Source: Domibacillus indicus (GTDB taxonomy: Bacteria; Bacillota; Bacilli; Bacillales; Domibacillaceae). From it: DNA of 64,000 nt. Both the position numbers and the translations under genes were made by a program. This document shows positions 1 through 64,000 of this stretch, piece by piece. Within the stretch, counting starts at the first letter, position 1. Every line of letters begins with the position of its first letter. The stretch covers positions 1-64,000 of the forward strand of contig NZ_JAMBOO010000008.1 of the NCBI RefSeq assembly GCF_023715895.1. Direction: 5' to 3'. The notes under the pieces are model-generated. The model saw only the letters and a program-made list of their open reading frames with translations. It was not told the DNA's origin and made no database searches.

Positions 1-127
1 TGAATTCAGTGACTATGTCAACTGGTTTAACAAGCTGCGTATTCATGGAACACTAGGCTATGTAAGTCCGATTGAATACAAACAATCGTCCCTTAAAAAA
101 GCTGTCTGATTTAGTGTTGACAATCCA
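1..127 (+). mobile_element. 3' end of an IS3-family insertion sequence (truncated by window edge)
   Basis: Bases 2-109 encode the last 35 residues of an IS3/IS150-type OrfB transposase; WFNKLRIHGTLGYVSPIEY is the typical C-terminal signature. The reading frame is open from the window edge to a TGA at 107-109. The sequence TGTTGACAATCCA (about 115-127) is a plausible right terminal repeat because it ends in CA, as IS3 elements do. The next gene's ribosome binding site begins at base 128, so the element sits directly against it. The left end lies outside the window, so element name and completeness cannot be judged. Confidence 0.75.
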
Positions 128-145
128 AGGAGGAAATACAACTCT

Positions 146-508
146 ATGAAAAGATTGAGCCTGTACTTAGCCGCAACAGTGTTCTTTTTACTATCTTTAG
201 CCGGTTGTTCTGATAATCACGATACGGAAAAGAATGCTAAAGCAGACAGTTACACCAAAGTTAGGGAAAGTGCTTGGAGATTCCTTGAAGATAAAGGATG
301 GAACGATACTACAAAAGAAAACTGGCAGCGCGCTAAGGTAGAAAAGGTTGTTATTGATAATAGCTATGAGTTGTTAGATAAAACTTATAAAGGAAAAGAA
401 GCATTGTCTGTTTCCTTTGAAGATAACGAAAATGTAGTTGTTGGTACACCACTAATTTTAGTCGATGCTGATACAAACAAAGTAATTGGCTATATGCCAA
501 GTGAATAG
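146..508 (+). CDS. small putative lipoprotein
   Basis: A 120-residue protein with a clear lipoprotein signal peptide: basic MKR start, hydrophobic stretch and lipobox LAGC, so Cys21 would be lipidated and the protein anchored outside the membrane. The mature part is acidic and hydrophilic with no domain I recognise. A strong AGGAGG (128-133) precedes the ATG. The IS end abuts that RBS, so the native promoter is probably displaced and expression may depend on the element. A terminator follows at about 566-605. Confidence 0.75.
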   Translation: MKRLSLYLAATVFFLLSLAGCSDNHDTEKNAKADSYTKVRESAWRFLEDKGWNDTTKENWQRAKVEKVVIDNSYELLDKTYKGKEALSVSFEDNENVVVGTPLILVDADTNKVIGYMPSE

Positions 509-565
509 TAAAGATGTGGCCTTCACATGTACTATTAAGGAGTAAACCGGTAAAGTATTAGATAA

Positions 566-605
566 AACCTCATGCCTAAGTTATGCATGAGGTTCTTTGT
601 TTTTG
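566..605 (+). terminator. rho-independent terminator after the lipoprotein gene
   Basis: Ten-base arms AACCTCATGC and GCATGAGGTT with a 9-base loop are followed by TCTTTGTTTTTG. It closes the lipoprotein transcript and may also serve the convergent gene that ends at 613. Confidence 0.75.
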
Positions 606-612
606 TATGTTA

Positions 613-1296
613 TCATCCTTCAAACGAATGGAGTGTGATGTCTTTAAGACCCTTTAACTTAAAAAGTCCCCGTTCTTTTAAATATTCCGCAAAATAAAGG
701 TCTGCTTCTTTCTTTTCATCGTATGGTTTCTTAGATAGCACAAACCCTATTTTATCCTGAGAAGATATTTCTACACCGGAGATATACGCTTTGATGTTAT
801 GGGAAATAAAAAGTTCCTTCGCTGGAATAAGAAAGGATTTTATCAAATTGAGAAGCAGCTTCAGTTCAAACTCATATGTAAATCGTTCAATATTAGATAA
901 ATCGATGAACACAGCGCCTAAAAACCCCGTGTTATATACGTCTCGAAAACTGCCAATTCCGTCATATAGGTTTCTTTCAAGTAAGTAGTTATGAAAGTAA
1001 GCTTCTCCTTCTTTTTCTGTGAATTTCTGTTTGGAAAGAACGAGACCCAGCTTCTTTTGTCTTTTTAAATATACGCAAGCTAGATGTGCCGATATCCCAT
1101 GTTCATTGAAGATACTTGTCGATGCCTGCAACAATCCATTTAAGACATGGTGAACGATTTGTAACGACGCTCTTGGGAAATGATAGGCATTCTCTTCTAT
1201 TTCAATTGTATCGACAAAAGTGGCTCCTAAGAAACCGGTATTGGAAATAATAGGACTGCTTTTTCTTGTTCGTCCTGCACTTTTTCTTATCGACAT
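613..1296 (-). CDS. hypothetical protein made of two tandem copies of one domain
   Basis: About 227 residues. It consists of two homologous halves of roughly 100 residues, each starting NTGFLGA.F.D and ending in a conserved block (GLVLSKQKFTEKEGEAYF in the first, GFVLSKKPYDEKKEADLYF in the second, then a LLERN/LKERG helix). This is an internal duplication. I do not recognise the family; there are no membrane segments or signal peptide. The ATG at 1296 is chosen because GGAAGGG lies about 9 bases upstream; an ATG at 1314 overlaps that Shine-Dalgarno sequence. The gene is monocistronic and convergent with the lipoprotein gene. Confidence 0.7.
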   Translation of the reverse strand: MSIRKSAGRTRKSSPIISNTGFLGATFVDTIEIEENAYHFPRASLQIVHHVLNGLLQASTSIFNEHGISAHLACVYLKRQKKLGLVLSKQKFTEKEGEAYFHNYLLERNLYDGIGSFRDVYNTGFLGAVFIDLSNIERFTYEFELKLLLNLIKSFLIPAKELFISHNIKAYISGVEISSQDKIGFVLSKKPYDEKKEADLYFAEYLKERGLFKLKGLKDITLHSFEG

Positions 1297-1454
1297 CCAA
1301 TCATTCCCTTCCATCAGTAGTCATATCCAGTAAATACAAACATTTGTTCTCGTATTTATTATATCGTGACTCACTTTCCATGTAAATAGATAAACGGAAA
1401 AGAATTCTTCACTTTTTAGAAGGAAGGCCGCCTCGGCTAAAATGATTGAAAACA

Positions 1455-1489
1455 CAAAAAAAGGAACGCCTTTAAGAAAGGCATTCCTT
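1455..1489 (-). terminator. terminator of the 37-residue gene
   Basis: The hairpin AAGGAACGCCTTT...AAAGGCATTCCTT has a run of A on its left side, so on the minus strand it ends in a U tract. It lies 18 bases past the stop of the small gene at 1507-1620, supporting that gene as a real transcription unit. Confidence 0.7.
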
Positions 1490-1506
1490 TTAAATTTCTT
1501 ATGTCA

Positions 1507-1620
1507 TTATCGTGCTTCTGTTAGCATCATTAACTCTTCATCATTATCCATTTCAATAACACAATCCATTGTGTGAATATCTTTATCTTCGTGGTTCCCA
1601 TAATAAATCGTTATATTCAT
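1507..1620 (-). CDS. small acidic protein (37 residues), hypothetical
   Basis: It encodes MNITIYYGNHEDKDIHTMDC followed by 17 further residues, rich in Asp/Glu/Met. A good Shine-Dalgarno (AAGGAGAG) lies about 6 bases before the ATG and a terminator follows directly, so this is a credible short gene. No signal peptide or membrane segment. Function unknown. Confidence 0.6.
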   Translation of the reverse strand: MNITIYYGNHEDKDIHTMDCVIEMDNDEELMMLTEAR

Positions 1621-1719
1621 GATTCTCTCTCCTTATTGTAGGAATCCTAGAAAGTCCTTGTTGGATTTATTTATACCCTATTATAGCTTATTTTAAAAGC
1701 GACCACAATATTCTAGAAA

Positions 1720-1866
1720 ATGAAATCGAATACTTATTTTGCCGATTTAATTAATACAGGTACAATACCCTTAAAAGAAGAGATAGAGAAAAGACACATT
1801 CTATTTCAGTTGGACGATAGAAATACTTATATAGAAACAATGTTGAGCAAAATACTAATCGATTAA
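1720..1866 (+). other. possible short ORF or gene remnant (48 residues)
   Basis: An ATG opens a 48-codon frame to TAA at 1864-1866, followed by a hairpin (AAGACTGTCT ... GGCGGTCTTT, about 1868-1910) resembling a terminator. No convincing Shine-Dalgarno is present. It could be the 3' end of a decayed gene. Otherwise the 1621-2018 stretch holds only A+T-rich DNA. Confidence 0.3.
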
Positions 1867-2018
1867 AAAAGACTGTCTAGTGAGTTATTTTTACTACCAG
1901 GCGGTCTTTCGCTTAAAATTAAATCTTTTTCTTTATATTCCTTATCAGGGAGGAATAATAAATAAATTTAGCAAACTAAAGAAACAGAATTCTTTTAAAG
2001 AATTCGATGTTTTGTTAA

Positions 2019-2432
2019 GTATGTAGCGAAGCGCTTCTCCAATTATTCGGTAGGCGGGTAACTGGTTATAATTTCGACTATTTCATAGCAACACTGTTTG
2101 AGGAGCGGGAAATAGAACGTGAAAATATTAAATATTTGCTGGGGCATAGTGATAAAGAAAATATTGCGCGGTATCTTAAAAACGATAAACGTAAAATTTT
2201 TCAGCTAAGAACGGCTTTGACAGAAATTGAAGAAGAATTAGAAGGGGCTCTGCAGCAAAAATCGGATAAGGAACAAAGCAATAAACTTGCCGAGGTAACT
2301 GCGGAAAATGAGACAAAAGAGGTTCAAAGCAATGGAGATCTAAACTTATCTGCTGATGAATTAATGCGTATCTACACGACGCATCCAGATCTGTTTAAAA
2401 AATTGGTTTTAGCAAACAATGCAGCAAGTTAA
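2019..2432 (+). pseudogene. C-terminal remnant of a tyrosine recombinase/integrase
   Basis: The frame opens after a stop at 2016-2018 and reads through to TAA at 2430-2432. It contains an integrase C-terminal pattern: FIATLFEEREIERENIKYLLGH, that is the helix before the conserved LLGH motif. A long charged tail follows. The core-binding domain and the upstream catalytic Arg and Lys are absent. Translation from TTG at 2136 would give a 98-residue stub. It lies next to and convergent with an intact tyrosine recombinase, so it may be the relic of an older integrated element. Confidence 0.6.
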
Positions 2433-2468
2433 AAATAACTGTCTCATGAAAATGAGACAGTTATTTTT
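2431..2468. terminator. perfect bidirectional terminator between integrase relic and integrase
   Basis: Seventeen-base perfect arms (AAAAATAACTGTCTCAT / ATGAGACAGTTATTTTT) with a GAAA tetraloop. A and T runs at both ends allow it to terminate transcription from both sides. Confidence 0.85.
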
Positions 2469-3372
2469 ACTCTATTTTGAAAGAGTGGATGGCTTTCTTT
2501 TTTTGTTCAAAGTCAATGTGTGTATACATAGATGTCGTTGCTAAACTTTCATGCCCCAATAATTCTTGAAGGGTTTTAAGGTCAACTTTATCATCAGCCT
2601 GTTGCAATAATAACATCGCAAAAGTGTGCCTTAAATGATGAAGGGAAAACCGTTTCAGCGGCAGTCCGGCTTTTAATAAGATATCCTTGAATGTGACATG
2701 CAAGCCATGAGGAGTCATTTTGTCTCCATTTTTATTTAAAAAAACGGGTTCTGTATCATGTAATTGATGTGCTGCCAAATGTTCTTTATATTTATGAAAT
2801 AAAGGCACTACAATCATATGTAGAGGGAGGAGGCGCTCTTTTTTTCCTTTTCCAAATGCTCTAATGGTCTGATTGTCCAAATTCACTTGTTCCCAGATTG
2901 AATCAACAAGCTCCTGTCTGCGCATTCCAGACGTAGCCAGCAGCTTAAATAAAACGTTATTTCGATAGGCAAGCGGTCGTTCATCTTTTTCTAAAAAGCG
3001 GAAAAGCTTTTGTAGTTCTTCCAAAGACATATAAACAGGAAGATTTTTATCGGATTTCGGAGCTTGAATGCCTGCCACAAAGTCTGATTCCGTATAACGT
3101 TCTTTTAAACAAAATGAACTCAATGACTTTAAACAGGAAATGCGGCTCTGCAAGGTTCGGGGTTTGGCGTTATGATTCAATACTTGGTCCTGAATAAATC
3201 TCCGGCTTGTTGATGGTGTTAAATCATTCAGTTCCAGTGAGCGCTTATGACTACGCAAGAAGTCTTCGTAAGACCTTAAATCATTTGCGTAACCAACGAT
3301 AGTGTTTTTTGAATAACTTTTTTCCACTTCCAGTGACATTAAAAAATCATCGGTCGCTTGTGTGAAATTCAT
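2467..3372 (-). CDS. tyrosine recombinase (XerC/XerD-type integrase)
   Basis: About 301 residues, the family's usual length. The N-terminal SAM-like core-binding domain (about 1-90) is followed by the catalytic domain with all expected signatures: Arg in SGMRRQEL, Lys in GKGKKERLLPL, HHLRH, the His of LLGHESLATT and the Tyr nucleophile in SMYTH. It should cut and rejoin DNA at paired recognition sites. The ATG at 3372 is preferred because AAGG lies 9 bases upstream; a TTG three codons earlier touches the Shine-Dalgarno. It could be a mobile-element integrase or an extra Xer-like recombinase. Its arms resemble XerC/D more than large phage integrases. No attachment site was identified. Confidence 0.85.
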   Translation of the reverse strand: MNFTQATDDFLMSLEVEKSYSKNTIVGYANDLRSYEDFLRSHKRSLELNDLTPSTSRRFIQDQVLNHNAKPRTLQSRISCLKSLSSFCLKERYTESDFVAGIQAPKSDKNLPVYMSLEELQKLFRFLEKDERPLAYRNNVLFKLLATSGMRRQELVDSIWEQVNLDNQTIRAFGKGKKERLLPLHMIVVPLFHKYKEHLAAHQLHDTEPVFLNKNGDKMTPHGLHVTFKDILLKAGLPLKRFSLHHLRHTFAMLLLQQADDKVDLKTLQELLGHESLATTSMYTHIDFEQKKKAIHSFKIE

Positions 3373-3605
3373 GAGTAACAACCTTCAAAAAAGTTAATTA
3401 TCCGTACGCGCCTATGAATTATAAGACGTACATACGGGTTATGAGAGCAACCTCAAAGCTTATCTGGACAGACCTAATGATTATAGTCAACTTGGAGAGA
3501 GGGAAGTTTCTTATAACTAATATTTATAAAAACGTGGGGAAACCGGTTATAGTTCTATTTGATTTTTTTGAAGTTAACATAATATTTATTATAGAAAGTC
3601 GAATA

Positions 3606-3652
3606 TCTTTTTTCTCATTTTATAAGTAAACTTGTAACAATGAGAAAAAAGA
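3606..3652. repeat. 14-bp perfect inverted repeat upstream of the integrase
   Basis: TCTTTTTTCTCATT and AATGAGAAAAAAGA are separated by 19 bases. It could be a terminator or a recombinase recognition site. The surrounding 3373-3707 stretch has no convincing gene. Confidence 0.5.
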
Positions 3653-3707
3653 GAAATTTTACGTTTCAGTTTTTATCCAGCCCTGGATCCATTTATTTGT
3701 TTTTGTT

Positions 3708-4028
3708 TTAAGCGATTTTTGTTTTCCGTACTCGTGGTCGATTAATCATTCCTGTGCAGCAAAAACATTCGGTATGCCATTGATAATCTTCATGGTCTTC
3801 AGGAAACTGGACATTGGAGACGAGCACCGATTCAAGTCTGTGTATAATAATATCTTCTACAGCAATCACAAAAATGCTGCGGCCGCTTTTTAATTCGATT
3901 TCAACCACTTTCTCCGCGCTGCCTTCCAGATCACTGGAAGGGATTTCAATGGCAATTCCAAGCTCTTCATGGTACCATTCGCGTGCTGTCCGCTTAAACG
4001 CTAATCCATCTGTCAGCAGCTTGTTGAA
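3708..4028 (-). pseudogene. remnant of a nucleotidyltransferase-like (DUF6036-type) protein
   Basis: An open frame without a start (preceded in frame by TAA at 4029-4031) encodes REWYHEELGIAIEIPSSDLE and then VEIELKSGRSIFVIAVEDII. This matches the middle and end of small nucleotidyltransferase-like proteins, where a GR.I.V..VEDLI..R pattern follows the EIP segment. The N-terminal half with the nucleotidyltransferase motif is missing and the C terminus after EDYQWHTEC looks frameshifted. I judge it a 5'-truncated relic; the family assignment is from memory of the pattern. Confidence 0.45.
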
Positions 4029-4080
4029 TTACTCTCATTATCTTTTTTATGAAAACAAGAAAAAAAGGCTATACGTCATA

Positions 4081-4110
4081 AAGCTGCTTTCCTTTCTAGG
4101 AAAGCAGCTT
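4081..4110. terminator. hairpin downstream of gdh
   Basis: Twelve-base perfect arms AAGCTGCTTTCC / GGAAAGCAGCTT lie 9 bases past the gdh stop codon. The T-rich tract on the minus strand lies about 15 bases further on, so it may be a terminator or mRNA-stabilising 3' hairpin. Confidence 0.6.
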
Positions 4111-4118
4111 TATTGGGT

Positions 4119-4925
<807 letters not shown>

Positions 4926-5786
4926 TTACGTTTTTGTAAAACCGATGAGCACGCCGCCGGCTGCGATAAGCAGGCAGCCTGCCAGCACAAGGACAAGCTG
5001 TTTTTTCGTTTTCTTTTCTCCTAATAGAAAAATGCCGCCCAGTGTTGAGATAATAACGCCCGTTTGAGACAAGGAAAAGCTGGTGGCTACGCCGATCCGC
5101 GGTATGGATAAAAGCAGTCCGAGATTGCCAATGCCCCAAAGAATGCCAGACAAAGTATTGCGTAAAGCATATTTGTTAAAGGGCTTATGTTTAAGCGTCA
5201 GCAGCACGGCACCGATAAACATCCCGATTGCTTGAGGCAGAATAGCGGCCCAGCTGTCGATGTTAAACCAGCGGATGATCACGACGTAGAGCAGGTAGCC
5301 CGCTGTCGAAATGAGCAGCAGAAGCAACCCTTTCCGCCGGCTGCCTGATTCTTTACTTGGGTCTTCTCCGCCTCCTGTAATCGATGTCAGCACGACCCCT
5401 GTGATAATCAGTACGATCGATATAATCCCTAGTAAAACCGCTGTAGCAGTCGTCCACTCTTTAAAGACAATAACGCCAAAAAGAGTCGTAGCGGCCAGCT
5501 GCATACCAGTAGAAATCGGCACTGCTTTTGAAACACCAAGATGCGGTACACTGCCGAGCTGGTTTTTCTGGCCAACCGCCCAGAAAAGGCCGGAGACAAC
5601 ACCCGCCATCCAAGCAGTTGTATTCACAAAAGGCTGTGCCCACAGATACATACCGAAAGCAAAAACAAGCGCTCCGATGGTAATGCCGAGAGTCTGGCTA
5701 TGAGAATCGCCGCCTAATTTTACGCTCACCAGTACGATACTTCCCCATGTCAAAGCAGGAAGAAGTGCAATTAAAATCGTTATCAT
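4926..5786 (-). CDS. glcU: glucose uptake permease GlcU (GRP transporter family)
   Basis: About 286 residues, nearly all hydrophobic, with roughly ten membrane spans and an internal two-fold repeat typical of the GRP/DMT family. Motifs ALLPALTWGS, GVSKAVPISTGMQL and IGVATSFSLSQTGVIISTLGGIFLLGE match Bacillus GlcU. The ATG at 5786 is preceded by GAGGGAC; the frame extends further upstream but the extension is hydrophilic and lacks an RBS. It likely imports glucose by proton symport and supplies the adjacent glucose dehydrogenase. Confidence 0.88.
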   Translation of the reverse strand: MITILIALLPALTWGSIVLVSVKLGGDSHSQTLGITIGALVFAFGMYLWAQPFVNTTAWMAGVVSGLFWAVGQKNQLGSVPHLGVSKAVPISTGMQLAATTLFGVIVFKEWTTATAVLLGIISIVLIITGVVLTSITGGGEDPSKESGSRRKGLLLLLISTAGYLLYVVIIRWFNIDSWAAILPQAIGMFIGAVLLTLKHKPFNKYALRNTLSGILWGIGNLGLLLSIPRIGVATSFSLSQTGVIISTLGGIFLLGEKKTKKQLVLVLAGCLLIAAGGVLIGFTKT

Positions 5787-5885
5787 TCTAAGTCCCTCAG
5801 TTCTTCTGTTGTTGGACATCCACGGGTTATGAGCGTTCCATCTATACAGAAGGTAGCTTTTGTCCAATGGAAAACGATTATACGC

Positions 5886-5914
5886 AAAAAAAACGCTTAG
5901 TCTTAAACTAAGCG
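5886..5914 (-). terminator. terminator of the small CxxC protein gene
   Basis: Arms CGCTTAGT / ACTAAGCG are followed on the minus strand by eight U. It separates the gene at 5992-6186 from glcU. Confidence 0.75.
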
Positions 5915-5991
5915 AATCGGCAGAGCCATATTGTTGTGAAAGCGTATACAAAATTCTGTGAAGAAGGAGATCCTTGCTGTGCACCGGCGGT

Positions 5992-6186
5992 TTAGGCGTG
6001 CCGTTGATCTGATGTTTCATCATTCATAACCTGCTCAGCCCGGCCAATATAGTGCACGCCTTCCATCAGCTGCGAAGCATCACAAATTAAATGAACAAGC
6101 GTTTCTTTTTTCGTCCAGGCAATTAAGTCATTCGCCAGAATAGGCTTTTGGCATTTGCTGCAGCACCAGTTTATGTTTCGATTCAT
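5992..6186 (-). CDS. small CxxC (zinc-binding?) protein
   Basis: About 64 residues from the ATG at 6186; a start at 6219 would add 11. The pattern CCSKCQKPI...D.I...K..TLVHLICDAS has two Cys pairs and a His that could bind zinc. It resembles the 60-residue protein at 19564-19746 in this window (CRRCQEEI, then SIVHLYCGAW), so the two are probable paralogues. No known function. Followed by its own terminator. Confidence 0.6.
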   Translation of the reverse strand: MNRNINWCCSKCQKPILANDLIAWTKKETLVHLICDASQLMEGVHYIGRAEQVMNDETSDQRHA

Positions 6187-6379
6187 TTTTTCCACGCACC
6201 CTTTTTTTCTTTCTATCATACTGTTCCATGAAAGAAAAGCGTGTCAAACGACAACCGATTTTTTTGGCATGTTTTGTCGATTGCTTTTCTTTGTTCTACA
6301 CGGTCGCACGGACACATTACCCTGCTGGTACATATGATGAAGAGCAGGATTCAATTTTAATGAGCGGAGGAGAAACGAT

Positions 6380-7069
6380 ATGTATTGGCATCCTTATTAC
6401 GGTTTTTATAGCATGATGCCTTATGAAGATGTTCCAGCCAACGTGATCAGCGCGCAGGGGCAGCCAGACAGATTAGGACGTCGCTGGATTGTTCAAGAAG
6501 GTGCCTGGCGGGCTGTCTGGACGCGGCGTGGAAACAGCAACGTATTCGATGGGCGCTGGTCTCAGGCAGGCCAGGCTGATATTACAGCAGTACTGACGAT
6601 TTATATACAGGGTTCCTTTGTTTTTATTTTACGGCGCAACAGCAGTGATGGAAATAACTGCAACTACACGGGAACTTTCGGTGCTGGCGGGCGGACAGCC
6701 AGCGGACAATTTTTTTGTAATCGCGGCGGCGGCACGTGGAGTGCAGTGATTGAACAGCGCCAGCAGCCCGATCGGGACCGGCTCGGCCGGAGATGGGATG
6801 TGCAGGAAGGCGCCTGGCGCGGTGTATGGACACGGCGCGGGAACAGCAACGTCTTTGACGGGAGATGGACACAGCCCGGTCAAACGCCTGTTACAGCTAT
6901 TTTAACGATTACGCTGCAAGGCAACAACGTTCGCATTCAAAGACGAAACAGCAGCGACGGAAACAACTGTGACTACAGAGGCACAATGTCTGCAGACGGC
7001 AGAAGGGCTTCCGGCCAATTCACCTGTGACCGCGGCGGCGGCAGCTGGAGCGCCACGATAACCCAGTAA
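6380..7069 (+). CDS. protein with two tandem Trp/Arg-rich ~95-residue repeats
   Basis: A 229-residue protein with a Tyr/Met-rich head (MYWHPYYGFYSMMPYEDVPA) and two near-identical repeats, each containing DRLGRRW.VQEGAWR.VWTRRGN SNVFDGRW, then NSSDGNNC.Y and SGQF.C.RGGG.WSA. Each repeat keeps two Cys that may form a disulphide. There is no signal peptide or membrane segment. The repeats look like beta-sandwich or barrel modules. The head resembles those of spore-coat-like proteins, but that is only an impression. GGAGG precedes the ATG; a terminator follows at 7073-7104. Repeat unity suggests a recent duplication. Confidence 0.75.
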   Translation: MYWHPYYGFYSMMPYEDVPANVISAQGQPDRLGRRWIVQEGAWRAVWTRRGNSNVFDGRWSQAGQADITAVLTIYIQGSFVFILRRNSSDGNNCNYTGTFGAGGRTASGQFFCNRGGGTWSAVIEQRQQPDRDRLGRRWDVQEGAWRGVWTRRGNSNVFDGRWTQPGQTPVTAILTITLQGNNVRIQRRNSSDGNNCDYRGTMSADGRRASGQFTCDRGGGSWSATITQ

Positions 7070-7072
7070 CGC

Positions 7073-7104
7073 AAAAAGGCTTCCGGACAACCGGAAGCCT
7101 TTTG
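7073..7104. terminator. bidirectional terminator between the repeat protein and yfmR
   Basis: The hairpin AAAAGGCTTCCGG-ACAA-CCGGAAGCCTTTT serves both convergent genes. Confidence 0.85.
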
Positions 7105-7105
7105 A

Positions 7106-8983
7106 TTATTCGCCTGCTTTTTCTGCTAAGTATTCCCATCTTTCTAGCATGTGGTCAAGCTTTTCTTTGATTTCTGTTTCTTCTGCCATTAACAAATTTA
7201 ATTTCCCAAAATCACTTCCAGCAGTCGCCATTTCCTCTGAGATGGCCGCAAGCCGCTGCTCCGCGGCTTCCATGTCATCCTCAATCGTTTCCCATTCGCG
7301 AGTTTCCGAATAAGACATTTTCTTTTTTCGTTCCGGGCGCGGCGGTGCAGCTGCCACTTTTGGCTTCGCTTCTTCAGCAGGTGCCTCCTGCTTTTCTTCC
7401 AGAAACTCAGAGTAGCTTCCATAGTAAAAATCGACGATACCCTGGCCTTTGAAAACAAGCAGCTGCTGGCACACTTTATCAAGGAAATAGCGGTCATGGG
7501 ATACCGTTACCACAACACCCGAAAAATGCTCCAGATAGTCTTCTAAAATCGTCAGGGTCTGCGTATCGAGATCATTCGTCGGTTCGTCTAATAAAAGAAC
7601 GTTTGGTGCAGACATTAAAATATTCAATAAATAAAGGCGCCGCTTTTCCCCGCCTGAAAGCTTTCGGATCAATGTGCCATGCGTATGCATAGGAAACAAA
7701 AACTTCTCCAGCATTTGTGCGGCTGAAACAAAGCTGCCGTCTTTAAGCTGAATCGATTCGGCTGTTTCCCGAATGTACTCGATCATCCGCATGTTCTCGT
7801 CCATGTCTTCGTTTTCCTGTGTATAGTATCCGATTTTCACAGTCTGCCCCTGGTCAAGACTGCCGGCATCTACCGTCTCCCGGCCGGCAATAATATTAAG
7901 CAGTGTTGATTTCCCGCTGCCGTTGCGACCGACAATTCCAATCCGGTCCCCGCGTTTAAACAAAAAAGAAAAATCGTTCAAGATCGTCTGGCTGCCAAAT
8001 GATTTTTCAATGTTTTGAAGCTCCAGCACTTTTTTGCCAAGACGGGCGCCGCCAAGGTCCATTTGAAGTGATTCATTGCTGTGCTTCTGTTTTACTTCCG
8101 CATCCAGGACTTCAAAGCGCTGAATACGGGCTTTTTGTTTGGTTGTGCGGGCTTTGGCTCCTTTGCGCATCCAGGCAAGCTCTTTTTTAAACAAACTTTC
8201 TTTTTTTCCCTGCTCAAGCGTCTCGTTTTCTTCCCGAATAGCTTTTGCTTCGAGGAAGTCTGCATAATTGCCTTTGTACTCATACAAATTCCCACGCTCA
8301 AGCTCCCAAATTTTATCCGCGACGGCATCGAGAAAATACCGGTCATGCGTGACAAACAGCACCGCTTTCTGCGATTTCTTTAAGTATTCCTGAAGCCATT
8401 TAATACTGTCATAGTCCAAGTGGTTCGTCGGCTCATCCAAAATAAGCAGATCTGGTGTTTCAATGAGCGTTTTAGCAAGAGCAGCCCGCTTTTTTTGGCC
8501 GCCGGACAGTTCAGACAGCTTTTGCCCAAAATTCGGCAGGCCCAGCTTGGTTAAGATCGTTTTGGCTTCCGCACTTGTATCCCATGCGCCCAGGTCATCC
8601 ATTCGCTGCTGCTGCTTCATAAGCTCCTGCTGCACCGATTCGTCTTCGGCATTTTCCTGCAGCCGAAGAAGCGTCCGCTCATACTCTTTAATCGCCGAAA
8701 AAACCGGTGATTGGCTGGCATATAAATAATCCATAATGGTCATATTCTCATTAAAATCCGGATTTTGGGACAGGTAGGAAATCGAATAGTCATTCGGATG
8801 ATCCTTTTTCCCTTCGTCCCAGTCATCCAGGCCGGCAATCACGTTTAAAAGTGTTGTTTTGCCAGTTCCATTGATACCGAGAATACCAATTTTATCTCCT
8901 TCTGTGATCGAAAAAGAAATATGCTGAAACAGCTCTTTCTCCCCTACTGTTTTTGTTACGCCTTCCATTGTAAAAACGTTCAT
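7106..8983 (-). CDS. yfmR: ABC-F family ATPase (YfmR/Uup type)
   Basis: About 625 residues with two ATP-binding domains: Walker A GINGTGKTT and GRNGSGKST, signatures LSGGQKKR and LSGGEKRR, Walker B LLILDEPTN and VLLLDEPTN. An arginine/lysine-rich linker (MRKGAKARTTKQKARI) lies between them and a C-terminal coiled coil after about residue 550. No membrane segments, so it is a ribosome-associated translation factor rather than a transporter. In B. subtilis, YfmR has been linked to relief of ribosome stalling together with EF-P. The ATG at 8983 has AAAGGGG 6 bases upstream; an upstream ATG at 9016 lacks this. Confidence 0.88.
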   Translation of the reverse strand: MNVFTMEGVTKTVGEKELFQHISFSITEGDKIGILGINGTGKTTLLNVIAGLDDWDEGKKDHPNDYSISYLSQNPDFNENMTIMDYLYASQSPVFSAIKEYERTLLRLQENAEDESVQQELMKQQQRMDDLGAWDTSAEAKTILTKLGLPNFGQKLSELSGGQKKRAALAKTLIETPDLLILDEPTNHLDYDSIKWLQEYLKKSQKAVLFVTHDRYFLDAVADKIWELERGNLYEYKGNYADFLEAKAIREENETLEQGKKESLFKKELAWMRKGAKARTTKQKARIQRFEVLDAEVKQKHSNESLQMDLGGARLGKKVLELQNIEKSFGSQTILNDFSFLFKRGDRIGIVGRNGSGKSTLLNIIAGRETVDAGSLDQGQTVKIGYYTQENEDMDENMRMIEYIRETAESIQLKDGSFVSAAQMLEKFLFPMHTHGTLIRKLSGGEKRRLYLLNILMSAPNVLLLDEPTNDLDTQTLTILEDYLEHFSGVVVTVSHDRYFLDKVCQQLLVFKGQGIVDFYYGSYSEFLEEKQEAPAEEAKPKVAAAPPRPERKKKMSYSETREWETIEDDMEAAEQRLAAISEEMATAGSDFGKLNLLMAEETEIKEKLDHMLERWEYLAEKAGE

Positions 8984-9033
8984 GGTTTTCCCCTTTTCAT
9001 GCTGGTCTTTTTTCATTTTACCATTCTTCCCTG

Positions 9034-9039
9034 TATAAT
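9034..9039 (+). promoter_or_regulatory. probable -10 element of ypsA
   Basis: A perfect TATAAT lies 19 bases before the ypsA start codon in a 60-base divergent gap shared with yfmR. The -35 region is weak (TTTTCA-like). Confidence 0.45.
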
Positions 9040-9057
9040 GGACCCGAGGTGGTTGAA

Positions 9058-9624
9058 TTGGTTAAAACGATTTTGCTCTCCGGCTACAAAAGCCATGAGC
9101 TTGGCATATGGGATCAAAAACACCCTGGTATTTCCGTGATCAAACTTGCGCTTGAGGGGCGGCTGCGTACGCTTCTTGATGAGGGGCTCCAATGGGTGAT
9201 TATCGGCGGACAGCCCGGCGTAGAGCTGTGGGGAGCGGAAGTGGTTTTTTCCTTGAAAGAAGAGTTTCCGGACTTGAAGCTCGGTGTTCTAACCCCCTTT
9301 TTAGAGCAGGAGAAAAATTGGAAGGAAGAACGGCAGGATTACTATAACAGCATTATCGACCAGGCCGATTTTGTAGATGCCGTATCTAAAAAGCCGTACA
9401 TAGGGCCCTGGCAGTTCAAAGCGAGAGATGAGTTTTCACTCGACAATACGGACGCGCTTCTGCTCGTTTACGATGAAGAAAGAGAAGGGTCGCCCAAGTT
9501 TTTAAAAGCAGCAGCGGATAAACGGACGGAACGAGGCGATTATGCTGTTTTCATGATCACGATGTATGACCTGCAGACAGCAGCGGAAGAGCTGCAGGAG
9601 CGGGAGCGTACTGACTTTTATTAA
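9058..9624 (+). CDS. ypsA: YpsA family (SLOG superfamily) protein
   Basis: About 188 residues. ILLSGYKSHELGI..., LDEGLQWVIIGGQPGVELWGAEV, LGVLTPFLEQEKNWKE and SPKFL match the YpsA/DUF1273 family. YpsA has a Rossmann-like SLOG fold proposed to bind nucleotide or ADP-ribose-like ligands and affects cell division in B. subtilis and S. aureus. TTG at 9058 is preferred because GAGGTGG lies 5 bases before it; GTG at 9049 overlaps that sequence. Divergent from yfmR. Confidence 0.85.
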   Translation: MVKTILLSGYKSHELGIWDQKHPGISVIKLALEGRLRTLLDEGLQWVIIGGQPGVELWGAEVVFSLKEEFPDLKLGVLTPFLEQEKNWKEERQDYYNSIIDQADFVDAVSKKPYIGPWQFKARDEFSLDNTDALLLVYDEEREGSPKFLKAAADKRTERGDYAVFMITMYDLQTAAEELQERERTDFY

Positions 9625-9630
9625 ATCGGC

Positions 9631-9684
9631 AGGATGCAATCAAAAAAGGAACCTGAATCAGGTCCCTTTTTTGATTGCATCCTT
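9631..9684. terminator. long bidirectional terminator between ypsA and purT
   Basis: Arms of more than 20 bases (AGGATGCAATCAAAAAAGG ... CCTTTTTTGATTGCATCCT) form a strong hairpin at the convergent gene ends. Confidence 0.85.
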
Positions 9685-10857
9685 TTATTCGTATTCCACT
9701 GTAATATGAGCGGCAGCGGCCTCTGCCTGTTCACGCGCTTTCTCGACTGTTTCAGCACTGTTTAACACAACAGCCATGCGGCGGCCTTTTTTTGTTTCCG
9801 GCTTTCCAAACACACGCACCTGTGTGTCGGGCGCTGCCAGTGCTTTTTCAACCCCTTTAATTTCATAAGAAGACTGCTCTTCCAAAGCTTTAATCGTACG
9901 GCTGGCACCAGGTGAAAGAAGACGGATACCCGGAATCGGAAAACCAAGGACAGCCCGGATGTGTATGGCAAACTCAGATAAATCCTGGGTTACCATGGTC
10001 ACCATTCCGGTATCGTGCGGACGCGGTGATACCTCGCTAAAGTAAATGCCGTTTTCGGTAATAAACAGCTCTACACCAAATAAGCCGTAACCGCCAAGCG
10101 CATCTGTTATTTTTTGAGCAATCGCTTCTGCTTCCGCAATCTGGTTCTCTGTCATGTTATGCGGCTGCCATGATTCGATATAATCGCCGTCTTCTTGAAT
10201 ATGGCCGATTGGCGCACAGAAGGTTGTACCGGAAACGGAACGGACGGTTAACAGTGTAATTTCAGACTCAAACGTAATAAACTCTTCTACAATGACCCGT
10301 GTTTTTTTCGCCCGCCCTCCTTCAAGAGCGATATTCCAGGAAGACTCTATCTCTTCTTTTGAGCGGCAGACGCTTTGTCCTTTGCCGGATGAACTCATAA
10401 TCGGTTTGATCACACATGGTGTACCGATCGCCTCTACCGCTTCTTGCAGCTCTTCAAGCGTATTGGCAAACGCATATTTTGCGGTAGGCAGTCTCAGTGT
10501 TTCGCTGGCCAGACGGCGGATTCCTTCGCGGTCCATCGTTAAATTTGCCGCTTTCGCTGTTGGCACAACATGATATCCTTCTTCCTCCAGCTCGATCAGT
10601 GTCTCAGTTGCAATGGCTTCAATTTCTGGAATAATAAAGTCGGGTTTTTCCTGTTCAATTAACGCACGCAGCGCTGCCCCATCAAGCATATTGATTACAT
10701 GGGAGGAATGAGCAACCTGCATGGCGGGCGCCTGCGCATAACGGTCTACCGCAATCGTTTTTACGCCAAGCCGCTGTGCTTCAATCACCACTTCTTTACC
10801 CAATTCTCCCGATCCGAGCATCATAATCGTTTTTGTTTTTAATCCAGTCATCTTCAT
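9685..10857 (-). CDS. purT: formate-dependent phosphoribosylglycinamide formyltransferase
   Basis: About 390 residues, the usual PurT length. It makes formyl-GAR from GAR, formate and ATP in purine synthesis. It has ATP-grasp features: [12 protein letters not shown] near the N terminus, [13 protein letters not shown] for phosphate binding, [15 protein letters not shown] and [15 protein letters not shown]. The ATG at 10857 is chosen for the AAGGAGAG directly upstream; longer frames upstream carry no homology. It is a single-gene unit with a PurR-box-like motif in its promoter. Confidence 0.92.
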
Positions 10858-10915
10858 ACTCTCCTTAACATCCGCCATTGGCGGCTTTTTCTCTTCTTTT
10901 TCTGTTTCCGAATCC

Positions 10916-10941
10916 ATTATAACACGCAAATAACGAACATA
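10916..10941 (-). promoter_or_regulatory. purT promoter region with PurR-box-like motif
   Basis: On the minus strand TATAAT occupies 10921-10916. Just upstream the plus-strand sequence AATAACGAACATA (10929-10941) matches the Bacillus PurBox AWWWCCGAACWWT at 11 of 13 positions, overlapping the -35 region. A second, inverted box normally needed lies only weakly at about 10961-10970. Repression by PurR with PRPP as effector is therefore plausible, not shown. Confidence 0.4.
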
Positions 10942-11038
10942 TTCATCTTGATGACAATAAATTATTCGTCCGATGGAGCAAGTTAACTTTTTGAAAAAGA
11001 GGGAAAACAGAAAACAGAATAAGAAAGCGGGTGACGGA

Positions 11039-11959
11039 ATGATACAGAGTGATACAAATACATGCCTGTTATGTGAAAACGAGCAATCTTTAATACCAAT
11101 CAAACAGCACTTTATGTGCAGCGAATGCCTGGATGAAGGAAATGACTGGCGGCTGGCGCAATGGGAATCGTGGTTTCAAAAGCGGATCAGCCGGTATTTG
11201 CATTTATGCCATAAATGCTTAAAAACGGATGATATCGAAGCGGTTCATCAAGCCCGGGTAATAGGAAGAAAGATCATGGCTTTGCTTCAATTTTTAAACG
11301 CACCAAAAAATCATTCTGTTATAAAAGTGTTAAAAAACATTCATTCTTTGCTTAACCCGGTGCGTGAAGCCAATGTGTTTTTAGAGGCATTTGAGAGCCG
11401 AAACGATAAGGTTCACCAGCAGCTGTTTAAAAAGGTCCGCAAAAAACGAAAAAAGCTGCAAAAAAAACTGCAGCAAAGCCTGCCTCCATTAATCGAAAAA
11501 GCGAGCCGCCGGATGTCAGCTTTTTCTGCAGAGGAACTGCCTTTTTACGCATTATCAATTGACCCAGAGGCCCAGATCCTTTTGTTTGAAAACCAATTCA
11601 ACGAAAAAATTGAGCGATACAAGCAGTTCGTGGACGCATATGGGAAACGAGCACCTGAATCCATTAAAGCGCTTCACAAAGTACGGATTCAATCTAAAGC
11701 GCTCCGCTACATGTACGCAGAGCTCGGCGGCCTGCTGGGACAGGACTTTTCAAAAAAAGAAAAGCATTATAAAGACATTCAAAGCCAGTTTGGCGAGATT
11801 AATGATGTGCAGGACTGGCTGAATAAACTGGACCGTTACAAAAACAAGCTGGATGCATCCGAAGAAGAAATGGCTGCTGTTGAAAAAAAGTGGCAGAACC
11901 GATTAAAAGCGCTTCACGAGGAAGTAGAACTTGTACTAATCGAAAACCGGGCAGGCTAA
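11039..11959 (+). CDS. CHAD-domain protein with N-terminal zinc-ribbon-like segment
   Basis: About 306 residues. The N terminus has two CxxC pairs (CLLCENEQ...FMCSEC) that could bind zinc. The rest is an all-helical CHAD domain with its paired His/basic signatures [16 protein letters not shown] and [16 protein letters not shown], plus a Lys-rich stretch [20 protein letters not shown] domains bind inorganic polyphosphate through such basic faces. The ATG at 11039 is preferred (GGGTGACGG upstream), though a start at 10973 is open. It is divergent from purT and stands alone. Confidence 0.75.
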
Positions 11960-11994
11960 GGTGTGCCAATTCTGCCGCGCATTGAAATAATGAT

Positions 11995-12026
11995 AAAAAA
12001 AGCCGCCTATTGGCGGCTTTTTTTAT
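11995..12026. terminator. bidirectional terminator between the CHAD gene and nagP
   Basis: AAGCCGCC-TATT-GGCGGCTT flanked by A and T runs. It overlaps the last bases of nagP. Confidence 0.85.
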
Positions 12027-13465
12027 GATCGCTTATTTCGTATACGGGCAACTTCGTCCGCCACAAACTGTACATTCGTGCCGACAATGACTTGAATGCT
12101 GTTTGGGCCTACAATATGGGTGCCCGGCACACCGGTTGATTTGATTTTTGCTTCGTCTACTGCTTTCATATCTTTGACTTCAACGCGCAGACGGGTCACA
12201 CAGTTATCAATGGAAGCGACATTGGCGTCCCCGCCCAGCCCTTCGTAAATAATCGCTGCCATTTTCTCGAATCGGCTGCCTGAAGCAGCATCTTCAATTT
12301 GTGCTGTTTCTTCTTCTCGTCCCGGTGTTTTCAAATCGAACTTTTGAATTAAAAACCGGAACATGACGTAATAAATCAGGCCAAAGACAAGACCCTGTAA
12401 AAGCAGCATATATGGCATATTGGCGAGCGGAAGCTTTGAACTGAGCACAAAATCAACAAGCCCTGCACTAAAGCCAAAGCCTGCGGTCCAGTGGAAAAAC
12501 GCAGCTACAGCAAGAGACAGCCCAGTCAATGCCGCATGCACGACATATAGCGCCGGCGCTAAAAACATAAAGGAGAATTCCAGCGGTTCTGTCACACCGG
12601 TGAAAAAGGACGCGAATCCAGCTGCAAGCAATAGAGATGCAGCCTGCTTTTTCCGCTTCGTTTTGGCTGTATGATACATCGCCAGCGCCGCAGCCGGAAG
12701 ACCGAACATCATTACCGGGAAAAATCCCGCCTGGTACATGCCAGTTACGCCTTTTTCACCAGTTCCGGACCAAAAATTGCCGATATCATTAATCCCCGCT
12801 ACATCAAACCAGAAAACAGAGTTTAAAGCGTGGTGAAGACCGGTTGGAATCAGGAGACGGTTGAAAAAGCCGTACAAGCCGGCACCAATAAAATCAAGCT
12901 TACTGATCGCTGTTCCAAATGAGACGAGTGCTGTGAAGATAACAGGCCAGACAAAAAACAATACACCGGAGATAACAAGCATCGCCACCGCCGTCATAAT
13001 CGGCACGAGACGTTTGCCACTGAAAAAAGCAAGCGCATCATGAAGCTGCACATGACTAAACCGGTTATACATCATAGAAGCCACAATACCCGATAAAATA
13101 CCGATAAACTGATTGCCGATTTTTTCAAATGCCGCATTGACGTTTTCAGGGTCCGTCCCTTGCAGCATGGCCACCGAATCGGTTGACAGGAGCGTAGTGA
13201 CTACGAGATAAGCAACCAGCCCGCTTAGCGCTGCCGATCCATCTTTGTCTTTTGACATGCCAAGCGCAACCCCGACTGCAAACAAAATCGCCATATTATC
13301 AATAATAGACGATCCCGCTTTAATTAAGAAAGCGGCGGCCGCATTGTCTGCTCCCCACCCGGCCGGATCAATCCAGTAGCCGATTCCCATCAAAATCGCG
13401 GCAGCCGGCAGTACAGCTACCGGCAGCATTAACGAACGGCCAATATTTTGCAAATATTTCATCAT
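12023..13465 (-). CDS. nagP: PTS N-acetylglucosamine-specific EIICB component
   Basis: A 480-residue membrane permease that imports and phosphorylates N-acetylglucosamine to GlcNAc-6-phosphate, the substrate of NagA. The EIIC domain (about 1-380) has roughly ten spans and the GlcNAc/glucose-class motifs LIPTGLHHALNSVFWF and TGVTEPLEF. The EIIB domain (about 405-480) has the phosphorylated Cys in IDNCVTRLRV. It lacks an EIIA domain and must use another PTS protein for that step. It is divergent from nagAB with a shared control region holding two dre sites and a cre box. Confidence 0.92.
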   Translation of the reverse strand: MMKYLQNIGRSLMLPVAVLPAAAILMGIGYWIDPAGWGADNAAAAFLIKAGSSIIDNMAILFAVGVALGMSKDKDGSAALSGLVAYLVVTTLLSTDSVAMLQGTDPENVNAAFEKIGNQFIGILSGIVASMMYNRFSHVQLHDALAFFSGKRLVPIMTAVAMLVISGVLFFVWPVIFTALVSFGTAISKLDFIGAGLYGFFNRLLIPTGLHHALNSVFWFDVAGINDIGNFWSGTGEKGVTGMYQAGFFPVMMFGLPAAALAMYHTAKTKRKKQAASLLLAAGFASFFTGVTEPLEFSFMFLAPALYVVHAALTGLSLAVAAFFHWTAGFGFSAGLVDFVLSSKLPLANMPYMLLLQGLVFGLIYYVMFRFLIQKFDLKTPGREEETAQIEDAASGSRFEKMAAIIYEGLGGDANVASIDNCVTRLRVEVKDMKAVDEAKIKSTGVPGTHIVGPNSIQVIVGTNVQFVADEVARIRNKRS

Positions 13466-13494
13466 GAATATCCATCCCCCTTAAAAAGTAAATT

Positions 13495-13508
13495 AGAAAA
13501 CGGTTTCG
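13495..13508 (-). promoter_or_regulatory. cre site (CcpA) in the nagP leader
   Basis: AGAAAACGGTTTCG matches the catabolite responsive element TGAAARCGYTTTCA closely. It lies about 30 bases upstream of the nagP start codon, as expected for CcpA-mediated repression in the presence of glucose. Confidence 0.6.
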
Positions 13509-13537
13509 TTAACAGCACTTTATCACGCCTAAAGTAT

Positions 13538-13553
13538 AGTTGTCTATACCAAT
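13538..13553 (-). promoter_or_regulatory. NagR operator (dre site), nagP side
   Basis: AGTTGTCTATACCAAT is the exact inverse complement of the second site at 13605-13620. ATTGGTATAGACAACT is the dre sequence bound by the GntR-family repressor NagR in B. subtilis. Confidence 0.85.
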
Positions 13554-13604
13554 AAATGAAATTTCAAAAGTATAACCCCGTAAATTTTGAGACTACAGCT
13601 GTTA

Positions 13605-13620
13605 ATTGGTATAGACAACT
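13605..13620 (+). promoter_or_regulatory. NagR operator (dre site), nagA side
   Basis: ATTGGTATAGACAACT, 55 bases before the nagA start codon, identical to the nagP-side site in opposite orientation. NagR encoded at 15581-16303 is the expected ligand-responsive repressor. Confidence 0.85.
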
Positions 13621-13674
13621 AGTTTTTACTCGGTTACACTGAAACTAAACATATACAAAATGAGGTGCTCTAAA

Positions 13675-14844
13675 ATGAAGGAATATGTGATAAAAGGCGG
13701 CTCCGTTTATGCAGAAAACGAAGTATTTTCTCCCGGATTTGTTCATATAACAAATGGGAAAATTGCTGCTGCAGGCCCCTTGTCAGCGTGTCCATCTGAC
13801 GTGCCGTCTGTTTCCACTTCTGCTGAGTCCATGATTCTGCCTGGAGCAGTTGATATTCACATTCATGGTGCAGCGGGTGCCGATACAATGGATGCCACAC
13901 AGGCTTCCCTGCATAAAATGGCGGCGTATCTTCCGTCTGAAGGCACAACCACTTTTTTGGCAACGACTATGACACAAGCAAAAGAAGCAATTGAACAAGC
14001 GCTAGATTGCTTTTCGCATTACGAACAAGAGCCAGGTGAAGCAGAAATAGCCGGTATTCATTTAGAAGGTCCTTTTATTTCTCCAAAACACCCTGGAGCC
14101 CAGCCGCGTGAAGCGATTCAGCAGCCGGATGTAGAGCAGTTTCAAAAATGGAATACCCTCTCCGGTGAAAAGATCCGCCTCGTTACACTGGCACCCGAAG
14201 AAAAATACGGAATGGACCTTGTCGCTTATTTAACACAATCAGGCGTTACCGCATCCGCCGGCCATACCGATGCTACATTTGATGAGCTTTGCAGAGCGGC
14301 CGAAGCCGGACTGACCCATATCACCCATCTTTATAACGGAATGCGGGGCATGCATCACCGTGAACCCGGTACTGCCGGTGGGGCCTTGCTTCACAACGGG
14401 CTTTATGTGGAAATGATCGTGGACGGCATTCATATCCATCCGCAGATGGTGCGCCTTGCCTTCGAACAAAAAACAGCGGACCGGACTATATTGATTACGG
14501 ATTCTATGCGCGCTAAAGGCGTACCGGACGGAGAGTATGAGCTTGGCGGACAGGCGGTCACCGTTCAAAACGGAAGGGCTGTTCTTGAAGATGGTACCCT
14601 GGCCGGCAGCACGTTATCTATGCAGGGAGCCATTCAAAACATGCGGAAGTTTACGGACTGCACGATACGAGATATTGTTAAAATGACCGCCGAAAACCCA
14701 GCAAAGCAGGTACGGCTGTTTGAGCGAAAAGGAAGCATTGCACCAGGAAAAGACGCTGACCTTGTCGTATACGATGGACAGTTTTGTGTACAAAAAACGA
14801 TTTGCCGTGGCGTTGTGGCATTTGAAAAGGAGAGGGGAAAATGA
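13675..14844 (+). CDS. nagA: N-acetylglucosamine-6-phosphate deacetylase
   Basis: About 389 residues of the amidohydrolase family. It removes acetate from GlcNAc-6-P to give glucosamine-6-P. Metal and substrate motifs are visible: DIHIHGAAG, IHLEGPFISPKHPGA (metal Glu), SAGHTDAT, THLYNGMRGMHHREPG and ILITDSM (catalytic Asp). The ATG at 13675 follows GAGGTG; the ATG at 13660 lies inside that sequence. First gene of nagA-nagB-nagR-SIS and overlaps nagB by 4 bases. Confidence 0.93.
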   Translation: MKEYVIKGGSVYAENEVFSPGFVHITNGKIAAAGPLSACPSDVPSVSTSAESMILPGAVDIHIHGAAGADTMDATQASLHKMAAYLPSEGTTTFLATTMTQAKEAIEQALDCFSHYEQEPGEAEIAGIHLEGPFISPKHPGAQPREAIQQPDVEQFQKWNTLSGEKIRLVTLAPEEKYGMDLVAYLTQSGVTASAGHTDATFDELCRAAEAGLTHITHLYNGMRGMHHREPGTAGGALLHNGLYVEMIVDGIHIHPQMVRLAFEQKTADRTILITDSMRAKGVPDGEYELGGQAVTVQNGRAVLEDGTLAGSTLSMQGAIQNMRKFTDCTIRDIVKMTAENPAKQVRLFERKGSIAPGKDADLVVYDGQFCVQKTICRGVVAFEKERGK

Positions 14845-15584
14845 AGATCATCCGCGTTCCCGATTATGAAGCGATGAGCAAACAAGCCGCAGATGTTTTA
14901 ATAAAAAAGATCAAAGAGCTTCCCGCTCCTGTTATCGGCTTGGCGACAGGCTCTACCCCAAAAGGGATGTACGAGCAGTTAATTTCTGCGCATCAAAATG
15001 CCGGCATTTCCTTTCGGCATGTGACGACCTTTAATTTAGATGAATATATCGGACTGCCGACATCTAATCCGAACAGCTATCATTCTTTTATGCAGGAAAC
15101 CTTTTTTGGGCATATTGATATCCCATTGGAAAATATCCATATACCTAATGGAGAAGCGGCTCTTTTAGAAAATGAGTGTACCCGGTATGAAGCGCTCATT
15201 GACAAAAAAGAAATCGATGTGCAGGTGCTTGGCATCGGCGAAAATGGACATATTGGCTTTAACGAGCCAGGCACATCGTTCGATCAAATCACCCATGTGA
15301 CGACACTGACCCATTCTACCCGGCAGGCAAACGCCCGGTTTTTCCAATCAGCAGAAGCAGTGCCAAAGCAGGCGATTACAATGGGAATTGCGTCTATTAT
15401 GAAAAGCCGTGAGATTCTTTTGCTTGCCTCTGGCATGCGAAAAGCAGAAGCAGTCGCACGCTTGTTTTCAGGAAATATCTCAGAAGAGTTCCCGGCGTCT
15501 GTACTGCACCATCACCCATGTGTTACAATAATAGCAGATAATGAAGCGCTTTCATTGTCGAATATGGAAGGAAGAACGATATGA
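14841..15584 (+). CDS. nagB: glucosamine-6-phosphate deaminase
   Basis: A 247-residue sugar-phosphate isomerase-fold enzyme turning GlcN-6-P into fructose-6-P and ammonia. It has the phosphate loop GLATGSTPKGMY, the acid/base Asp in TFNLDEY and LGIGENGHIGFNEPG. The start and stop codons overlap the neighbouring genes as ATGA on both sides, indicating translational coupling. Confidence 0.94.
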   Translation: MKIIRVPDYEAMSKQAADVLIKKIKELPAPVIGLATGSTPKGMYEQLISAHQNAGISFRHVTTFNLDEYIGLPTSNPNSYHSFMQETFFGHIDIPLENIHIPNGEAALLENECTRYEALIDKKEIDVQVLGIGENGHIGFNEPGTSFDQITHVTTLTHSTRQANARFFQSAEAVPKQAITMGIASIMKSREILLLASGMRKAEAVARLFSGNISEEFPASVLHHHPCVTIIADNEALSLSNMEGRTI

Positions 15585-16303
15585 TTGACAAACGCTCGCC
15601 TGTGCCAATTTACTATCAGCTTGAACATGTGATTCGTCAGCAAATCGATACGGGTGAATTACAGCCTGGTGACCTTATTCCTTCTGAACGGGAGTATGCC
15701 GAACAGCTTGATGTCAGCCGGATGACCGTACGGCAGGCCATTACAAATCTCGTAAATGAAGGACTGCTGTACCGGCAAAAAGGCCGCGGCACGTTTGTGG
15801 CAGAACAAAAATTAGAACAAAACCTTTCTGGACTCACGAGTTTTACCGAAGATATGAGAGCGCGGGGAATGGTCCCTGGCAGCACACTGCTTGCCTTCCA
15901 AATTGTGCCGGCGGACAAAAAAGTGGCAGACAGGCTATTGCTCGCTGAACATGCGCCTGTGTATGAAATCAAACGAATCCGGCTGGCTGATGAAGTGCCA
16001 ATGGCTCTGGAGACCGTATACATGTCCGCCAACTTAATCAAAGGCTTAAGCGAAGCCATTATTACGGCTTCTCTTTACCACCATATAGAAGAAGAACTCG
16101 GACTTGAGATTGGGCGCGCCGTTCAATCAATGGAGTCTGCGATCGTCAGTGAAGCAGAGCGGCCGCATCTGCTTGTGCCAAAAGGAGCGCCTGTTTTGCT
16201 GATTGAACGGCATACCTTCTTAAAAGACGGTACACCCCTTGAATATGTGAAGTCATCCTACCGCGCGGACCGCTACAAGTTCACGATCGACATAAACCGG
16301 TAA
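15581..16303 (+). CDS. nagR: GntR/HutC-family repressor NagR
   Basis: A 240-residue regulator. The N-terminal winged helix (about 1-70) has SEREYAEQLDVSRMTVRQAI.. and the wing LYRQKGRGTFVAE; the C-terminal UTRA effector domain (about 85-240) binds a sugar phosphate. In B. subtilis the homologue YvoA/NagR represses nagP and nagAB and is released by amino-sugar phosphates. The two dre sites near 13.54 and 13.61 kb are its likely targets, making the locus autoregulated. Confidence 0.92.
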   Translation: MIDKRSPVPIYYQLEHVIRQQIDTGELQPGDLIPSEREYAEQLDVSRMTVRQAITNLVNEGLLYRQKGRGTFVAEQKLEQNLSGLTSFTEDMRARGMVPGSTLLAFQIVPADKKVADRLLLAEHAPVYEIKRIRLADEVPMALETVYMSANLIKGLSEAIITASLYHHIEEELGLEIGRAVQSMESAIVSEAERPHLLVPKGAPVLLIERHTFLKDGTPLEYVKSSYRADRYKFTIDINR

Positions 16304-16317
16304 AGGAGCGGGATACG

Positions 16318-17055
16318 ATGATGTACTTAAAATATGTTCACAGAGTCGCGGATATGCTTGTTGATGCAGCGCACAAACAAACAAGCCAGGCGGATATTGC
16401 CGCTGAATGGATTGTCAAAAGTGTCCGGCGCGGAGGAATTGTTCACGTATTCGGCTGCGGGCATTCGCATATGCTGGCGGAAGAGCTGTTTTACCGGGCT
16501 GGAGGACTCGCCTGCATTCAGCCGATTTTTTTGGAAGATGTGATGCTTCATAAAGGGGCCGTGCGCTCTTCGACATTTGAACGCCAAAACGGCTATATCG
16601 CTTCGTTGGAGGATGAACTCGATATTCGGCCGGAAGATGTGCTGATCGTCGTATCCACATCGGGCATTAACCCGGTTCCGATTGACATTTTGCTTCGCGG
16701 CCGAAAAGCAGGCGTGAAAACAATCGCGATTACTTCCTTAGAATATAGCCGAAGAGCCCAAACCCGGCACGAGGAAGGAACGACCCTGCGTGATGCCGCG
16801 GATCTTGTCATTGATAACAGCGCTCCTTATGGAGATGCGCTGTTAACAGACAAAAAAGCGCCAGCACCGTTCGGGCCGGCGTCCACCCTGCTCAGTGCCG
16901 CTCTGTTAAATGGCATTATGGCTTCAGTGATTGCCAAAATGATTGAACGCGGATTGGAGCCGCCGATTTTTTTAAGCGGCAATCTGCCGGATGCCGATGA
17001 ACATAACCGCATGCTGGTTGAACAATATAAGGAACGGATTCCTCTGCTTCGTTAA
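16318..17055 (+). CDS. SIS-domain protein (UPF0309 family)
   Basis: A 245-residue sugar-isomerase-fold protein with VFGCGHSHMLAEELFYRAGG at the phosphosugar-binding loop and VVSTSGINPVPID in the second sugar-phosphate loop. It closes the nag operon, 14 bases after nagR, with AAGGAG upstream. Family members are uncharacterised; its position suggests an amino-sugar phosphate isomerase, or an N-acetylmuramate-6-P etherase-related role, but this is inference. A terminator follows at once. Confidence 0.75.
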   Translation: MMYLKYVHRVADMLVDAAHKQTSQADIAAEWIVKSVRRGGIVHVFGCGHSHMLAEELFYRAGGLACIQPIFLEDVMLHKGAVRSSTFERQNGYIASLEDELDIRPEDVLIVVSTSGINPVPIDILLRGRKAGVKTIAITSLEYSRRAQTRHEEGTTLRDAADLVIDNSAPYGDALLTDKKAPAPFGPASTLLSAALLNGIMASVIAKMIERGLEPPIFLSGNLPDADEHNRMLVEQYKERIPLLR

Positions 17056-17088
17056 AACGCCCTTCCCTGCGGAAGAGCGTTTTTTTAA
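17056..17088 (+). terminator. terminator of the nag operon
   Basis: AACGCCCTTCC-CTGC-GGAAGAGCGTT followed by a T7 run. It overlaps the stop codon of the convergent uvsE gene. Confidence 0.8.
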
Positions 17089-17963
17089 CGGTACTGTTCC
17101 CGTATTTGCAGGACGGCGAGCTCCTTCATTTTTGCTTCCACCATCACATCAATGGATGAATCCGGCAAATGCTCGATAAAATAGCGCCAGTCATCTTCTA
17201 AAATATAATTATGATGGGCACGATCTGTTTTTCCGTCCCGTCCGGAGCTGATATGCATTTTCGGCGGGATTTCTTTATGCTGCCACGTGTCGACGGCACG
17301 CTGGATTACCTCGTCAATTTTCGCGTCTTCTTCATGGTTACATGCATGATGATGAATATCAAAACAAGCCGCTGCACCGGTTTCGCCGCACACATCCAGC
17401 ACATCATGGATCGTAAAAATTTTATCATCATTTTCAATCCGCATCGTTTGTTTGATCGCTTCTGGAAGCTGCTTAAACGTTTCGGCAAAACGTTCCTTTG
17501 CTGATTCCTTATCTCCATATGCACCGCCGACATGCAAAATCATATCGCGCCCGCCGGTAAGATCTAAGAGTTCCTGATGGTGAATCAAGTCTAAAATCGA
17601 CTTTTGCACCACTTCCTCGTTAGGAGAATTGATCAACGTGTACTGGCCTGGATGAACCGACAAACGAACATCGTATTCAGCTGCCAGTTCCTTGATTTCA
17701 TCGGTAATTTTTAAAACATCTTCATCTTTCCCCCACTCCCATGTCACCACCGGATGGGTGGCAAGCGGTATGAGGTTGCTGCTCATCCGGTAAAAATAAA
17801 TCCGGTTGGCGACATTCCATTTAATGATTTCCAATGTTTCATTTAAGTTATGAAGCGCCAGTTCTTTTATTTTGGCCATTCCTTCTGTTTCGGCTGTTTT
17901 CAGCCGGCACGTTTTAAATTTGGACGGCATCGACATATTAATACAAGCATATCCGATTCGCAT
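17085..17963 (-). CDS. uvsE: UV damage endonuclease
   Basis: About 292 residues with a TIM-barrel fold. It nicks DNA 5' of UV photoproducts to start alternative excision repair. Typical elements are MRIGYACINMS, YRMSSNLIPLATHP, LSVHPGQYTLINSP, ILHVGGAYGDKE, RIENDD and DIHHHACN, which carry the metal-binding His, Glu and Asp residues. The ATG at 17963 has AAGGAG upstream; a longer frame lacks homology. A yolD-like gene with a LexA box lies 450 bases away. Confidence 0.92.
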   Translation of the reverse strand: MRIGYACINMSMPSKFKTCRLKTAETEGMAKIKELALHNLNETLEIIKWNVANRIYFYRMSSNLIPLATHPVVTWEWGKDEDVLKITDEIKELAAEYDVRLSVHPGQYTLINSPNEEVVQKSILDLIHHQELLDLTGGRDMILHVGGAYGDKESAKERFAETFKQLPEAIKQTMRIENDDKIFTIHDVLDVCGETGAAACFDIHHHACNHEEDAKIDEVIQRAVDTWQHKEIPPKMHISSGRDGKTDRAHHNYILEDDWRYFIEHLPDSSIDVMVEAKMKELAVLQIREQYR

Positions 17964-18385
17964 AGATGAACTCCTTTTTTGGTTTCGTTTCTTTATGTTT
18001 TCCCTAACCGCCCGGGGATGAACCGCTTCACTATACATGAATTCAGGCTTTTCCTGCAAGAAAGAATCGGCTATACTATAAGTAAAGATAACTATAGAGT
18101 ATATTCATGGCCATTTTTAGTGTTTTTGACCGTTTTATGTATTGTTAAACAATCCTTTTATATCAACAAATGAATTGATAATTAAGAACAGGTGTTTTTA
18201 TTGTTTTTAATTGTTTGGTCACCCATTTAGTCACCTGTAGTCACCCGTATTCTATGAAAATAGCCAGGATTTCGAATCCAGTTTCTTCATTAATATTGTG
18301 TATGTGAAAAGGCACTCGTTTTGAGTGTCTTTTTTTTATTGTATTTGCCACCGTACAATCCTTCATTTATACTTAAATGATATAA
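17964..18385. other. intergenic region with triple GTCACC repeat and a terminator
   Basis: No gene is seen. Three copies of GTCACC occur at 18218, 18230 and 18240 in a segment reading GGTCACCCATTTAGTCACC. A hairpin GGCACTC-GTTTT-GAGTGTC with eight T (18311-18338, plus strand) suggests that something upstream is transcribed rightwards, possibly a short RNA or a gene remnant. Confidence 0.4.
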
Positions 18386-18397
18386 GAACATACGTTC
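18386..18397 (+). promoter_or_regulatory. LexA (DinR) box upstream of yolD
   Basis: GAACATACGTTC fits the Bacillus LexA consensus GAAC-N4-GTTC exactly. It lies 22 bases before the predicted start codon, so the gene should be induced by DNA damage. Confidence 0.8.
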
Positions 18398-18418
18398 TCA
18401 TTAAAAGGAGTGGTGTTG

Positions 18419-18751
18419 GTGAAGAAATTATACCCAGATCGCGGCATGCTGAAATGGCGCGGGCTGACCCTAGCTGAACAAACAGAAATGTACGCTAAAC
18501 TGAAACGAGAAGAAGAAAAAGAAGCGCCCCCTCTTTATCTGGATGAACAGGCACTGGAAGAAATGCAACGAATTATGATGGAGTCTTATAATGAGCATCG
18601 AGTGATTGAGCTGCAAGTGAACACGTTTGGTCTTCCTTATGTAGAAGGTAAAGGGATCGTTACTTCCCTCCAACCGCAGAATGGCCGCTTATTGCTGACA
18701 GACGGCTCTTACTGCGTCAAAGACATTGTTACGATTAGATTTGCCGATTGA
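18419..18751 (+). CDS. YolD-like family protein, SOS regulated
   Basis: About 110 residues, with the family's head (LYPDRGMLKWRGLTLAEQ) and tail (residues near DGSYCVKDIVTI). YolD-like proteins usually accompany a Y-family DNA polymerase (UvrX/YqjW type) and are thought to act with it in SOS mutagenesis. No polymerase gene is adjacent here, so this copy is an orphan. GTG at 18419 has AAAAGGAG about 8 bases upstream; several in-frame GTG/TTG codons before it crowd the Shine-Dalgarno. The LexA box supports damage induction. Confidence 0.8.
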   Translation: MKKLYPDRGMLKWRGLTLAEQTEMYAKLKREEEKEAPPLYLDEQALEEMQRIMMESYNEHRVIELQVNTFGLPYVEGKGIVTSLQPQNGRLLLTDGSYCVKDIVTIRFAD

Positions 18752-18895
18752 TTTATCTCGATTTTACAATTCAAAAGGCGCCCTGTTACCTTATTCGTAA
18801 GCTCTATTAAAGAACATTGTTGTTTTCTTAAACGAGTTAGAAAACTAACTGTTATACTTAAAACAAGAAGAAAGACATTTGTAGAGGAGATAAAA

Positions 18896-19471
18896 ATGTT
18901 TGAAATCAAAACCTTTTTAGAGAAGCATGGTTATGATCATACCGATTCATACTTTTTTGAGCATCCAAGGGAGAGATATATTGGCTTGGATGAGTCATCA
19001 AAGCTAAAGGAATATTTTGACCATAGGGATTTTACTCCTGAATATATTCAAATGCTTGTAACCATCCAGTACAAAGAAAAAGTATTGATGGGCATTGATA
19101 AGCTGAATGGATTAGATTTGTGGGAACAGACTTATCTAGATGCGATTAAACAATATATAGAAAATCGCGATGCTGAATCAATGTATGGTATTGACCCTGT
19201 GACATTAAAGTTAACTTCATTGGATAACACGTTGTTACAGTTTCTCATTATCGATGATTGGGAACCAAGACAAGTTCACACTGAGGCTGTTCTCCCTGAA
19301 AAAGAATTTTTAGAAGCTCTTTTAACCGAAGCAGAACATTTCTGGGAAGTGCTTCTTGAGTATAAAGTATTTGAAGGGAAAAATAAGAGGGAAGACACCC
19401 CAAGTGATTATCCAGCACAGATGATTAAAGAAATAAAAAAGCTGAGAGAAAAAGTGAAACAATTAAGTTGA
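18896..19471 (+). CDS. hypothetical protein (191 residues)
   Basis: A soluble, acidic, mostly helical protein beginning MFEIKTFLEKHGYDHTDSYF. No domain recognised. GAGGAG lies upstream of the ATG, and a weak hairpin (GGCATA-CACGA-TATGTC then TTTT, 19480-19503) follows. A small unknown gene between yolD and another unknown gene; an immunity-like role is conceivable but unsupported. Confidence 0.6.
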   Translation: MFEIKTFLEKHGYDHTDSYFFEHPRERYIGLDESSKLKEYFDHRDFTPEYIQMLVTIQYKEKVLMGIDKLNGLDLWEQTYLDAIKQYIENRDAESMYGIDPVTLKLTSLDNTLLQFLIIDDWEPRQVHTEAVLPEKEFLEALLTEAEHFWEVLLEYKVFEGKNKREDTPSDYPAQMIKEIKKLREKVKQLS

Positions 19472-19563
19472 TTTTCAAAAGGCATACACGATATGTCTTT
19501 TCTTTTTGCGGAAATATCAATATTGGTTATTTAACAAAGTCTATTCGCAAAGGAGCTGATTAC

Positions 19564-19746
19564 ATGCGAAGAGAGAAAATCGTTATGGTGTGCCGGCGTT
19601 GCCAGGAAGAAATACAGGAGACTGATCATGTGGGTATCACGCAGATAAACAGCATCGTTCATTTATATTGTGGTGCTTGGCCCCGGCCGGGTGAGCGGAT
19701 TGTTAATGAAGGTTCTTTCAAGGATATAGCTAAGAAATATTTGTGA
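19564..19746 (+). CDS. small CxxC protein, paralogue of the 5992-6186 gene product
   Basis: A 60-residue basic protein with CRRCQEEI and HLYCGAWPRPGE. The ATG at 19564 has AAAGGAG 9 bases upstream; a longer upstream frame lacks an RBS. It shares the Cys/His layout of the protein at 5992-6186, suggesting a zinc-binding mini-protein family in this genome. A GC-rich hairpin with a T7 run (19748-19772) follows. Confidence 0.6.
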   Translation: MRREKIVMVCRRCQEEIQETDHVGITQINSIVHLYCGAWPRPGERIVNEGSFKDIAKKYL

Positions 19747-20126
19747 CTGGCTGCGGCCGGCCTTTTTTTATTTAACATTTGCGGGTTTAATCAAGTAATC
19801 CTCACTTTATTAGGGACTCCTTTAAATGTGACAACGAATTTTTTCACAAAGGCTCTGTTAAAGCCTAATGTTGATAAAGCACAGTTTTTTCTGTGATACG
19901 CTGACGTACTGTTGATTAATAACGGGTGTTCCTTTGGGAGAAAAAATTAACGTTTTGTTAAAACTGTATTCGTAGTTCTTGTCATCATAATAGGTATTGT
20001 GACTATGGTAACTAGAAGTTTTAAATATGCAGGAATAATCCTGCACGGTTACAGATATTTTACCCGTGGTTTATATGCTATGATTGAATGAAATAGGTAT
20101 GAAAAGATACTAGGAGGACACTCACC

Positions 20127-20720
20127 ATGTTAAAAAAACAAATGGAAATATACATATCAAAAGCTTTAAGGGAGAATAAGGTTGAATTGTTTAAAGAGGA
20201 AAAAGAATATGCAGAAAGGCATCACTTGACAAAAGATTTTACTATAGTAGAAAAAGAAAATATTACCCGCTTTGCTGATGCTTATATCGAGCGCTGTAAT
20301 AAAGAAAACGAAGAGTTGATTTCGGAAGAATCAGCTGCATTTTTATCACAATCCCTTGAATACCTAAAAATCAATAAAAGCGAATTCCTTTACTTTGAAT
20401 CTTCATGGTTTGAATTAATCGGAGTTGAGACACTTTCATTGGAAGTCGATGATGTGTTCGGAACATACAATGCCTTGTTCGGCTTGAAATTCCAAAAGAA
20501 AATGGGGAATGTATTAAAGGCTTACTTAAATAATGAACTCCAAGGAGGGATTGGAACATACAGTTTAATGTTCAACCAAGATGATGGACTATGGGATGTC
20601 AATTTTTCCTTGAATAGTATAGAAGGATTTAAGGAAGAGATGTCTTTGGGCGATGCTTTAAGCCTCATTTATCATTTTCTGTTTATTCTTGTTGAAACAA
20701 TCGAAGAAGATATGTTGTAA
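20127..20720 (+). CDS. hypothetical protein (197 residues)
   Basis: A soluble acidic protein beginning MLKKQMEIYISKALRENKVE, with a middle ESSWFELIGVETLSLEVDDV and a C-terminal helix. AGGAGG precedes the ATG and a terminator follows. No domain recognised with certainty; the general look (acidic, single gene, unknown family) is common among immunity-type proteins but there is no partner toxin nearby. Confidence 0.6.
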   Translation: MLKKQMEIYISKALRENKVELFKEEKEYAERHHLTKDFTIVEKENITRFADAYIERCNKENEELISEESAAFLSQSLEYLKINKSEFLYFESSWFELIGVETLSLEVDDVFGTYNALFGLKFQKKMGNVLKAYLNNELQGGIGTYSLMFNQDDGLWDVNFSLNSIEGFKEEMSLGDALSLIYHFLFILVETIEEDML

Positions 20721-20751
20721 TCCATAATGCATTAGTTCAACAAAACATACA

Positions 20752-20782
20752 AAAAAGACCGATTTTTTCCGGTCTTTTTTAT
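20752..20782 (+). terminator. terminator after the 197-residue gene
   Basis: AAAAAGACCG / CGGTCTTTTT arms with a T-rich tail. Confidence 0.8.
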
Positions 20783-20848
20783 TTCAGTATGTTATACTGT
20801 AAACAAACCTTTGAAGCTTTAAATCATTTTCTATTACCTGTACCATCT

Positions 20849-20878
20849 CCCTACTCGAACGTTGAGTAGGGTTTTTTA
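20849..20878 (+). terminator. second plus-strand terminator, possible small RNA end
   Basis: CCCTACTC / GAGTAGGG arms and six T. Only about 70 bases separate it from the previous terminator. A TATACT (20793-20798) in between could be the -10 of a very short RNA. Confidence 0.6.
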
Positions 20879-20902
20879 TTGAGTATTTTATATAGAGAAC
20901 AT

Positions 20903-20934
20903 AAAAAAACAGGCCCTATATAAAGAGCCTGTTT
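20903..20934 (-). terminator. cspC terminator
   Basis: AAACAGGC / GCCTGTTT arms with a U run on the minus strand, 18 bases past the cspC stop. Confidence 0.8.
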
Positions 20935-20951
20935 GTATAAACAATTTAAGA

Positions 20952-21155
20952 TTAAGCAGCTTTTTGAACGTTAGTTGCTTGAGCTCCACGAGCACCTTGC
21001 TCAACGTCAAACGTTACTTTTTGACCTTCGTCTAAAGACTTGTATCCGTCACTTTGGATTGCAGAGAAGTGTACGAATACATCGTCTCCATTTTCACGTT
21101 CGATAAAGCCAAAACCTTTTTCTGCATTAAACCATTTAACTGTACCTTTTTCCAT
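20952..21155 (-). CDS. cspC: cold shock protein CspC
   Basis: A 67-residue OB-fold RNA chaperone. KGFGFIER and DVFVHFSAI are the RNP1 and RNP2 RNA-binding motifs. The sequence [20 protein letters not shown] and the tail [14 protein letters not shown] are much closer to B. subtilis CspC than to CspB or CspD. AGGAGG precedes the ATG. The mRNA begins at about 21269, giving an untranslated leader of about 110 bases typical of cold-shock genes, which probably refolds at low temperature to favour translation. Confidence 0.93.
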
Positions 21156-21275
21156 TTTTGTTGCCTCCTAGTGCGTTACCACACATTGTATTACTATCCC
21201 TGCTCAAAGTATTTATCAAGACGAAAAGTCGATATTCATACTATCCTTTACACCGAACAAAAATAATTCTTCCTT

Positions 21276-21304
21276 ATCATAGCAGGAAACGGAAATAATT
21301 GCAA
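21276..21304 (-). promoter_or_regulatory. cspC sigma-A promoter
   Basis: On the minus strand TTGCAA (21304-21299) and TATGAT (21281-21276) are separated by exactly 17 bases. A leader of about 110 bases follows and includes the sequence TTCGGTGTAAAGGATAG. Confidence 0.75.
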
Positions 21305-21525
21305 ATTAATATTATCGTTTAGCCGTGGCATTATTTGTTAAACGTGTGGATACCCATACAGAATCGGTAAGCAAAATAGAAAATGTCAATAATCCTGCAT
21401 CGAATTTATAATATTGTCTAAGATGCCTATTAATAACTATGGTTTGAAAACCCCATGAAAATGAATCACGAGTGTCTTCAAACCTTTTTCTTTGCTTAAT
21501 AGTACTTCAAAAATAATTTTTACGG

Positions 21526-21726
21526 TTATTGATTGTTAATGATTTCTTTAAAAAGCTCAGCTGTTTCTTGTTCAAGTGCAAGATATTCTCTTAAAAGCAG
21601 GGCTGTTCACTGGTAAAGCTTTGTTTCTGCAGATGTTACCAAACGGTCACTCACGGTAAATCCCCATTTGCCAAGATGTTCATTATAAAATGATATTTGA
21701 TCACAAATAATCTTCCTTTTATTCAT
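21526..21726 (-). pseudogene. short gene with in-frame stop (66 codons)
   Basis: The frame starting MNKRKIICDQISFYNEHLGK is interrupted by TGA at codon 40 (21607-21609) and continues without another stop to TAA at 21526-21528. The part after the stop reads TALLLREYLALEQETAELF, clearly coding in character, so one point mutation broke the gene. Its start overlaps the stop of the fragment upstream as TAATG, so the two were once an operon. Family not recognised. Confidence 0.5.
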
Positions 21727-21836
21727 TACCACTTTTCAAAGCCTTTTAAATTAAGAAATTCAAGCTTAATAGTAATATGGTCTTCTGGCTCTTTATTTTG
21801 ACACTCAAAAACCAATCCATATACGGTAGTATTTCC
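21726..21836 (-). pseudogene. C-terminal fragment (36 codons) of a decayed gene
   Basis: An open frame without a start, directly behind an in-frame TAA (21837-21839), encodes VYGLVFECQNKEPEDHITIK and ends LNLKGFEKW. It is coupled to the broken gene downstream. From 21837 to 22163 there is no supported gene; this interval should contain the host/prophage junction, but no attachment site was recognised. Confidence 0.4.
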
Positions 21837-22163
21837 TTACTTGTAATGTTTGTTCTCAAACATCTGTTTCCGCTTAGGAATAAAAAAAGCAATTACCTCT
21901 GGACGAAGTAACTGCCAAATTAAATATATGTGCCAAAAGAAAATGAACAAAGGCAGAGCTATACCTTTGTAAGATGAATGTATGTTAAGACAGTAAGATA
22001 TATGAAACATATACCAAATGAAAAGAGCAGTTGCGAATTGCAATCTGTTCAAAAAGGAAGGAAATGAGTATTGCCATTGCCTTAATCAGTGTATGACTTC
22101 TTGAATACAAGGCTTAATTTGTTAGCCCTTTAGCATTTAAAAAATTGATGTAAGGTGATTTTC

Positions 22164-23018
22164 TTACGCACTATATGATTTGATTTTTGGATTGTAGCCG
22201 TGCTCAACTGCAATAAGTGCCCGTGCCTCTTCTGCAGACTCAAGCGATGTGAAAACGCCGGTGTACACTCGGTTGTCCTCCGCACCTTTTCGAGCGTTGA
22301 AGCCAAGTTCTTTTGCCGCGGCTTCTGCAGCTTCCGGAGTGCCAAATGTGCCCGTAACAACGCGGAAAATACCTGGTGTTGCGACAAACGATTTCTTTTT
22401 AAGCAACTCGTCGATCTTGGCCAGGGTTGCTTCTCCTGCCACTCCATCGATGGTTAAGCCCGTACGACGTTGCAAAATCATAACAGCATTTGTTGTGCCT
22501 TTGCCGTGGATTCCATCGACACCGTTTGTATCCAAGCCCAGCTTTACGAGCTTTTCCTGCAGGGCAAGGATCTCTTCTTTGCTCATGACGTTGATCGGTG
22601 CTGCAGCTGCTACAGTCAACGCCTTATCAGTGCCATAACCTTTATAATTGTACTGCAGGTGTGGAGCATCCCAGCCCCAGCGGTATCCAGATTCAAAGCC
22701 CAGCTTCTCAGCGTATTGGATCGCTGCATAAAACGGAAACTTGCCATAAGCTTCCTTTGCCCACTGTGCTTTGCCATCTTGGATCGGGACGAAATCCAAA
22801 GCTTGTCCCGTTAAGTGAAAACTTTTCAAGGTTTTTGAAGCGCCTTTTGCTAAGTTTTCCCGCTGTTGCGCCATAGTGCGGAGCGTTTCATAAACCAGTA
22901 CATCGATTTTGTTATCTACACAATACTGATACCATTTCATTGCCTGCGCTCTTGTATTTGGCGCTAAATCATCCAGATTTCCAAGGTTTCTTTGATGATA
23001 AGTAGGTAACCAACTCAT
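22164..23018 (-). CDS. prophage endolysin: M15 peptidase + peptidoglycan-binding + SPOR domain
   Basis: About 284 residues. The N-terminal D-Ala-D-Ala-carboxypeptidase-like (VanY/M15, L-alanoyl-D-glutamate type) domain has SFHLTGQALDFVP (metal His and Asp) and WGWDAPHLQY (His). A putative peptidoglycan-binding domain (about 145-200: EKLVKLGLDTNGVDGIHGKG, TGLTIDGVAG) and a SPOR-like repeat (about 215-284) follow. It cleaves peptide cross-bridges at lysis. GAGGAT precedes the ATG at 23018. It lies 61 bases after the holin gene and is the last late gene. Confidence 0.88.
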   Translation of the reverse strand: MSWLPTYHQRNLGNLDDLAPNTRAQAMKWYQYCVDNKIDVLVYETLRTMAQQRENLAKGASKTLKSFHLTGQALDFVPIQDGKAQWAKEAYGKFPFYAAIQYAEKLGFESGYRWGWDAPHLQYNYKGYGTDKALTVAAAAPINVMSKEEILALQEKLVKLGLDTNGVDGIHGKGTTNAVMILQRRTGLTIDGVAGEATLAKIDELLKKKSFVATPGIFRVVTGTFGTPEAAEAAAKELGFNARKGAEDNRVYTGVFTSLESAEEARALIAVEHGYNPKIKSYSA

Positions 23019-23079
23019 TTTCTTATCCTCCTGTTCAAATAAAAAGAGCAGCCCGCTAGGATCGCTCTGCTTGGTGTAT

Positions 23080-23505
23080 TTAAACTGCTTTATCGTCTTT
23101 ATTACTGACACGTTTTTCGCCAGGCTTATCGTTAAACAAGGCAAGCTTTTCTAAGATCGAGGCTGGGATTGGCACGCCTAATTTACCTGCATTTTCTACA
23201 ATCGATAAAATCTCATTACAAATGTAGAAAAGGACTGTCCCTTTCGCCAAGGCGCCGTCTAAGCCCAGCACCTGATCTGCAATATTGGCGGCAATGATCA
23301 CGATGAACACGCCCACTTTTCTGGCGTAGCCATATAATGCTGTACGGCTTCGCAGGCGCCCTTCTTTCCACGCGTACATAACGCCTGTCACAATATCACA
23401 TGCCATCATGAGCAGTAGCAGATCAATAAATTGAGCGCCGCCAAACAGATACATTTTTACAACTTCCAATCCTTCTCCGTGTATAAACACTTGAAATCCC
23501 TCCAT
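23080..23505 (-). CDS. phage holin (toxin secretion/phage lysis holin family)
   Basis: A 141-residue membrane protein with about three hydrophobic segments (FIDLLLLMMACDIVTGVMYA; VFIVIIAANIADQ; VLFYICNEILSIVENAG) and a charged C terminus, like the phi-29/Cp-1-type holin 4 family. It forms membrane lesions that release or trigger the endolysin encoded next. GGAGGTGAC precedes the ATG. Confidence 0.85.
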   Translation of the reverse strand: MEGFQVFIHGEGLEVVKMYLFGGAQFIDLLLLMMACDIVTGVMYAWKEGRLRSRTALYGYARKVGVFIVIIAANIADQVLGLDGALAKGTVLFYICNEILSIVENAGKLGVPIPASILEKLALFNDKPGEKRVSNKDDKAV

Positions 23506-23560
23506 TTTGTTGTCACCTCCTTTCGGTGATGACCTCCCGCAGTTATTTTTCTCTACTAAA

Positions 23561-23616
23561 AAAGCCGCCCGGAGGCAGCATGAATGAACTTAAAAAGAGC
23601 ACCCGTATGGATGCTC
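23561..23616 (-). terminator. two terminator hairpins between the 93-residue gene and holin
   Basis: GAGCATCC-ATAC-GGGTGCTC with U5 (23594-23616) directly follows the 23636 gene, and GCTGCCTCCGGGCGGC with U6 (23561-23580) lies beyond it. The first belongs to the recurrent GAGCAYCC terminator family of this prophage. Confidence 0.65.
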
Positions 23617-23635
23617 AAATGAAATCAATAAATAT

Positions 23636-23917
23636 TTATTTACTGAACTCAAAATTATATTTCTTATTAATTTTTTGGGCGATTTCATCTAAAAATGCCT
23701 CTACAGTCATTTTTTCTACTTCTTTAGTATACCAAGCTAGTTTGGCACCTTTTCTTTTCTTATTATAAGCCACTTCAAGTGGCATATAGGCTTTAACTGC
23801 GTAAGTATAATCAAATTTAATATATAACTCGTTTCCCAGTGGGCACTCTAATTTCACTGTATACAATGGATTTTTATGCTCTGGTTCAAACTTCACTTTT
23901 TTGATTTTTGCTAACAT
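23636..23917 (-). CDS. hypothetical prophage protein (93 residues)
   Basis: A basic protein, MLAKIKKVKFEPEHKNPLYT at the start, with beta-rich N half and a C-terminal helix. GGAGGAATAA is upstream of the ATG and a dedicated terminator follows. Placed between tail fibre and lysis genes, a typical accessory (moron) position. No family recognised. Confidence 0.55.
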   Translation of the reverse strand: MLAKIKKVKFEPEHKNPLYTVKLECPLGNELYIKFDYTYAVKAYMPLEVAYNKKRKGAKLAWYTKEVEKMTVEAFLDEIAQKINKKYNFEFSK

Positions 23918-24056
23918 TATTTATTCCTCCGATAGTGTTTGTCGTCATTAGTAACATCGGATAGGTTAGCAGTTATGTTAAGTTTCTATATGAATAAGAA
24001 GTTTCCCAAGGCAGCTTGGTTTTTGTGCATAAGAAAGAGCACCCAATATAGATGCT

Positions 24057-24278
24057 CTAACGTAATTTATTTAGTTTTACTGCTTGATAGTTCCCTAAGT
24101 AATAGTTAAAATTGTCCGTATATTTTTCGTAATGATATAATTTCTTTTCCTCAAATTCTTTTCGAATTCTTTTATTAATACAATCGGCTTCAAGCTGTTT
24201 GTATTTAAAATAATTATATCTGTGCCACATCTGAAGAAGTTCAGACAAAAATAAAGAGCAATTTGCTTTTACTTTCAT
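24057..24278 (-). CDS. hypothetical prophage protein (73 residues)
   Basis: A basic, Tyr-rich helical protein (MKVKANCSLFLSELLQMWHR start). GGAGG lies 6 bases before the ATG. It follows the 48-residue gene by 22 bases and ends in a GAGCAC...TGCTC terminator (24037-24057) that overlaps its stop. Likely a moron. Confidence 0.5.
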   Translation of the reverse strand: MKVKANCSLFLSELLQMWHRYNYFKYKQLEADCINKRIRKEFEEKKLYHYEKYTDNFNYYLGNYQAVKLNKLR

Positions 24279-24300
24279 ATATTAACCCTCCAATTCCCCT

Positions 24301-24447
24301 TTATCCCTTTTCACTTTGAGTTTGAGATACTTTTAGATAATTTTCATTTCTTTTTTGTTCATACCATTCAACCGCTTTGCGTTGTTTTGAAGTTAAGTAA
24401 CCCATATTAACTTTTGGTGCATTCTTTCTCATATTTCGCTTATTCAA
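24301..24447 (-). CDS. small basic protein (48 residues), hypothetical
   Basis: TTG at 24447 with AGGGTGG 8 bases upstream opens MNKRNMRKNAPKVNMGYLTS and ends in QSEKG. An ATG at 24432 is an alternative (43 residues). It lies just upstream of, and probably co-transcribed with, the 24057-24278 gene. Confidence 0.5.
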   Translation of the reverse strand: MNKRNMRKNAPKVNMGYLTSKQRKAVEWYEQKRNENYLKVSQTQSEKG

Positions 24448-24614
24448 TTTTAAAACCACCCTATATCCTAACTATACTGTTAAATTGTTTATCGACAATT
24501 TCTGAAAAATTTCAACATAATAGGCGATTTTACAAAAGAAAAAGCCCTTCAATTACAAAGCGCTTGCTAAACAGTATCGTTTTACTATTCTCAATAGGAC
24601 ATAAAAAATACACC

Positions 24615-24866
24615 TTACTCTGTAGGTGCTGTTTCCGTTCCTTCTGTTGGATATTTATAAGCCACCGTATCGTCATATTCCGGCTGTGTAATCCATTCGT
24701 TTGTATGTGCATTATGAATTTCGTCTTCTGAATAAACCGCAGCTGCTTTCTGCTTTACCGGTTCGACGTATTCAGCTGGGATGTTTGTAAAGCGCGTTTC
24801 TGTTGTTTCGCCGTAGATATAAATGTTTCGTGCGTAAGTGTTTGTTCTAAAGTCGTAGATTGCCAT
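24615..24866 (-). CDS. hypothetical phage protein near tail fibre genes (83 residues)
   Basis: MAIYDFRTNTYARNIYIYGE at the start, acidic C terminus. It sits at the 3' end of the tail cluster, where PBSX-type phages have small xkdW/xkdX-like genes, with a GGAGG before the ATG. No domain recognised. Confidence 0.55.
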   Translation of the reverse strand: MAIYDFRTNTYARNIYIYGETTETRFTNIPAEYVEPVKQKAAAVYSEDEIHNAHTNEWITQPEYDDTVAYKYPTEGTETAPTE

Positions 24867-24909
24867 TGATAATGCCTCCTATATTGATATTAAGGTCGAT
24901 CAAACCTTT

Positions 24910-25239
24910 TCATTGGTTGAAATAGAAGTCCATAAACCCTTGCAGATCAGCGCTTAATGTCGCCATTTCTTGTTCCTGCTTTTCGATCTTTGCTTTTAGC
25001 TGCGCGTTTTCTTCTTCTGGCGACAACGGACGGTCTACATATTCATAATACAACCCTTTAGTTGCATCGTATTTTAAAATAGGATCTTTACCCTTTATTT
25101 GTTCCGGTTCGGGTAACGATTCAACAAAAATACCGGTTTTCTCTAATTCCTCTTTCGTTCTTTTAAGCCCGTATTCTTCGTGAAAAGGTGCAAAATGCGT
25201 CATTGTTACTTCTCTGTTTTGTAAGCCAATATAAATCAT
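24910..25239 (-). CDS. XkdW-like hypothetical phage protein
   Basis: A 109-residue protein with a C-terminal coiled coil (NAQLKAKIEKQEQEMATL). LKYDATKGLYYEYVDRPLSPEEE resembles small proteins downstream of tail fibre genes that may act as fibre-associated or chaperone proteins. GAGGGGG is upstream of the ATG at 25239. Confidence 0.5.
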   Translation of the reverse strand: MIYIGLQNREVTMTHFAPFHEEYGLKRTKEELEKTGIFVESLPEPEQIKGKDPILKYDATKGLYYEYVDRPLSPEEENAQLKAKIEKQEQEMATLSADLQGFMDFYFNQ

Positions 25240-25253
25240 TTCATTTCCCCCTC

Positions 25254-26309
25254 TTACAGTAATTTAAAGTTTTGTGATAATACGTTTAAATACATCCATG
25301 AGTTCAGGTATGAAACCCACGGGATTTTAGCACCCTTTTTGCCTTTGACAAACGTTGATTGCTTCTGGTAAGGTCCGCCATTTGACGGCGTTATTGTATA
25401 GAGAACTGCACCGGTACTTAATCTGAAACACGTTATCACACCATTAGAGATAGTGAAAATTTCATCCGTATCAACATTTACATACGAGAAGTCCGCCGTA
25501 TAACTTATACTATACTGCCCGATTCTTGTCCAAGTGGTAGTTGTAGTATCGTACACGTTAACCGCTACCGGGCTTGAAGACGATACAACGGCTCTATTGC
25601 CGTCCACATGGACACTATCGCCATAGAAGTATCCGGAATGTGCTGTGAGTTCAACCGGCGCAATATCGTCTAATGCCAATGATCCAATTATGCCGTTGTT
25701 GCCGCCTGTCTTGAAGTAAATTCGGCCATTATGAATCCACGGTTTATTGAGACGGCTGATGCTGGCGCGGGTACTGTATATCTCATATAGCGCGTTCCCC
25801 ATATTTCCGACTACCGTCATTGTTTGCAAGTTCACCGTCGTATAATAGACGTATGATCCTATTGTAAAAAGCACCACCAAATACTTGTCGTATTCGTAAT
25901 GAGCCTGGTAAGTGACCGCGCTGTTGTAAAGCGTGACCATTGATAATAGTTCCGTGAATGTATCATTGTAGAACTTCAGTGAGTTACTATCGACAACGAT
26001 GTATTTATCTAAGTATGTTGAATAAATCATTTCTGAACCATTCCCGGCGGTTGGTGATACCTCTGCTATGAGCCCGAAATCCTCGTTTATCAAAGCGTGT
26101 TTATAAGGGTTGCTACTGTACTGATACGTGAATGTATAAACGCCGTTAGGCATCCGCTTGAACCCCTTTGAAGTATTGGCCATATATCGCCCTTTACTTA
26201 GGATGGGCGGCGTGTCCATCCCTTGTAAGTCTCTATATGAGATTTCTGATCCGCTGCGATATTTACCCCCGCCGAATGGTCCGCCGTGAATACTAATATC
26301 CAGATTCAT
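25254..26309 (-). CDS. putative distal tail / beta-propeller-like phage protein
   Basis: A 351-residue, strongly beta-rich protein of repeated Tyr/Thr/Ser strands (for example YDKYLVVLFTIGSYVYYTTV), without signal peptide or membrane segment. Position after the fibre genes suggests a receptor-binding or tail-tip role, possibly propeller-shaped. I do not recognise a family. Confidence 0.5.
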   Translation of the reverse strand: MNLDISIHGGPFGGGKYRSGSEISYRDLQGMDTPPILSKGRYMANTSKGFKRMPNGVYTFTYQYSSNPYKHALINEDFGLIAEVSPTAGNGSEMIYSTYLDKYIVVDSNSLKFYNDTFTELLSMVTLYNSAVTYQAHYEYDKYLVVLFTIGSYVYYTTVNLQTMTVVGNMGNALYEIYSTRASISRLNKPWIHNGRIYFKTGGNNGIIGSLALDDIAPVELTAHSGYFYGDSVHVDGNRAVVSSSSPVAVNVYDTTTTTWTRIGQYSISYTADFSYVNVDTDEIFTISNGVITCFRLSTGAVLYTITPSNGGPYQKQSTFVKGKKGAKIPWVSYLNSWMYLNVLSQNFKLL

Positions 26310-26311
26310 AA

Positions 26312-26653
26312 TTACGCCCCCGTCCAGTCGCCGTCTGCGTCATATGTGATTGGACGCGCTACAGTCGTTTTTACTGTTGTCCCGTCTGCTTCATAGACAG
26401 TAAAGGTACGGGTCGTATATTGCGGGCTGGTTCCGCCAGAAAGGACAACTTTTACTACCAGCTTATCGTCTACACGGTTTCTGTATTCTACAGTCGTAAA
26501 GACGCCGTTCGCATCCTTCCCAGACCGGACCATTTTACAAGGTCCTACCAGCGATTCTATGACCCTGAAATTTTCGTTCCATTCGTACATATCCAGATCG
26601 TCGTCTAGACCCCACTTGTGCAGCTGCAGCTGATCTGTTTTGTATTGGCTCAT
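26312..26653 (-). CDS. hypothetical tail-region protein (113 residues)
   Basis: MSQYKTDQLQLHKWGLDDDL at the start resembles the N-terminal connector segment of Bacillus phage tail fibres; the remainder is beta-rich (VEYRNRVDDKLVVKVVLSGG). It probably forms part of the fibre/adhesin assembly. Confidence 0.5.
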   Translation of the reverse strand: MSQYKTDQLQLHKWGLDDDLDMYEWNENFRVIESLVGPCKMVRSGKDANGVFTTVEYRNRVDDKLVVKVVLSGGTSPQYTTRTFTVYEADGTTVKTTVARPITYDADGDWTGA

Positions 26654-26669
26654 TTAAACCCCTGCTTTC

Positions 26670-26849
26670 TTAATTCGGTTCATCTACGTCACGCCATGTA
26701 AGACCGCGATCATGGACCTGCTGCCAGGTTAATGTCTGCAGATCGCGCAGCGTAATAACAGACGTTACAGATACTTCAATTTTAAAGCTTTGCCCCGCGT
26801 TTACTGTCTGCGGCGTCAGCGTCACGCTGTCTATAACAGGCCCAGCCAT
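26670..26849 (-). CDS. small tail-region protein (59 residues)
   Basis: MAGPVIDSVTLTPQTVNAGQ start, then a segment WQQVHDRGLTWRDVDEPN. The ATG follows the TAA of the preceding gene with no gap (TAAATG), so it is translationally coupled. VTLTPQTVNAGQSFKIEV is Ig-like strand sequence. The ending RGLTWRDV resembles the RWRDVMGI ending of the fibre protein at 28390-28896. Confidence 0.6.
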   Translation of the reverse strand: MAGPVIDSVTLTPQTVNAGQSFKIEVSVTSVITLRDLQTLTWQQVHDRGLTWRDVDEPN

Positions 26850-27119
26850 TTAATAACGCTCCACGTTAATCGGCACAGGCGCTTTTAAGATTTCATTTGC
26901 AACTTCATATGTAAACATTAGCGTATACAGCCCTTTAGCTGGGGGCTGAATCACCGCTGTTAGCTCTTTATCATTTATCGAACATTCGCCCGTCTGCACA
27001 GCTTCCTCGTTGCTATTTCGGTATAGCGTGAAGACCGGGTTTCGAATCACGAAGGGGGCTGTACTGGTGCTGATAATGTTGACTTTTACTTCTTTACGTT
27101 CCCCTAGAATAAACTTCAT
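26850..27119 (-). CDS. hypothetical Ig-like tail-region protein (89 residues)
   Basis: A small all-beta protein (KVNIISTSTAPFVIRNPVFT, then GLYTLMFTYEV) resembling a single Ig-like module. Part of the contiguous tail cluster with gaps of 0-3 bases to its neighbours. Confidence 0.5.
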   Translation of the reverse strand: MKFILGERKEVKVNIISTSTAPFVIRNPVFTLYRNSNEEAVQTGECSINDKELTAVIQPPAKGLYTLMFTYEVANEILKAPVPINVERY

Positions 27120-27470
27120 TTACAAAACCACCCTCACACTAAAATTCTGCGGCAGTTCTGCGTGCTGCATGTGCGGATCGACCACATAAAAGGCAAAATC
27201 GGAACTGATCACCGTGCAAGCAAACGGATCATCTCCCACCTTATATACATAATTCAGTGGAATTACCTGCGCCGATAAAGTGGACGGGTCAATTGCAAAC
27301 AGCATCGCGGTACTATATGCCATGTTTCCAGCTTCGTCATATGCCGTGACTTCGACGATAAACTCACCATCAAGGTTAAGCGGCACAGGTGCGACCCATG
27401 TACCGCTTTTGTCTTTGCTGAAGATGATGCTTGTCCCGTCGATTTCCCCGGTCATTCGTACCACAGCCAT
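27120..27470 (-). CDS. hypothetical Ig-like tail-region protein (116 residues)
   Basis: The first 60 residues form an Ig-like repeat (GEFIVEVTAYDEAGNMAYST); the rest is unassigned beta-rich sequence. It lies 3 bases after the larger Ig-repeat gene; together they could be parts of one modular adhesin. Confidence 0.5.
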   Translation of the reverse strand: MAVVRMTGEIDGTSIIFSKDKSGTWVAPVPLNLDGEFIVEVTAYDEAGNMAYSTAMLFAIDPSTLSAQVIPLNYVYKVGDDPFACTVISSDFAFYVVDPHMQHAELPQNFSVRVVL

Positions 27471-27473
27471 AAA

Positions 27474-28370
27474 TTAGTCAGTTACAGAAACGCTGATAAT
27501 AAATGTCGCACCTGTGTCCACTGGATTAGGCGTGATTGTTAAGCCGCTAATTGTTGGAGCGACTGTATCAAGCGTGACGGTACGTGTAACGGTTGTTTCC
27601 AGACCTGCGCTGTCACGAGCTTTTACGACAATCGTATTTGTTCCAGCTGTGAGCGTAACCGCTTTGCTGAATGCGCCAGAAGACACCGTAACCGCGCCCT
27701 GGTCTGCCCCGTTCACGGCAATTGTAACCGTCGTAGGGTTTGAAGTAGCGTCAGACGTAGTCCCTGTTACTGTCAGGTTTGTTTGGTTTATTACCAAAGC
27801 ATTTACAGGCGCTGTAACGTTCAAGGTAGGCGCTACAGTATCAACTACAAACGTTACGGACTGCTGCGTCGCTGCATTTCCGTCATTATCCGACACGTTT
27901 ACCGTGTACGTGTGATTTCCTTGTGCTAAACCGCTGGCAGTATACGAGAAGTTGTAGCCGCCTGTAACCGGCGTAAAGGTAATATTCGCATTTGATACGG
28001 CTGTTCCGTCGATCTTCAAAGAGAAAGAAGAAAGATTAATCCCAGAACCGTTTGTTTCATCTTTGATCGTTCCTGTGATGGTCGGTGCAGCTGTTGTCAT
28101 ACGTGCATTTGCAGCTGGAGAAAGGGCTGAAATAACTGGTGGCACCTTCTCCTTAACAACTAGGCGGTTTGCCGTGTTCGTCGCATCCTGTGTGGTGCTG
28201 TTTCCCGCAGTATCCGTCGCTGTAACTGTTACAGCGAAATAGCCACCTGATTCATTAAAAGACGTTTTTGTAGGCGCTGTGACCGTCGCTTCATATTTTC
28301 CTGTTGATCCGTTAAGCGTCAATGTATATGTTTGGCCGTTTATCGTGGCCGTGACTGTTTGTACTGTCAA
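27474..28370 (-). CDS. phage protein of three or more bacterial Ig-like repeats
   Basis: A 298-residue Thr/Val-rich protein. Repeats of about 90 residues share a pattern like VTATDTAGNSTT, VNVSDNDGNAATQQSVTFVV and VKARDSAGLETTVTRTVTL, each followed by DTVAPT-type linkers. Such domains decorate phage tails and capsids and bind cell-surface carbohydrate weakly. No signal peptide; surface exposure would come from assembly on the virion. Repeats may recombine. Confidence 0.7.
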   Translation of the reverse strand: MTVQTVTATINGQTYTLTLNGSTGKYEATVTAPTKTSFNESGGYFAVTVTATDTAGNSTTQDATNTANRLVVKEKVPPVISALSPAANARMTTAAPTITGTIKDETNGSGINLSSFSLKIDGTAVSNANITFTPVTGGYNFSYTASGLAQGNHTYTVNVSDNDGNAATQQSVTFVVDTVAPTLNVTAPVNALVINQTNLTVTGTTSDATSNPTTVTIAVNGADQGAVTVSSGAFSKAVTLTAGTNTIVVKARDSAGLETTVTRTVTLDTVAPTISGLTITPNPVDTGATFIISVSVTD

Positions 28371-28389
28371 TGTCCTGCCCCCTTATTTG

Positions 28390-28896
28390 TTATGAAGTAC
28401 CTTCAGGAATACCCATCACATCGCGCCAGCGAAGGGCGCCGATTTGGTTTCGGTTGATTAAGCCGTTTTCATTTAGTGTCGCAATTCCGTTCGCTTTGCC
28501 CAGTGTATCTGTCACTGCTTTTACTTTTGCTGCAGACCCTGCGGTTGTTTCCTGCTGGGTCCAGGATGACCAGGCTGAACCATTAAACAAACGAAAATGT
28601 ACGGCGTTTGTCGATAAGTTTAAAGCGAATTGATAAAAAGCGCCCGCAGCTGTTTTTGGTGTGTTGCAGATCAAGTAAGCAGCCGCTGAAGGCGTGGCTG
28701 TGACGGCATTTGTGACTGTGTAATATTTTTGATCGGTCAACGTGTTTGCGCTCCCGCTTGATACAGCCGTTGTGCCTTTTATAAGCGCGTCAGACAGTAT
28801 CGTATGGGCATCTTTAATCCCTTGTTCCCAGCGATTAATATCACCTTCTGTTACCGGGTCGTTTCCCTGCCAATTTGTTTTTGCATTATAGGCCAT
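28390..28896 (-). CDS. tail fibre protein
   Basis: A 168-residue protein beginning MAYNAKTNWQGNDPVTEGDI, the head typical of Bacillus and Listeria phage tail fibres, followed by a beta-rich segment (FRLFNGSAWSSWTQQ). The last part, ATLNENGLINRNQIGALRWR, resembles the trimeric end of fibres. It probably assembles as a fibre with the Ig-like proteins encoded downstream. Confidence 0.65.
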   Translation of the reverse strand: MAYNAKTNWQGNDPVTEGDINRWEQGIKDAHTILSDALIKGTTAVSSGSANTLTDQKYYTVTNAVTATPSAAAYLICNTPKTAAGAFYQFALNLSTNAVHFRLFNGSAWSSWTQQETTAGSAAKVKAVTDTLGKANGIATLNENGLINRNQIGALRWRDVMGIPEGTS

Positions 28897-29180
28897 TATT
28901 TACGTTCACCCCTTACATTAAATTCAAAGGTGAAGACAAGCGGTTTCCCAGCTGCAGGGGTAAAATTCGTTGTCCGGTTTGTGATCACGCCGCCATTTTC
29001 ATCCAGTAATGCGACCGATGTTACCGGAGTCGTCATTTCGATATTTCCTGTGTTAATTACAATCTTCCCGCCGCTGTCTGTTTTTGTGCTGATCGGTACG
29101 TCTGTCGCACCGTTCAAGCGCACCGTTGTCGCCCGGTTCAGAATATCGGTACGGGCACGCTGTATATATGCCGTATTCAT
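28896..29180 (-). CDS. hypothetical baseplate-associated protein (94 residues)
   Basis: MNTAYIQRARTDILNRATTV start and beta-rich rest. It lies directly between the XkdU-type gene and the fibre gene, with its stop overlapping the fibre start. Probably a fibre or adhesin attachment protein. Confidence 0.5.
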   Translation of the reverse strand: MNTAYIQRARTDILNRATTVRLNGATDVPISTKTDSGGKIVINTGNIEMTTPVTSVALLDENGGVITNRTTNFTPAAGKPLVFTFEFNVRGERK

Positions 29181-29765
29181 TTATAGAACCATCCTTTCCT
29201 GCGACTTAATCGGCGTCATGCCTACCCGGAACTCATTGACCGTGTGGTATGTGTTCAGATTTACAGAAACCGTGTCTTCGATAATCAATTCTTCATCTGT
29301 GTAAAGCCCGACGACATGCCGCATATGTGCTGGCTTCATTTCTTCAAACGCTTCAATCATCCCGTCAAAACTGACAAGGTGATCAATATTGTGCATGGTC
29401 ATAAAGCGGTATGTACGCGGGATCGATCGAAAACGGGCAGTTTGCGGCACGCTGTACATATTGGCAAGGCGAAGGGCTTCTGGCTTTGTAAATGTGGAAA
29501 GCCCGGCCCGTTTAGCCATGACACGCGCCCGACGCAGCTCATAGCTGTCTGTTTCGATTGTCGAAAGATTATAGTTGAACTCCCAGTATTTCAGTCCCCA
29601 AGTGGCAGTCTGCACATGCAGCTGCGCCCGAAGATCGAGCGCACGCTCTGCATTTCGCTGGTGTTCAGATAAAATCGCAGTCAATACATCTCGGTACACC
29701 TGCGAAGTGTCGTAATAGCTGGGCACCAGCTGCATGACGGCTTCGACGCGTTCTTCTAAGGTCAT
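29181..29765 (-). CDS. xkdU: baseplate/tail protein XkdU (YmfQ/gpI-like)
   Basis: A 194-residue protein. MTLEERVEAVMQLVPSYYD, then ATWGLKYWEFNYNLSTIETD and YELRRARVMAKRAGLST match the DUF2313/YmfQ-type tail protein of PBSX-like and Mu-like phages, a baseplate wedge component. It overlaps the XkdT gene by 4 bases. Confidence 0.8.
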   Translation of the reverse strand: MTLEERVEAVMQLVPSYYDTSQVYRDVLTAILSEHQRNAERALDLRAQLHVQTATWGLKYWEFNYNLSTIETDSYELRRARVMAKRAGLSTFTKPEALRLANMYSVPQTARFRSIPRTYRFMTMHNIDHLVSFDGMIEAFEEMKPAHMRHVVGLYTDEELIIEDTVSVNLNTYHTVNEFRVGMTPIKSQERMVL

Positions 29766-30907
29766 GTGAAATTCACCATCCCGCGAACTGGAATTTCATT
29801 ACCCTGTACTGCGATATTTGTTGTGCCGCCGTTTAGTGTGAAATTACTATAATCCGCGATAAGCTCATTTGCTCCAAGCAAGGCTTCTACTTTCTTATAA
29901 ATCACGTACTGCGTTTCTGAAGAAGAAAGTGCAAGATCTGCGACCCCGCTTAAATAAGTGTCAAAATCAACTTTAAACGAATCAATAACCTGCTGCATTG
30001 TAGCACCAGGCATTAGCACGACTTTAGCAGCTGCATCGATTAGCTTGTCCACCGAACTTTCGACTGTGACAATCGCACCGACTGGCGCCTTCCCGTCACC
30101 CATACCGTCCTGATACGGGTCAATATAAGTCTGTACTGCATTTATCATTTCTGCGGTAGCTGGACGCCCTTCAATGTCTGCAATGATCAGCTTGACCGTG
30201 CCATCACCGTCCCATAATGGAATAGGTTTTACAGTACCCACACCGATAACTTCCTGTGCCCAAGCGTCATAATCCAGCTTGTTGCCGCTGCGGCGCGGCA
30301 GCTGTGCAGCATTTTTCCATCGCTGCAGAAGGCTTTCATCACTTTCTCGATCCCGGCCTCCCTCAAAATCTTCGGCCTGATCGATTGAAATAATACCGGA
30401 TAACGTTGGAAGAAACGTCCAAGCAGACCCCGCTTCAACATTCATTGATGCCCCTTCACCCTGCGTATCGACCAAAATGTCTTGTGTGCCTTCTGCCGTA
30501 TAAATGACTTCTTCAGTTACAATGCCGATGATGGGATTTCCATCAGCATCCACGGCAGTCGTGATCAGTTCTTGACCCTGCTGGATCGTGACACCAGCGC
30601 GGGCTGTTACCTGGAGTTTGCCCTGAGCGATCGTTGCTTCGAAACGCGGTTCCATATTCGTTCCTGCAACGTTCATATCAAGATAAATATCTTCTGCATA
30701 CACCGGGAAAGCGTGCCGAAGTGTGGCGTCCATATTTGTGCCCTGCTGCTGGGTATCCAGCGCACCAGCGACGACTACGTCATACACAAAGTCGCCAGGT
30801 TCTTTCCGGTATTTCTCCAGCTCTGGACGCGCCAGTACACGTTCCTTTATCGCATCTTCACTTTCTTCAAAAACACTTTGGAATTCAAGATCCAATTCAT
30901 CAGCCAT
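29762..30907 (-). CDS. xkdT: baseplate J-like protein (XkdT)
   Basis: A 381-residue baseplate wedge protein of the gpJ/gp47 family. FVYDVVVAGALDTQQQGTNM, the Ala/Gly-rich ARAGVTIQQGQELIT and GGRDRESDESLLQRW (family signature after the GxD) are visible. It joins sheath and tail-fibre attachment points. It overlaps xkdS by 8 bases. Confidence 0.85.
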   Translation of the reverse strand: MADELDLEFQSVFEESEDAIKERVLARPELEKYRKEPGDFVYDVVVAGALDTQQQGTNMDATLRHAFPVYAEDIYLDMNVAGTNMEPRFEATIAQGKLQVTARAGVTIQQGQELITTAVDADGNPIIGIVTEEVIYTAEGTQDILVDTQGEGASMNVEAGSAWTFLPTLSGIISIDQAEDFEGGRDRESDESLLQRWKNAAQLPRRSGNKLDYDAWAQEVIGVGTVKPIPLWDGDGTVKLIIADIEGRPATAEMINAVQTYIDPYQDGMGDGKAPVGAIVTVESSVDKLIDAAAKVVLMPGATMQQVIDSFKVDFDTYLSGVADLALSSSETQYVIYKKVEALLGANELIADYSNFTLNGGTTNIAVQGNEIPVRGMVNFT

Positions 30908-31367
30908 CAGATAAAATCACCCCTTCGATTATGACATCCTGATTAAAGATAGTCTGAAGCGTGAAGCTGATTTCGACTTCATCTTCCTTCAGGTGATCGG
31001 CATCTTCCCCGTATTGACCTGGTGCGCCACGGCGTTTTAAAACAAGGTCCGTGACACCAGTAATCCATGGATCATAAATCAGGGCTTCAATTGTTGCACG
31101 CTCCAGCTCATTTAGGCGGGCCTCTTCTGTCAGACCATCCGCTTTTTTGATTTCATAGGCATCATTTCCATACTTGTGATCAAGATCTTCGTCATCGATA
31201 TTGGCGTATATCAAGTACTTTCCTCGTGCTGTATTCAAGGCTTTTAACGCGACTTGATTTGCTGCTTCGCCGCCTTTCACAAGGATGACCCGGCGCCGCG
31301 AATCAAGGGCGAAATCGCCTTTTTCCCAATCAAACACAGGGGTCTCCTGCTCTAAAATATCAGCCAT
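30900..31367 (-). CDS. xkdS: tail/baseplate protein XkdS (DUF2634)
   Basis: A 155-residue protein with VFDWEKGDFALDSRRRVILVKG and YGNDAYEIKKADGLTEEARL, the pattern of the XkdS/gp25-like family of baseplate proteins. It is coupled to xkdT by overlap. Confidence 0.8.
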   Translation of the reverse strand: MADILEQETPVFDWEKGDFALDSRRRVILVKGGEAANQVALKALNTARGKYLIYANIDDEDLDHKYGNDAYEIKKADGLTEEARLNELERATIEALIYDPWITGVTDLVLKRRGAPGQYGEDADHLKEDEVEISFTLQTIFNQDVIIEGVILSDG

Positions 31368-31379
31368 ATTGTCACCTCA

Positions 31380-31745
31380 TTAATTCGCCGCGACGAATAT
31401 CCCATTTTTCAGGGTATACGTCGTAACGGTCGATCCATTTGAAACTTGTATCTGTTCAGATAATCCTTTATTGTCCAAACGCTGGATGATGCCCCAGCGG
31501 TTAGGTGTAGGGTTATCACCTATCGGTACTGCAAAATAACGGGCGAAGGGTTCAAGCGGAAGATATTCCGCGGGGATTTCGAACAGCGCCATCGACACAG
31601 GGTTTGCTGAACCTTCAAAAATCAATGTGCTGGAAGAATCTGCAGTCACGATCGTCATGCCTTTTCGATTTACGGCACCCTTGCTTCCCTGCTGCTTTAT
31701 CAGCCCCAGAAGCTCCTGCGCTTTATTTACCTGTGTTTTTGCCAT
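31380..31745 (-). CDS. hypothetical baseplate-region protein in the xkdR position
   Basis: A 121-residue protein starting MAKTQVNKAQELLGLIKQQG. It occupies the slot of XkdR (DUF2577) in PBSX but its sequence does not resemble the DUF2577 proteins I know. Probably a tail hub-associated protein. Confidence 0.5.
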   Translation of the reverse strand: MAKTQVNKAQELLGLIKQQGSKGAVNRKGMTIVTADSSSTLIFEGSANPVSMALFEIPAEYLPLEPFARYFAVPIGDNPTPNRWGIIQRLDNKGLSEQIQVSNGSTVTTYTLKNGIFVAAN

Positions 31746-31759
31746 TGCCTGCCCTCCCT

Positions 31760-33664
31760 TTATAGAACCCTTCGTATTTGCATAAATTGTTTTCCCCAGT
31801 AGTCGGCGGCTGTCTGCATGGTATATCCGTGTTCTTTACAGCCTGAAGATGCCAGGCTGACACAGTAGCCTGGCCGCGTCACAATACCTACGTGCGAAGG
31901 AAGATGTTTCGCACGCCCCTTAATTGTTCCTTTAAATACAACCAGGTCGCCCGGCTGCGCTTCTCTCGTGCTGATCTTTACGCCTTTTGTGGCCTGATTG
32001 ATAGAGCCGTCGCCTATGTTTAAGCCTACAGCCACCCTGTACACATACTTTGTGAAGCCTGAACAGTCCCCCTGGCCGTTTGTGATTGTTTTACCGTTCC
32101 ACTTATACTTTAGCTTCCCTTTCCATTTCCGGGCTTCAGCGACAATTTTATCGCGCTTCGTGTTCCCGTTAGAAGAAGAGCCGCTTGACGTATTCACGGT
32201 TTTGGTGACTGTCTTCAGCTTCGCTTCATATTTTGGTTTCAGTGTTTTCCAGTTCTTCACTTTATTCCGGGCATCAGCTGGACCTTTGCCGCGTTCTAAA
32301 ATGGTCACTTCCACGCTTCGGCGTCCAAAATTCGCTGTCGCTGTCTTTCCTTTAATCAGGATGTCAACTCGCTTACCGCCGTTCTCCCGCTTGATTGCGC
32401 CTCCGGTATCTTCAGCCAAATAAATGCCTGAATACTTCGGCATAGACGGTACCTGGATATGCACAACCGATCCATATGGGATTATGGACGGGGAAACTGC
32501 GATGGTACGGTTATACGCCCATATGGTGCTTGTCGCAGTGTATTTTCCGTCACCCTGCTTGTTGATCCCGCCAAGCTTCGGATCGTATGCTGTGGCTTGG
32601 AAAGAGCTGTACGCTTGTCCATTTATGCGGGCTGTAGCATCCGTCGTGGTTGTGCTGCCTGAGCCAACTTCAGCTGCTTTTTTCTTGGCCGGATCTTCAT
32701 TTGCATCTTCGATCTGAATTTCAGGAACGTACGCGGTTTTTTGTACATCCACGGCGACACTGATCAAGCCGTCAGATTGAAATTCATGTACTGCATTTCG
32801 AATATGGTAACCGCCCAGCAGTCCGCTGAATTGTTCTTCAATGTAGACCATGTCTGCGGAAAAGAATACAGGCATCTTCCCATCTGATACGCCAGACACA
32901 CTTGCGGTGATCCCGACGCTGGAAACTTCATCAAGGAACTTTTGTGCCAGGCCGTTTATATTTGCAGCATCTTCCTTACTGACCTCTTCCATATCCTGAA
33001 TCATGCCGTATTTCTTTCTTTGTACTGCGTTCTGCTTTGTAACAATCTGGCCAGTTTCCCGGTTGATTAGCTTCACGACTGTGGCCATATTTTCGCCGTC
33101 TTCTTCATACGTGGCTTCAGTAAGGTTTACACCTACCTGAAAGGACCACATTAGTTTCGGTGTTTCCAGCAGAACAAGATCAGCAGCATCTGTGTATGGA
33201 TTGTATCGCGGCATCCATCGTGTGTTTGTTTTCGCTTTAGTACGGGCCATTGAATCTGTTAAGGCTGTGACTGCTTTTTCTTTCTGATACCACAGTTCAG
33301 TAAGGATAATTTTCGTGTTTGGGATGTTACCAATATTGATTTCACATGCTTTTAAAAGCTGCTTATAAATCTGCCCCAGTGTCATCCCTGGAAAGTGCCA
33401 GTCATTTACACTTTTCAATTTGTACAGCGGGTCATAGGCCACATACTGCATCTGCCGATCATCCACGAAGCGGCGTCTGTAAACCTTGCCAATGAACTCC
33501 CGGCGGTTCTGCACGAAAAATTCAACGTCAGCACCTTCAGGGATTTTATGCGAAAAGAGCGTAAACTCAAATTTTCGCGTAATGCTTTCAATTGGATCGT
33601 CAATACGCGGCGGTTCTGCGATCAGTTGGCTGACATCCTGCCCTGCCACTTCTATACGGATCAT
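31760..33664 (-). CDS. xkdQ: tail hub protein (XkdQ-like) fused to 3D and NlpC/P60 lytic domains
   Basis: A 634-residue protein. Residues about 1-330 match the XkdQ/gpD-type hub. About 350-460 hold a 3D domain (ATAYDPKLGG..., DTGGAIK...VDI), as in lytic transglycosylases. About 500-634 form an NlpC/P60 endopeptidase with the catalytic Cys at about 534 (GDCSGF) and His at about 591 (SHVGIV). The fusion makes the hub an injection-associated peptidoglycan hydrolase. In B. subtilis PBSX, XkdQ is shorter and lytic activity lies in separate proteins. It overlaps xkdP by 4 bases. Confidence 0.85.
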   Translation of the reverse strand: MIRIEVAGQDVSQLIAEPPRIDDPIESITRKFEFTLFSHKIPEGADVEFFVQNRREFIGKVYRRRFVDDRQMQYVAYDPLYKLKSVNDWHFPGMTLGQIYKQLLKACEINIGNIPNTKIILTELWYQKEKAVTALTDSMARTKAKTNTRWMPRYNPYTDAADLVLLETPKLMWSFQVGVNLTEATYEEDGENMATVVKLINRETGQIVTKQNAVQRKKYGMIQDMEEVSKEDAANINGLAQKFLDEVSSVGITASVSGVSDGKMPVFFSADMVYIEEQFSGLLGGYHIRNAVHEFQSDGLISVAVDVQKTAYVPEIQIEDANEDPAKKKAAEVGSGSTTTTDATARINGQAYSSFQATAYDPKLGGINKQGDGKYTATSTIWAYNRTIAVSPSIIPYGSVVHIQVPSMPKYSGIYLAEDTGGAIKRENGGKRVDILIKGKTATANFGRRSVEVTILERGKGPADARNKVKNWKTLKPKYEAKLKTVTKTVNTSSGSSSNGNTKRDKIVAEARKWKGKLKYKWNGKTITNGQGDCSGFTKYVYRVAVGLNIGDGSINQATKGVKISTREAQPGDLVVFKGTIKGRAKHLPSHVGIVTRPGYCVSLASSGCKEHGYTMQTAADYWGKQFMQIRRVL

Positions 33665-34341
33665 GGAATCACCAGCTTCACACCGACTTTTAAGTTATCA
33701 GGATTCGGGCCGATTACCTTTCTGTTCGGCAGGTAAAGCATTCGATACCAATCCGCAATTTTAAACTTTTTTGCGATCAGTGTGACACTGTCGCCTACTT
33801 TGACCGTGTAGGTTTGAGGCATCTTTTTTGCAGGTACCGGCGTCCTTGTTTTCGGCGTCGCTTTCTTTTTAACGGTTCCAGCTATGGGAGACACTTTTTC
33901 CGCCTTCACTTCACGATATTCGCGCAGCTCCAGCGTGTAAAAGATATGGCCCAAGCGGCCCCGGCCGTGATCCGGCACGTAGCTTGAAATATACATCCGT
34001 GAATTGATTCCGGCAGCTGGAATGATGACTTGAATGGAATTCCGCATCTTTTTCCATTCCAGAAATTTCTCCTGATAACTCAATGGTTTGGAAAGCTTTG
34101 TAGGTCTGACTCTTACGATGCCTGGATCATGCTTGCCAGGGAAAAAAGATGAAATTGTCATCGAATCCAGTTCAGTGCCAAGCGGAAATTCTACGCTTCC
34201 AAGCTCCACGATGTCTGCTTCGACGGCACGCGTGTCACCATAGTTGTATGTAATTTTCCCATCAATCGGCAAAACGGGCAGAGTTAAATACTCGCCCGTC
34301 TTGTTATGTCTGAAGGTAATATCGAAATTTAATTTGTTCAT
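33661..34341 (-). CDS. xkdP: LysM-containing tail protein (XkdP)
   Basis: A 226-residue protein with a C-terminal LysM domain (YTVKVGDSVTLIAKKFKIAD, ending VGVKLVIP) following a basic linker. The XkdP-type protein links tape measure and hub and can hold peptidoglycan during infection. It overlaps both neighbours by 4 bases. Confidence 0.82.
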   Translation of the reverse strand: MNKLNFDITFRHNKTGEYLTLPVLPIDGKITYNYGDTRAVEADIVELGSVEFPLGTELDSMTISSFFPGKHDPGIVRVRPTKLSKPLSYQEKFLEWKKMRNSIQVIIPAAGINSRMYISSYVPDHGRGRLGHIFYTLELREYREVKAEKVSPIAGTVKKKATPKTRTPVPAKKMPQTYTVKVGDSVTLIAKKFKIADWYRMLYLPNRKVIGPNPDNLKVGVKLVIP

Positions 34342-36863
34342 ATCAGATCACCCAGCCCTGTCGCTTCTGTATCGCTTGCTTCAGCAAGTAATTCATAGAT
34401 GATGTTAATGATCTCCATTGCCAGCTTGCGTGGATCTTCTGTTTTTGAACCATCGATCGTTAAGCCGCCGATAAGGTTTTGAATGGTAATGCTTTTTGAA
34501 GCTGCTCTGGCAATGGCAGCTGTCGATCCTGCAGGGCTTGCTGTTCCTGGCTCGATACCGACACTTGCGCCAGGTGCATCGGCTAATACATCATTCATAG
34601 CAGACGTAAGTGCCCCACGCTGCTTGTAAATGCCTTCAGCCATTGTGCTGACGATTTTTCCACCGTTATATGTAAGTTGAGACAGCGGACCACGCTTTGC
34701 ATCTGAGAACGGAAGAAACTCACGTACCTTGCTGAGCACTCCGGAGATCGCATCGATTGGAGCTGAAGCCATTGACGTAATCCCATCGGCTAAAGTTGAA
34801 ACAATTTTCTTGCCAGATTCGAAGAAGAGGTCTTTCAGATTTGAGAAGAATCCTTTAATATTGCTTTTTACTGTATCAAGCATTTTCATCATAGTGTCCC
34901 AGGCTCCGCGCCAGTCTCCTTGGAGTAATTGAAGCCCTGCCTTAAATACGGAAGTAATGAACGTCCAGGCGTTTGATACCACGGAAGAAACAAAAGAGAG
35001 TGCCGCTTGGATAACAGTGGAAATAATTTGGAAGGCAACCTGCACTACAGTCCAAATCGCCGTCACAGAAACTTTCGTTTGCGTCCAAATGTAGGTCCAG
35101 GCAACGTAAATGATGGTAGAAATTAAGGTCCAGTGTTCCTGAATAAAGGCGACCAGACCGCCAAATCCTGCAACGATCATCCCGATAATTTGGTTTAGAA
35201 TCGGGGTCACAAAATCACGCAGGGTTGAAAAGGCCGTAACAATCGCGGAACCTATTTGCTTTAGTGCCGGAATTACTACACTTGCAATTTGTGCAATAAA
35301 TGGCTGGAGCTTAGCCCAAAATTCTGCAATTCTTTGACCAGCTGCCTGCCACCCTCCGGCCATCCGAATTAAGTATCCGATCAGAAGACCAACGCCGACC
35401 GCGATCATCGTAATAGGGTTCATTGTCAGTACTGCAAAAAGCAGCCGCATAGCAAACAAAACAACCTTTGTTTTTAAGGCTACTGCAGCAAAATACGCGC
35501 CTACTGTGGCAAGAGCGACTCCTATTCCTACAAGATAAGGAGATATAGCAGCGATCACTGGGGTGAGAGCTTTGAATGCCCCGACAAGGAAGGTACCTAC
35601 AGCCATTACAATTGGCTGTACCACGGCAAAAAAGCCTGGCAGGTTTGCCAAGGCCCAGTCTAGTATTTTTTTCAATCCATCAATAACAGGCTGGCCGAGC
35701 TGGGCAAATCCGAGCACAAACTGCCGGCTAAACTGCTCCCATTTTGCACCTAAAGTGTTTTGGAGCGCTTCACCTGCGGCGGCAGTTGCTCCCTGAAAAT
35801 CACCGAGCCCCTTCATTCCCTTTTGCATCGCTAAAATTACCGAGTCGCCCATGTCCTCCCATTGTGTCCCGAAAAGTTGAACTCCAGCTGTTTCACGGGC
35901 AAGAGGGTCTTCAAGTGCAGCAAGACCCATCAAAGTTGCTTCATACGCAGCTTGCGCACTTTGACCGCCCGCAGCGATGTCCTGTGCCATTTTTGTTGCA
36001 TCTAACCCGATAGCCGCGAAACCTTCCCGCGATGTTTTCGAACCATCTTGCAATCTGATAAAGCTCTCTTTTACAGAATCCCCGACTTTATCAAGCATGA
36101 AAGCACCCTGTTTGCTTCCTTCGATGAGCATACTCATCATCTGATCAGCTGAAAGACCTAAGTCAGCAAACTGCATACTGTACTCGTTTAGGGTATCAAG
36201 CATATCTCCAGCATAATTGCCTCCACGCTGAAAACCTGTCGTAATAATATCTAATGCGTCTGTTTGTGAAAGACCAGCAAAATTCGCAGTCAATGTTTTG
36301 ACTACTTTTGCTGTTTCATCCACTGGGGCCTGCATATTAGAAACCTGCTCGATAATGTACAGCCCTTCCATTGTAGACTCTGTGACATCACCCATTACTT
36401 GCTTCAAGCCGGCCATATCTGTCGCAACCTGATCGAGCGCCGGCCCCCAGCCATTTGCATAAACTTGTGCTGCTGCAGCTGTCATTTGAGCTGCCTCTTC
36501 TTTTGTGGCTCCTGTCATGGCTTGTATTTTTCCTGTCGACTGATCAATTTGACCAGCCATTGCCGCTGCTGCTGAAGTTACTGCCCCGATGCCTGCTGCT
36601 AATGCACCAACAGCTACTACAGCGGCAGCGGTAGCTACCCTGAAGGCGACTGTCGCGGCGACTGACTTGTGTGTCGCAGTGGCATATCGCCCATTCGCTT
36701 CTCGAAGCCTGCCCTGGCGATCATAAAAGCGTCCTAATGCGGCATCTGCAATGGAAATCTGTTGTGCAAACCCATTCGTTGCACTGACTGAATCGCGAAT
36801 ACCGGACGTATAGCCTGACGAAACCAAACTCAGACGCGCGCCCATGTTAAATATTTTAGCCAT
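34338..36863 (-). CDS. xkdO: tail tape measure protein (XkdO-like)
   Basis: An 841-residue protein with a soluble helical N part, a TMP signature region (FATAAAVVAVGALAAGIG; ASRSMTGATKEEAAQMTAAA-type segments) and a hydrophobic stretch around 400-640. It sets tail length: at about 1.5 A per residue this predicts a tail near 120 nm. The ATG at 36863 overlaps by one base the stop of the frameshifted tail chaperone. Confidence 0.88.
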   Translation of the reverse strand: MAKIFNMGARLSLVSSGYTSGIRDSVSATNGFAQQISIADAALGRFYDRQGRLREANGRYATATHKSVAATVAFRVATAAAVVAVGALAAGIGAVTSAAAAMAGQIDQSTGKIQAMTGATKEEAAQMTAAAAQVYANGWGPALDQVATDMAGLKQVMGDVTESTMEGLYIIEQVSNMQAPVDETAKVVKTLTANFAGLSQTDALDIITTGFQRGGNYAGDMLDTLNEYSMQFADLGLSADQMMSMLIEGSKQGAFMLDKVGDSVKESFIRLQDGSKTSREGFAAIGLDATKMAQDIAAGGQSAQAAYEATLMGLAALEDPLARETAGVQLFGTQWEDMGDSVILAMQKGMKGLGDFQGATAAAGEALQNTLGAKWEQFSRQFVLGFAQLGQPVIDGLKKILDWALANLPGFFAVVQPIVMAVGTFLVGAFKALTPVIAAISPYLVGIGVALATVGAYFAAVALKTKVVLFAMRLLFAVLTMNPITMIAVGVGLLIGYLIRMAGGWQAAGQRIAEFWAKLQPFIAQIASVVIPALKQIGSAIVTAFSTLRDFVTPILNQIIGMIVAGFGGLVAFIQEHWTLISTIIYVAWTYIWTQTKVSVTAIWTVVQVAFQIISTVIQAALSFVSSVVSNAWTFITSVFKAGLQLLQGDWRGAWDTMMKMLDTVKSNIKGFFSNLKDLFFESGKKIVSTLADGITSMASAPIDAISGVLSKVREFLPFSDAKRGPLSQLTYNGGKIVSTMAEGIYKQRGALTSAMNDVLADAPGASVGIEPGTASPAGSTAAIARAASKSITIQNLIGGLTIDGSKTEDPRKLAMEIINIIYELLAEASDTEATGLGDLI

Positions 36864-37053
36864 TACCTGCTTCTCCCCCCTTTCTTTTTCGCTTTGTCAG
36901 CAGCTTGTTTTTCTGCTTCAATCCGCTGCTGTGTAGCTTCGTAAATAAAGGCACGTTCGAACGGCGGCAAAGATAAAATATCGCTGGGGAATGTACCTTT
37001 TTCATTCCAAATATAAGCCAGCAGTTGTGCTTCGCCGTTCGAAGCAATTAGTT
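36863..37053 (-). CDS. -1 frameshift extension of the tail chaperone (gpGT-like product)
   Basis: Ribosomes slipping one base at the heptamer A AAA AAC (37057-37051) just before the TAA at 37050-37048 would read 62 further residues, CTA ATT GCT ... to TAA at 36865-36863. The translation, with the block SNGEAQLLAYIWNEKGTFPS and a Lys-rich tail KKKGGRSR, is clearly coding. It joins the 169-residue protein to give a fusion of 231 residues, as in lambda gpG/gpGT. The stop overlaps the start codon of the tape measure gene (TAATG). Confidence 0.8.
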
Positions 37054-37557
37054 TTTTGCTTTTTTACTCAAGTCCTCAGCTTCATCATCGAAGCCGGAAA
37101 TGTCCTGTACAACCATTGCTGCAGCTGTAATTTCACCAGGAAACAGCAGCTCTTTTACTGCCTGATCTGCAGTTTGTACACCTAATTTTTTCAAAAGGCT
37201 TTTATCCTTGAAACTAAAGTTAGAACGCTGATCTTTATGAACAGCAGCAATGATCACGCGGATCATCAGCTTGTCATCATCAATCTGCGGTGCATACCGC
37301 TTGTTTGGCAGCTTATCCATGTATGTGCAGTCTTTTTTAATCTGCGCATGCTCATCTGGAGTAAGTGATGTAATAGGAATCTTTCCGCCTAAGCGCTCAG
37401 CCTTAATGACTCCTTCTTTTGTTTGAGTTAAAATTTTAGGATCTTTGCCCAGCACATCCTCAAGAGATACAAAGAAAAGCTCATCATTTTCATCCATCAA
37501 TTCCGCTTCAATTAGCTCCTCATTTGTTACATCTTTTACAGCTGTATTTTCTGGCAT
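37048..37557 (-). CDS. xkdN: tail assembly chaperone (XkdN-like, gpG analogue)
   Basis: A 169-residue acidic protein preceding the tape measure gene. LEDVLGKDPKILTQTKEGVI and the later RVIIAAVHKDQRSNFSFKD fit the XkdN family. It probably coats the tape measure protein during tail assembly. The last sense codons are AAA AAC before TAA, a slippery site for a -1 fusion product. Confidence 0.8.
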   Translation of the reverse strand: MPENTAVKDVTNEELIEAELMDENDELFFVSLEDVLGKDPKILTQTKEGVIKAERLGGKIPITSLTPDEHAQIKKDCTYMDKLPNKRYAPQIDDDKLMIRVIIAAVHKDQRSNFSFKDKSLLKKLGVQTADQAVKELLFPGEITAAAMVVQDISGFDDEAEDLSKKAKN

Positions 37558-37622
37558 TGTTTATTCCCCTCTCGGTTAAATGTGTTTTAAATAAAGAAAA
37601 AAGGACGCATTTTCGCGTCCTG

Positions 37623-38030
37623 TTAAATCATATAAGCCAGGTATTCAGCATCGTCAGCAGTCCAATCGAGATCAAACTCTACTAATTCTTCTAAGCTGTA
37701 ACCCAGCAACGGCGTACCATCAAAACTTACGCCTTTATATAGAATGGCTTCCTCTCCGTTCGGACCTGGCCGTTTCAGCTTTCCGATATAGTTATATTTT
37801 GCTTCTGGATTTTCGAAAATCTTCTTTTGAAGGCGGCTATCCATCTTCAAAATTGTTGCACTTCCAGAGATTGTTCCATTTAAAACTTCATGCTTTTTGT
37901 AAAATTTTCCTGGAATCAGGTATTCCTGCTTTTCGAATTCAGCAGTAGATTCGAATTCTTGTGTGCCCTGTACTTGATCCCCTTCTTCATCGTACAAAAA
38001 GCCAAATAGACCATTAATTGGTTTCGGCAT
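37623..38030 (-). CDS. xkdM: tail tube protein (XkdM, DUF2001)
   Basis: A 135-residue protein with MPKPINGLFGFLYDEEGDQV and SFDGTPLLGYSLEELVEFDL, the pattern of the XkdM family forming the inner tail tube. It lies 18 bases behind the sheath gene, as in PBSX. Confidence 0.85.
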   Translation of the reverse strand: MPKPINGLFGFLYDEEGDQVQGTQEFESTAEFEKQEYLIPGKFYKKHEVLNGTISGSATILKMDSRLQKKIFENPEAKYNYIGKLKRPGPNGEEAILYKGVSFDGTPLLGYSLEELVEFDLDWTADDAEYLAYMI

Positions 38031-38048
38031 ATATTATCGACTCCTTTC

Positions 38049-39467
38049 TTATGCGCTGAAAGAAACGTTAAATTTCTGATAGATTTTTTCCATACTGTCG
38101 ATCGGCTGGATAGTAGAAGCAAAGTACGCTTCGTCAATCTTCGGTGTGTATGCCGCATTTTCTCCATGCCATTCAGGATCCGGCGCGTATGTAGCCCCTG
38201 GATGAAGAACTTCCTGCGTGATCATCGGTCCGAAGTATTCTGTAGTGATTGCAGCACCATAAGCGACACGCGCTTCAACAGTATTGTTTTTGTTTTTCTT
38301 GTAAGCTTGGCCGAATTTTTCTGTATCCGCTGCGATTTGATCCAGCGTATTGCTGACGCGAATTTTCCCAAACTCTTCACGTTCATTTTCTGGGTCATTG
38401 ACAACTGTAAAGGTATTAACGCCTTCGTCAATTTCTACAGTATCGCCGTTTTGTACAAGCACTAATGTACCTGCGCGCTTGGCTGCGATACGCTGATCAG
38501 GCGTCAATTTCTTGTTCACTTTGTCATAAGGAATCGTTTCATCCGTGATCGAACGATTCAATGCTACAGAAGCAACACGGGCCGCAATGAAAAGTGCAAT
38601 TTCTGAAGGTGGGTATCCATCAACTCCCATTGCTACATTGACGATAGAGCGGTTGTTATATTCGCGGCTAACAACATGTGCAACATCCTGGTTTGTTTCC
38701 CAGCTTGCAGGACCGCCGTTTACAAATGTGATGTATGCACCGTTTGCACGGGCACGCATTAGCCAAGATTCATAGGTCGCAACCTCAGCGGCATCTGTGT
38801 AGTCATCCATTGCAATCGCTTTTGCACGACCATCAGCTTCAATTTCTGTACGGAAAGCAAGGTGCTGTGAAGCTGTAATATCCTGGCCATTATGCCCTCC
38901 TGCGAATGTAACCCCTGCATTATTAGCTGGAAGATTTGCTCCAGCTGTGCGGACCCGGAAGTAGTTTGTCGCATCGATTGCTTCCCGAAGTTCGACCACG
39001 GAAGACCCTTCCACGTTCGCAATCTCGCTACCATTTTCCGTAAACTCGATCCGTTTGCCGCCGCTTAATGTATCGATGACACGCGCCACGAAAGGACGCG
39101 TGGTCGGATATAAAGTGTCAATAATTAGTGACGTCGCCGGTGTGCCCGCCCCGTCTGTTAATGTGATAGACGCGACTTTTGCACTTGTAGAAGCCATACG
39201 GTACGCAAGTACGATGTAAGGATTTCCACGGAATGCGTGATTGTAGATGCGTTTAGCAGTGAGTGCTGTTTTGCTGCCGTTAAAAAGCGTATCGAATTGT
39301 GTATCTCTGGATACATCAGTCAGCACGTTCACTGGCCCCCAGTCAGACGTAAATGGGTAGGCGACAATACCACGCGTACCCTGCTCATTCGCTTCACGAA
39401 CCGCTTGGATTGTGCTGTATACACCTGAAAGGTCTTTATGCTGACCCTGCGTGTATGTTCCTGCCAT
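38049..39467 (-). CDS. xkdK: contractile tail sheath protein (XkdK)
   Basis: A 472-residue protein of the phage sheath family. It begins MAGTYTQGQHKDLSGVYSTI and the C-terminal domain contains NTVEARVAYGAAITTEYFGP. The contractile sheath shows that the phage is a myovirus. The start overlaps the stop of the 69-residue gene (TAATG). Confidence 0.87.
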   Translation of the reverse strand: MAGTYTQGQHKDLSGVYSTIQAVREANEQGTRGIVAYPFTSDWGPVNVLTDVSRDTQFDTLFNGSKTALTAKRIYNHAFRGNPYIVLAYRMASTSAKVASITLTDGAGTPATSLIIDTLYPTTRPFVARVIDTLSGGKRIEFTENGSEIANVEGSSVVELREAIDATNYFRVRTAGANLPANNAGVTFAGGHNGQDITASQHLAFRTEIEADGRAKAIAMDDYTDAAEVATYESWLMRARANGAYITFVNGGPASWETNQDVAHVVSREYNNRSIVNVAMGVDGYPPSEIALFIAARVASVALNRSITDETIPYDKVNKKLTPDQRIAAKRAGTLVLVQNGDTVEIDEGVNTFTVVNDPENEREEFGKIRVSNTLDQIAADTEKFGQAYKKNKNNTVEARVAYGAAITTEYFGPMITQEVLHPGATYAPDPEWHGENAAYTPKIDEAYFASTIQPIDSMEKIYQKFNVSFSA

Positions 39468-39676
39468 TATTTACCACCTTCCTTTTTTGCTGATTTTGGC
39501 CGATTTAAGAACTTATCGATCGCTGCTTCAGCTTCTTCTTTTGTAGCTTCTTTTTTGTCGTACAGCGCGCCGCGTACAATTTCAGGCGGCACGCCAAAAA
39601 CCGCCGCATTCGCCATTAAGTAGTCAATGGTATACGACGTTACAGGTGCTGCTTCTACTTTTTTAGCTGTTGCCAA
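39467..39676 (-). CDS. small tail-region protein (69 residues)
   Basis: MATAKKVEAAPVTSYTIDYL start and a Lys-rich C terminus (FLNRPKSAKKEGGK). It precedes the sheath gene as the small YqbJ-adjacent proteins do in PBSX-like phages. Function unknown. Confidence 0.55.
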   Translation of the reverse strand: MATAKKVEAAPVTSYTIDYLMANAAVFGVPPEIVRGALYDKKEATKEEAEAAIDKFLNRPKSAKKEGGK

Positions 39677-39690
39677 TGTGAAGACCTCCT

Positions 39691-40167
39691 TTAATTAATC
39701 GGCTTTACGATCACCCTGCTATGTACTGCAGTAGCTGGACCTGGCAATTCCGGCTGTTCTCGCTCATGTACCGCGTTATATCGGACTACGATGGGAACAT
39801 CTAGATTTTGAGCTGTGCTTGTCTCCAGATCCACGTCGATCAAATAACCGATGATGGAAGCAGAAGCATCGCTTGTTTCGTAAACAGGAATCTCATTCAT
39901 TTTGTCATGAAGATCCTGTTCAAGTTTGCTGATCAGCTCTCCGTATTCCTGCAAGTTTTGAACATACAGCTTGCCGTACTGTGCTGCTGTCTTTAAGCGG
40001 GTGTAATTATCCCAGTAACGGCCGCTTGACCGGCTAGGAATTTCCCACAATACAACAGGCCGCGCTACTTTTGGTGGTGCTTCACTTAATTGATAGGATC
40101 GCAATCCTGCTGTTTTGAAAAGCCACCGCTGCAGAGCATCTATTTCCTGCACAAAATTCATAGACAT
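39691..40167 (-). CDS. tail terminator/completion-like protein (XkdJ position)
   Basis: A 158-residue protein with MSMNFVQEIDALQRWLFKTA and RPVVLWEIPSRSSGRYWDNY. Place between the HK97-gp10-like gene and the sheath gene corresponds to XkdJ, which closes the tail at the head-proximal end. Assignment by context. Confidence 0.65.
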   Translation of the reverse strand: MSMNFVQEIDALQRWLFKTAGLRSYQLSEAPPKVARPVVLWEIPSRSSGRYWDNYTRLKTAAQYGKLYVQNLQEYGELISKLEQDLHDKMNEIPVYETSDASASIIGYLIDVDLETSTAQNLDVPIVVRYNAVHEREQPELPGPATAVHSRVIVKPIN

Positions 40168-40175
40168 CCCCCTTT

Positions 40176-40673
40176 CTATCCAAGTAAATCGCGGTACATA
40201 CGGCGAAATTCAAAGTCTATGATCGTTCGCATGTCATCTTCAATGAGATCCATTGCCCTTTCAAACATGCGGGCACCAGGAATCACTTTTCCTATCAAAA
40301 CCATTCCGCTATTATGGTTCGGAATGTAGTGAAAGGTATCACCTTTCCATTCCCCTGGCACAAAACGTCCTTCCTGCTGCTCAAATCCATCGTTGATGTA
40401 TTGCGCATATTCAACAGCGGTACCAGTGAACACATAGCTGTTGCCGCCCACTTTAATCTCAAAAACATTGTCTGAATGACCTACAGACATGGACTCTTTT
40501 AAGCGTCCTGTTTTCGCAGGCGTGAAATCGTCCAGGTGCTCTTGAAATCGGAGCCCTGTAGATCGCAAAATGCGATCCTGCGCTTTATCCCATGCAGGAC
40601 CGCCCATTTGTACCAGCGCTTTCTGCCACTGTTCAAGCCCTTCAACGTTGAAGTACCTGTTTTTCCGGCTCAT
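40176..40673 (-). CDS. xkdI: head-tail joining protein, HK97 gp10-like (XkdI)
   Basis: A 165-residue protein with FQEHLDDFTPAKTGRLKESM and a later VEYAQYINDGFEQQ..., the hallmark of the gp10-like family (TGRL-x-S, EYA..v..G). Overlaps the preceding gene by 4 bases. Confidence 0.75.
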   Translation of the reverse strand: MSRKNRYFNVEGLEQWQKALVQMGGPAWDKAQDRILRSTGLRFQEHLDDFTPAKTGRLKESMSVGHSDNVFEIKVGGNSYVFTGTAVEYAQYINDGFEQQEGRFVPGEWKGDTFHYIPNHNSGMVLIGKVIPGARMFERAMDLIEDDMRTIIDFEFRRMYRDLLG

Positions 40674-41065
40674 AAGAACATCATACCGTTATCCTGGATA
40701 GGTGGATTTTCAGCTTCCTTCTGCAAATCAACTTTCTCTGCATAGGGGCGCAGCATTTTTTCCACCAAATCAAATGGGTTATCCGCTTTCCGGACATAGT
40801 GACCGGGCGGAGCTGCCTCGGTAATGTTTCCATTAACGGGATTTGTTTCAGCTTCTTGGCCTTCAGCGAAGATTTCAAAAGCCATTGCCACTGCAACTTT
40901 CAGTGTGTCTTCAGGAAGAGTGTCTGAAAAAACAGGCATTCCACCGATCACACTGTATGCGTAGCCGTTTGCACGGCCAAGATACATATTTACATCGCCA
41001 GCGTCCATACTGTCCGCTTTTTTGTAATATGTGGATTTCAGCTCATTGGCTGTTAAATAATTCAT
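40670..41065 (-). CDS. head-tail connector protein (YqbG/XkdH-like)
   Basis: A 131-residue mainly helical protein, MNYLTANELKSTYYKKADSM at the start and LKVAVAMAFEIFAEGQEAET in the middle, like the gp6/gp15-type connectors (DUF3199) that bind the portal ring. Confidence 0.7.
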   Translation of the reverse strand: MNYLTANELKSTYYKKADSMDAGDVNMYLGRANGYAYSVIGGMPVFSDTLPEDTLKVAVAMAFEIFAEGQEAETNPVNGNITEAAPPGHYVRKADNPFDLVEKMLRPYAEKVDLQKEAENPPIQDNGMMFL

Positions 41066-41080
41066 AAGAGCACCCCTTTA

Positions 41081-41386
41081 TTACAGGGCGTCTACTTTGC
41101 CCTGCTCAATGATCGCATCGATCACTTTTGCTTTTGTGGCATTAGCGGCAAATTCAACACCTGCTGCTTCAGCTGCTTTTTTTAGATCAGCTAGATCGCT
41201 GTATTTTTCATCCAAAGCCTGGCGTACAACATCTTCATCAGCTGGCCGAACTTCACGGGCTGTCTGTTCTTTAATCAAGGATTTTGCACTTTTTTCAGGA
41301 AGCTCAATTACTTCACCTTTTGCAATTTCTTCACCGTTATAAGTAATTGGAGCGTCTAATACTACAGAAATAGTTTTATTAGCCAT
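41081..41386 (-). CDS. small head protein with HeH/LEM-like domain
   Basis: About 101 residues. The N part has a beta-rich segment (PITYNGEEIAKGEVIELPEK) and the C part a HeH/LEM-like helix-extended-helix (KYSDLADLKKAAEAAGVEFA ATKAKVIDAI). Such fusions occur as head fibre or completion proteins in Bacillus phages. The ATG at 41386 is preferred because AAAGGAG lies 7 bases upstream. Confidence 0.6.
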   Translation of the reverse strand: MANKTISVVLDAPITYNGEEIAKGEVIELPEKSAKSLIKEQTAREVRPADEDVVRQALDEKYSDLADLKKAAEAAGVEFAANATKAKVIDAIIEQGKVDAL

Positions 41387-41436
41387 TTTTTTGTCTCCTT
41401 TCACAGTAAAAGAAGGAGCAATGCCCCTTCTCTGGA

Positions 41437-42441
41437 TTAAGCTAAAATTGTTGTGATCCCAACTAGGTCAGGGCTAGTGATTTTCGGGAAGCTGGAAGCC
41501 ACAACCTCGATGATGTCGCGCATTGGACGCTCTTCACGGATTGTACGTCCAAAGATACCAGGATTCATGCCATTTTCAACTGTAGGACCAAGCAGCTGTG
41601 AACCAATTTCGCCACCTTCACGAAGGAAGATGCCTTTGTTTTCGGCAAGCAGGCGCTGTGTCACACGTTGCCCCTGGTTATTTACATCACGGTATGTAAC
41701 AGAGCTGTCAAACGCTTCAATACGCGGCATCTGACGGTCTTCAAGAAACGCATTGAGCTCTGAAATTGTAACGAGCTTGTCAGATAGCCCGGTAATTTGC
41801 TTGCGAGCATCTCCGTTTGCCAACCATGTACGGATTGCTTTAATAGAAGTTACATAAGTAGATGGTAGAACACCATTATTATCGAGGTATTCTTGTACCC
41901 AGGATTCATAGTCTGCCAGGATCGTAGCGCCAACATCATTCCAGCGGATGCCCGCTACCTTTTTCATGTTGATGCCGAACGGCTGCGTCACGTAAATACC
42001 GTTTTTAGCGTATGTAATTCCGTCATTACCAAGAGCCTGCCAGCGCATCCACTCAATACGAGCATCAACGTTTTCTTTAATCTGACGCGCTTTACCAAGC
42101 AGCTGCTTCTCTGCAATTTTCTTCTTACCAGAATTGCCTTTATCCATCACTGCAGCCATTTCCTCTTTTGTTACGATATACGCCTGGGCAATATCCGCGA
42201 TTTCACCGGATACGTGGCGCATTGGATCGCGGTCAGTTAATGGAATTTCAGCATCCAGGCTGACGATATTCGCCATATCTGCTTGATGTGTTACAACAGA
42301 TTCATGGAATTTTGTTTCATACGTCTCCTCGATCGGAAGGAAACGAGCTCCGATGTGATCTTTTTTTACTGGAATTTCTCTAATGGTTTCAGAGAAAAGC
42401 GGATTCGAAAAGAATTCGCTGTATTGTGCTAAACCAGCCAT
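41437..42441 (-). CDS. major capsid protein (lambda gpE-like)
   Basis: A 334-residue protein of the Phage_cap_E type. YSEFFSNPLFSETIREIPVK, FLPIEETYETKFHESVVTHQ and GEIADIAQAYIVTKEEMAAV match the family. It builds the head shell together with the decoration protein encoded upstream. AGAGGGG precedes the ATG. Confidence 0.87.
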   Translation of the reverse strand: MAGLAQYSEFFSNPLFSETIREIPVKKDHIGARFLPIEETYETKFHESVVTHQADMANIVSLDAEIPLTDRDPMRHVSGEIADIAQAYIVTKEEMAAVMDKGNSGKKKIAEKQLLGKARQIKENVDARIEWMRWQALGNDGITYAKNGIYVTQPFGINMKKVAGIRWNDVGATILADYESWVQEYLDNNGVLPSTYVTSIKAIRTWLANGDARKQITGLSDKLVTISELNAFLEDRQMPRIEAFDSSVTYRDVNNQGQRVTQRLLAENKGIFLREGGEIGSQLLGPTVENGMNPGIFGRTIREERPMRDIIEVVASSFPKITSPDLVGITTILA

Positions 42442-42472
42442 ATAAGAATGACCCCTCTCTATTTTTCGTTAA

Positions 42473-42877
42473 TTATTGAGTGATAAAGCTGACTTGAGGC
42501 ATTTTTGCTTCAAAAGCATCTGTACGGCCGTATAACATTCCGCGATATACAGAACCATGAATCATGGCTGCACCTACAATCACATCTGCGTTTCCGCCGC
42601 CATCTTTAGGCTCGAACTGAACAGACGTATCAAGAATGACTGGATCACTCTTACCTTCAGGAAACGTGCCTGCTGTCGCTTCTGCGTACTTTTCATACTT
42701 GCCTGTTGTCTTGTCTTTCACAAGGCACTGACCTTCCACAATCAGCTCGTTAGCATCGAATTTTGAGCCATCCAATGTAATCCCGTTGACCACATATGTA
42801 TAATGCGAACTTGCCTTGATTTCGCGGCCGCCTGTCGTAGAAATACGGCGGATTTGACCTGTAAATTGTCCTGGCAT
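42473..42877 (-). CDS. head decoration protein
   Basis: About 134 residues, beta-rich, located between scaffold and capsid genes like lambda gpD. It starts MPGQFTGQIRRISTTGGREI. The ATG at 42877 follows AAAGGAGG at 9 bases; a TTG two codons before is too close to it. Confidence 0.75.
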   Translation of the reverse strand: MPGQFTGQIRRISTTGGREIKASSHYTYVVNGITLDGSKFDANELIVEGQCLVKDKTTGKYEKYAEATAGTFPEGKSDPVILDTSVQFEPKDGGGNADVIVGAAMIHGSVYRGMLYGRTDAFEAKMPQVSFITQ

Positions 42878-42900
42878 TTTCAAGATCCTCCTTTAAGGAA

Positions 42901-43653
42901 TTAATTTTGCGGTGTATCAAAGCCCATAAGCTTCAATGCATTCGCTTTTTGAGCGGCTGCTTTCTCCGCTGCGGTCTGTTGCTGACCTGCCCCGCCTGGA
43001 GGCTTACTGTTCAGATCATCATCACCTTGATCTTCGCGTTTTTCCTCTTCGGGTTTTTTGTTGAATAAGTTTGGTTCTTCAGCTGCAATCTGTTTAATGG
43101 CACGCGTTACGCTCTTAGGATCAAGTGCGTTCGTCTCTTCATCAAAATCAAGAAGGTGCGAATAATCAGCATTCAGCGCACGGACAACCTGTGCTGGGTT
43201 TACCGGATTGTATTTGCCTGCCGCCTTCAAAACAGCATTTTCAACAGTCAGAGAACGGTGTGACGGCTCCAATTCGTCGTAAGCCGCTGCTTTCCGGCGC
43301 AATTCCTTTAATTCGGTGTTTGTTTCTTTCTCCTTGCCTACACCGGCTGCAGCAAGCTCTGCCACAGAATCAAGCAGTTCAAGCGGTTTAATGTTTGATA
43401 CATCGACACCCGCTTTTTTCATTGCCTGACGGACCATCTGGCGGGCTTTCTTTACAATGGCGGAATCCATATCAGACTGCGTGTAAATTGGCTTTTCGTC
43501 TCCGCTATCACCTGGATCAAAATCAGCCGCTTCATCGTGCTCTTCCTGAGTGATTTCTTCCTCATTTAAAAGTGCCTGCAGCTTAGCAGTGTATTCAGCT
43601 TCAGTGATTTTCCCAGCGCGGTAGTCCGCTTGAAGTTTTTTTAACTTATTCAT
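42901..43653 (-). CDS. capsid scaffolding protein (GP20-like)
   Basis: About 250 residues, highly charged, with a long helical middle (EKETNTELKELRRKAAAYDE) and low-complexity Glu/Asp/Gln-rich tail. Its position directly before decoration and capsid genes fits the scaffold. The ATG at 43653 has AAGGAG 6 bases upstream. Confidence 0.75.
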   Translation of the reverse strand: MNKLKKLQADYRAGKITEAEYTAKLQALLNEEEITQEEHDEAADFDPGDSGDEKPIYTQSDMDSAIVKKARQMVRQAMKKAGVDVSNIKPLELLDSVAELAAAGVGKEKETNTELKELRRKAAAYDELEPSHRSLTVENAVLKAAGKYNPVNPAQVVRALNADYSHLLDFDEETNALDPKSVTRAIKQIAAEEPNLFNKKPEEEKREDQGDDDLNSKPPGGAGQQQTAAEKAAAQKANALKLMGFDTPQN

Positions 43654-43801
43654 GATTACTCCTTCTGCAGTTTTTCTGCCCTGCGGCATGAATCTGCCCT
43701 GTTTATTGGCACAGGTAGCCGTGTATTTGCCTTGGTATAAACGCCAAGTCGCCTCATTTCAGACATTCCGGATATTAGAAGCCTCCGGTATGCTAGGGCA
43801 A
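43654..43801 (-). promoter_or_regulatory. candidate internal late promoter and structured leader of the scaffold gene
   Basis: On the minus strand TTGCCC (43801-43796) and TAATAT (43777-43772) are 18 bases apart, giving a plausible sigma-A promoter. It could restart transcription after the moron terminator. The leader of about 110 bases contains a hairpin CTTGG-CGTTTATA-CCAAG (about 43753-43736) and has no gene. Confidence 0.4.
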
Positions 43802-43812
43802 GATTTAGGCAA

Positions 43813-43840
43813 CAAAAAAAGGACCAATTCAATTGGTCCT
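43813..43840 (-). terminator. terminator of the GvpU-like gene
   Basis: AGGACCAATT / AATTGGTCCT palindrome with seven A on its left, giving a U7 tail on the minus strand. It lies 17 bases after the stop of the GvpU-like gene. Confidence 0.8.
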
Positions 43841-43856
43841 CATAGAAATATTGTGT

Positions 43857-44300
43857 TTATTTTGGCGAGAAGTTTCCTAGTGTAAAACCACTAACATCTG
43901 ATAATTTTCCTCGCCACCAAAAACCTTCACCTTCGTTTGGCAATGTTCCATTTGAGTCATAAAATTTCGCATTTTTCAAGTGAATAAAATTTGGTTGCAA
44001 ATCTTTTCCAGACTCCTCAGAGTCTGTCTTACCTTTTTCATAGTTTTCAGAGGCTGTATCGAAAAATCCAGCTAAAACTTCACCGAATTCTTGATTTGTC
44101 TGGATAGATCGAAACATTTCAGCTTTCCCTTTCAAGAAAGTTTTGTAACCTACAAGAAGACCAGAAACGATAGTGCCTCTTACATTTAATGTAATGCCTA
44201 TTTCTACCCCTTCTTGTTGATTTAGCATATATACAAGAGTATCTAATAAAAAATCTTTCTTGTAGTAATCGTCTGCTACTTGCACAGAATTTTCTTCCAT
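43857..44300 (-). CDS. GvpU-like gas-vesicle accessory protein homologue (prophage moron)
   Basis: A 147-residue acidic protein. VEIGITLNVRGTIVSGLLVG and, near the C terminus, PNFIHLKNAKFYDSNG... WWRGKLSDVSGFTLG match the GvpU family pattern (L-T-L-N-x-G-G-x-x-I-S-G; IHLK-A-FY; WRGKLSEVDGF-LG). GvpU is an accessory protein of gas vesicle clusters in Bacillus megaterium whose mechanism is not settled. Here no other gvp gene is seen. It sits between MuF-like and scaffold genes with its own RBS (AAGGAAGGG), promoter and terminator, the layout of a moron. Base composition is clearly more A+T-rich than its neighbours. Confidence 0.72.
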   Translation of the reverse strand: MEENSVQVADDYYKKDFLLDTLVYMLNQQEGVEIGITLNVRGTIVSGLLVGYKTFLKGKAEMFRSIQTNQEFGEVLAGFFDTASENYEKGKTDSEESGKDLQPNFIHLKNAKFYDSNGTLPNEGEGFWWRGKLSDVSGFTLGNFSPK

Positions 44301-44317
44301 TTTTACACAACCCTTCC

Positions 44318-44331
44318 TTATGATTCTTTTA
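44318..44331 (-). promoter_or_regulatory. extended -10 promoter of the GvpU-like gene
   Basis: On the minus strand the sequence TTGTGATATATT ahead of the gene contains TGATATATT, an extended -10 (TG-N-TATATT), about 35 bases upstream of the ATG. This separates the gene from late operon control. Confidence 0.45.
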
Positions 44332-44359
44332 ATATATCACAAGAAAAGGAAATAACAGC

Positions 44360-45454
44360 TTAAGCAGCCCCGAAAAAGTCTGCTGGAATATCTGCCTCAG
44401 TTTCACCGCGGCGCAAGTAATTCCTTGGATTTGCATTTCGTACCGCTTCATCCACATCCGGAAGACCGCGCTCTTTCGCATACTCTTTATACGTTCGCGC
44501 CTTTGTATAAATACGGTTGCCATCCTGATCCCGGGCAATCCTTTCTTTTGTAGAAATGCCGAGAGCAGATAAAACAGGTGACCACTTACACCGACAGTTT
44601 GGGTGATTCGGAATCCTCTTGCCTGGCTGTCCTGGATTTTCAGGAGTGTCATAGGAGAGAGAAAAAATCTCTCCGTCGTTTTGAGCATCCTTTTCAGCTG
44701 TTACCAGGTCTAATATGGCATTCCAACGTTTACCGTCCATGATGTCAGCATTCTGCATGTAAGAATGATTGGCACCTTGTGCAGCTGCACGCGTCATTTC
44801 GGTTCTGGCCAGGCGGACAGCATTGTAATATCCTTCTCCTGCCCGCTTTTGAATCTCCCTGGCTGTTCGGTTAATAGACCAGCCACTTCCTAGTGCTTGT
44901 TCAACGACTTGCACCATTTTATCCGCTAAATACTCTGTATTTGCCCGGATGCGGTCACTGTATGTCTTTCCGTCAGGCAGCCAGGGGTTAATGATAGCCC
45001 CGACTACATGAGCCAGCGTAAGAAGCGGTGCAGCAACTGTGACCCGAGCCGCTTGTTCCATTCCGAAAAGGTGAAAGTAATAGCTTTGCGCATAGCTGAA
45101 AGCTAGATTTACGCTCATTTTCTGCGTTTGTCGCTTTACACCCATCATTTCTATTAGGCGCTCCCGAAGACGCCCCAGACGGGCGATTTGCCGCTTCATA
45201 TTGCGCATCTTTTCCTGCTTAATAGGCTGTTTTACAATCGGAACACCATTCGCATCTTGAACCAGGTTAAAAATAGCCTCAATTTCATTGCTGATATTAG
45301 TTAAAATCCGCTTCCACATAGGTTCAATTTCAGCCGCATATTTTAACTGCCGCTGTTCAAGCATTTGGGTATGCTGATCGATAAAGCCTTCAAGGTCTTT
45401 TTGCCGTCTGGCCAGAACCTTTTTATCAAGCGGGCTAGGTGGTGGCTTCGCCAT
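44360..45454 (-). CDS. phage head morphogenesis protein (SPP1 gp7 / MuF-like)
   Basis: A 364-residue protein. The helical N part is followed by the MuF domain with RLARTEMTRAAAQGANHSYM, KRWNAILDLVTAEKDAQNDG and the Cys/His segment PNHPNCRCKWSP. It binds the portal and is packaged or released during head assembly. No C-terminal toxin domain is evident. Confidence 0.85.
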   Translation of the reverse strand: MAKPPPSPLDKKVLARRQKDLEGFIDQHTQMLEQRQLKYAAEIEPMWKRILTNISNEIEAIFNLVQDANGVPIVKQPIKQEKMRNMKRQIARLGRLRERLIEMMGVKRQTQKMSVNLAFSYAQSYYFHLFGMEQAARVTVAAPLLTLAHVVGAIINPWLPDGKTYSDRIRANTEYLADKMVQVVEQALGSGWSINRTAREIQKRAGEGYYNAVRLARTEMTRAAAQGANHSYMQNADIMDGKRWNAILDLVTAEKDAQNDGEIFSLSYDTPENPGQPGKRIPNHPNCRCKWSPVLSALGISTKERIARDQDGNRIYTKARTYKEYAKERGLPDVDEAVRNANPRNYLRRGETEADIPADFFGAA

Positions 45455-45465
45455 GATTCACTCCT

Positions 45466-47079
45466 CTATTCGTCAGCGGTTTCGTCAGTTTTAGTTTCAT
45501 TTGCCCCGCCAGTAGTGCTGCTTGTTGATGTTTGAGAAAACTCACCGCCGAATCCAATTGTATTCATTGCATTAGCGGCTGCACGTTTATCCTCTTCCGC
45601 TTTTTGCTTCTTCATTTCCTCTAAAGCAAGCTTCGGATCTTCAATAAACCAAAGAAGCTCATAGAGGTAAATATCAGGAACGAAGCCGATAAGCTGGCCA
45701 ACGATTTGTGCAATTTCAAGGAAGTTCTGAGGCAAGTTCCGATTGATGGTGAATTGTGCCCATTCCGGTTTATATAGTACTACAGAGCTTGTTTTTTCAC
45801 CTCTTAGAATAGCATAACGTTCTTCTTCAGGAACATTTGCAGCAGACAAGCGGCGCCGGTTTATAAAATCGGTTAAAACAGCGACGAGCTGCTTAATGGC
45901 AGTAGTGAGATACAGTTCTTTTTTTCCTGATTTAATATCAAGACCGCCATACTTCATCTTGATCTCAGTTGCTGTGCTGCCAGTTATATCTGTAATTTTC
46001 GGTGTAAAAGTTAATTCATGAATCGTTTCTTTCAAACGTTTCAAGTGATTTTCAACCGAATTATCGTCCTGGCTTGGTGCAATAAAGCTCGCATCACTTT
46101 CTTTGCTCTTTAGCAACAAACTGCGGGCCTTCTGCATCATCAGAACTTCTTTTTCAGCCACTTCTCGCGGTCCCATATCAATTCCTTTAAGTAAAAGAAA
46201 CTGGTCAAGTATGCGGTCTACCGTATTTGCTTTATCACTCATTACATGAGCAAAGTTCTCCATCACACTAAAAACAGCACTCAGATCACTGGTGCCGGTT
46301 CTCATTGCTCGTTTGTTATAGCGTGCAGGCATCCCATTTACATACAAAGAAGCAGGAATGCGCCCTGCTTTATGTTCAACTGGATTTCCGGTTATAACTT
46401 CATTAGGATCCAGGACAAATCCAGTACCCGCAACATCAGATAAATAATAGGTGATAAAGCGGTCATCATACACTTCTACTTTTGTTCTAGTTATACCCAT
46501 GTCACTGCCCGCTTCAAAGATTTGCACCTTATAGTAGCGGATCAGCAGTTTCAAGCGACCTCGACTGTCATAAACGGGAATGATTTCTTGCACCGGAAAC
46601 TCCTCATAATCAATTTCTGCGTTTTCCATCCAAGCAATAATGGCACTGTAGCATGATACGCTCCCTTGCGTTAGCTGCTCCCGCAATATACGCTGGGCCT
46701 GTTCCTCTGCCAATAACGCACGTAACTCCTTGCCGTATGCCTTCACGTCTTTTTCATCTGCTTCCTCGTCTGGATCTTCAAATGTCCAGACAATCGGTTT
46801 GCCAAGCATGTAATCAACTACCGTGTCTATTACTACTTGTGCATATGAAGCCTGCAGCTTATGGTTTATCTCATCGCCTCTTTCTTTCGAGCGCTTATTG
46901 ATCGACTCCATATCAGTGTCATACGCTTCCTGCAGGGCATCAATGCGTTCTTCTTTAAGCCATTTTCCATGCTGTTGGATTAACCCAGCAAGCCAGGAGC
47001 CGTTTCCCTGAATCCATTTTTCAGCAGCTTCTTTAGTCGCTTCAGTAATTGGAGCAGGTACTATATTTAAAACAGCCAT
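45466..47079 (-). CDS. portal protein (SPP1 gp6-like)
   Basis: A 537-residue portal protein. WLKEERIDALQEAYDTDMES, YAQVVIDTVVDYMLGKPIVW and ITDITGSTATEIKMKYGGLD are typical of the SPP1-type portal family; the acidic tail ends in a Ser/Thr/Gly-rich stretch. A dodecameric ring at the capsid vertex through which DNA is packaged. Confidence 0.88.
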   Translation of the reverse strand: MAVLNIVPAPITEATKEAAEKWIQGNGSWLAGLIQQHGKWLKEERIDALQEAYDTDMESINKRSKERGDEINHKLQASYAQVVIDTVVDYMLGKPIVWTFEDPDEEADEKDVKAYGKELRALLAEEQAQRILREQLTQGSVSCYSAIIAWMENAEIDYEEFPVQEIIPVYDSRGRLKLLIRYYKVQIFEAGSDMGITRTKVEVYDDRFITYYLSDVAGTGFVLDPNEVITGNPVEHKAGRIPASLYVNGMPARYNKRAMRTGTSDLSAVFSVMENFAHVMSDKANTVDRILDQFLLLKGIDMGPREVAEKEVLMMQKARSLLLKSKESDASFIAPSQDDNSVENHLKRLKETIHELTFTPKITDITGSTATEIKMKYGGLDIKSGKKELYLTTAIKQLVAVLTDFINRRRLSAANVPEEERYAILRGEKTSSVVLYKPEWAQFTINRNLPQNFLEIAQIVGQLIGFVPDIYLYELLWFIEDPKLALEEMKKQKAEEDKRAAANAMNTIGFGGEFSQTSTSSTTGGANETKTDETADE

Positions 47080-47118
47080 TTAGCGCCTCCTTTCTTCTGT
47101 AATCAAAAAGCGTACAGT

Positions 47119-47220
47119 TTAAAACATCCATAAAATTCCCTTCACAGTACCTGAGACAATCAAGGCTACAATGCATCCTAGAACGATTCCCGCAAATAAC
47201 GTTGACATTTTATCCTTCAT
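47119..47220 (-). CDS. small membrane protein (33 residues)
   Basis: MKDKMSTLFAGIVLGCIVAL start with one hydrophobic segment (ending KGILWMF). Its ATG overlaps the TAA of the zinc-ribbon gene (TAATG), so it is coupled. A mini-membrane protein of unknown role in the head-gene operon. Confidence 0.6.
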   Translation of the reverse strand: MKDKMSTLFAGIVLGCIVALIVSGTVKGILWMF

Positions 47221-47423
47221 TACCGCTTCATCCTCGCTTTCACAATTAAAAAATGACCGCCTTGGAAGCGGTCATCGAAAGCACGCTGTATTGTGTAGCT
47301 GCCGCAATTCTGGCAGGTTGTTTTTGATGTAAGCTTGTCCATCCAGCGGAAGGATAGTTCCTTTAATTCTTCTGTCGCTTCTACTTCAAGCCCACAATTA
47401 CCACATTTCCATTGCTTACTCAT
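47220..47423 (-). CDS. zinc-ribbon protein (67 residues)
   Basis: MSKQWKCGNCGLEVEATEEL and CQNCGSYTIQRAF give two CxxC knuckles for one zinc ion. The ATG at 47423 has AAGGAG 7 bases upstream and the gene overlaps the end of the upstream gene by 8 bases. Role unknown; possibly DNA binding. Confidence 0.65.
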   Translation of the reverse strand: MSKQWKCGNCGLEVEATEELKELSFRWMDKLTSKTTCQNCGSYTIQRAFDDRFQGGHFLIVKARMKR

Positions 47424-48021
47424 GTTCAAGCTCCTTGTTCCAACCAAGAAAAGCCTGTGCATTTGGTTCATGATTTTCAGCGTCCGGCGGTTTCTTCCCT
47501 TCCTCTTGAGCAACTTTTTCTAAATAGCTCATTGCTGTACTATGCGTAAGCTGAGAAGGAGGCAACACAATTTGATACTCAGAAATACCTTGCTTCTTGA
47601 GATACTCTTCTGTAAGACTAATCAGCGCATCATCAGCTAACATTTCACTTACTGGACGGTTGTTCGCTTCCATTGGCAGGACATAAAAGACTCCTTCGTA
47701 TGAGAGCGACAGGCCGCTCAATGTAAGCATGACTCCCAAATAGTTAAATTCTGCTGTGCGGAATACACTGACCCCGCCTGCTTCTTTTGGAGGCTCTGGC
47801 TGAGGCGGCTCCACCACTGGTTCTTCTTTGTTTTTCCAAATACGGATATGCTGATATTCAGCCGATGTGCCAAGATCGATAAAGTGATCATCTGCTTTTG
47901 CTATCTCCTGGCTAGTGGCATATTTAATTGCCTGGCTATATGCTGCACCAATGTCCGGATAATTGGTTAGATTGAATTGATACACCTCGCCCGCCTTTTT
48001 AATTTCAGCAACAAAGTTCAT
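47416..48021 (-). CDS. hypothetical protein between terminase and portal genes (201 residues)
   Basis: MNFVAEIKKAGEVYQFNLTN at the start, a Pro/Glu-rich linker (EEPVVEPPQPEPPKE) and a beta-rich second half. The two-domain layout with a flexible linker is visible but no family is recognised. 15 bases after the terminase gene. Confidence 0.5.
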   Translation of the reverse strand: MNFVAEIKKAGEVYQFNLTNYPDIGAAYSQAIKYATSQEIAKADDHFIDLGTSAEYQHIRIWKNKEEPVVEPPQPEPPKEAGGVSVFRTAEFNYLGVMLTLSGLSLSYEGVFYVLPMEANNRPVSEMLADDALISLTEEYLKKQGISEYQIVLPPSQLTHSTAMSYLEKVAQEEGKKPPDAENHEPNAQAFLGWNKELEHE

Positions 48022-48035
48022 GGCACCTGTCCTCC

Positions 48036-49439
48036 TTAGAATGGTCTTTCGAATGCGTAAGCACCTGTATCCTTACCTGTAGCAAACGACAAAACGACCG
48101 CATCCGCTCTATCCGGCGAAGGCAGCCCTCTCTTTTTCATATCTTCTTTCCGCTCGATCGCAATCTTCCCTTTTGGAGTCATGCGATACTTACGCGTTGT
48201 CAGCTGGCTAATAAGTTTTTCATCATCCGGCAATTCAAGATCAAGCGGTTTTCCCTGTATGTGGCCAGAAAAGCTCTCTTCCAACACTTCACGAAGAGCG
48301 GCCCATGTTTCAGTTGCTTTATTATCGTAATGGTCATCATCTGACGCCCATCCGTTGTTAATTGGCTCTACTTTATAAGGCAGCCGCTGACGGTAAACTT
48401 CTTCTTCCAGCTCATCCGTCACACCACCGCCGACACCGCTGTCATCCACTCGGATAATTACGTTACGGATGAAAGGATACTGCTTGCGCATCTCCAAGGC
48501 TTTTGCCAACACATGACCGGTTGTTTTTGTTGTCCCCTGCTTTGAATGCACTTGGAGATCAAACACTTTACCGCCGATCCGTGGTGCAATAACCGTCTCA
48601 TCGTCCCCGTAACGGGCTACATCGACGCCAAGATATAAAGTATCTCCTGCAGCAGAAATACCGGCTCCTTTAGCCAGTTCTGCAAATTCAAGCGGAATAA
48701 AGGCATCTGCCTCTGCTTTTGGAAACTCACCGAGCACCCGGACGCGCCAAACGTCTGAGCCTTCATTATATTTCCGCTTCAGCATTTCAATGTTCTGCTT
48801 GCTTGTCCGCGGACTGTCTAAACTGGACACTTTATGCGTCTTGTATAGATCGCGATCGCGGTTATGAGAATCAAAAAACGTGCCGCTTGTTCGTGTCGGG
48901 TTTCCGCACATTAGCAGCTTATTTTCCGCACCTGATAAGGTACCGAGTATTGCTTCCATGATTGGATCCGCAACACCAGAAGCTTCATCCACGATAAAAA
49001 GCATGTAATCTTCGTGAAAGCCCTGCATGTTCTCTGGGCGTGTAGCGGTACGAGCGGTTGCAAACCAGCGCTCTTCAAAACCTGACATATAAACCCGTGT
49101 TTTGGTCCATTTTAAAAGGCTTTTCACCTTGGACCCTTCAAGCCATTTTGCTATCTCTGCCCACAGGACAGTGAACAGCTGCTCTTTTGAAGGAGCGGTA
49201 CAGATCACTTTCGGATTTGGACGACAGCATAAGAACCAAATACATGCGACCGATTCAAGCCCGGTCTTTCCTACTCCCTGGCCTGAGCGAATGCTTACAC
49301 GCGGATGCCCTGCCAGATCATTAAGGACCGCTCTTTGCCAATCATCCGGGTAAAAGCCTAGCATATCTTCTGCAAATGCCACTGGATCGTCCCAATATAC
49401 ATCGATAATGTCTGCCATTACGTTATATGGCTTACTCAT
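48036..49439 (-). CDS. terminase large subunit
   Basis: A 467-residue packaging motor. ATPase motifs are GQGVGKTG (Walker A) and LFIVDEASG (Walker B) with coupling motif MCGNPTRTSG. The RNase H-like nuclease has its acidic residues in LYLGVDVARYGDDETV, IIRVDDSGVGGGV and near DRADAVVL. It cuts and packages concatemeric DNA with the small subunit whose gene overlaps by 8 bases. Confidence 0.9.
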   Translation of the reverse strand: MSKPYNVMADIIDVYWDDPVAFAEDMLGFYPDDWQRAVLNDLAGHPRVSIRSGQGVGKTGLESVACIWFLCCRPNPKVICTAPSKEQLFTVLWAEIAKWLEGSKVKSLLKWTKTRVYMSGFEERWFATARTATRPENMQGFHEDYMLFIVDEASGVADPIMEAILGTLSGAENKLLMCGNPTRTSGTFFDSHNRDRDLYKTHKVSSLDSPRTSKQNIEMLKRKYNEGSDVWRVRVLGEFPKAEADAFIPLEFAELAKGAGISAAGDTLYLGVDVARYGDDETVIAPRIGGKVFDLQVHSKQGTTKTTGHVLAKALEMRKQYPFIRNVIIRVDDSGVGGGVTDELEEEVYRQRLPYKVEPINNGWASDDDHYDNKATETWAALREVLEESFSGHIQGKPLDLELPDDEKLISQLTTRKYRMTPKGKIAIERKEDMKKRGLPSPDRADAVVLSFATGKDTGAYAFERPF

Positions 49440-50331
49440 TTCCGTTACCTTCTCTTAAAGCCCGGCGACGAGCGGCAACTTCCTGCACAGCTGCAACCCA
49501 GGACTGCGAATCTTCATTTTTGTTACCTCCGCCTGCCTGCTGTTGAGCAAGTTTGAGCTTTTCTTCTTCAATGCGCCGCTTGAAGTGATCAGGAAGTAGG
49601 TCCGTATATATTTCTAGCTTCTCCAGCGCCTTCATTCTGTCGGCTAACTTTACAGAAACTCCAGCTTTTCCTTTTTTAACTTCAGTAATAATAGTGCCAT
49701 CGAATTCATCAGCATTTTTGAGATTTACAAAGCTGTAGTTATACGTCAATGGCTCTCCTTTTTTATTAAGGAGAGGTTCTCCCGTTCTAGGATCAAGCTG
49801 TAGCTCTTCTTTTTGTCCAAATTCTACATAGTCTTTTATGTCCGCAAAAGCAATATCTATGTATTTTTGCAGAATAGATTCAGCGTCTAACAAAATGCCT
49901 TCTGCGCGTTCCTTTTTCATGCGCTCAATTTCATTTTTAACACTAGGTTTCACTAGGGTTCTGTATCCTTCAACATTAGCTGTTGCGTAGCTGCAACCAT
50001 ATGCTTGGATATATGCTTTTGTGGCATTAAAATATTTTAGATAGTACAGACAGAAAAACCACTGTTTATCTGTTAATTCCGCAGAATCAGTGCTTTCTTC
50101 TTTTGCTTTTTTATTAGGTGAACGAGCCTTTTTCGTGTGCTTTTTCTTTTGTTGTACAACATTCTTTTTTGTTTGTTGTACAACATTCCATTTATCCCGT
50201 TGTTTCCAGACCGCAACTTTCTTTTCGTCTATACCTAGCTGTTCAGCGATAGCACGATTGGTTATGTTGCCTTTATGCTGCTTATAGAGCTCATGTGCTT
50301 TATCTCTGTTTGGATCACGTGGCCTGGCCAT
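49432..50331 (-). CDS. terminase small subunit
   Basis: A 299-residue protein. The N-terminal helix-turn-helix (NITNRAIAEQLGIDEKKVAV) is followed by a basic linker and the terminase_2 region with LTDKQWFFCLYYLKYFNATKAYIQAYGCSY. It recognises the packaging site and feeds DNA to the large subunit. Its head resembles YqaS of the skin element. Confidence 0.87.
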   Translation of the reverse strand: MARPRDPNRDKAHELYKQHKGNITNRAIAEQLGIDEKKVAVWKQRDKWNVVQQTKKNVVQQKKKHTKKARSPNKKAKEESTDSAELTDKQWFFCLYYLKYFNATKAYIQAYGCSYATANVEGYRTLVKPSVKNEIERMKKERAEGILLDAESILQKYIDIAFADIKDYVEFGQKEELQLDPRTGEPLLNKKGEPLTYNYSFVNLKNADEFDGTIITEVKKGKAGVSVKLADRMKALEKLEIYTDLLPDHFKRRIEEEKLKLAQQQAGGGNKNEDSQSWVAAVQEVAARRRALREGNGNE

Positions 50332-50369
50332 ATTACATCACCGCCGCCTCCTGCCTTTAAAAAACTGTT

Positions 50370-50711
50370 TTATTGTTTCTTCTCAGCTTTTTTCTGCATT
50401 TCTCTTGCATAAGCATCCGCTTCGCTGTTAAATGCACTATAAAAGTCGTTTTCCTTTAATACCTGGTGTAACACCGCTCCTACACGGCGAATCATATCTT
50501 CTTCCTGTTCATCAAATCCGGCTTCGTAAAAAACACCATGCAGTACTTCATGCGTAAGTACCTGGTTTTTTCGATCTTCAGACATTGTTTCGTCCAGCTG
50601 AATAATCCCTTTATGGTAATGAATCTGACCTAGAAGACTAAAATCCTCATTCATGTTTTCTACTTTTTGGACATCATAATTAATGCTGCCGACTTTAACG
50701 TTTTCCAACAT
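50370..50711 (-). CDS. HExxH metallopeptidase-like prophage protein
   Basis: A 113-residue protein with VLTHEVLHGVFYEAGFDEQE, a zinc-binding HExxH motif with a downstream Glu/Asp-rich helix. It resembles minimal ImmA/SprT-like metallopeptidases; substrate unknown. AGGAGG is 11 bases upstream of the ATG. Located directly before the terminase genes. Confidence 0.65.
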   Translation of the reverse strand: MLENVKVGSINYDVQKVENMNEDFSLLGQIHYHKGIIQLDETMSEDRKNQVLTHEVLHGVFYEAGFDEQEEDMIRRVGAVLHQVLKENDFYSAFNSEADAYAREMQKKAEKKQ

Positions 50712-50759
50712 CCAATTTTTGCCTCCTAACTTTTTGATGGACTTTTAAGAAAAAAAAAA

Positions 50760-50778
50760 AGCACCGCGGTGGGTGCTT
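50760..50778 (-). terminator. terminator of the proteasome-like gene
   Basis: AGCACC / GGTGCT arms with eleven A on the left side, giving a long U tail on the minus strand. Member of the recurrent AGCACC/GAGCAYCC terminator family. Confidence 0.75.
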
Positions 50779-51412
50779 ATTTTAGAAATTCAAATTGAAT
50801 ATTTTGATTGCACGTTTCCGGATAGCGGGCTGCAGATTTCCTTAGATAATCATTAGCAGCCTTCTTAACCAAGCTTAAATTCAAATTAGTAGGATTTATA
50901 CGGTTAACAAATTCATCCTGTAAATCTCCTAAATTTGGTTCGCCTGCAAAAATCACATTGTAATTTTCCTCAAAAACATCGTGATAATTAAGCTTGGGTG
51001 TTCTTCCAGAAACGCTATTCATAGTAAAAGTTATTAGGTTAGCAATAGGCTTACTACTACAAATTAAAACATTAAAATTATATGCTCCGCCATCTTGTCC
51101 AGTAATGCTTTTGCAAAATTCCAAGGCCATATGAGCAAATACTTCTATTTCAGTTTCTTCGTCCGAATTTTGTATTAGATAATTAATTAAATCTTGATGG
51201 CGACCGGTAGTAAAACGACCAGTCACCCCTAGTAGCTTATTATAAATTTTAAATATCTTTTTTGCGTTTTCATCCTGTTCAATGCTAGCCAAAATTTCTC
51301 GGCCATCTATTATATCGTAATTTCTTGTAACGCTTTTTGAATCGGCACCCATTAACACATAGGGTTTTAAACCCTCTTTTGGCTTTACAGCTATCACTAA
51401 TAAAACAGTCAT
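50777..51412 (-). CDS. proteasome/HslV-like Ntn-hydrolase of the prophage
   Basis: A 211-residue protein. AGGAG lies 8 bases before the ATG at 51412, so translation begins MTVLLVIAV; Met removal would expose an N-terminal Thr. After the strand comes VLMGADSKSV (Asp24, equivalent of catalytic Asp17) and NAKKIFKI (Lys52, equivalent of Lys33), then LLGVTGRF (Gly47-like loop). This reproduces the Thr1-Asp/Glu17-Lys33 triad of beta-type proteasome/HslV subunits, where KKLFQI precedes a similar loop. No ATPase partner gene is adjacent. The fold assignment is from motif recognition. Confidence 0.6.
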   Translation of the reverse strand: MTVLLVIAVKPKEGLKPYVLMGADSKSVTRNYDIIDGREILASIEQDENAKKIFKIYNKLLGVTGRFTTGRHQDLINYLIQNSDEETEIEVFAHMALEFCKSITGQDGGAYNFNVLICSSKPIANLITFTMNSVSGRTPKLNYHDVFEENYNVIFAGEPNLGDLQDEFVNRINPTNLNLSLVKKAANDYLRKSAARYPETCNQNIQFEFLK

Positions 51413-51439
51413 ACTTACAGCTCCTCTCATCGCTCATAA

Positions 51440-51449
51440 TTCGACAAAA
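51440..51449 (-). promoter_or_regulatory. TTTTGTCGAA motif (0A-box-like) upstream of the proteasome-like gene
   Basis: TTCGACAAAA on the plus strand is the reverse of TTTTGTCGAA, which contains the Spo0A box core TGTCGAA. The same decamer occurs at 52528-52537 and 55516-55525. It lies about 30 bases before the start codon in a region otherwise lacking an obvious promoter. Confidence 0.35.
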
Positions 51450-51510
51450 GGAGATAATTTCCTTCTTCAACTCCTTACGCTAATCGCCCCTGTATTTGGA
51501 CATAAAAAAT

Positions 51511-51528
51511 AGCACCGGTTAGGGTGCT
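51511..51528 (-). terminator. terminator of the membrane-anchored protein gene
   Basis: AGCACC-GGTTAG-GGTGCT with A6 on its left (U tail on the minus strand). Confidence 0.7.
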
Positions 51529-51534
51529 GTATTG

Positions 51535-52182
51535 TTAATCCTTTCTATTGAGGAAACTATAATCCATAAATCCATTGCCAAGCTCTTTGCTGTCATAATC
51601 AAGATGGCATGTTTCTAGCATTTGGTTGCATTCTTTAATAACAGTTTTAACTATGTTGGCAATTAGCTCGACTTCTTCTTTTTCGAAAGCCTGTTTCCTT
51701 TCTTCGTCTTCCCAATCAAATTGAGAGTATTCATGACAAAATCTATAAGCTACTGCTAATTTCAGTAGCTTTTGGGTAGAGAACTCTTTTTTATCGATTA
51801 TTTTTTCCGCAATGGCCAACTTATTGAAGTCGGTGATCGCATTATGTATTACTTCCTCTGTCCGCTTTGTAACCCGATTAGTAATCAAATTCCTCACTTC
51901 TTTTACTCTTTTGCTGGTTAATTCAATAAAGGGATACTCTTCAAAGGGGGTCTCTTGTCCGGAATGTCGTTTTTCAAAATATCTAACATATTCAGACTGT
52001 GAAACTATTCCGTACAGCTCTAAATAAAGCTCTTTTAATTGATTGTAACTGTGTTCCCTTTTAAACTTTCTTTTATCTTCAAACAAGTCTAACTTATTCT
52101 TTAAGTAATGAAAGATTAAATTTGTTAAGAAAGTCGCTGCAACTGTAATTACGGCTATTATTATTTTGTCTTGCATGGTCAT
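51535..52182 (-). CDS. membrane-anchored helical protein of unknown function (215 residues)
   Basis: One N-terminal membrane span (IIIAVITVAATFLTNLIFHY) is followed by a long soluble, charged helical domain. This resembles phage superinfection-exclusion or lysogenic-conversion proteins in layout only; no family recognised. Start uncertain between ATG 52182 and ATG 52176. It lies in a group of independent single-gene units. Confidence 0.55.
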   Translation of the reverse strand: MTMQDKIIIAVITVAATFLTNLIFHYLKNKLDLFEDKRKFKREHSYNQLKELYLELYGIVSQSEYVRYFEKRHSGQETPFEEYPFIELTSKRVKEVRNLITNRVTKRTEEVIHNAITDFNKLAIAEKIIDKKEFSTQKLLKLAVAYRFCHEYSQFDWEDEERKQAFEKEEVELIANIVKTVIKECNQMLETCHLDYDSKELGNGFMDYSFLNRKD

Positions 52183-52239
52183 GTCACCTGACCTCCATAC
52201 ATCTTACATTCATCGAGAGAAATTCTCTTCATACGAAAT

Positions 52240-52257
52240 AGCACCCCGTAGGATGCT
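52240..52257 (-). terminator. hairpin of the AGCACC family after the YjcQ-like gene
   Basis: AGCACCC-CGTA-GGATGCT with weak A/T flanks. Confidence 0.5.
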
Positions 52258-52262
52258 TATTT

Positions 52263-52502
52263 TCACGCATTTTCTCTTATATAGATCTGACCTCTTTGCG
52301 TTACTACAGGATTCATATAGATATTTTTAAAGAATTTGTTACCGGGACCACCAAACAGCAAGGTTAATCCTGTTGCCAACTCATTCGTTTTAATAAATTG
52401 CAACGCATTTCCAAACTCCTCTAGTTCTACACCATAATCATTTTCAGTAGGTTTTTTACCATCGTTTATGTCTGTAAGTACTCTTACTACCAAGTCAGTC
52501 AT
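52263..52502 (-). CDS. YjcQ-like small prophage protein (79 residues)
   Basis: NDGKKPTENDYGVELEEFGN ALQFIKTNELATGL resembles the winged-helix YjcQ family seen in Bacillus prophages (ND-GV-EF--A--FL---G-I-G). AAAGGAGAT precedes the ATG. Upstream is a TTTTGTCGAA motif. Possibly DNA binding. Confidence 0.5.
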   Translation of the reverse strand: MTDLVVRVLTDINDGKKPTENDYGVELEEFGNALQFIKTNELATGLTLLFGGPGNKFFKNIYMNPVVTQRGQIYIRENA

Positions 52503-52527
52503 TCAATCATCTCCTTTCGCCTTATAT

Positions 52528-52537
52528 TTCGACAAAA
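52528..52537 (-). promoter_or_regulatory. TTTTGTCGAA motif upstream of the YjcQ-like gene
   Basis: TTCGACAAAA followed (minus strand) by ATATAAGG; the block CCTTTTTGTCGAAATATAAG resembles the one before the proteasome-like gene. Candidate Spo0A box or operator. Confidence 0.35.
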
Positions 52538-52613
52538 AGGATTCACTTTCCTCTTCCACCGACTCCAGTCATTCATGGTATCCTATTCAAGTGACATCAA
52601 AGGAGTATGCAGC

Positions 52614-52715
52614 ATGGAAACAAAAATTGATTTAAGCATCACCTATAACATCCGTGAATACCCGGACATGAAAAGCGGCCGTTGCGATAACCGCTGCATG
52701 AAGAAAATTATCTAA
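52614..52715 (+). CDS. small Cys-containing peptide (33 residues), opposite strand
   Basis: METKIDLSITYNIREYPDMK followed by SGRCDNRCMKKII. AAAGGAG is 8 bases upstream of the ATG, an extended -10 TGGTATCCT lies at about 52577-52585 and a hairpin with T7 follows the stop (52715-52745). It is a plus-strand unit within a minus-strand region, so it has its own control. Function unknown; a regulatory peptide is possible. Confidence 0.5.
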   Translation: METKIDLSITYNIREYPDMKSGRCDNRCMKKII

Positions 52716-52777
52716 CCCCGCTGAATGGCAGGGTTTATTTTTTTACTCTCTCACATATACATCGGCTGTACGACAAA

Positions 52778-52818
52778 ACAGTCTCTTTCACGAAACTAGA
52801 AAGAGACTGTTGTTTTTC
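52778..52818 (-). terminator. bidirectional terminator after the riboswitch operon
   Basis: ACAGTCTCTTTC / GAAAGAGACTGT arms (12 bp) with loop ACGAAACTA. Flanks are A/T-rich. The loop sequence TTTCACGAAAC also occurs in the hairpin at 53992-54024. Confidence 0.75.
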
Positions 52819-52824
52819 TGCTCT

Positions 52825-53394
52825 TTAATTATTTTTAGAACGTCCATAACGACGCTCAACGCTAATGCTGCTTCTATTCAGCTTTTGAGCAATCTTTTTA
52901 AAGCTTTTCCCTTCTTCTCTCCACTTTAAGAGGTGTTCAATTTCTTTTGTCGTCCAGCGTTTATATGCCTTTATCGTCTTGTCTGTATTACTCTTACGAG
53001 CTTCATCTACCCAATCTGGTTCTGGAGGCAGCGCATGTTTTTCGACGATACTAAAATCGATTTTGTCTTGGTTTTGTTCAGCCCATTCCCAAAAAGAATT
53101 AATATCAACCAGAATAAATTTTCGCTCGTAACAAGTTATTCGTGATATTGCTTCAAGTCCATGGAACTGAACCCAATGGTATACAGTTTTTCTTTCCACA
53201 TGTAAGGCTTCAGCCAGCTCACTGCCTGTTAAAAGGCCTGTTGCGTATTTTGTGTTTCCAAGACCCATTCTCTTTAATTTCAACGAAACAGCTGTCTCGC
53301 TTCGGTTAAGTTGTTTAGCGATGGCCGATAAGGAACAGTTGCCAACACGCTTCTGCAAAAAGGAAACGTCTTTTTCTGTCCATTTTCTTCCCAT
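52825..53394 (-). CDS. putative phage regulator with HTH/SANT-like repeats
   Basis: A 189-residue protein. The N terminus (MGRKWTEKDVSFLQKRVGNC ...SAIAKQLNRSETAVSLKL) and C terminus (RWTTKEIEHLLKWREEGKSF KKIAQKLNRSSISVERRY) are two Myb/SANT-like DNA-binding units around a MerR-like excisionase HTH (LTGSELAEALHVERKTVYHW). It starts 2 bases after the preceding stop, so it shares the riboswitch-headed operon and is probably the regulatory output. Confidence 0.7.
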   Translation of the reverse strand: MGRKWTEKDVSFLQKRVGNCSLSAIAKQLNRSETAVSLKLKRMGLGNTKYATGLLTGSELAEALHVERKTVYHWVQFHGLEAISRITCYERKFILVDINSFWEWAEQNQDKIDFSIVEKHALPPEPDWVDEARKSNTDKTIKAYKRWTTKEIEHLLKWREEGKSFKKIAQKLNRSSISVERRYGRSKNN

Positions 53395-53396
53395 CT

Positions 53397-53720
53397 TTAT
53401 TGGCCTATCCTTTTGCCTTCGAAAATAGACTGAAGCCTGGTCTCTGCTTCATGAATATCCATTGATAAACCCGTTAGAAAGGCTAAAATGTTATCTTTCT
53501 CCGAAAGTTTTCTCATGGTCTGAAATACAATAGGCTTATGCTCTTTTATCAATGTCATAACTTCAATTGTAGGCAGTACGCCTTTTTGAATATTTCCTCT
53601 TAAAAAAGACCGTAAAAACCTTACAAATACAAAAGTCGAGTCCACACTGTTGGGATAATTTTTTAATAGGACAAAGAACTTTTCAATATTTGTTTTTAAT
53701 TCATTTGTTTCCTTCCGCAT
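53397..53720 (-). CDS. hypothetical helical protein, first gene of the riboswitch operon (107 residues)
   Basis: MRKETNELKTNIEKFFVLLK start, all-helical, no membrane span or recognised family. AAGGTGG precedes the ATG at 53720. The gene lies 54 bases downstream of the c-di-GMP riboswitch aptamer. Confidence 0.6.
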   Translation of the reverse strand: MRKETNELKTNIEKFFVLLKNYPNSVDSTFVFVRFLRSFLRGNIQKGVLPTIEVMTLIKEHKPIVFQTMRKLSEKDNILAFLTGLSMDIHEAETRLQSIFEGKRIGQ

Positions 53721-53747
53721 ATTTTAACCACCTTAAATAATATTGGT

Positions 53748-53775
53748 CCAAATACGGAGGTACTCTCCTATTTGG
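53748..53775 (-). promoter_or_regulatory. hairpin (candidate expression platform) next to the riboswitch
   Basis: CCAAATA...TATTTGG arms with an inner GGAG/CTCC pairing form a 28-base hairpin that shares its first two bases with the 3' side of the aptamer stem. It could compete with the ligand-bound fold. The downstream sequence is A/U-rich (AATATTATTT) but not a clean U tract. Confidence 0.45.
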
Positions 53776-53850
53776 CAACCCGGCTATCATGATTCATCTA
53801 ATGAATGTTAGACCCGTGGCTTTGCGTCCTTACCTTTCGATAAGTTTGCC
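53774..53850 (-). promoter_or_regulatory. cyclic-di-GMP-I (GEMM-I) riboswitch aptamer
   Basis: On the minus strand the 77 bases read GGCAAAC...TCGAAAG... GGACGCAAAGCC ACGGGTCTAA ... ATAGCCGGGTTGCC. This reproduces the GEMM-I consensus: GGCAAAC at the 5' P1, GAAA tetraloop, GACGCAAAGCC, GGGTCTA and the terminal AGCCGGGTTGCC closing P1. A -10 (TATAAT, 53869-53864) lies just upstream. It controls the two-gene regulatory operon at 53720-52825. Confidence 0.88.
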
Positions 53851-53863
53851 TTTTTCATTAAGA

Positions 53864-53869
53864 ATTATA
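53864..53869 (-). promoter_or_regulatory. -10 element of the riboswitch transcript
   Basis: A perfect TATAAT in minus-strand direction places the start of transcription about 10 bases before the aptamer. A TTCGACA (53890-53884) lies in the spacer; the TTGACA further up is too far for a standard promoter, so the -35 is unclear. Confidence 0.5.
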
Positions 53870-53991
53870 TAAAAATTAAATCATGTCGAATAATGTCAAG
53901 TCAATAATTTTAGTAATTGAACCAAACAATTCAATTAAACTTACTCTTTGGCCCCAGTATTTGATTACACCATTTTTATCATTTATTTCAA

Positions 53992-54024
53992 GCAGCCTTT
54001 TTCACGAAACAAGAAAAAGGCTGC
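53992..54024 (+). terminator. hairpin overlapping the end of the sigma-like gene
   Basis: GCAGCCTTTTTC / GAAAAAGGCTGC arms with loop ACGAAACA, then CGGTTTTT on the plus strand. It overlaps the last 20 bases of the gene at 54002-54493. Confidence 0.55.
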
Positions 54025-54493
54025 CGGTTTTTCGACCTTCAATTTTCCGCTCTGCCCGCTCTAAGTACGTCTGCACAGATGATTTAGTAAGCCCCAGCAA
54101 CTCCGCTGTGTACTCATACGTTAACCCTTCTGCTTTTACTAATGTAAATACATCTCTTTCCCTTGCTGTTAAATCAGCCAACACATCATCCAGCAGCCAT
54201 TGTTCATGCGCTGTAAGTTTTCTCTCTTCACTGGCCACTTGGTTTGGTACTACAGCTTCAATCAGTTTCGGATCCAACGTATAAGCCCCTGTCCGATCAG
54301 CTCCGCGTCTTGCATCAGGGTTCCGGCCAGACATCATCCACTGAAGAGCAAACTCTACTTCGCTGATCATGCTGTTGATGAGCGTCTTATCCTGAATATC
54401 CTGCTCCAACAATTCCGATTTTGCTTCAATAGCTGCTTTCATTTCTTTCAACGCCCGCAACGATTGTTTATATTCATAGATAAGTTTTCTCAT
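54002..54493 (-). CDS. sigma-70-like late regulator (Xpf/ArpU type)
   Basis: A 163-residue protein. The C-terminal region-4-like HTH (TARERDVFTLVKAEGLTYEY TAELLGLTKSSVQTYLERAE) is preceded by a helical N part with ISEVEFALQWMMSGRNPDAR, resembling Xpf of PBSX and YqaQ-type positive control factors. It should switch on late genes after induction. Confidence 0.72.
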   Translation of the reverse strand: MRKLIYEYKQSLRALKEMKAAIEAKSELLEQDIQDKTLINSMISEVEFALQWMMSGRNPDARRGADRTGAYTLDPKLIEAVVPNQVASEERKLTAHEQWLLDDVLADLTARERDVFTLVKAEGLTYEYTAELLGLTKSSVQTYLERAERKIEGRKTGSLFLVS

Positions 54494-54506
54494 TTAAAGT
54501 CCCCCT

Positions 54507-54713
54507 TTATTTATAGGCGCCGCCACGACCACGGCGAAGTGTTTTCATGTTGGTATTCATTAAATAGCGTAAATCCTGTTCAGTAAGCTTTTCTTTCTTT
54601 TTCGCAGGCTGCTTTTTATTTGCTTTGGGCTTCTGTTTTCTCTTTTGCGTTGACTTAACAGGAACAGGATTTACTTCACGCCATTGTCGCAGTTGGTCTT
54701 TCATTGTTTTCAT
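54507..54713 (-). CDS. small basic protein (68 residues)
   Basis: MKTMKDQLRQWREVNPVPVK start; rich in Lys (about a quarter of residues) with RGRGGAYK at the end. AAAGGAG is 8 bases upstream of ATG 54713. 13 bases before the sigma-like gene, so probably co-transcribed. Nucleic-acid binding is likely from composition only. Confidence 0.5.
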   Translation of the reverse strand: MKTMKDQLRQWREVNPVPVKSTQKRKQKPKANKKQPAKKKEKLTEQDLRYLMNTNMKTLRRGRGGAYK

Positions 54714-54732
54714 CTTCACAACTCCTTTTCAG

Positions 54733-54785
54733 CCATTAAAAAAGAGCACCAAATAAACGCCACATTTGCGTTTATTCAGTGCCCT
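54733..54785 (-). terminator. terminator of the 60-residue gene
   Basis: GGGCACTGAATAAACGC / GCGTTTATTTGGTGCTC arms with U6 on the minus strand. Confidence 0.75.
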
Positions 54786-54841
54786 TGGGTTTTCCAATAA
54801 GCGTATTCATTTAGCTAAATCACAATTTCGAATACCTTTAT

Positions 54842-55024
54842 TTACCGCTTGTTTTCAATATCACCCAGCGATAATATAAGTAGGTCAGTTGCTTCAAGAA
54901 ATGTTAATTTAATTTTTTTAAGTTTAAATATTTTGTTCCGAAGAGACAGTCCGTTGTCTCTTCTTTTTTTGTGTTTAATTATGAATAACATTTCATGAAC
55001 TGGTGCATACTTATAAAGATTCAT
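54842..55024 (-). CDS. hypothetical prophage protein (60 residues)
   Basis: MNLYKYAPVHEMLFIIKHKK start, basic; the C terminus LTFLEATDLLILSLGDIENK is helical. ATG 55024 is preferred, with AGGTGGCG about 8 bases upstream. It has its own terminator. Function unknown. Confidence 0.45.
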   Translation of the reverse strand: MNLYKYAPVHEMLFIIKHKKRRDNGLSLRNKIFKLKKIKLTFLEATDLLILSLGDIENKR

Positions 55025-55060
55025 TCTTGTTCGCCACCTAAGAAGGATCATTTTGTCTAA

Positions 55061-55090
55061 AGCCGAGCTCTCTGCCCGGCTTTTTTTGTG
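55061..55090 (+). terminator. plus-strand terminator
   Basis: AAAGCCG / CGGCTTT arms with T7. It may close a short plus-strand transcript or a divergent leader. Confidence 0.55.
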
Positions 55091-55230
55091 TGCTGACCGC
55101 TAAATGAGAATATATATTGACGATGGAAGAAGGAAGCGGGTTGACTCTTCTTTCTTTTTCTCTTTCAGTTTAAATTGACCATAATAATAATACGTTAAGT
55201 TTTAATAAGAGGGAATTATCACGCATTTTT

Positions 55231-55404
55231 TTAAAACCGTATATCCGTCTCCAGCTTAGCGTGACAAGGCTTATTTCCCTGCCAGCTGATAATTTGCTTA
55301 CCATGTCCGCTTTCAGGCTTGTCGACCTCCCTTAGCTTACCGTCCTTAACCACATATACGGCGTCTTTCAATAAGTTAATTTCTGCTGTTGTTTTGATCT
55401 CCAC
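55231..55404 (-). CDS. DUF3954-like prophage protein (57 residues)
   Basis: EIKTTAEINLLKDAVYVVKD, then GKLREVDKPESGHGKQIISW, matching the small DUF3954 family of Bacillus phages (xxKTTAEINLL-DAVY-VKDGKL-EV-KPESG-GKQII-W). A GTG at 55404 is used; GGGGG lies about 8 bases upstream. Function unknown. Between 55100 and 55230 nothing else is seen. Confidence 0.6.
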   Translation of the reverse strand: MEIKTTAEINLLKDAVYVVKDGKLREVDKPESGHGKQIISWQGNKPCHAKLETDIRF

Positions 55405-55453
55405 AAGAGCGCCCCCAGTCTGTTAAAATAAGATTGTCAGTAATATTTTAAAG

Positions 55454-55490
55454 AGCTGAGGAACTTCCTCGGCTTTTATTTTTTTATCAA
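55454..55490 (+). terminator. plus-strand terminator before the first Spo0E-like gene
   Basis: GCTGAGG-AACTT-CCTCGGC followed by TTTTATTTTTTT. It ends an unknown short transcript initiating after 55404. Confidence 0.6.
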
Positions 55491-55515
55491 ACAAAAAATG
55501 CAATCTTTTCAGAAC

Positions 55516-55525
55516 TTTTGTCGAA
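55516..55525 (+). promoter_or_regulatory. 0A-box-like motif upstream of the first Spo0E-like gene
   Basis: TTTTGTCGAA contains the Spo0A box TGTCGAA and extends to the TTTGTCGAA consensus. It lies 85 bases before the ATG. Confidence 0.4.
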
Positions 55526-55551
55526 CATATTGTCATTTCTCTTCAAGCATC

Positions 55552-55594
55552 ATATGATTCTTTCTGTTGTATTTTTAAATAAATAGAATCATAT
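55552..55594 (+). repeat. 10-bp inverted repeat before the first Spo0E-like gene
   Basis: ATATGATTCT and AGAATCATAT are separated by 23 bases; the second arm ends just before the AGGAG. It could be an operator or a leader hairpin affecting translation. Confidence 0.5.
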
Positions 55595-55609
55595 AGGAGA
55601 AATGACGCG

Positions 55610-55777
55610 ATGAACAATCAATTTAATCTAGATGAGTTAGCCATTGAAATTAAAAATGTTCGCAAGTTAATGATCATCACCGGTACAAATAAAGGTCTTG
55701 GAAATAGCGAAACTATTAAATACAGTCAAGAGCTGGATAATTTAATTTTTCAATTTCAGTTACAAAGCCTGAGTTAA
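55610..55777 (+). CDS. Spo0E-like aspartyl-phosphate phosphatase (55 residues)
   Basis: LDELAIEIKNVRKLMIITGT then YSQELDNLIFQFQL. The signature SQELDxLI with an upstream helix of I..R..M is that of the Spo0E family, small helical-hairpin phosphatases that dephosphorylate Spo0A~P. AGGAGA lies 9 bases before the ATG. Expression is on the plus strand, opposite to the structural genes. It should delay host sporulation. Confidence 0.8.
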   Translation: MNNQFNLDELAIEIKNVRKLMIITGTNKGLGNSETIKYSQELDNLIFQFQLQSLS

Positions 55778-55819
55778 CACTTCACCAATTAAATGTTGTT
55801 TTTGTAGATATTTTTTGAA

Positions 55820-55917
55820 TCAAGTATGCTATAGCTGTTGAGATCCTCCTTCCACCGCTTACACTTCTATGACAATCTTTGTATGTTGAAGATCTCCTCG
55901 GCTTTTTTTGAAACTTT
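55820..55917 (+). ncRNA. possible short transcript unit between Spo0E-like gene and small membrane protein gene
   Basis: An extended -10-like TATGCTATAG (about 55829-55838), then a segment ending in ATCTCCTCGGCTTTTTTT (55891-55909). There is no ORF. It resembles in layout the sRNA cassettes further right. Evidence is weak. Confidence 0.3.
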
Positions 55918-55967
55918 TTATTTTCCCCTTCGTATATAATCTCATTACATTTTGAAGGAGTACTATC

Positions 55968-56102
55968 ATGTTTAATGAAGAAAGAATATTTTTAGGTATT
56001 TTAATTTCCGGCCTTGTTTTAGCTTTAATTGTTCCTTATTCAAGAGAAGTTATATTTAACTCGATTTCACAACTCGGCAATGTAACCATTTCTGGATTTT
56101 GA
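55968..56102 (+). CDS. small membrane protein (44 residues)
   Basis: MFNEERIFLGILISGLVLAL start with one hydrophobic span and a polar C terminus ending TISGF. GAAGGAG is 7 bases before the ATG; TATAAT (55935-55940) lies 28 bases upstream. A terminator GCCAGGGATTTCCCACGGC with ten T follows (56141-56172). It could be a holin-like or toxin-like peptide; no family recognised. Confidence 0.6.
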   Translation: MFNEERIFLGILISGLVLALIVPYSREVIFNSISQLGNVTISGF

Positions 56103-56140
56103 TACTTATCCGAGCATCTTGATTACAATTTTCTATTTTT

Positions 56141-56172
56141 CAAGCCAGGGATTTCCCACGGCTTTTTTTTTT
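56141..56172 (+). terminator. terminator after the 44-residue gene
   Basis: GCC..GGG-ATTT-CCC..GGC with a T10 tail. Confidence 0.7.
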
Positions 56173-56258
56173 AGATTTTCCACCAAACATTCGTTTCTTT
56201 TTTGTGAAAAATATCCTATAATTTAACTAGTTTCTATTTTGAATTCAGGAGGATTTAC

Positions 56259-56426
56259 ATGAAAAACAACCAACCACTCCTTGATGATTTATCATCTCAA
56301 ATTCAGAAGCTTCGTCACTTAATGGTTTTATCTGCTGATATTTATGGATTTGGTAGTTTGGAAGTATTGCGTTACAGCCAGGAACTAGATGAATTAATTA
56401 TTCAGTTTCAGCTTCAAAATAGATGA
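56259..56426 (+). CDS. second Spo0E-like aspartyl-phosphate phosphatase (55 residues)
   Basis: LLDDLSSQIQKLRHLMVLSA and YSQELDELIIQFQLQNR. It has the same length as the gene at 55610-55777 and shares SQELDxLIxQFQLQ with it, so the two are a recent paralogous pair. AGGAGG is 8 bases before the ATG. A terminator (AGCTGGAG-TTTT-CTTCAGCT, 56437-56462) follows. Confidence 0.82.
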   Translation: MKNNQPLLDDLSSQIQKLRHLMVLSADIYGFGSLEVLRYSQELDELIIQFQLQNR

Positions 56427-56436
56427 CTAATTGTAG

Positions 56437-56462
56437 AGCTGGAGTTTTCTTCAGCTTTTTTG
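56437..56462 (+). terminator. terminator after the second Spo0E-like gene
   Basis: AGCTGGAG-TTTT-CTTCAGCT followed by TTTTTT; the promoter of the next cassette begins within 5 bases. Confidence 0.7.
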
Positions 56463-56553
56463 TATAAACTTTTCTTCAATGGACCATAATGAGATTGTTA
56501 TCCAAACCCACTCCTAAGCTTTCTGCAGTCAGGTCCCGCCTGGCTGTTTTTTT
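56461..56553 (+). ncRNA. candidate small RNA cassette 1
   Basis: TGTATA - 18 bases - CATAAT (56485-56490), start of transcription near 56497, then the hairpin CAGTCAGG-TCCCG-CCTGGCTG (56526-56546) and T7. No ribosome binding site is present. The predicted RNA is about 57 bases. It shares promoter spacing, an AAACCC/AAATCC segment and terminator with cassettes 2 to 4. Confidence 0.5.
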
Positions 56554-56557
56554 ACGC

Positions 56558-56600
56558 AAACCTCAACTACCTACAGCTACTCTGTCGGTAGTTGAGGTTT
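56558..56600. repeat. 14-bp perfect inverted repeat
   Basis: AAACCTCAACTACC / GGTAGTTGAGGTTT with a 15-base loop TACAGCTACTCTGTC. It is longer than the terminators around it and lacks a clear T tract. It could be a hairpin at a transcript end, a replication or an operator element. From 56601 to 56890 there are two further hairpins (about 56650-56685 and 56777-56810) and no gene. Confidence 0.55.
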
Positions 56601-56890
56601 GTTTGAATATTCTTATAACGGGTAACTATGCAATCAGGTCCTTCCCAAAGCGGGGTAGCTGTTAAATGGCTGCTCCGTTTTTTGTGTGGATAATTGGTTT
56701 GCTTTCCTGCTCTCTGGGTATTATCAGTAAAGTACCAACTACCCCCATCTAAAGCTTACTCATCTTTTTTTTCGGAGGGCCTTCGGTTCTTCGGCTTTTT
56801 TGTTTGTTTTTTTGATGAGTCGGGTACATTCATAGCAATAAGAATCCTATCCTAAATATGTGTGGTGGTTTTGAGATAGGAATTCTTTTT

Positions 56891-56917
56891 GCCGAGGTTT
56901 CTCCCTCGGCTTTTTAT
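56891..56917 (+). terminator. terminator before cassette 2
   Basis: GCCGAGG-TTTCTC-CCTCGGC with T5. The cassette 2 promoter begins two bases later. Confidence 0.7.
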
Positions 56918-56918
56918 T

Positions 56919-57025
56919 TGCATAAACTCCCTAATAATGGGGCATAATGGTGCTGTCACAACCCAAATCCAACTCCAATAAATCGTAGCTTTGTCTACAG
57001 TCAGGCCGCTACCTGGCTGTTTTTT
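56919..57025 (+). ncRNA. candidate small RNA cassette 2
   Basis: TGCATA - 18 bases - CATAAT (56943-56948), then about 50 bases containing AACCCAAATCCAACTCC, then CAGTCAGG-CCGCTA-CCTGGCTG (56998-57019) and T6. The predicted RNA is about 70 bases. A 13-codon ATG frame inside has no ribosome binding site. Confidence 0.5.
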
Positions 57026-57101
57026 GTATATTTTTCTCTATTGTTGGAAATGATCATTATCGAGGCGTTAATCCCCTTGCGATAAATTAACGTTCTTGAT
57101 A

Positions 57102-57133
57102 GCCTTGGAGTTTGAGAACCTCCTTGGCTTTTT
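57102..57133 (+). terminator. terminator before cassette 3
   Basis: GCCTTGGAG ... CTCCTTGGC and T5. It closes a transcript from 57026-57101 of unknown nature (an ATTATCGAGGCG... segment with no gene). Confidence 0.65.
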
Positions 57134-57134
57134 C

Positions 57135-57238
57135 TGCATAAATTTTATCTAACGGATCATAATAATTCTGTTGGTTTCAAATCCAACTCTTACAGCTCAT
57201 TACATTTCTACAGTCAGGTTCCTGCCTGGCTGCTTTTT
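57135..57238 (+). ncRNA. candidate small RNA cassette 3
   Basis: TGCATA - 17 bases - CATAAT (57158-57163), a body with CAAATCCAACTC, then CAGTCAGG-TTCCTG-CCTGGCTG (57211-57232) and a T5 tail. Predicted RNA about 68 bases. Confidence 0.5.
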
Positions 57239-57246
57239 GTTTTATT

Positions 57247-57377
57247 TGCATAAAAGACTCTACGATAACGTATAATGATCATGTTTTACACAGTTTGGAT
57301 TTCGCTTCTTATATACAAATGCTAAAATGAAACATCACCCTCTTATTTGCAGTCAGCCGCCACCTGGCTGTCTTTTT
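57247..57377 (+). ncRNA. candidate small RNA cassette 4
   Basis: TGCATA - 18 bases - TATAAT (57271-57276, the best -10 of the set), then CAGTCAGC-CGCCAC-CTGGCTG (57350-57370) and T6. Its terminator overlaps the 3' end of the convergent protein gene at 57343. Predicted RNA about 95 bases. Confidence 0.5.
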
Positions 57378-57678
57378 TATGCAAATCCCATCGTTTCTTT
57401 GCTTCCTGCAGCCATCCTATCGGCAAATTAGGATAGCGACTAATAATGTTTTCCTCGGTTAAACCTTGTTTGAGATACCGCTCGTATTGCTGCTTGTTTG
57501 GCTTTGTCAGACATAGCTCATTTCTTTTGCGTTTACCGTTTTTAGAAAAACGAAGGGCATCATTTTGTTCTGCTTTTTTCACATAAACCGGCCTCTTTGA
57601 TTCAAACTTTTCTTTACAATAGGTTTTAACTTCTTCTGGTGTCCATTGCTGTTTAATGACTGCTCCACGGTATGCCAT
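57343..57678 (-). CDS. hypothetical prophage protein (111 residues)
   Basis: MAYRGAVIKQQWTPEEVKTY start, basic, with NLPIGWLQEAKKRWDLHKKD near the end. AGGGGGA is 9 bases before the ATG. It overlaps the end of the IDEAL-domain gene by 100 bases and its last 28 bases overlap cassette 4. Role unknown. Confidence 0.55.
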   Translation of the reverse strand: MAYRGAVIKQQWTPEEVKTYCKEKFESKRPVYVKKAEQNDALRFSKNGKRKRNELCLTKPNKQQYERYLKQGLTEENIISRYPNLPIGWLQEAKKRWDLHKKDSQVAADCK

Positions 57679-57977
57679 TGTTGTTTTCCCCCTATCAATT
57701 CTTTAAACCACTGCTCATCCTTTGTTAAAAGTGCCAGGTCAATGAGCGCTGATTTATCCTGGTACTTGTCCCAAAAATCATCAATTGGTTCCAATTGCTC
57801 TTCTGTAAAGATGCCGGGTACTGGTGTTCTAAACTCAAATTCACCATCTTTGATCCGTATTACTTTTGTGAGTTCGATCTCATATCCTTGAAACCCGCTT
57901 TGCACAATACTGCTCACATAACCAATTACCGTCATACCGCCAATTTGTACTTTCCTCCACTCTCCTACTTTTAACAA
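57579..57977 (-). CDS. IDEAL-domain prophage protein
   Basis: About 132 residues. VGEWRKVQIGGMTVIGYVSS IVQSGFQGYE is a beta-barrel-like head and DKSALIDLALLTKDEQWFKE is the IDEAL motif. After that motif the frame continues for about 35 residues over the RBS and start of the next gene; this is unusual and might reflect a lost stop codon or frameshift. TTG 57977 is preferred because GGGGGGTG lies 6 bases upstream; GTG at 57986 overlaps it. Confidence 0.55.
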   Translation of the reverse strand: MLKVGEWRKVQIGGMTVIGYVSSIVQSGFQGYEIELTKVIRIKDGEFEFRTPVPGIFTEEQLEPIDDFWDKYQDKSALIDLALLTKDEQWFKELIGGKQQWHTVEQSLNSNGHQKKLKPIVKKSLNQRGRFM

Positions 57978-58154
57978 AGTTTTCACCCCCCAGTTTTCTT
58001 ACTTTCTTTATTTCACTTTTTCTCTGAATTTATTCCTTCTAAAAAATAAAGATACAAGAATATTCTTAACTGGGAACGCTTGTGTAATTTGCTATCAGAA
58101 GTATTCGGAATAAGATAGAGTGGAGCTTTACCTAATCTCCCACCCTCGCCAAGG

Positions 58155-58191
58155 CTGCCACCCCTTTTATTTTATTTTTCGGACGTACTGT
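58155..58191 (+). repeat. repeat R1, copy 1
   Basis: CTGCCACCCCTTTTATTTT followed by ATTTTTCGGACGTACTGT. A second copy is at 59176-59211. Both lie about 105 to 120 bases upstream of a small plus-strand gene. Confidence 0.75.
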
Positions 58192-58296
58192 TGAGTAAAA
58201 AGTACTAAATTGTGATATTCTAGAATGATAGACGTCTATTGGATTCTTTGAGACTTTTCTTAGTCACTTTCCTTTGATGGGAAAGGGGGTGATGAA

Positions 58297-58515
58297 ATGT
58301 CCCTTGAAAGTATAAAGATGATGTTGGAGTTTATGCAGCATCATAGAAATACTAAAATCATTTATACTTTCAAAAATAACAACCATCCTGTAGCTTTAGT
58401 TTGTTTAAAAAACATTGGTATGATACAAATTATATTTTCTCAACTGCCAAATGAAATCAGCTACTACCATGATGCAGATGAAGCTGCATCTGTTATCGAC
58501 AAACTAATAAATTAA
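58297..58515 (+). CDS. hypothetical prophage protein (72 residues)
   Basis: MSLESIKMMLEFMQHHRNTK start; IIYTFKNNNHPVALVCLKN is a short beta segment. AAAGGGGGTG precedes the ATG and an A/T-rich hairpin follows (58532-58560). On the plus strand, between repeats R1 and R2. Confidence 0.55.
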   Translation: MSLESIKMMLEFMQHHRNTKIIYTFKNNNHPVALVCLKNIGMIQIIFSQLPNEISYYHDADEAASVIDKLIN

Positions 58516-58573
58516 AATTTTTTTATATTAACTCCTTTGAGATTTCAAAGGAGTTTTTTAATTGCATAGTTTC

Positions 58574-58632
58574 TGTCTACTGTTAAGGAGGGACAGCCCC
58601 TCCCGCGTTGATTAAGCAGCTCCGTCCTGCTC
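58574..58632. repeat. repeat R2, copy 1
   Basis: Contains GGAGGGACAGCCCCTCCC (hairpin) and GATTAAGCAGCTCCGTCCTG. Related copies are at about 59074-59129 and 59470-59530. On the minus strand part of it could encode DEQDGAA-stop, a possible coding origin. Confidence 0.7.
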
Positions 58633-58807
58633 CTTCATCTTTTGGCAGATATTCCTCTTCGAACTACTCTCCCAGTGTGATCAACAAGGTTTTCCATCTA
58701 AAAAAAAGCCATTTTAGGTCTCCTTTTTCATAAACAAAAACGTTTATTCCCCAAAAAATTGGGTAACTTAAAATCGCGATATTTGTGTGTCTGGAGGTTT
58801 TCTCAAT

Positions 58808-58978
58808 ATGTCTTCAAATGAACTCTTTTTGTGGTTATTTTTATCGATTTTAGAACTCGTTCTTATCTTTCCAATCATTTTAAGAATGATGAAGTTACAA
58901 GGCTTTTCGGAATCAAAAAATAAATTTTTGGATAAGAAAATTCAAAAGCTTGAAAAAAAAGATAAATCATCTGATTAG
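58808..58978 (+). CDS. small membrane protein with basic tail (56 residues)
   Basis: MSSNELFLWLFLSILELVLI then a second part FPIILRMMKLQGFSES and a Lys-rich tail (KKIQKLEKKDKSSD). One long membrane span followed by a coiled-coil-like basic tail, like small holin or toxin proteins. GGAGG lies 10 bases before the ATG; GTG at 58787 is upstream of the RBS and less likely. Confidence 0.6.
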   Translation: MSSNELFLWLFLSILELVLIFPIILRMMKLQGFSESKNKFLDKKIQKLEKKDKSSD

Positions 58979-59073
58979 GGTGCGTTTATATTTGTTTTAC
59001 TTCTTAAACAGAAAAATGTACGAAATTGAACTTACTTTCCCATATTCATCAATTTTTTTGCATATTTCTCTAC

Positions 59074-59129
59074 AACCACTGTTAAGAAGAGAGTACCCTC
59101 TGTACTAATTAATACCGTCCTGCTCGTCT
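59074..59129. repeat. repeat R2, copy 2 (degenerate)
   Basis: Shares TACCGTCCTGCTCGTCTCC and the opening CACTGTTAAGAAGAGAG with copies 1 and 3; the hairpin is partly lost. Confidence 0.55.
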
Positions 59130-59175
59130 CCTTTTTAAAAATATCCTTCATTCCAATTCCTAGTTCTTATCGAGT

Positions 59176-59211
59176 CTGCCACCCCTTTTACTCAATTTTC
59201 GGACGTACTGT
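59176..59211 (+). repeat. repeat R1, copy 2
   Basis: CTGCCACCCCTTTTACTC followed by AATTTTCGGACGTACTGT, nearly identical to 58155-58191. Confidence 0.75.
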
Positions 59212-59329
59212 CTAGCAAGCCAAACTTGTTTGTTTACTTCCGAACAAAAAGATGGTCGTCATAAAATTTCTCCACATTAGTTCTAGGCAGTTGGGAAAAC
59301 TATAAGAAATTAACAAGGAGGAACCTTTC

Positions 59330-59449
59330 ATGCCAAAAAAACAGTCCAGTGAAAAACTCTTTCATGTAATTTCAGGTATTATAGTAATTATAGTTACAGT
59401 CTTATATTATTGGCTTCTTGCCAGAATCCACGGCTTTCCCATGAACTAA
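59330..59449 (+). CDS. small membrane protein (39 residues)
   Basis: MPKKQSSEKLFHVISGIIVI start, one membrane span, short C terminus ending HGFPMN. AAGGAGG precedes the ATG at 8 bases. Lies between R1 copy 2 and R2 copy 3. Confidence 0.6.
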   Translation: MPKKQSSEKLFHVISGIIVIIVTVLYYWLLARIHGFPMN

Positions 59450-59469
59450 CTCCTAAGCCCATTTTATCG

Positions 59470-59530
59470 GTCTATTGTTAGGGAGGGAAAACCCCTCCCG
59501 TATGGATTAAGCAGCTCCGTCCTGCTCGTC
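59470..59530. repeat. repeat R2, copy 3
   Basis: GGGAGGGAAAACCCCTCCC hairpin followed by GATTAAGCAGCTCCGTCCTG and CTCGTC. It overlaps the downstream end of the RusA gene region; a +1 frame from RusA ends here as DEQDGAA-stop. Confidence 0.7.
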
Positions 59531-59543
59531 TTTCTCTTCCTCT

Positions 59544-59981
59544 TCAGACGGATAGTTGGATTTGTTGTAATTCAGTAGGTTCAACCATTACTTCAACGCG
59601 CGGTGTGGCACTGTAAAACTTTGAAACACTTAAATCAACAACCTGGCTGTCATCCTTCCAAATAACCTGTTTCAAGGCGTCCTTTACGCCCTTTACGTAG
59701 TTATCAACGTCAGGCTTTGTAGTCGGCCGTACAATACCTGCCTCTGCATCAGCTGCTTTCTTTTTGCTAAAGCTTTTGAGTGTTGGCTTAAACACCCGGA
59801 CTGTTAGTTTCAGCGGCCCTTCTAAAAGCTGGGCTGGACGATGCTGAGAAGCAACCAGCTGCACATACTTTTTAAAATCCTTTGACTTTTGAGGATCGTA
59901 CATTTGAACTTTCCCATGAAAAGTTGAAGCTCTCGGTCGGCCTTGTGCAACCGGCTCACCGTAAACTGTAAATTGAATCAT
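59544..59981 (-). CDS. RusA-family Holliday junction resolvase
   Basis: A 145-residue endonuclease. VYGEPVAQGRPRAS head, TKPDVDNYVKGVKDALK and WKDDSQVVDLSVSKFY carry the metal-binding Asp residues of RusA. Resolves recombination intermediates generated by RecT and YqaJ. The in-frame C terminus ends QIQLSV; an alternative +1 frame continues as an acidic tail (SEEEEKDEQDGAA), so a small frameshift near the end is possible. Confidence 0.87.
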   Translation of the reverse strand: MIQFTVYGEPVAQGRPRASTFHGKVQMYDPQKSKDFKKYVQLVASQHRPAQLLEGPLKLTVRVFKPTLKSFSKKKAADAEAGIVRPTTKPDVDNYVKGVKDALKQVIWKDDSQVVDLSVSKFYSATPRVEVMVEPTELQQIQLSV

Positions 59982-60148
59982 CTACTAAACTCCTTTCAAA
60001 CTTCCTTCTCCAAAAATTCATTCAATTAATTTCTAAATCTATGCATATTTTTTAATTTTATGGGTATATTTATACAGTTTTATAAAATTGAGTATTATAA
60101 AACAGTGGTAAATTCATGAAAATAAACCTATAAAATGGAGCGTTGTTA

Positions 60149-60352
60149 ATGAAAGAACTAACACTTGACCTATCTAAAGAATTAGGGAAATTAATTGATG
60201 AGTATTACCAATCCAGTGATCCTGAAATCAAACAACAAATTCAAAGCAAAGTTCAGTTATTAAATGAAGCTATTCTATTATGTGATCAAGCTACATCTGA
60301 GAGTGACTATAACCAGGCTGTCTGTACTTTAAAAGAGTTGGCAGTTTATTAA
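60149..60352 (+). CDS. hypothetical helical prophage protein (67 residues)
   Basis: MKELTLDLSKELGKLIDEYY start, all-helical, acidic. GGAGC lies about 9 bases before the ATG at 60149. Plus-strand, ending 4 bases into the convergent gene at 60349. It is not a clear Spo0E member. From 59982 to 60148 only A+T-rich promoter-like DNA with short inverted TTTTATAA repeats is seen. Confidence 0.5.
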   Translation: MKELTLDLSKELGKLIDEYYQSSDPEIKQQIQSKVQLLNEAILLCDQATSESDYNQAVCTLKELAVY

Positions 60353-60570
60353 TAATAAAGTCCTTTTGCTGTAAATTGCCGCCGTTCGCCGTTTAGGAAT
60401 CGAACATCAATTGCAGCTTGCTGCGGATTAGTTTTCACTTCAATAACATTCCCAAGTCCGTACTGCTTGCGTTCCTTGTCTGTTAGAGATGATAAGTGCT
60501 TTTGATGTGCTCGAATGAATAACCTGCGTTCGGCGTCTGTTAAATGCTCATAACCTTGAATCGGTGTCAT
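60349..60570 (-). CDS. hypothetical prophage protein (73 residues)
   Basis: MTPIQGYEHLTDAERRLFIR then KHLSSLTDKERKQYGLGNVI, a basic helical head with a beta-rich tail. Placed in the early gene block before a 51-residue gene. Confidence 0.5.
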   Translation of the reverse strand: MTPIQGYEHLTDAERRLFIRAHQKHLSSLTDKERKQYGLGNVIEVKTNPQQAAIDVRFLNGERRQFTAKGLYY

Positions 60571-60584
60571 GCTGTCTTCTCTCC

Positions 60585-60740
60585 CTACTTATCCAGATAC
60601 CAGTTGAACATCTGACGTCTGGTCATAAGTTGCGCTGGTTCTGTTTCCCCGCAAGCAATGATCAGTTCAAATACAGCCATTTCCTTGCCAGTTTGTTGAT
60701 GATGATTAACAAGCAACTGGCACACTTCATATTTGTTCAT
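60585..60740 (-). CDS. small protein (51 residues), hypothetical
   Basis: MNKYEVCQLLVNHHQQTGKE start; FELIIACGETEPAQLMTRRQ. ATG overlaps the stop of the upstream gene (ATGA). It resembles small phage proteins upstream of rusA-type genes; function unknown. Confidence 0.55.
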   Translation of the reverse strand: MNKYEVCQLLVNHHQQTGKEMAVFELIIACGETEPAQLMTRRQMFNWYLDK

Positions 60741-60949
60741 GCCGCATCACCGCCTGTTTTTTCCTTTGCAAGCCGCTTACGAGCTTCTTCTATGCGTTTA
60801 TCAAATGTTTTGCATCTTGCCTGCCATTCTTCATCCGTAAGAGGCTTCCGACCAGGCTGCGGCTGAAACATATACATTCCAGCGCCTTCGTATGTCACCC
60901 GGCGTGCATCACTACTTTGTAAAATGATTGAGTTTCTTTGTTCAAACAT
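60737..60949 (-). CDS. hypothetical prophage protein (70 residues)
   Basis: MFEQRNSIILQSSDARRVTY then PLTDEEWQARCKTFDKRIEE and an acidic-basic coiled helix. Overlaps both neighbours by 4-8 bases. Unknown role in the replication operon. Confidence 0.55.
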   Translation of the reverse strand: MFEQRNSIILQSSDARRVTYEGAGMYMFQPQPGRKPLTDEEWQARCKTFDKRIEEARKRLAKEKTGGDAA

Positions 60950-61880
60950 TTCTTAATCCCTCCAAACGATGATTTAGTAATTTCCGATCGCCCTCGATTA
61001 CCACTATAAAATCCTGGCACATTTCGTAAATTCGGGAGCCAAGTGCTTCATCCACTTCGTCCAACTGATCAACGTCCAGCTCCGATGAAACGAGAATTGG
61101 TAGATGGTTCAGGTACCGGTAGTTAATCACCGCATACATTTGCTCGATCTGCCATTCGGTTGCCCGAGGCTTACGGTTTGTTCCCCGGCCCACTGGTTTG
61201 AACAGATCATCAATAAACAGTACATCTGCTTTTTTCATCCGATCCAGCTTAGGCGCTATCTGCTCAAAGTCTTCTTTCAAGTCATTGAAGCCTTCAACGT
61301 ATGGAAAGTAGTGAACTGACACGCCTTTTTTAACGATTAGATTGTTTGAGATCGCCATCAGCAGGTGCGTCTTGCCGCTACCTGGCTGGCCAAGCAGTGC
61401 CATGCTGTTAGCACGTCCGCCGCGGGTTTTATCAAATTCTTTGTAATAATCCATCGCACAATCTTTCATGTCAGCAATGATTTCCGGCTTTCCCTCTGTA
61501 TCAAAGTTCTGAAAGCCAAGACGTTTGAACTCGTCTGTAATGTCGCTGGATTTCATTAACCGATCCATCCGCACTTTCTTCACACAGTCGCATCGGACAG
61601 AATGTTTTTGCTGCCACTGATTGGCTTCTTCTGGCCCGCACACTCTCATTGAGAGAAAATCAGATTCAAGTACTATTAGCTTCGGATCTGGCACCAGCGT
61701 TCCAAGTGCCGGATTTTCTGTCCATTCAGTATCTTTATGCACACGGTAGTCAATCAGCAAACGATCTTGGCATTTCTGGCAGTTAACCTTTTTTTCTGCC
61801 GAGCCATCCGGTTTTTCCGCCGGTGAGGGAATCCCTCTTAGATGCAATTCCGCCATGATGTCCTCTAGTTTTCTGGCCAT
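60942..61880 (-). CDS. helicase loader ATPase (DnaC/DnaI-like)
   Basis: A 312-residue AAA+ protein. An N-terminal Cys cluster (CQKCQDR..., CDCVKK) precedes Walker A GQPGSGKTHLLMAISNNL and Walker B VLFIDDLFKP. It loads the replicative helicase at phage origins with the DnaD-like protein. GGAGG lies 10 bases before the ATG at 61880, which is inside the DnaD-like gene (98-base overlap). Confidence 0.85.
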   Translation of the reverse strand: MARKLEDIMAELHLRGIPSPAEKPDGSAEKKVNCQKCQDRLLIDYRVHKDTEWTENPALGTLVPDPKLIVLESDFLSMRVCGPEEANQWQQKHSVRCDCVKKVRMDRLMKSSDITDEFKRLGFQNFDTEGKPEIIADMKDCAMDYYKEFDKTRGGRANSMALLGQPGSGKTHLLMAISNNLIVKKGVSVHYFPYVEGFNDLKEDFEQIAPKLDRMKKADVLFIDDLFKPVGRGTNRKPRATEWQIEQMYAVINYRYLNHLPILVSSELDVDQLDEVDEALGSRIYEMCQDFIVVIEGDRKLLNHRLEGLRNV

Positions 61881-62688
61881 CGTCTGGTATCCTCCGTTTC
61901 GCTAGGTTTTTAGCAGCCTCTTTTGCTTCCAAGGCTTGATGATGATCAAGGATATAGTCCTTGCAGTATTTAAAGCTGGTAATCTTGCCGTTAGGCTTTC
62001 GCTTTCTGTAATCCGCAAAGCATTGTTCAAGAAATTCGATAGTTCGAGAGACCGACACTCCGTGGACGACTATCTGGGCGATTTCTTGATAATCTTCAAT
62101 GCTTGGAAAACTCGGCTTGCCTTGCTGGGCTGTTTTTAAATCTGCAAATCGTTCAGCAATTAAATCAACAGGGTCAGATTCTTTAGTAGTATTAGTACTT
62201 TTGTTTATCCCTGTAATATCTTTATTAGATGCGACACTTTTGTCGCTTCTCTTGGACAAAAATGTCGTATCACTATCTGACTGATCAGACATTTTTGTCT
62301 CATCACTAGATGACTGAACCGACATATCTGGCGTATCACTCTTTTCTGATGCGACATTTTTGTCCGGCTTATTAATGTACTTTTTCGAATTTCTTACTGA
62401 AAAAATTAATCCATGAGGAGCACGGGTTGTTTTGATATACTCGTTTTTCTCCAGGTCATTGATCCATCGCTCTACTGTCTTTTCGCTGACACCGAATATC
62501 GGCGCTATATCTTTCTTCTTCAGCGGCTTATTACCTAACACGATGCCCCAGTTCACCCCGTCTCGCTCGACTTCTTTTGTTGTTGAACTGACACACCAGA
62601 GAAATAGCCACAATGCTGAACCGATCTTTTTGTAATGTTCTGGCTCCAACAAACCGGAGTACATTGGAAACGGGTAACTGTCTGGCAC
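61783..62688 (-). CDS. DnaD-like replication initiator
   Basis: About 301 residues. The N-terminal winged helix has VSEKTVERWINDLEKNEYIK; a Ser/Asp-rich linker follows, and the C-terminal region resembles DnaD domain 2 (YRKRKPNGKITSFKYCKDYILDHH). It probably binds the origin and recruits the helicase loader encoded next. GTG 62688 follows AAGGCGG; TTG 62691 is possible. The 3' end overlaps the next gene. Confidence 0.75.
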   Translation of the reverse strand: MPDSYPFPMYSGLLEPEHYKKIGSALWLFLWCVSSTTKEVERDGVNWGIVLGNKPLKKKDIAPIFGVSEKTVERWINDLEKNEYIKTTRAPHGLIFSVRNSKKYINKPDKNVASEKSDTPDMSVQSSSDETKMSDQSDSDTTFLSKRSDKSVASNKDITGINKSTNTTKESDPVDLIAERFADLKTAQQGKPSFPSIEDYQEIAQIVVHGVSVSRTIEFLEQCFADYRKRKPNGKITSFKYCKDYILDHHQALEAKEAAKNLAKRRIPDDGQKTRGHHGGIASKRDSLTGGKTGWLGRKKG

Positions 62689-62703
62689 CAAATCACCGCC
62701 TTA

Positions 62704-62862
62704 TTATTCTTTCCTAACCAGCACGCCGGATTTCTTTTCGATCCGGACGAGTCTTAGATGAGGATGAGAAGACTTGAAGTAGCTTCTCACCCATCGGATA
62801 TACTCATTGTTGTCTTTGCTCATCTGTCGGATAAAACCAGGTATGGCCATTTTGTATTCCAT
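62704..62862 (-). CDS. small prophage protein (52 residues)
   Basis: MEYKMAIPGFIRQMSKDNNE start; WVRSYFKSSHPHLRLVRIEK, basic. The ATG overlaps the recT stop (TAATG), so it is coupled. Similar small ORFs follow recT in skin-type elements. Unknown. Confidence 0.6.
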   Translation of the reverse strand: MEYKMAIPGFIRQMSKDNNEYIRWVRSYFKSSHPHLRLVRIEKKSGVLVRKE

Positions 62863-63770
62863 TATTGTTTGCCGAATGGAAGATCTTCTTCAGCAATATC
62901 AATCGTGTCAAAATTGATATCCTTTGCTGATGGTTTCTTAGTTTCTTTTGCCGTTGATTGTTCAACTGGTGCTTCTTGCTGTTCCTCCTGCAGCTCAATG
63001 AGCTCAGGCTGTACATCGATTATTTCACTCATATCCGGCGCAATCTCTTTCTTAATGGTTGAATCAGCTTCAACCGTCTTTTGAAATTCAATTGATTTTG
63101 GAGCGTATTTAAGTACTTCCTTCAACACTGTTTTCTTTGCCATCGCGTCATAGTTTGTTTTCCAAGGGCTTGTCCAGCCTTTTTGAACAGCCTGGCTAAA
63201 TTTCTTAGCATGCTGATCAATGCGTTCACGCGTCCAATAGACAAAATCAAAACCGCCGTTCTGTAAGTGGTACACTGCGTAATAGCCAATTGGTTCACCT
63301 TCTGGAACACTGGCAGGAATATGTTTTAAATCTTTATACAGACCATATTCAAAAGTTAATTCATCATTTGGATATACTTCATGTGCATAGATCGCTTTGT
63401 ATTGGCCGCTTCGTACTGCTAAATCGATTAACCCTTTATAGGAAAGCTGGAATTGCACCTGCTTGCCGTATGGGATTAAATACGCCTGGCCAAGTCCTGT
63501 GTTCGGTTCAACGCCCAGCTGGGCCGACTGCATAAGTGCTGCAAGAAAAGACATCTGATCGCATTCAAGAAGCTTTGGTGTAGTACGGACAGCAGTTAAA
63601 GCAATACGCGCCATCCGATCGGCATCCATGTGTTTAGGAAGAGCCCGCTGAATTTCAGGGCCCATCCGTTTTAGTAAACCGTTCAACTGCTGTTCAGGTG
63701 CTACCTGTTTAGCCGGCGCATTCTGCTGTTTCTTGGCCAGTTCGTTTTTCATTGTGCTGTTTGTTGCCAC
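62862..63770 (-). CDS. recT: RecT single-strand annealing protein
   Basis: A 302-residue recombinase. LKRMGPEIQRALPKHMDADR, ECDQMSFLAALMQSAQLGVE, LIPYGKQVQFQLSYKGLIDL and KTNYDAMAKKTVLKEVLKYA match RecT/YqaK. It pairs complementary single strands made by the YqaJ exonuclease encoded upstream. The C-terminal Glu-rich linker ends EEDLPFGKQ. Confidence 0.92.
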   Translation of the reverse strand: MATNSTMKNELAKKQQNAPAKQVAPEQQLNGLLKRMGPEIQRALPKHMDADRMARIALTAVRTTPKLLECDQMSFLAALMQSAQLGVEPNTGLGQAYLIPYGKQVQFQLSYKGLIDLAVRSGQYKAIYAHEVYPNDELTFEYGLYKDLKHIPASVPEGEPIGYYAVYHLQNGGFDFVYWTRERIDQHAKKFSQAVQKGWTSPWKTNYDAMAKKTVLKEVLKYAPKSIEFQKTVEADSTIKKEIAPDMSEIIDVQPELIELQEEQQEAPVEQSTAKETKKPSAKDINFDTIDIAEEDLPFGKQ

Positions 63771-63784
63771 AGTAAAACCTCCAG

Positions 63785-64000
63785 TTATTTAATTTTGAAA
63801 GGACGGGAAATGCTTTGTTTGGCGTATGCTTCGTAAATTTCCGGTTGTTCTTTCTTGAGACGGGCGGAATCAATTCGGTTTGAAACCTGTGCTTTCCAGG
63901 TAATCTTCTGATCACCGATAAAAGCTGTTTCGTTTTCTTTCATGGCATCTTTCAAAACGTTTTGGCATTCAGCCATTTTCAGCTCAATCGCTTTTTTATC
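63785..64000 (-). CDS. yqaJ: YqaJ-type recombination exonuclease, C-terminal part (truncated by window edge)
   Basis: The frame is open to the window end and encodes DKKAIELKMAECQNVLKDAM, then GDQKITWKAQVSNRIDSARL, typical of the C terminus of YqaJ viral recombinases (the KKAIELKxxEC block). The N-terminal nuclease motifs lie outside the window. It acts with RecT and lies 14 bases upstream. Confidence 0.7.
   Translation of the reverse strand, partial: DKKAIELKMAECQNVLKDAMKENETAFIGDQKITWKAQVSNRIDSARLKKEQPEIYEAYAKQSISRPFKIK

Follow-up and report, generated by a model that had tools for sequence, protein, structure and literature searches.

The minus strand of the window, by which we mean the whole 64,000-nucleotide stretch of Domibacillus DNA that was analysed, carries a riboswitch aptamer and, downstream of it on the same strand, two open reading frames, P0001 (107 aa) and P0002 (189 aa), with two bases between the P0001 stop codon and P0002. 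The initial annotation had placed a two-gene operon behind a near-perfect GEMM-I consensus on this strand, and both parts of that description held. The Infernal search with RF01051 that it proposed as a check was run with cmscan over the 64 kb and gave a match at 53860..53771 (-), covering positions 1-87 of the 87-position model with 91.0 bits and an E value of 8.5e-17, well above the gathering score of 35 bits. The unit is composed of the following features.

53875..53904 (-): promoter-like element TTGACT-N18-TTTAAT, conserved among Domibacillus leaders
53884..53890 (+): Spo0A-box core TGTCGAA within the promoter spacer, exact in 11 of 12 Domibacillus leaders
53771..53860 (-): c-di-GMP-I riboswitch aptamer (RF01051), full-length, 91 bits
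53765..53775 (-): 5' arm of hairpin H1, CCAAAUAGGAG, with a CC common to aptamer stem P1 (53774-53778)
53748..53759 (-): 3' arm of H1, CUCCGUAUUUGG, with an alternative pairing to the start-codon region
53728..53734 (-): Shine-Dalgarno-like AAGGTGG of P0001, read from the sequence
53397..53720 (-): P0001, 107 aa, of an unnamed family, the conserved partner of the riboswitch (family searches, aptamer scans)
52825..53394 (-): P0002, 189 aa, phage-type, with three HTH-like segments (profile and phage-record matches)
52778..52810 (-): hairpin behind P0002, the likely transcript end (folding)

The aptamer ends 50 nt ahead of the P0001 start codon. It contains GGCAAAC at 53850-53844, with a G preceding CAAAC, and a G rather than an A at this position is taken to select c-di-GMP over cGAMP; c-di-GMP is the presumed ligand. 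The genome to which the window belongs (G000) contains 20 RF01051 matches, and a genome of the same species (G061) contains 14. By eye, the targets of the c-di-GMP-I aptamers in G000 include PAS/sensor proteins, a chemoreceptor-like protein and secreted proteins. The sole other Rfam match in the window at gathering thresholds was a cspA thermoregulator leader (20904-21288, minus strand); it is accompanied by a cold-shock-type ORF and lies about 2.8 kb in from the left end of the prophage described below.

Strong hairpins lie on both sides of the unit, one at the end of the upstream sigma-like gene (~54025-53991; -20.3 kcal/mol, z -5.1) and one 3' of P0002 (~52810-52778; -18.8, z -3.3). Both have loops of 9, beyond the limit of 8 in our consensus terminator scans, and are thus absent from them; over this stretch the scan lists only 52735-52714. 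Because these hairpins stand just before and just after it, the riboswitch-P0001-P0002 unit looks like a transcription unit of its own. It is placed between a late-regulator-like gene and the terminase genes. The P0002 start, only two bases behind the P0001 stop, suggests that translation of P0002 may be coupled to that of P0001.

P0001 had no Pfam, PHROGs or NCBIfam match, and its best profile match in the PDB (E 0.42) was not credible. A search of 61 genomes found 29 P0001 matches in 16 genomes, and in 25 of the 29 an aptamer of the c-di-GMP-I or c-di-GMP-I-GGC type was located 42-76 nt ahead of the start codon. The four places without a detected aptamer were L033, L032 and the broken copies L049 and L050; eroded aptamer remnants could be seen by eye at L032 and L050. 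A profile search of the whole order found P0001 relatives in 53 of 397 genomes and in 22 of 135 genera. It gave 28 loci (L154-L181), nine of which repeat places from the 61-genome search; the remaining 19 (L163-L181) were scanned and 11 had an aptamer, or 10 of 18 once L165, the same place as L038, was counted only once. An aptamer was not detected at L163, L171, L172, L176-L179 and L181. In total, the aptamer was directly upstream in 35 of the 47 P0001 places scanned and was not detected in 12. Outside close relatives the gene neighbourhoods of P0001 mostly differ. At one place (L044/L051, genome G020) two P0001 genes stand in tandem, each with a separate aptamer.

The initial annotation had put the HTH gene in the foreground; the conserved partner of the riboswitch is P0001. 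Searches of 50,697 phage records and 72,556 plasmid records gave no P0001 match, and neither did pattern scans of IMG/VR. The spread of P0001 among hosts, the frequent aptamer upstream and the absence from phage and plasmid records lead us to conclude that the P0001 family belongs to hosts and that riboswitches of this class usually control it. We found no report of a riboswitch-controlled family of this kind, and no paper on a Domibacillus riboswitch, in our searches of the open-licence PMC literature. The median NG86 dN/dS was 0.22 for P0001 (55 of 78 pairs usable, the other 23 being dropped because dS was undefined or saturated) and 0.14 for P0002 (28 of 28 pairs), ratios that indicate purifying selection on both.

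We then analyzed the region between the aptamer and the start codon, where hairpin H1 is predicted to form. We aligned 20 of the 25 leaders, which gave 19 distinct rows, and the base pairs of H1 were formed in 98.5% of cells; L038, L039, L040, L048 and L052 were left out because their platforms differ. One compensating pair, A-U to G-C, occurred in three sequences, and the number of changed pairs was equalled by 329 of 500 shuffles. The 3' arm of H1 can also pair with the start region: in 19 of 24 leaders this pairing was bettered or equalled by at most 5 of 44 control starts, and in 8 it beat all 44. Pairing was no better than in the controls at L044 (35 of 44 as good), L048 (21), L046 (18) and L052 (17), and against shuffles of the leader's own region it was weak in several cases (e.g. 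57 and 62 of 200 as good).

When the P1 strand was removed and transcripts ended at the start codon, the predicted exposure of the Shine-Dalgarno sequence was at least 0.05 lower in 18 of the 25 leaders; in the other 7 of these platform-only folds of the same length the change was within 0.05, and exposure was raised in none. With 12 or 24 coding bases added, a fall of at least 0.05 was seen in 10 of 25 leaders, of which only one was among the 12 from Domibacillus. For the leader of the window itself, exposure in the platform-only fold went from 0.57 to 0.53, and for L038 from 0.44 to 0.40, though the design of the latter looks clear by eye. In more distant relatives, other sequences seem to carry the same scheme. 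At L038 and L166 the P1 strand complements a downstream strand that would otherwise face the Shine-Dalgarno sequence, and at L040, L052 and L164 a CUCCU strand near P1 complements the Shine-Dalgarno sequence itself; all five anti-Shine-Dalgarno designs were read by eye as OFF switches. Termination of transcription after the aptamer was rejected for the window, where no U-tract follows H1. The conservation of H1, the pairing with the start, the platform-only folds and the designs seen by eye together point to a translational, kinetic switch that is turned OFF at high c-di-GMP, a direction that we consider rather probable. The platforms of the relatives suggest that c-di-GMP turns translation OFF, and the folding of the window's own leader is indecisive.

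ON-type c-di-GMP riboswitches exist, and the opposite direction, in which c-di-GMP turns the operon ON and the aptamer averts a block to expression, would agree with two of our results. With transcripts 6 bases short of the start, two P0002-linked leaders (L045 and L053) reversed, showing 0.25 exposure in the free form against 0.61 and 0.68 in the bound form. Full-leader equilibrium folding with P1 forced did not favour OFF either, the exposure being more than 0.05 lower in none of the 25 leaders and higher in one. Set against these are the 18 of 25 leaders that point to OFF at start-codon length and the five designs above, and the lack of a U-tract behind H1 makes a terminator, as one such block, unlikely. 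We regard the ON direction as quite improbable and keep the OFF reading in what follows.

Next, we examined the promoter. The TATAAT at 53869-53864, initially named as the promoter, had a counterpart in only 2 of the 12 Domibacillus leaders whose aptamer is intact (the window, listed as L025, and L029), whereas TTTAAT (53880-53875) was present in all 12 and was preceded at 17-18 bases by TTGAC in 10. TATAAT was therefore replaced by the TTGAC/TTTAAT pair, which occurred in none of 13 leaders of other genera. The spacer of this element contains TTCGACA, the reverse of TGTCGAA, a documented Spo0A core (PMC3485338). It was exact in 11 of the 12 Domibacillus leaders, which are homologous to one another, and in 1 of the 13 from other genera, about 8.3 such cores being expected by chance per 64 kb. 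The genome encodes Spo0A (349 bits, cut-off 200). The spacer box resembles the box TTTTTGTCGAATATTGACGAATT upstream of abrB in the same genome, where a tandem box stands just upstream of the abrB ORF (recognised by eye). Of the eight TGTCGAA cores in the window, four fall within 51.4-55.6 kb (binomial P 0.001 to 0.0045, for a region chosen afterwards), and every one of the four is followed within 100 bp by an ORF or the leader. Spo0A~P probably acts as a further repressor of the promoter.

The same element could be the site of another conserved host regulator, or a core promoter only. Only one of its two half-sites is a perfect Spo0A core, the core is nearly confined to Domibacillus, and the P0001 promoters do not match the strict tandem 0A pattern, which had two matches in the genome (abrB and a leader on contig C92) against a control count of one. 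The likeness to the abrB box and the clustering of cores before ORFs and leaders speak against this reading, which we hold to be possible, well below an even chance, and we continue with repression by Spo0A~P as the probable one. The possibility that the element is a shared operator of the phage repressor was rejected, since it also precedes P0001 copies that have no sigma or P0002 homologue in the 15-20 kb fetched (e.g. L026, L028, L030, L031 and L043).

Other boxes of this type were noted. Boxes with the sequence TTTGTCGAA on the minus strand at 51440 and 52528 lie about 10 and 26 bp before the ORFs 50777-51430 and 52263-52502, neither of which had a family match over cut-off. On contig C92, a tandem Spo0A-type box and a c-di-GMP-I aptamer (C92:2555-2641, L148) precede a LuxR-type response regulator; by eye, an anti-Shine-Dalgarno strand CCUUCCUU stands opposite AAGGAAGG.

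The second gene of the unit had been described as a protein with SANT and MerR-like HTH units. This was a fair description: P0002 matched HTH_38, HTH_23, HTH_11 and Sigma70_r4_2 over the cut-offs, and Myb and MerR_1 below them. It also matched phrog_323, 'D5-like transcriptional regulator'. Relatives with 28-33% identity were present in 8 of the 50,697 phage records, two of them annotated as SANT-domain proteins, and two IMG/VR contigs encode relatives with 39-40% identity. Both contigs also carry genes related to the window's DUF3954-type gene and to its helicase loader, and one carries a relative of its sigma-type gene; no aptamer or P0001 was found in the 7-8 kb fetched from them. Because of these relatives in phage records and IMG/VR contigs, P0002 is classed, by homology, as a phage-type DNA-binding protein.

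Among 13 Domibacillus genomes, close P0002 copies (76-84% identity) were found in seven other places and distant copies (33%) in four genomes. All seven close copies stand directly behind a P0001, which in L073 is broken, and among the loci looked at this arrangement occurs only in Domibacillus. When unlinked rows are included, the P0001 tree does not unite the P0002-linked rows in a single clade, and this scatter suggests that loss or reshuffling of P0002 is likely.

The initial annotation had placed the operon in a prophage, and comparison with the same-species genome G061 bears this out. The contig matches G061 up to 18104 and again from 72256, with a 19-base overlap at the join, leaving a prophage of about 54.2 kb that is missing from G061, where the site is empty. 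The relevant features are the following.

18086..64000 (no strand): part of the prophage within the window; the element runs to ~72274 of the contig
54002..54493 (-): positive-control sigma-like factor upstream of the unit (phrog_1190, E 7.7e-41; NF005385, 135.5 bits, cut-off 136), which we take to be Xpf-like

Within the prophage we found matches to RecT, a helicase loader, the sigma-like factor, terminase, portal, head, tail sheath, tape measure, baseplate and endolysin, and, beyond the window, to an integrase and a repressor-type regulator. With the integrase, structural genes, tail sheath and endolysin, the element has the appearance of an entire phage with a contractile tail. Of the 13 Domibacillus genomes, only the one that carries the prophage has its large terminase, whose closest phage counterparts share 68% and 64% identity with it; no aptamer was found in the 25 kb searched of Parageobacillus phage JGon-2020a, the nearest terminase relative. 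In the head region, the protein encoded at 43857-44300 (-) matched the NCBIfam gas vesicle accessory protein GvpU (80.1 bits, cut-off 70) and also phrog_14356 (function unknown).

The sigma gene is open in the window and broken in relatives. A relic of it lies just upstream of the unit in 5 of the 7 other P0001-P0002 places, and two further P0001 loci have one (L071; L063, ~4.5 kb away). The relics are interrupted or truncated in all 7 loci. Five of these loci retain an open P0001; P0002 is likewise open in five and missing from the other two. Since the relics are broken, P0001 and P0002 are mostly open and both are under purifying selection, the P0001-P0002 module appears to outlast its phage neighbourhood, as a tendency.

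The remark that GEMM aptamers are rare in phages was also borne out. Fourteen IMG/VR contigs matched a strict aptamer pattern, which undercounts, and all 14 passed Rfam (13 RF01051 and 1 RF03167), although some of them may be host DNA. By eye, one of these aptamers (L106) stands amid tail/lysis-like genes, and three (L103, L105 and L109) are upstream of HD-domain-like proteins. The riboswitch described here is not the first in a prophage, since c-di-GMP-I aptamers Cdi1_4 and Cdi1_5 have been described in C. difficile phiCD630-1 and phiCD630-2 (PMC3649979, PMC7699646). The present case varies a known theme: a host-type unit of riboswitch and gene stands in a phage, with a phage DNA-binding gene added to it.

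Two further genes of the prophage bear on Spo0A. They lie on the opposite strand, about 1.8 and 2.4 kb from the riboswitch, and both score above the curated PF09388 cut-off.

55610..55777 (+): Spo0E-like protein 1 (PF09388, 45.6 bits, cut-off 23), with a TGTCGAA core ~85 bp upstream
56259..56426 (+): Spo0E-like protein 2 (PF09388, 45.7 bits, cut-off 23)

From their family, the two proteins are possible antagonists of Spo0A~P. A general link between Spo0E and P0001 was rejected: besides the two in the window, a Spo0E-like regular expression found 2 matches (L167 and L169) in 48 flanks of 47 distinct places, none in 27 larger loci (L054-L080) and none in a 122-kb control.

The explanation that we prefer for the whole locus, with a chance only slightly better than even, is a captured host c-di-GMP OFF unit with a Spo0A-repressed promoter and a coupled P0002. 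Its fixed points are the aptamer, the gene order, the association with P0001 across genera and the location in a prophage. A temperate contractile-tailed Domibacillus phage would carry a captured host unit of promoter, c-di-GMP-I riboswitch and P0001, with the phage DNA-binding P0002 placed second, two bases behind P0001. In motile or growing cells, where c-di-GMP is low, H1 would form from the strand behind the aptamer and leave the P0001 start free, and P0001 would be made and, through coupling, P0002. At high c-di-GMP, the aptamer would close P1 and weaken H1, the 3' arm of H1 would pair with the ribosome site or start codon, and both genes would be off. As the promoter would probably be repressed by Spo0A~P too, production of both proteins by the lysogen may be limited to cells that are not sessile and not on the way to sporulation. 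Ligand, direction, coupling, Spo0A control, capture from a host and the target of P0002 are the conditional steps of this scheme.

The unit could instead be passive cargo (a moron), with P0001 acting on the host, P0002 carried along or regulating host genes, and the phage gaining nothing from sensing c-di-GMP. We consider this, P0002's role included, a serious contender that stays somewhat short of even. It would fit the occurrence of P0001 in 22 of 135 genera and its absence from the phage, plasmid and IMG/VR scans, and also the unit's own promoter-like element and end hairpin. Moreover, P0001 and P0002, each open in 5 of the 7 loci with a broken sigma gene, seem to serve something besides phage growth. 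Less easily accommodated are the phage-type character of P0002 and its place 2 nt behind P0001, from which its dose probably follows the switch, and the position of the unit between a late-regulator-like gene and the terminase genes. We thus retain the captured OFF unit as the preferred explanation. The proposal in the initial annotation that a host signal sets the expression of a phage regulator survives in part: a complete aptamer does head a prophage operon with a phage-type DNA-binding gene, but P0001 is of host type and P0002 stands behind it only in Domibacillus.

A more far-reaching version, in which the phage captured a host c-di-GMP switch and its gene, put its own regulator behind them and, with the Spo0A-type promoter and the Spo0E-like pair, assembled a two-input circuit, is doubtful. 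If it is true, the prophage would both sense and bias whether its host is motile, forms a biofilm or sporulates, with its own programme coupled to the outcome. In this locus an RNA switch connects a messenger of bacterial lifestyle with a DNA-binding regulator of a phage; a virus may here read the lifestyle of its host, and the prophage offers a testable example in which one virus would combine signals for motility/biofilm with those for sporulation. P0001, an unnamed family over 22 genera whose genes usually have a c-di-GMP-I aptamer, offers a direct handle on the role of c-di-GMP in these bacteria.

Among known systems, the prophage Spo0E-like genes, which likely act on Spo0A~P, are comparable with the phage Spo0E, AbrB and Rap genes that are described as adjoining RRNPP systems (PMC10075063); here, in contrast, they are near a c-di-GMP riboswitch. 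The Bc1 riboswitch of B. thuringiensis is similar in that added c-di-GMP draws its ribosome site and AUG into a stem-loop; as described in PMC11218506, Bc1 differs in having two terminators and in standing before mcpE, and it gave no response to c-di-GMP in transcription in vitro. Cdi1_4 and Cdi1_5 share with our case a c-di-GMP-I aptamer within a prophage. In one paper, downstream transcript levels of these riboswitches are reported to be lower when c-di-GMP is high; it also cites an earlier report of insensitivity (PMC3649979, PMC7699646). They are described as part of the lysis module, where they precede an antitoxin RNA and act by premature termination, whereas the present aptamer lies between a late-regulator-like gene and terminase and precedes protein-coding genes. 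Finally, our riboswitch shares with the c-di-GMP-I (GEMM-I) riboswitches of RF01051 a complete aptamer on the 5' side of a gene, and its genome has 20 such aptamers; it differs in its target, an unnamed 107-aa family together with a phage HTH protein, and in a platform that appears to be translational, with no terminator.
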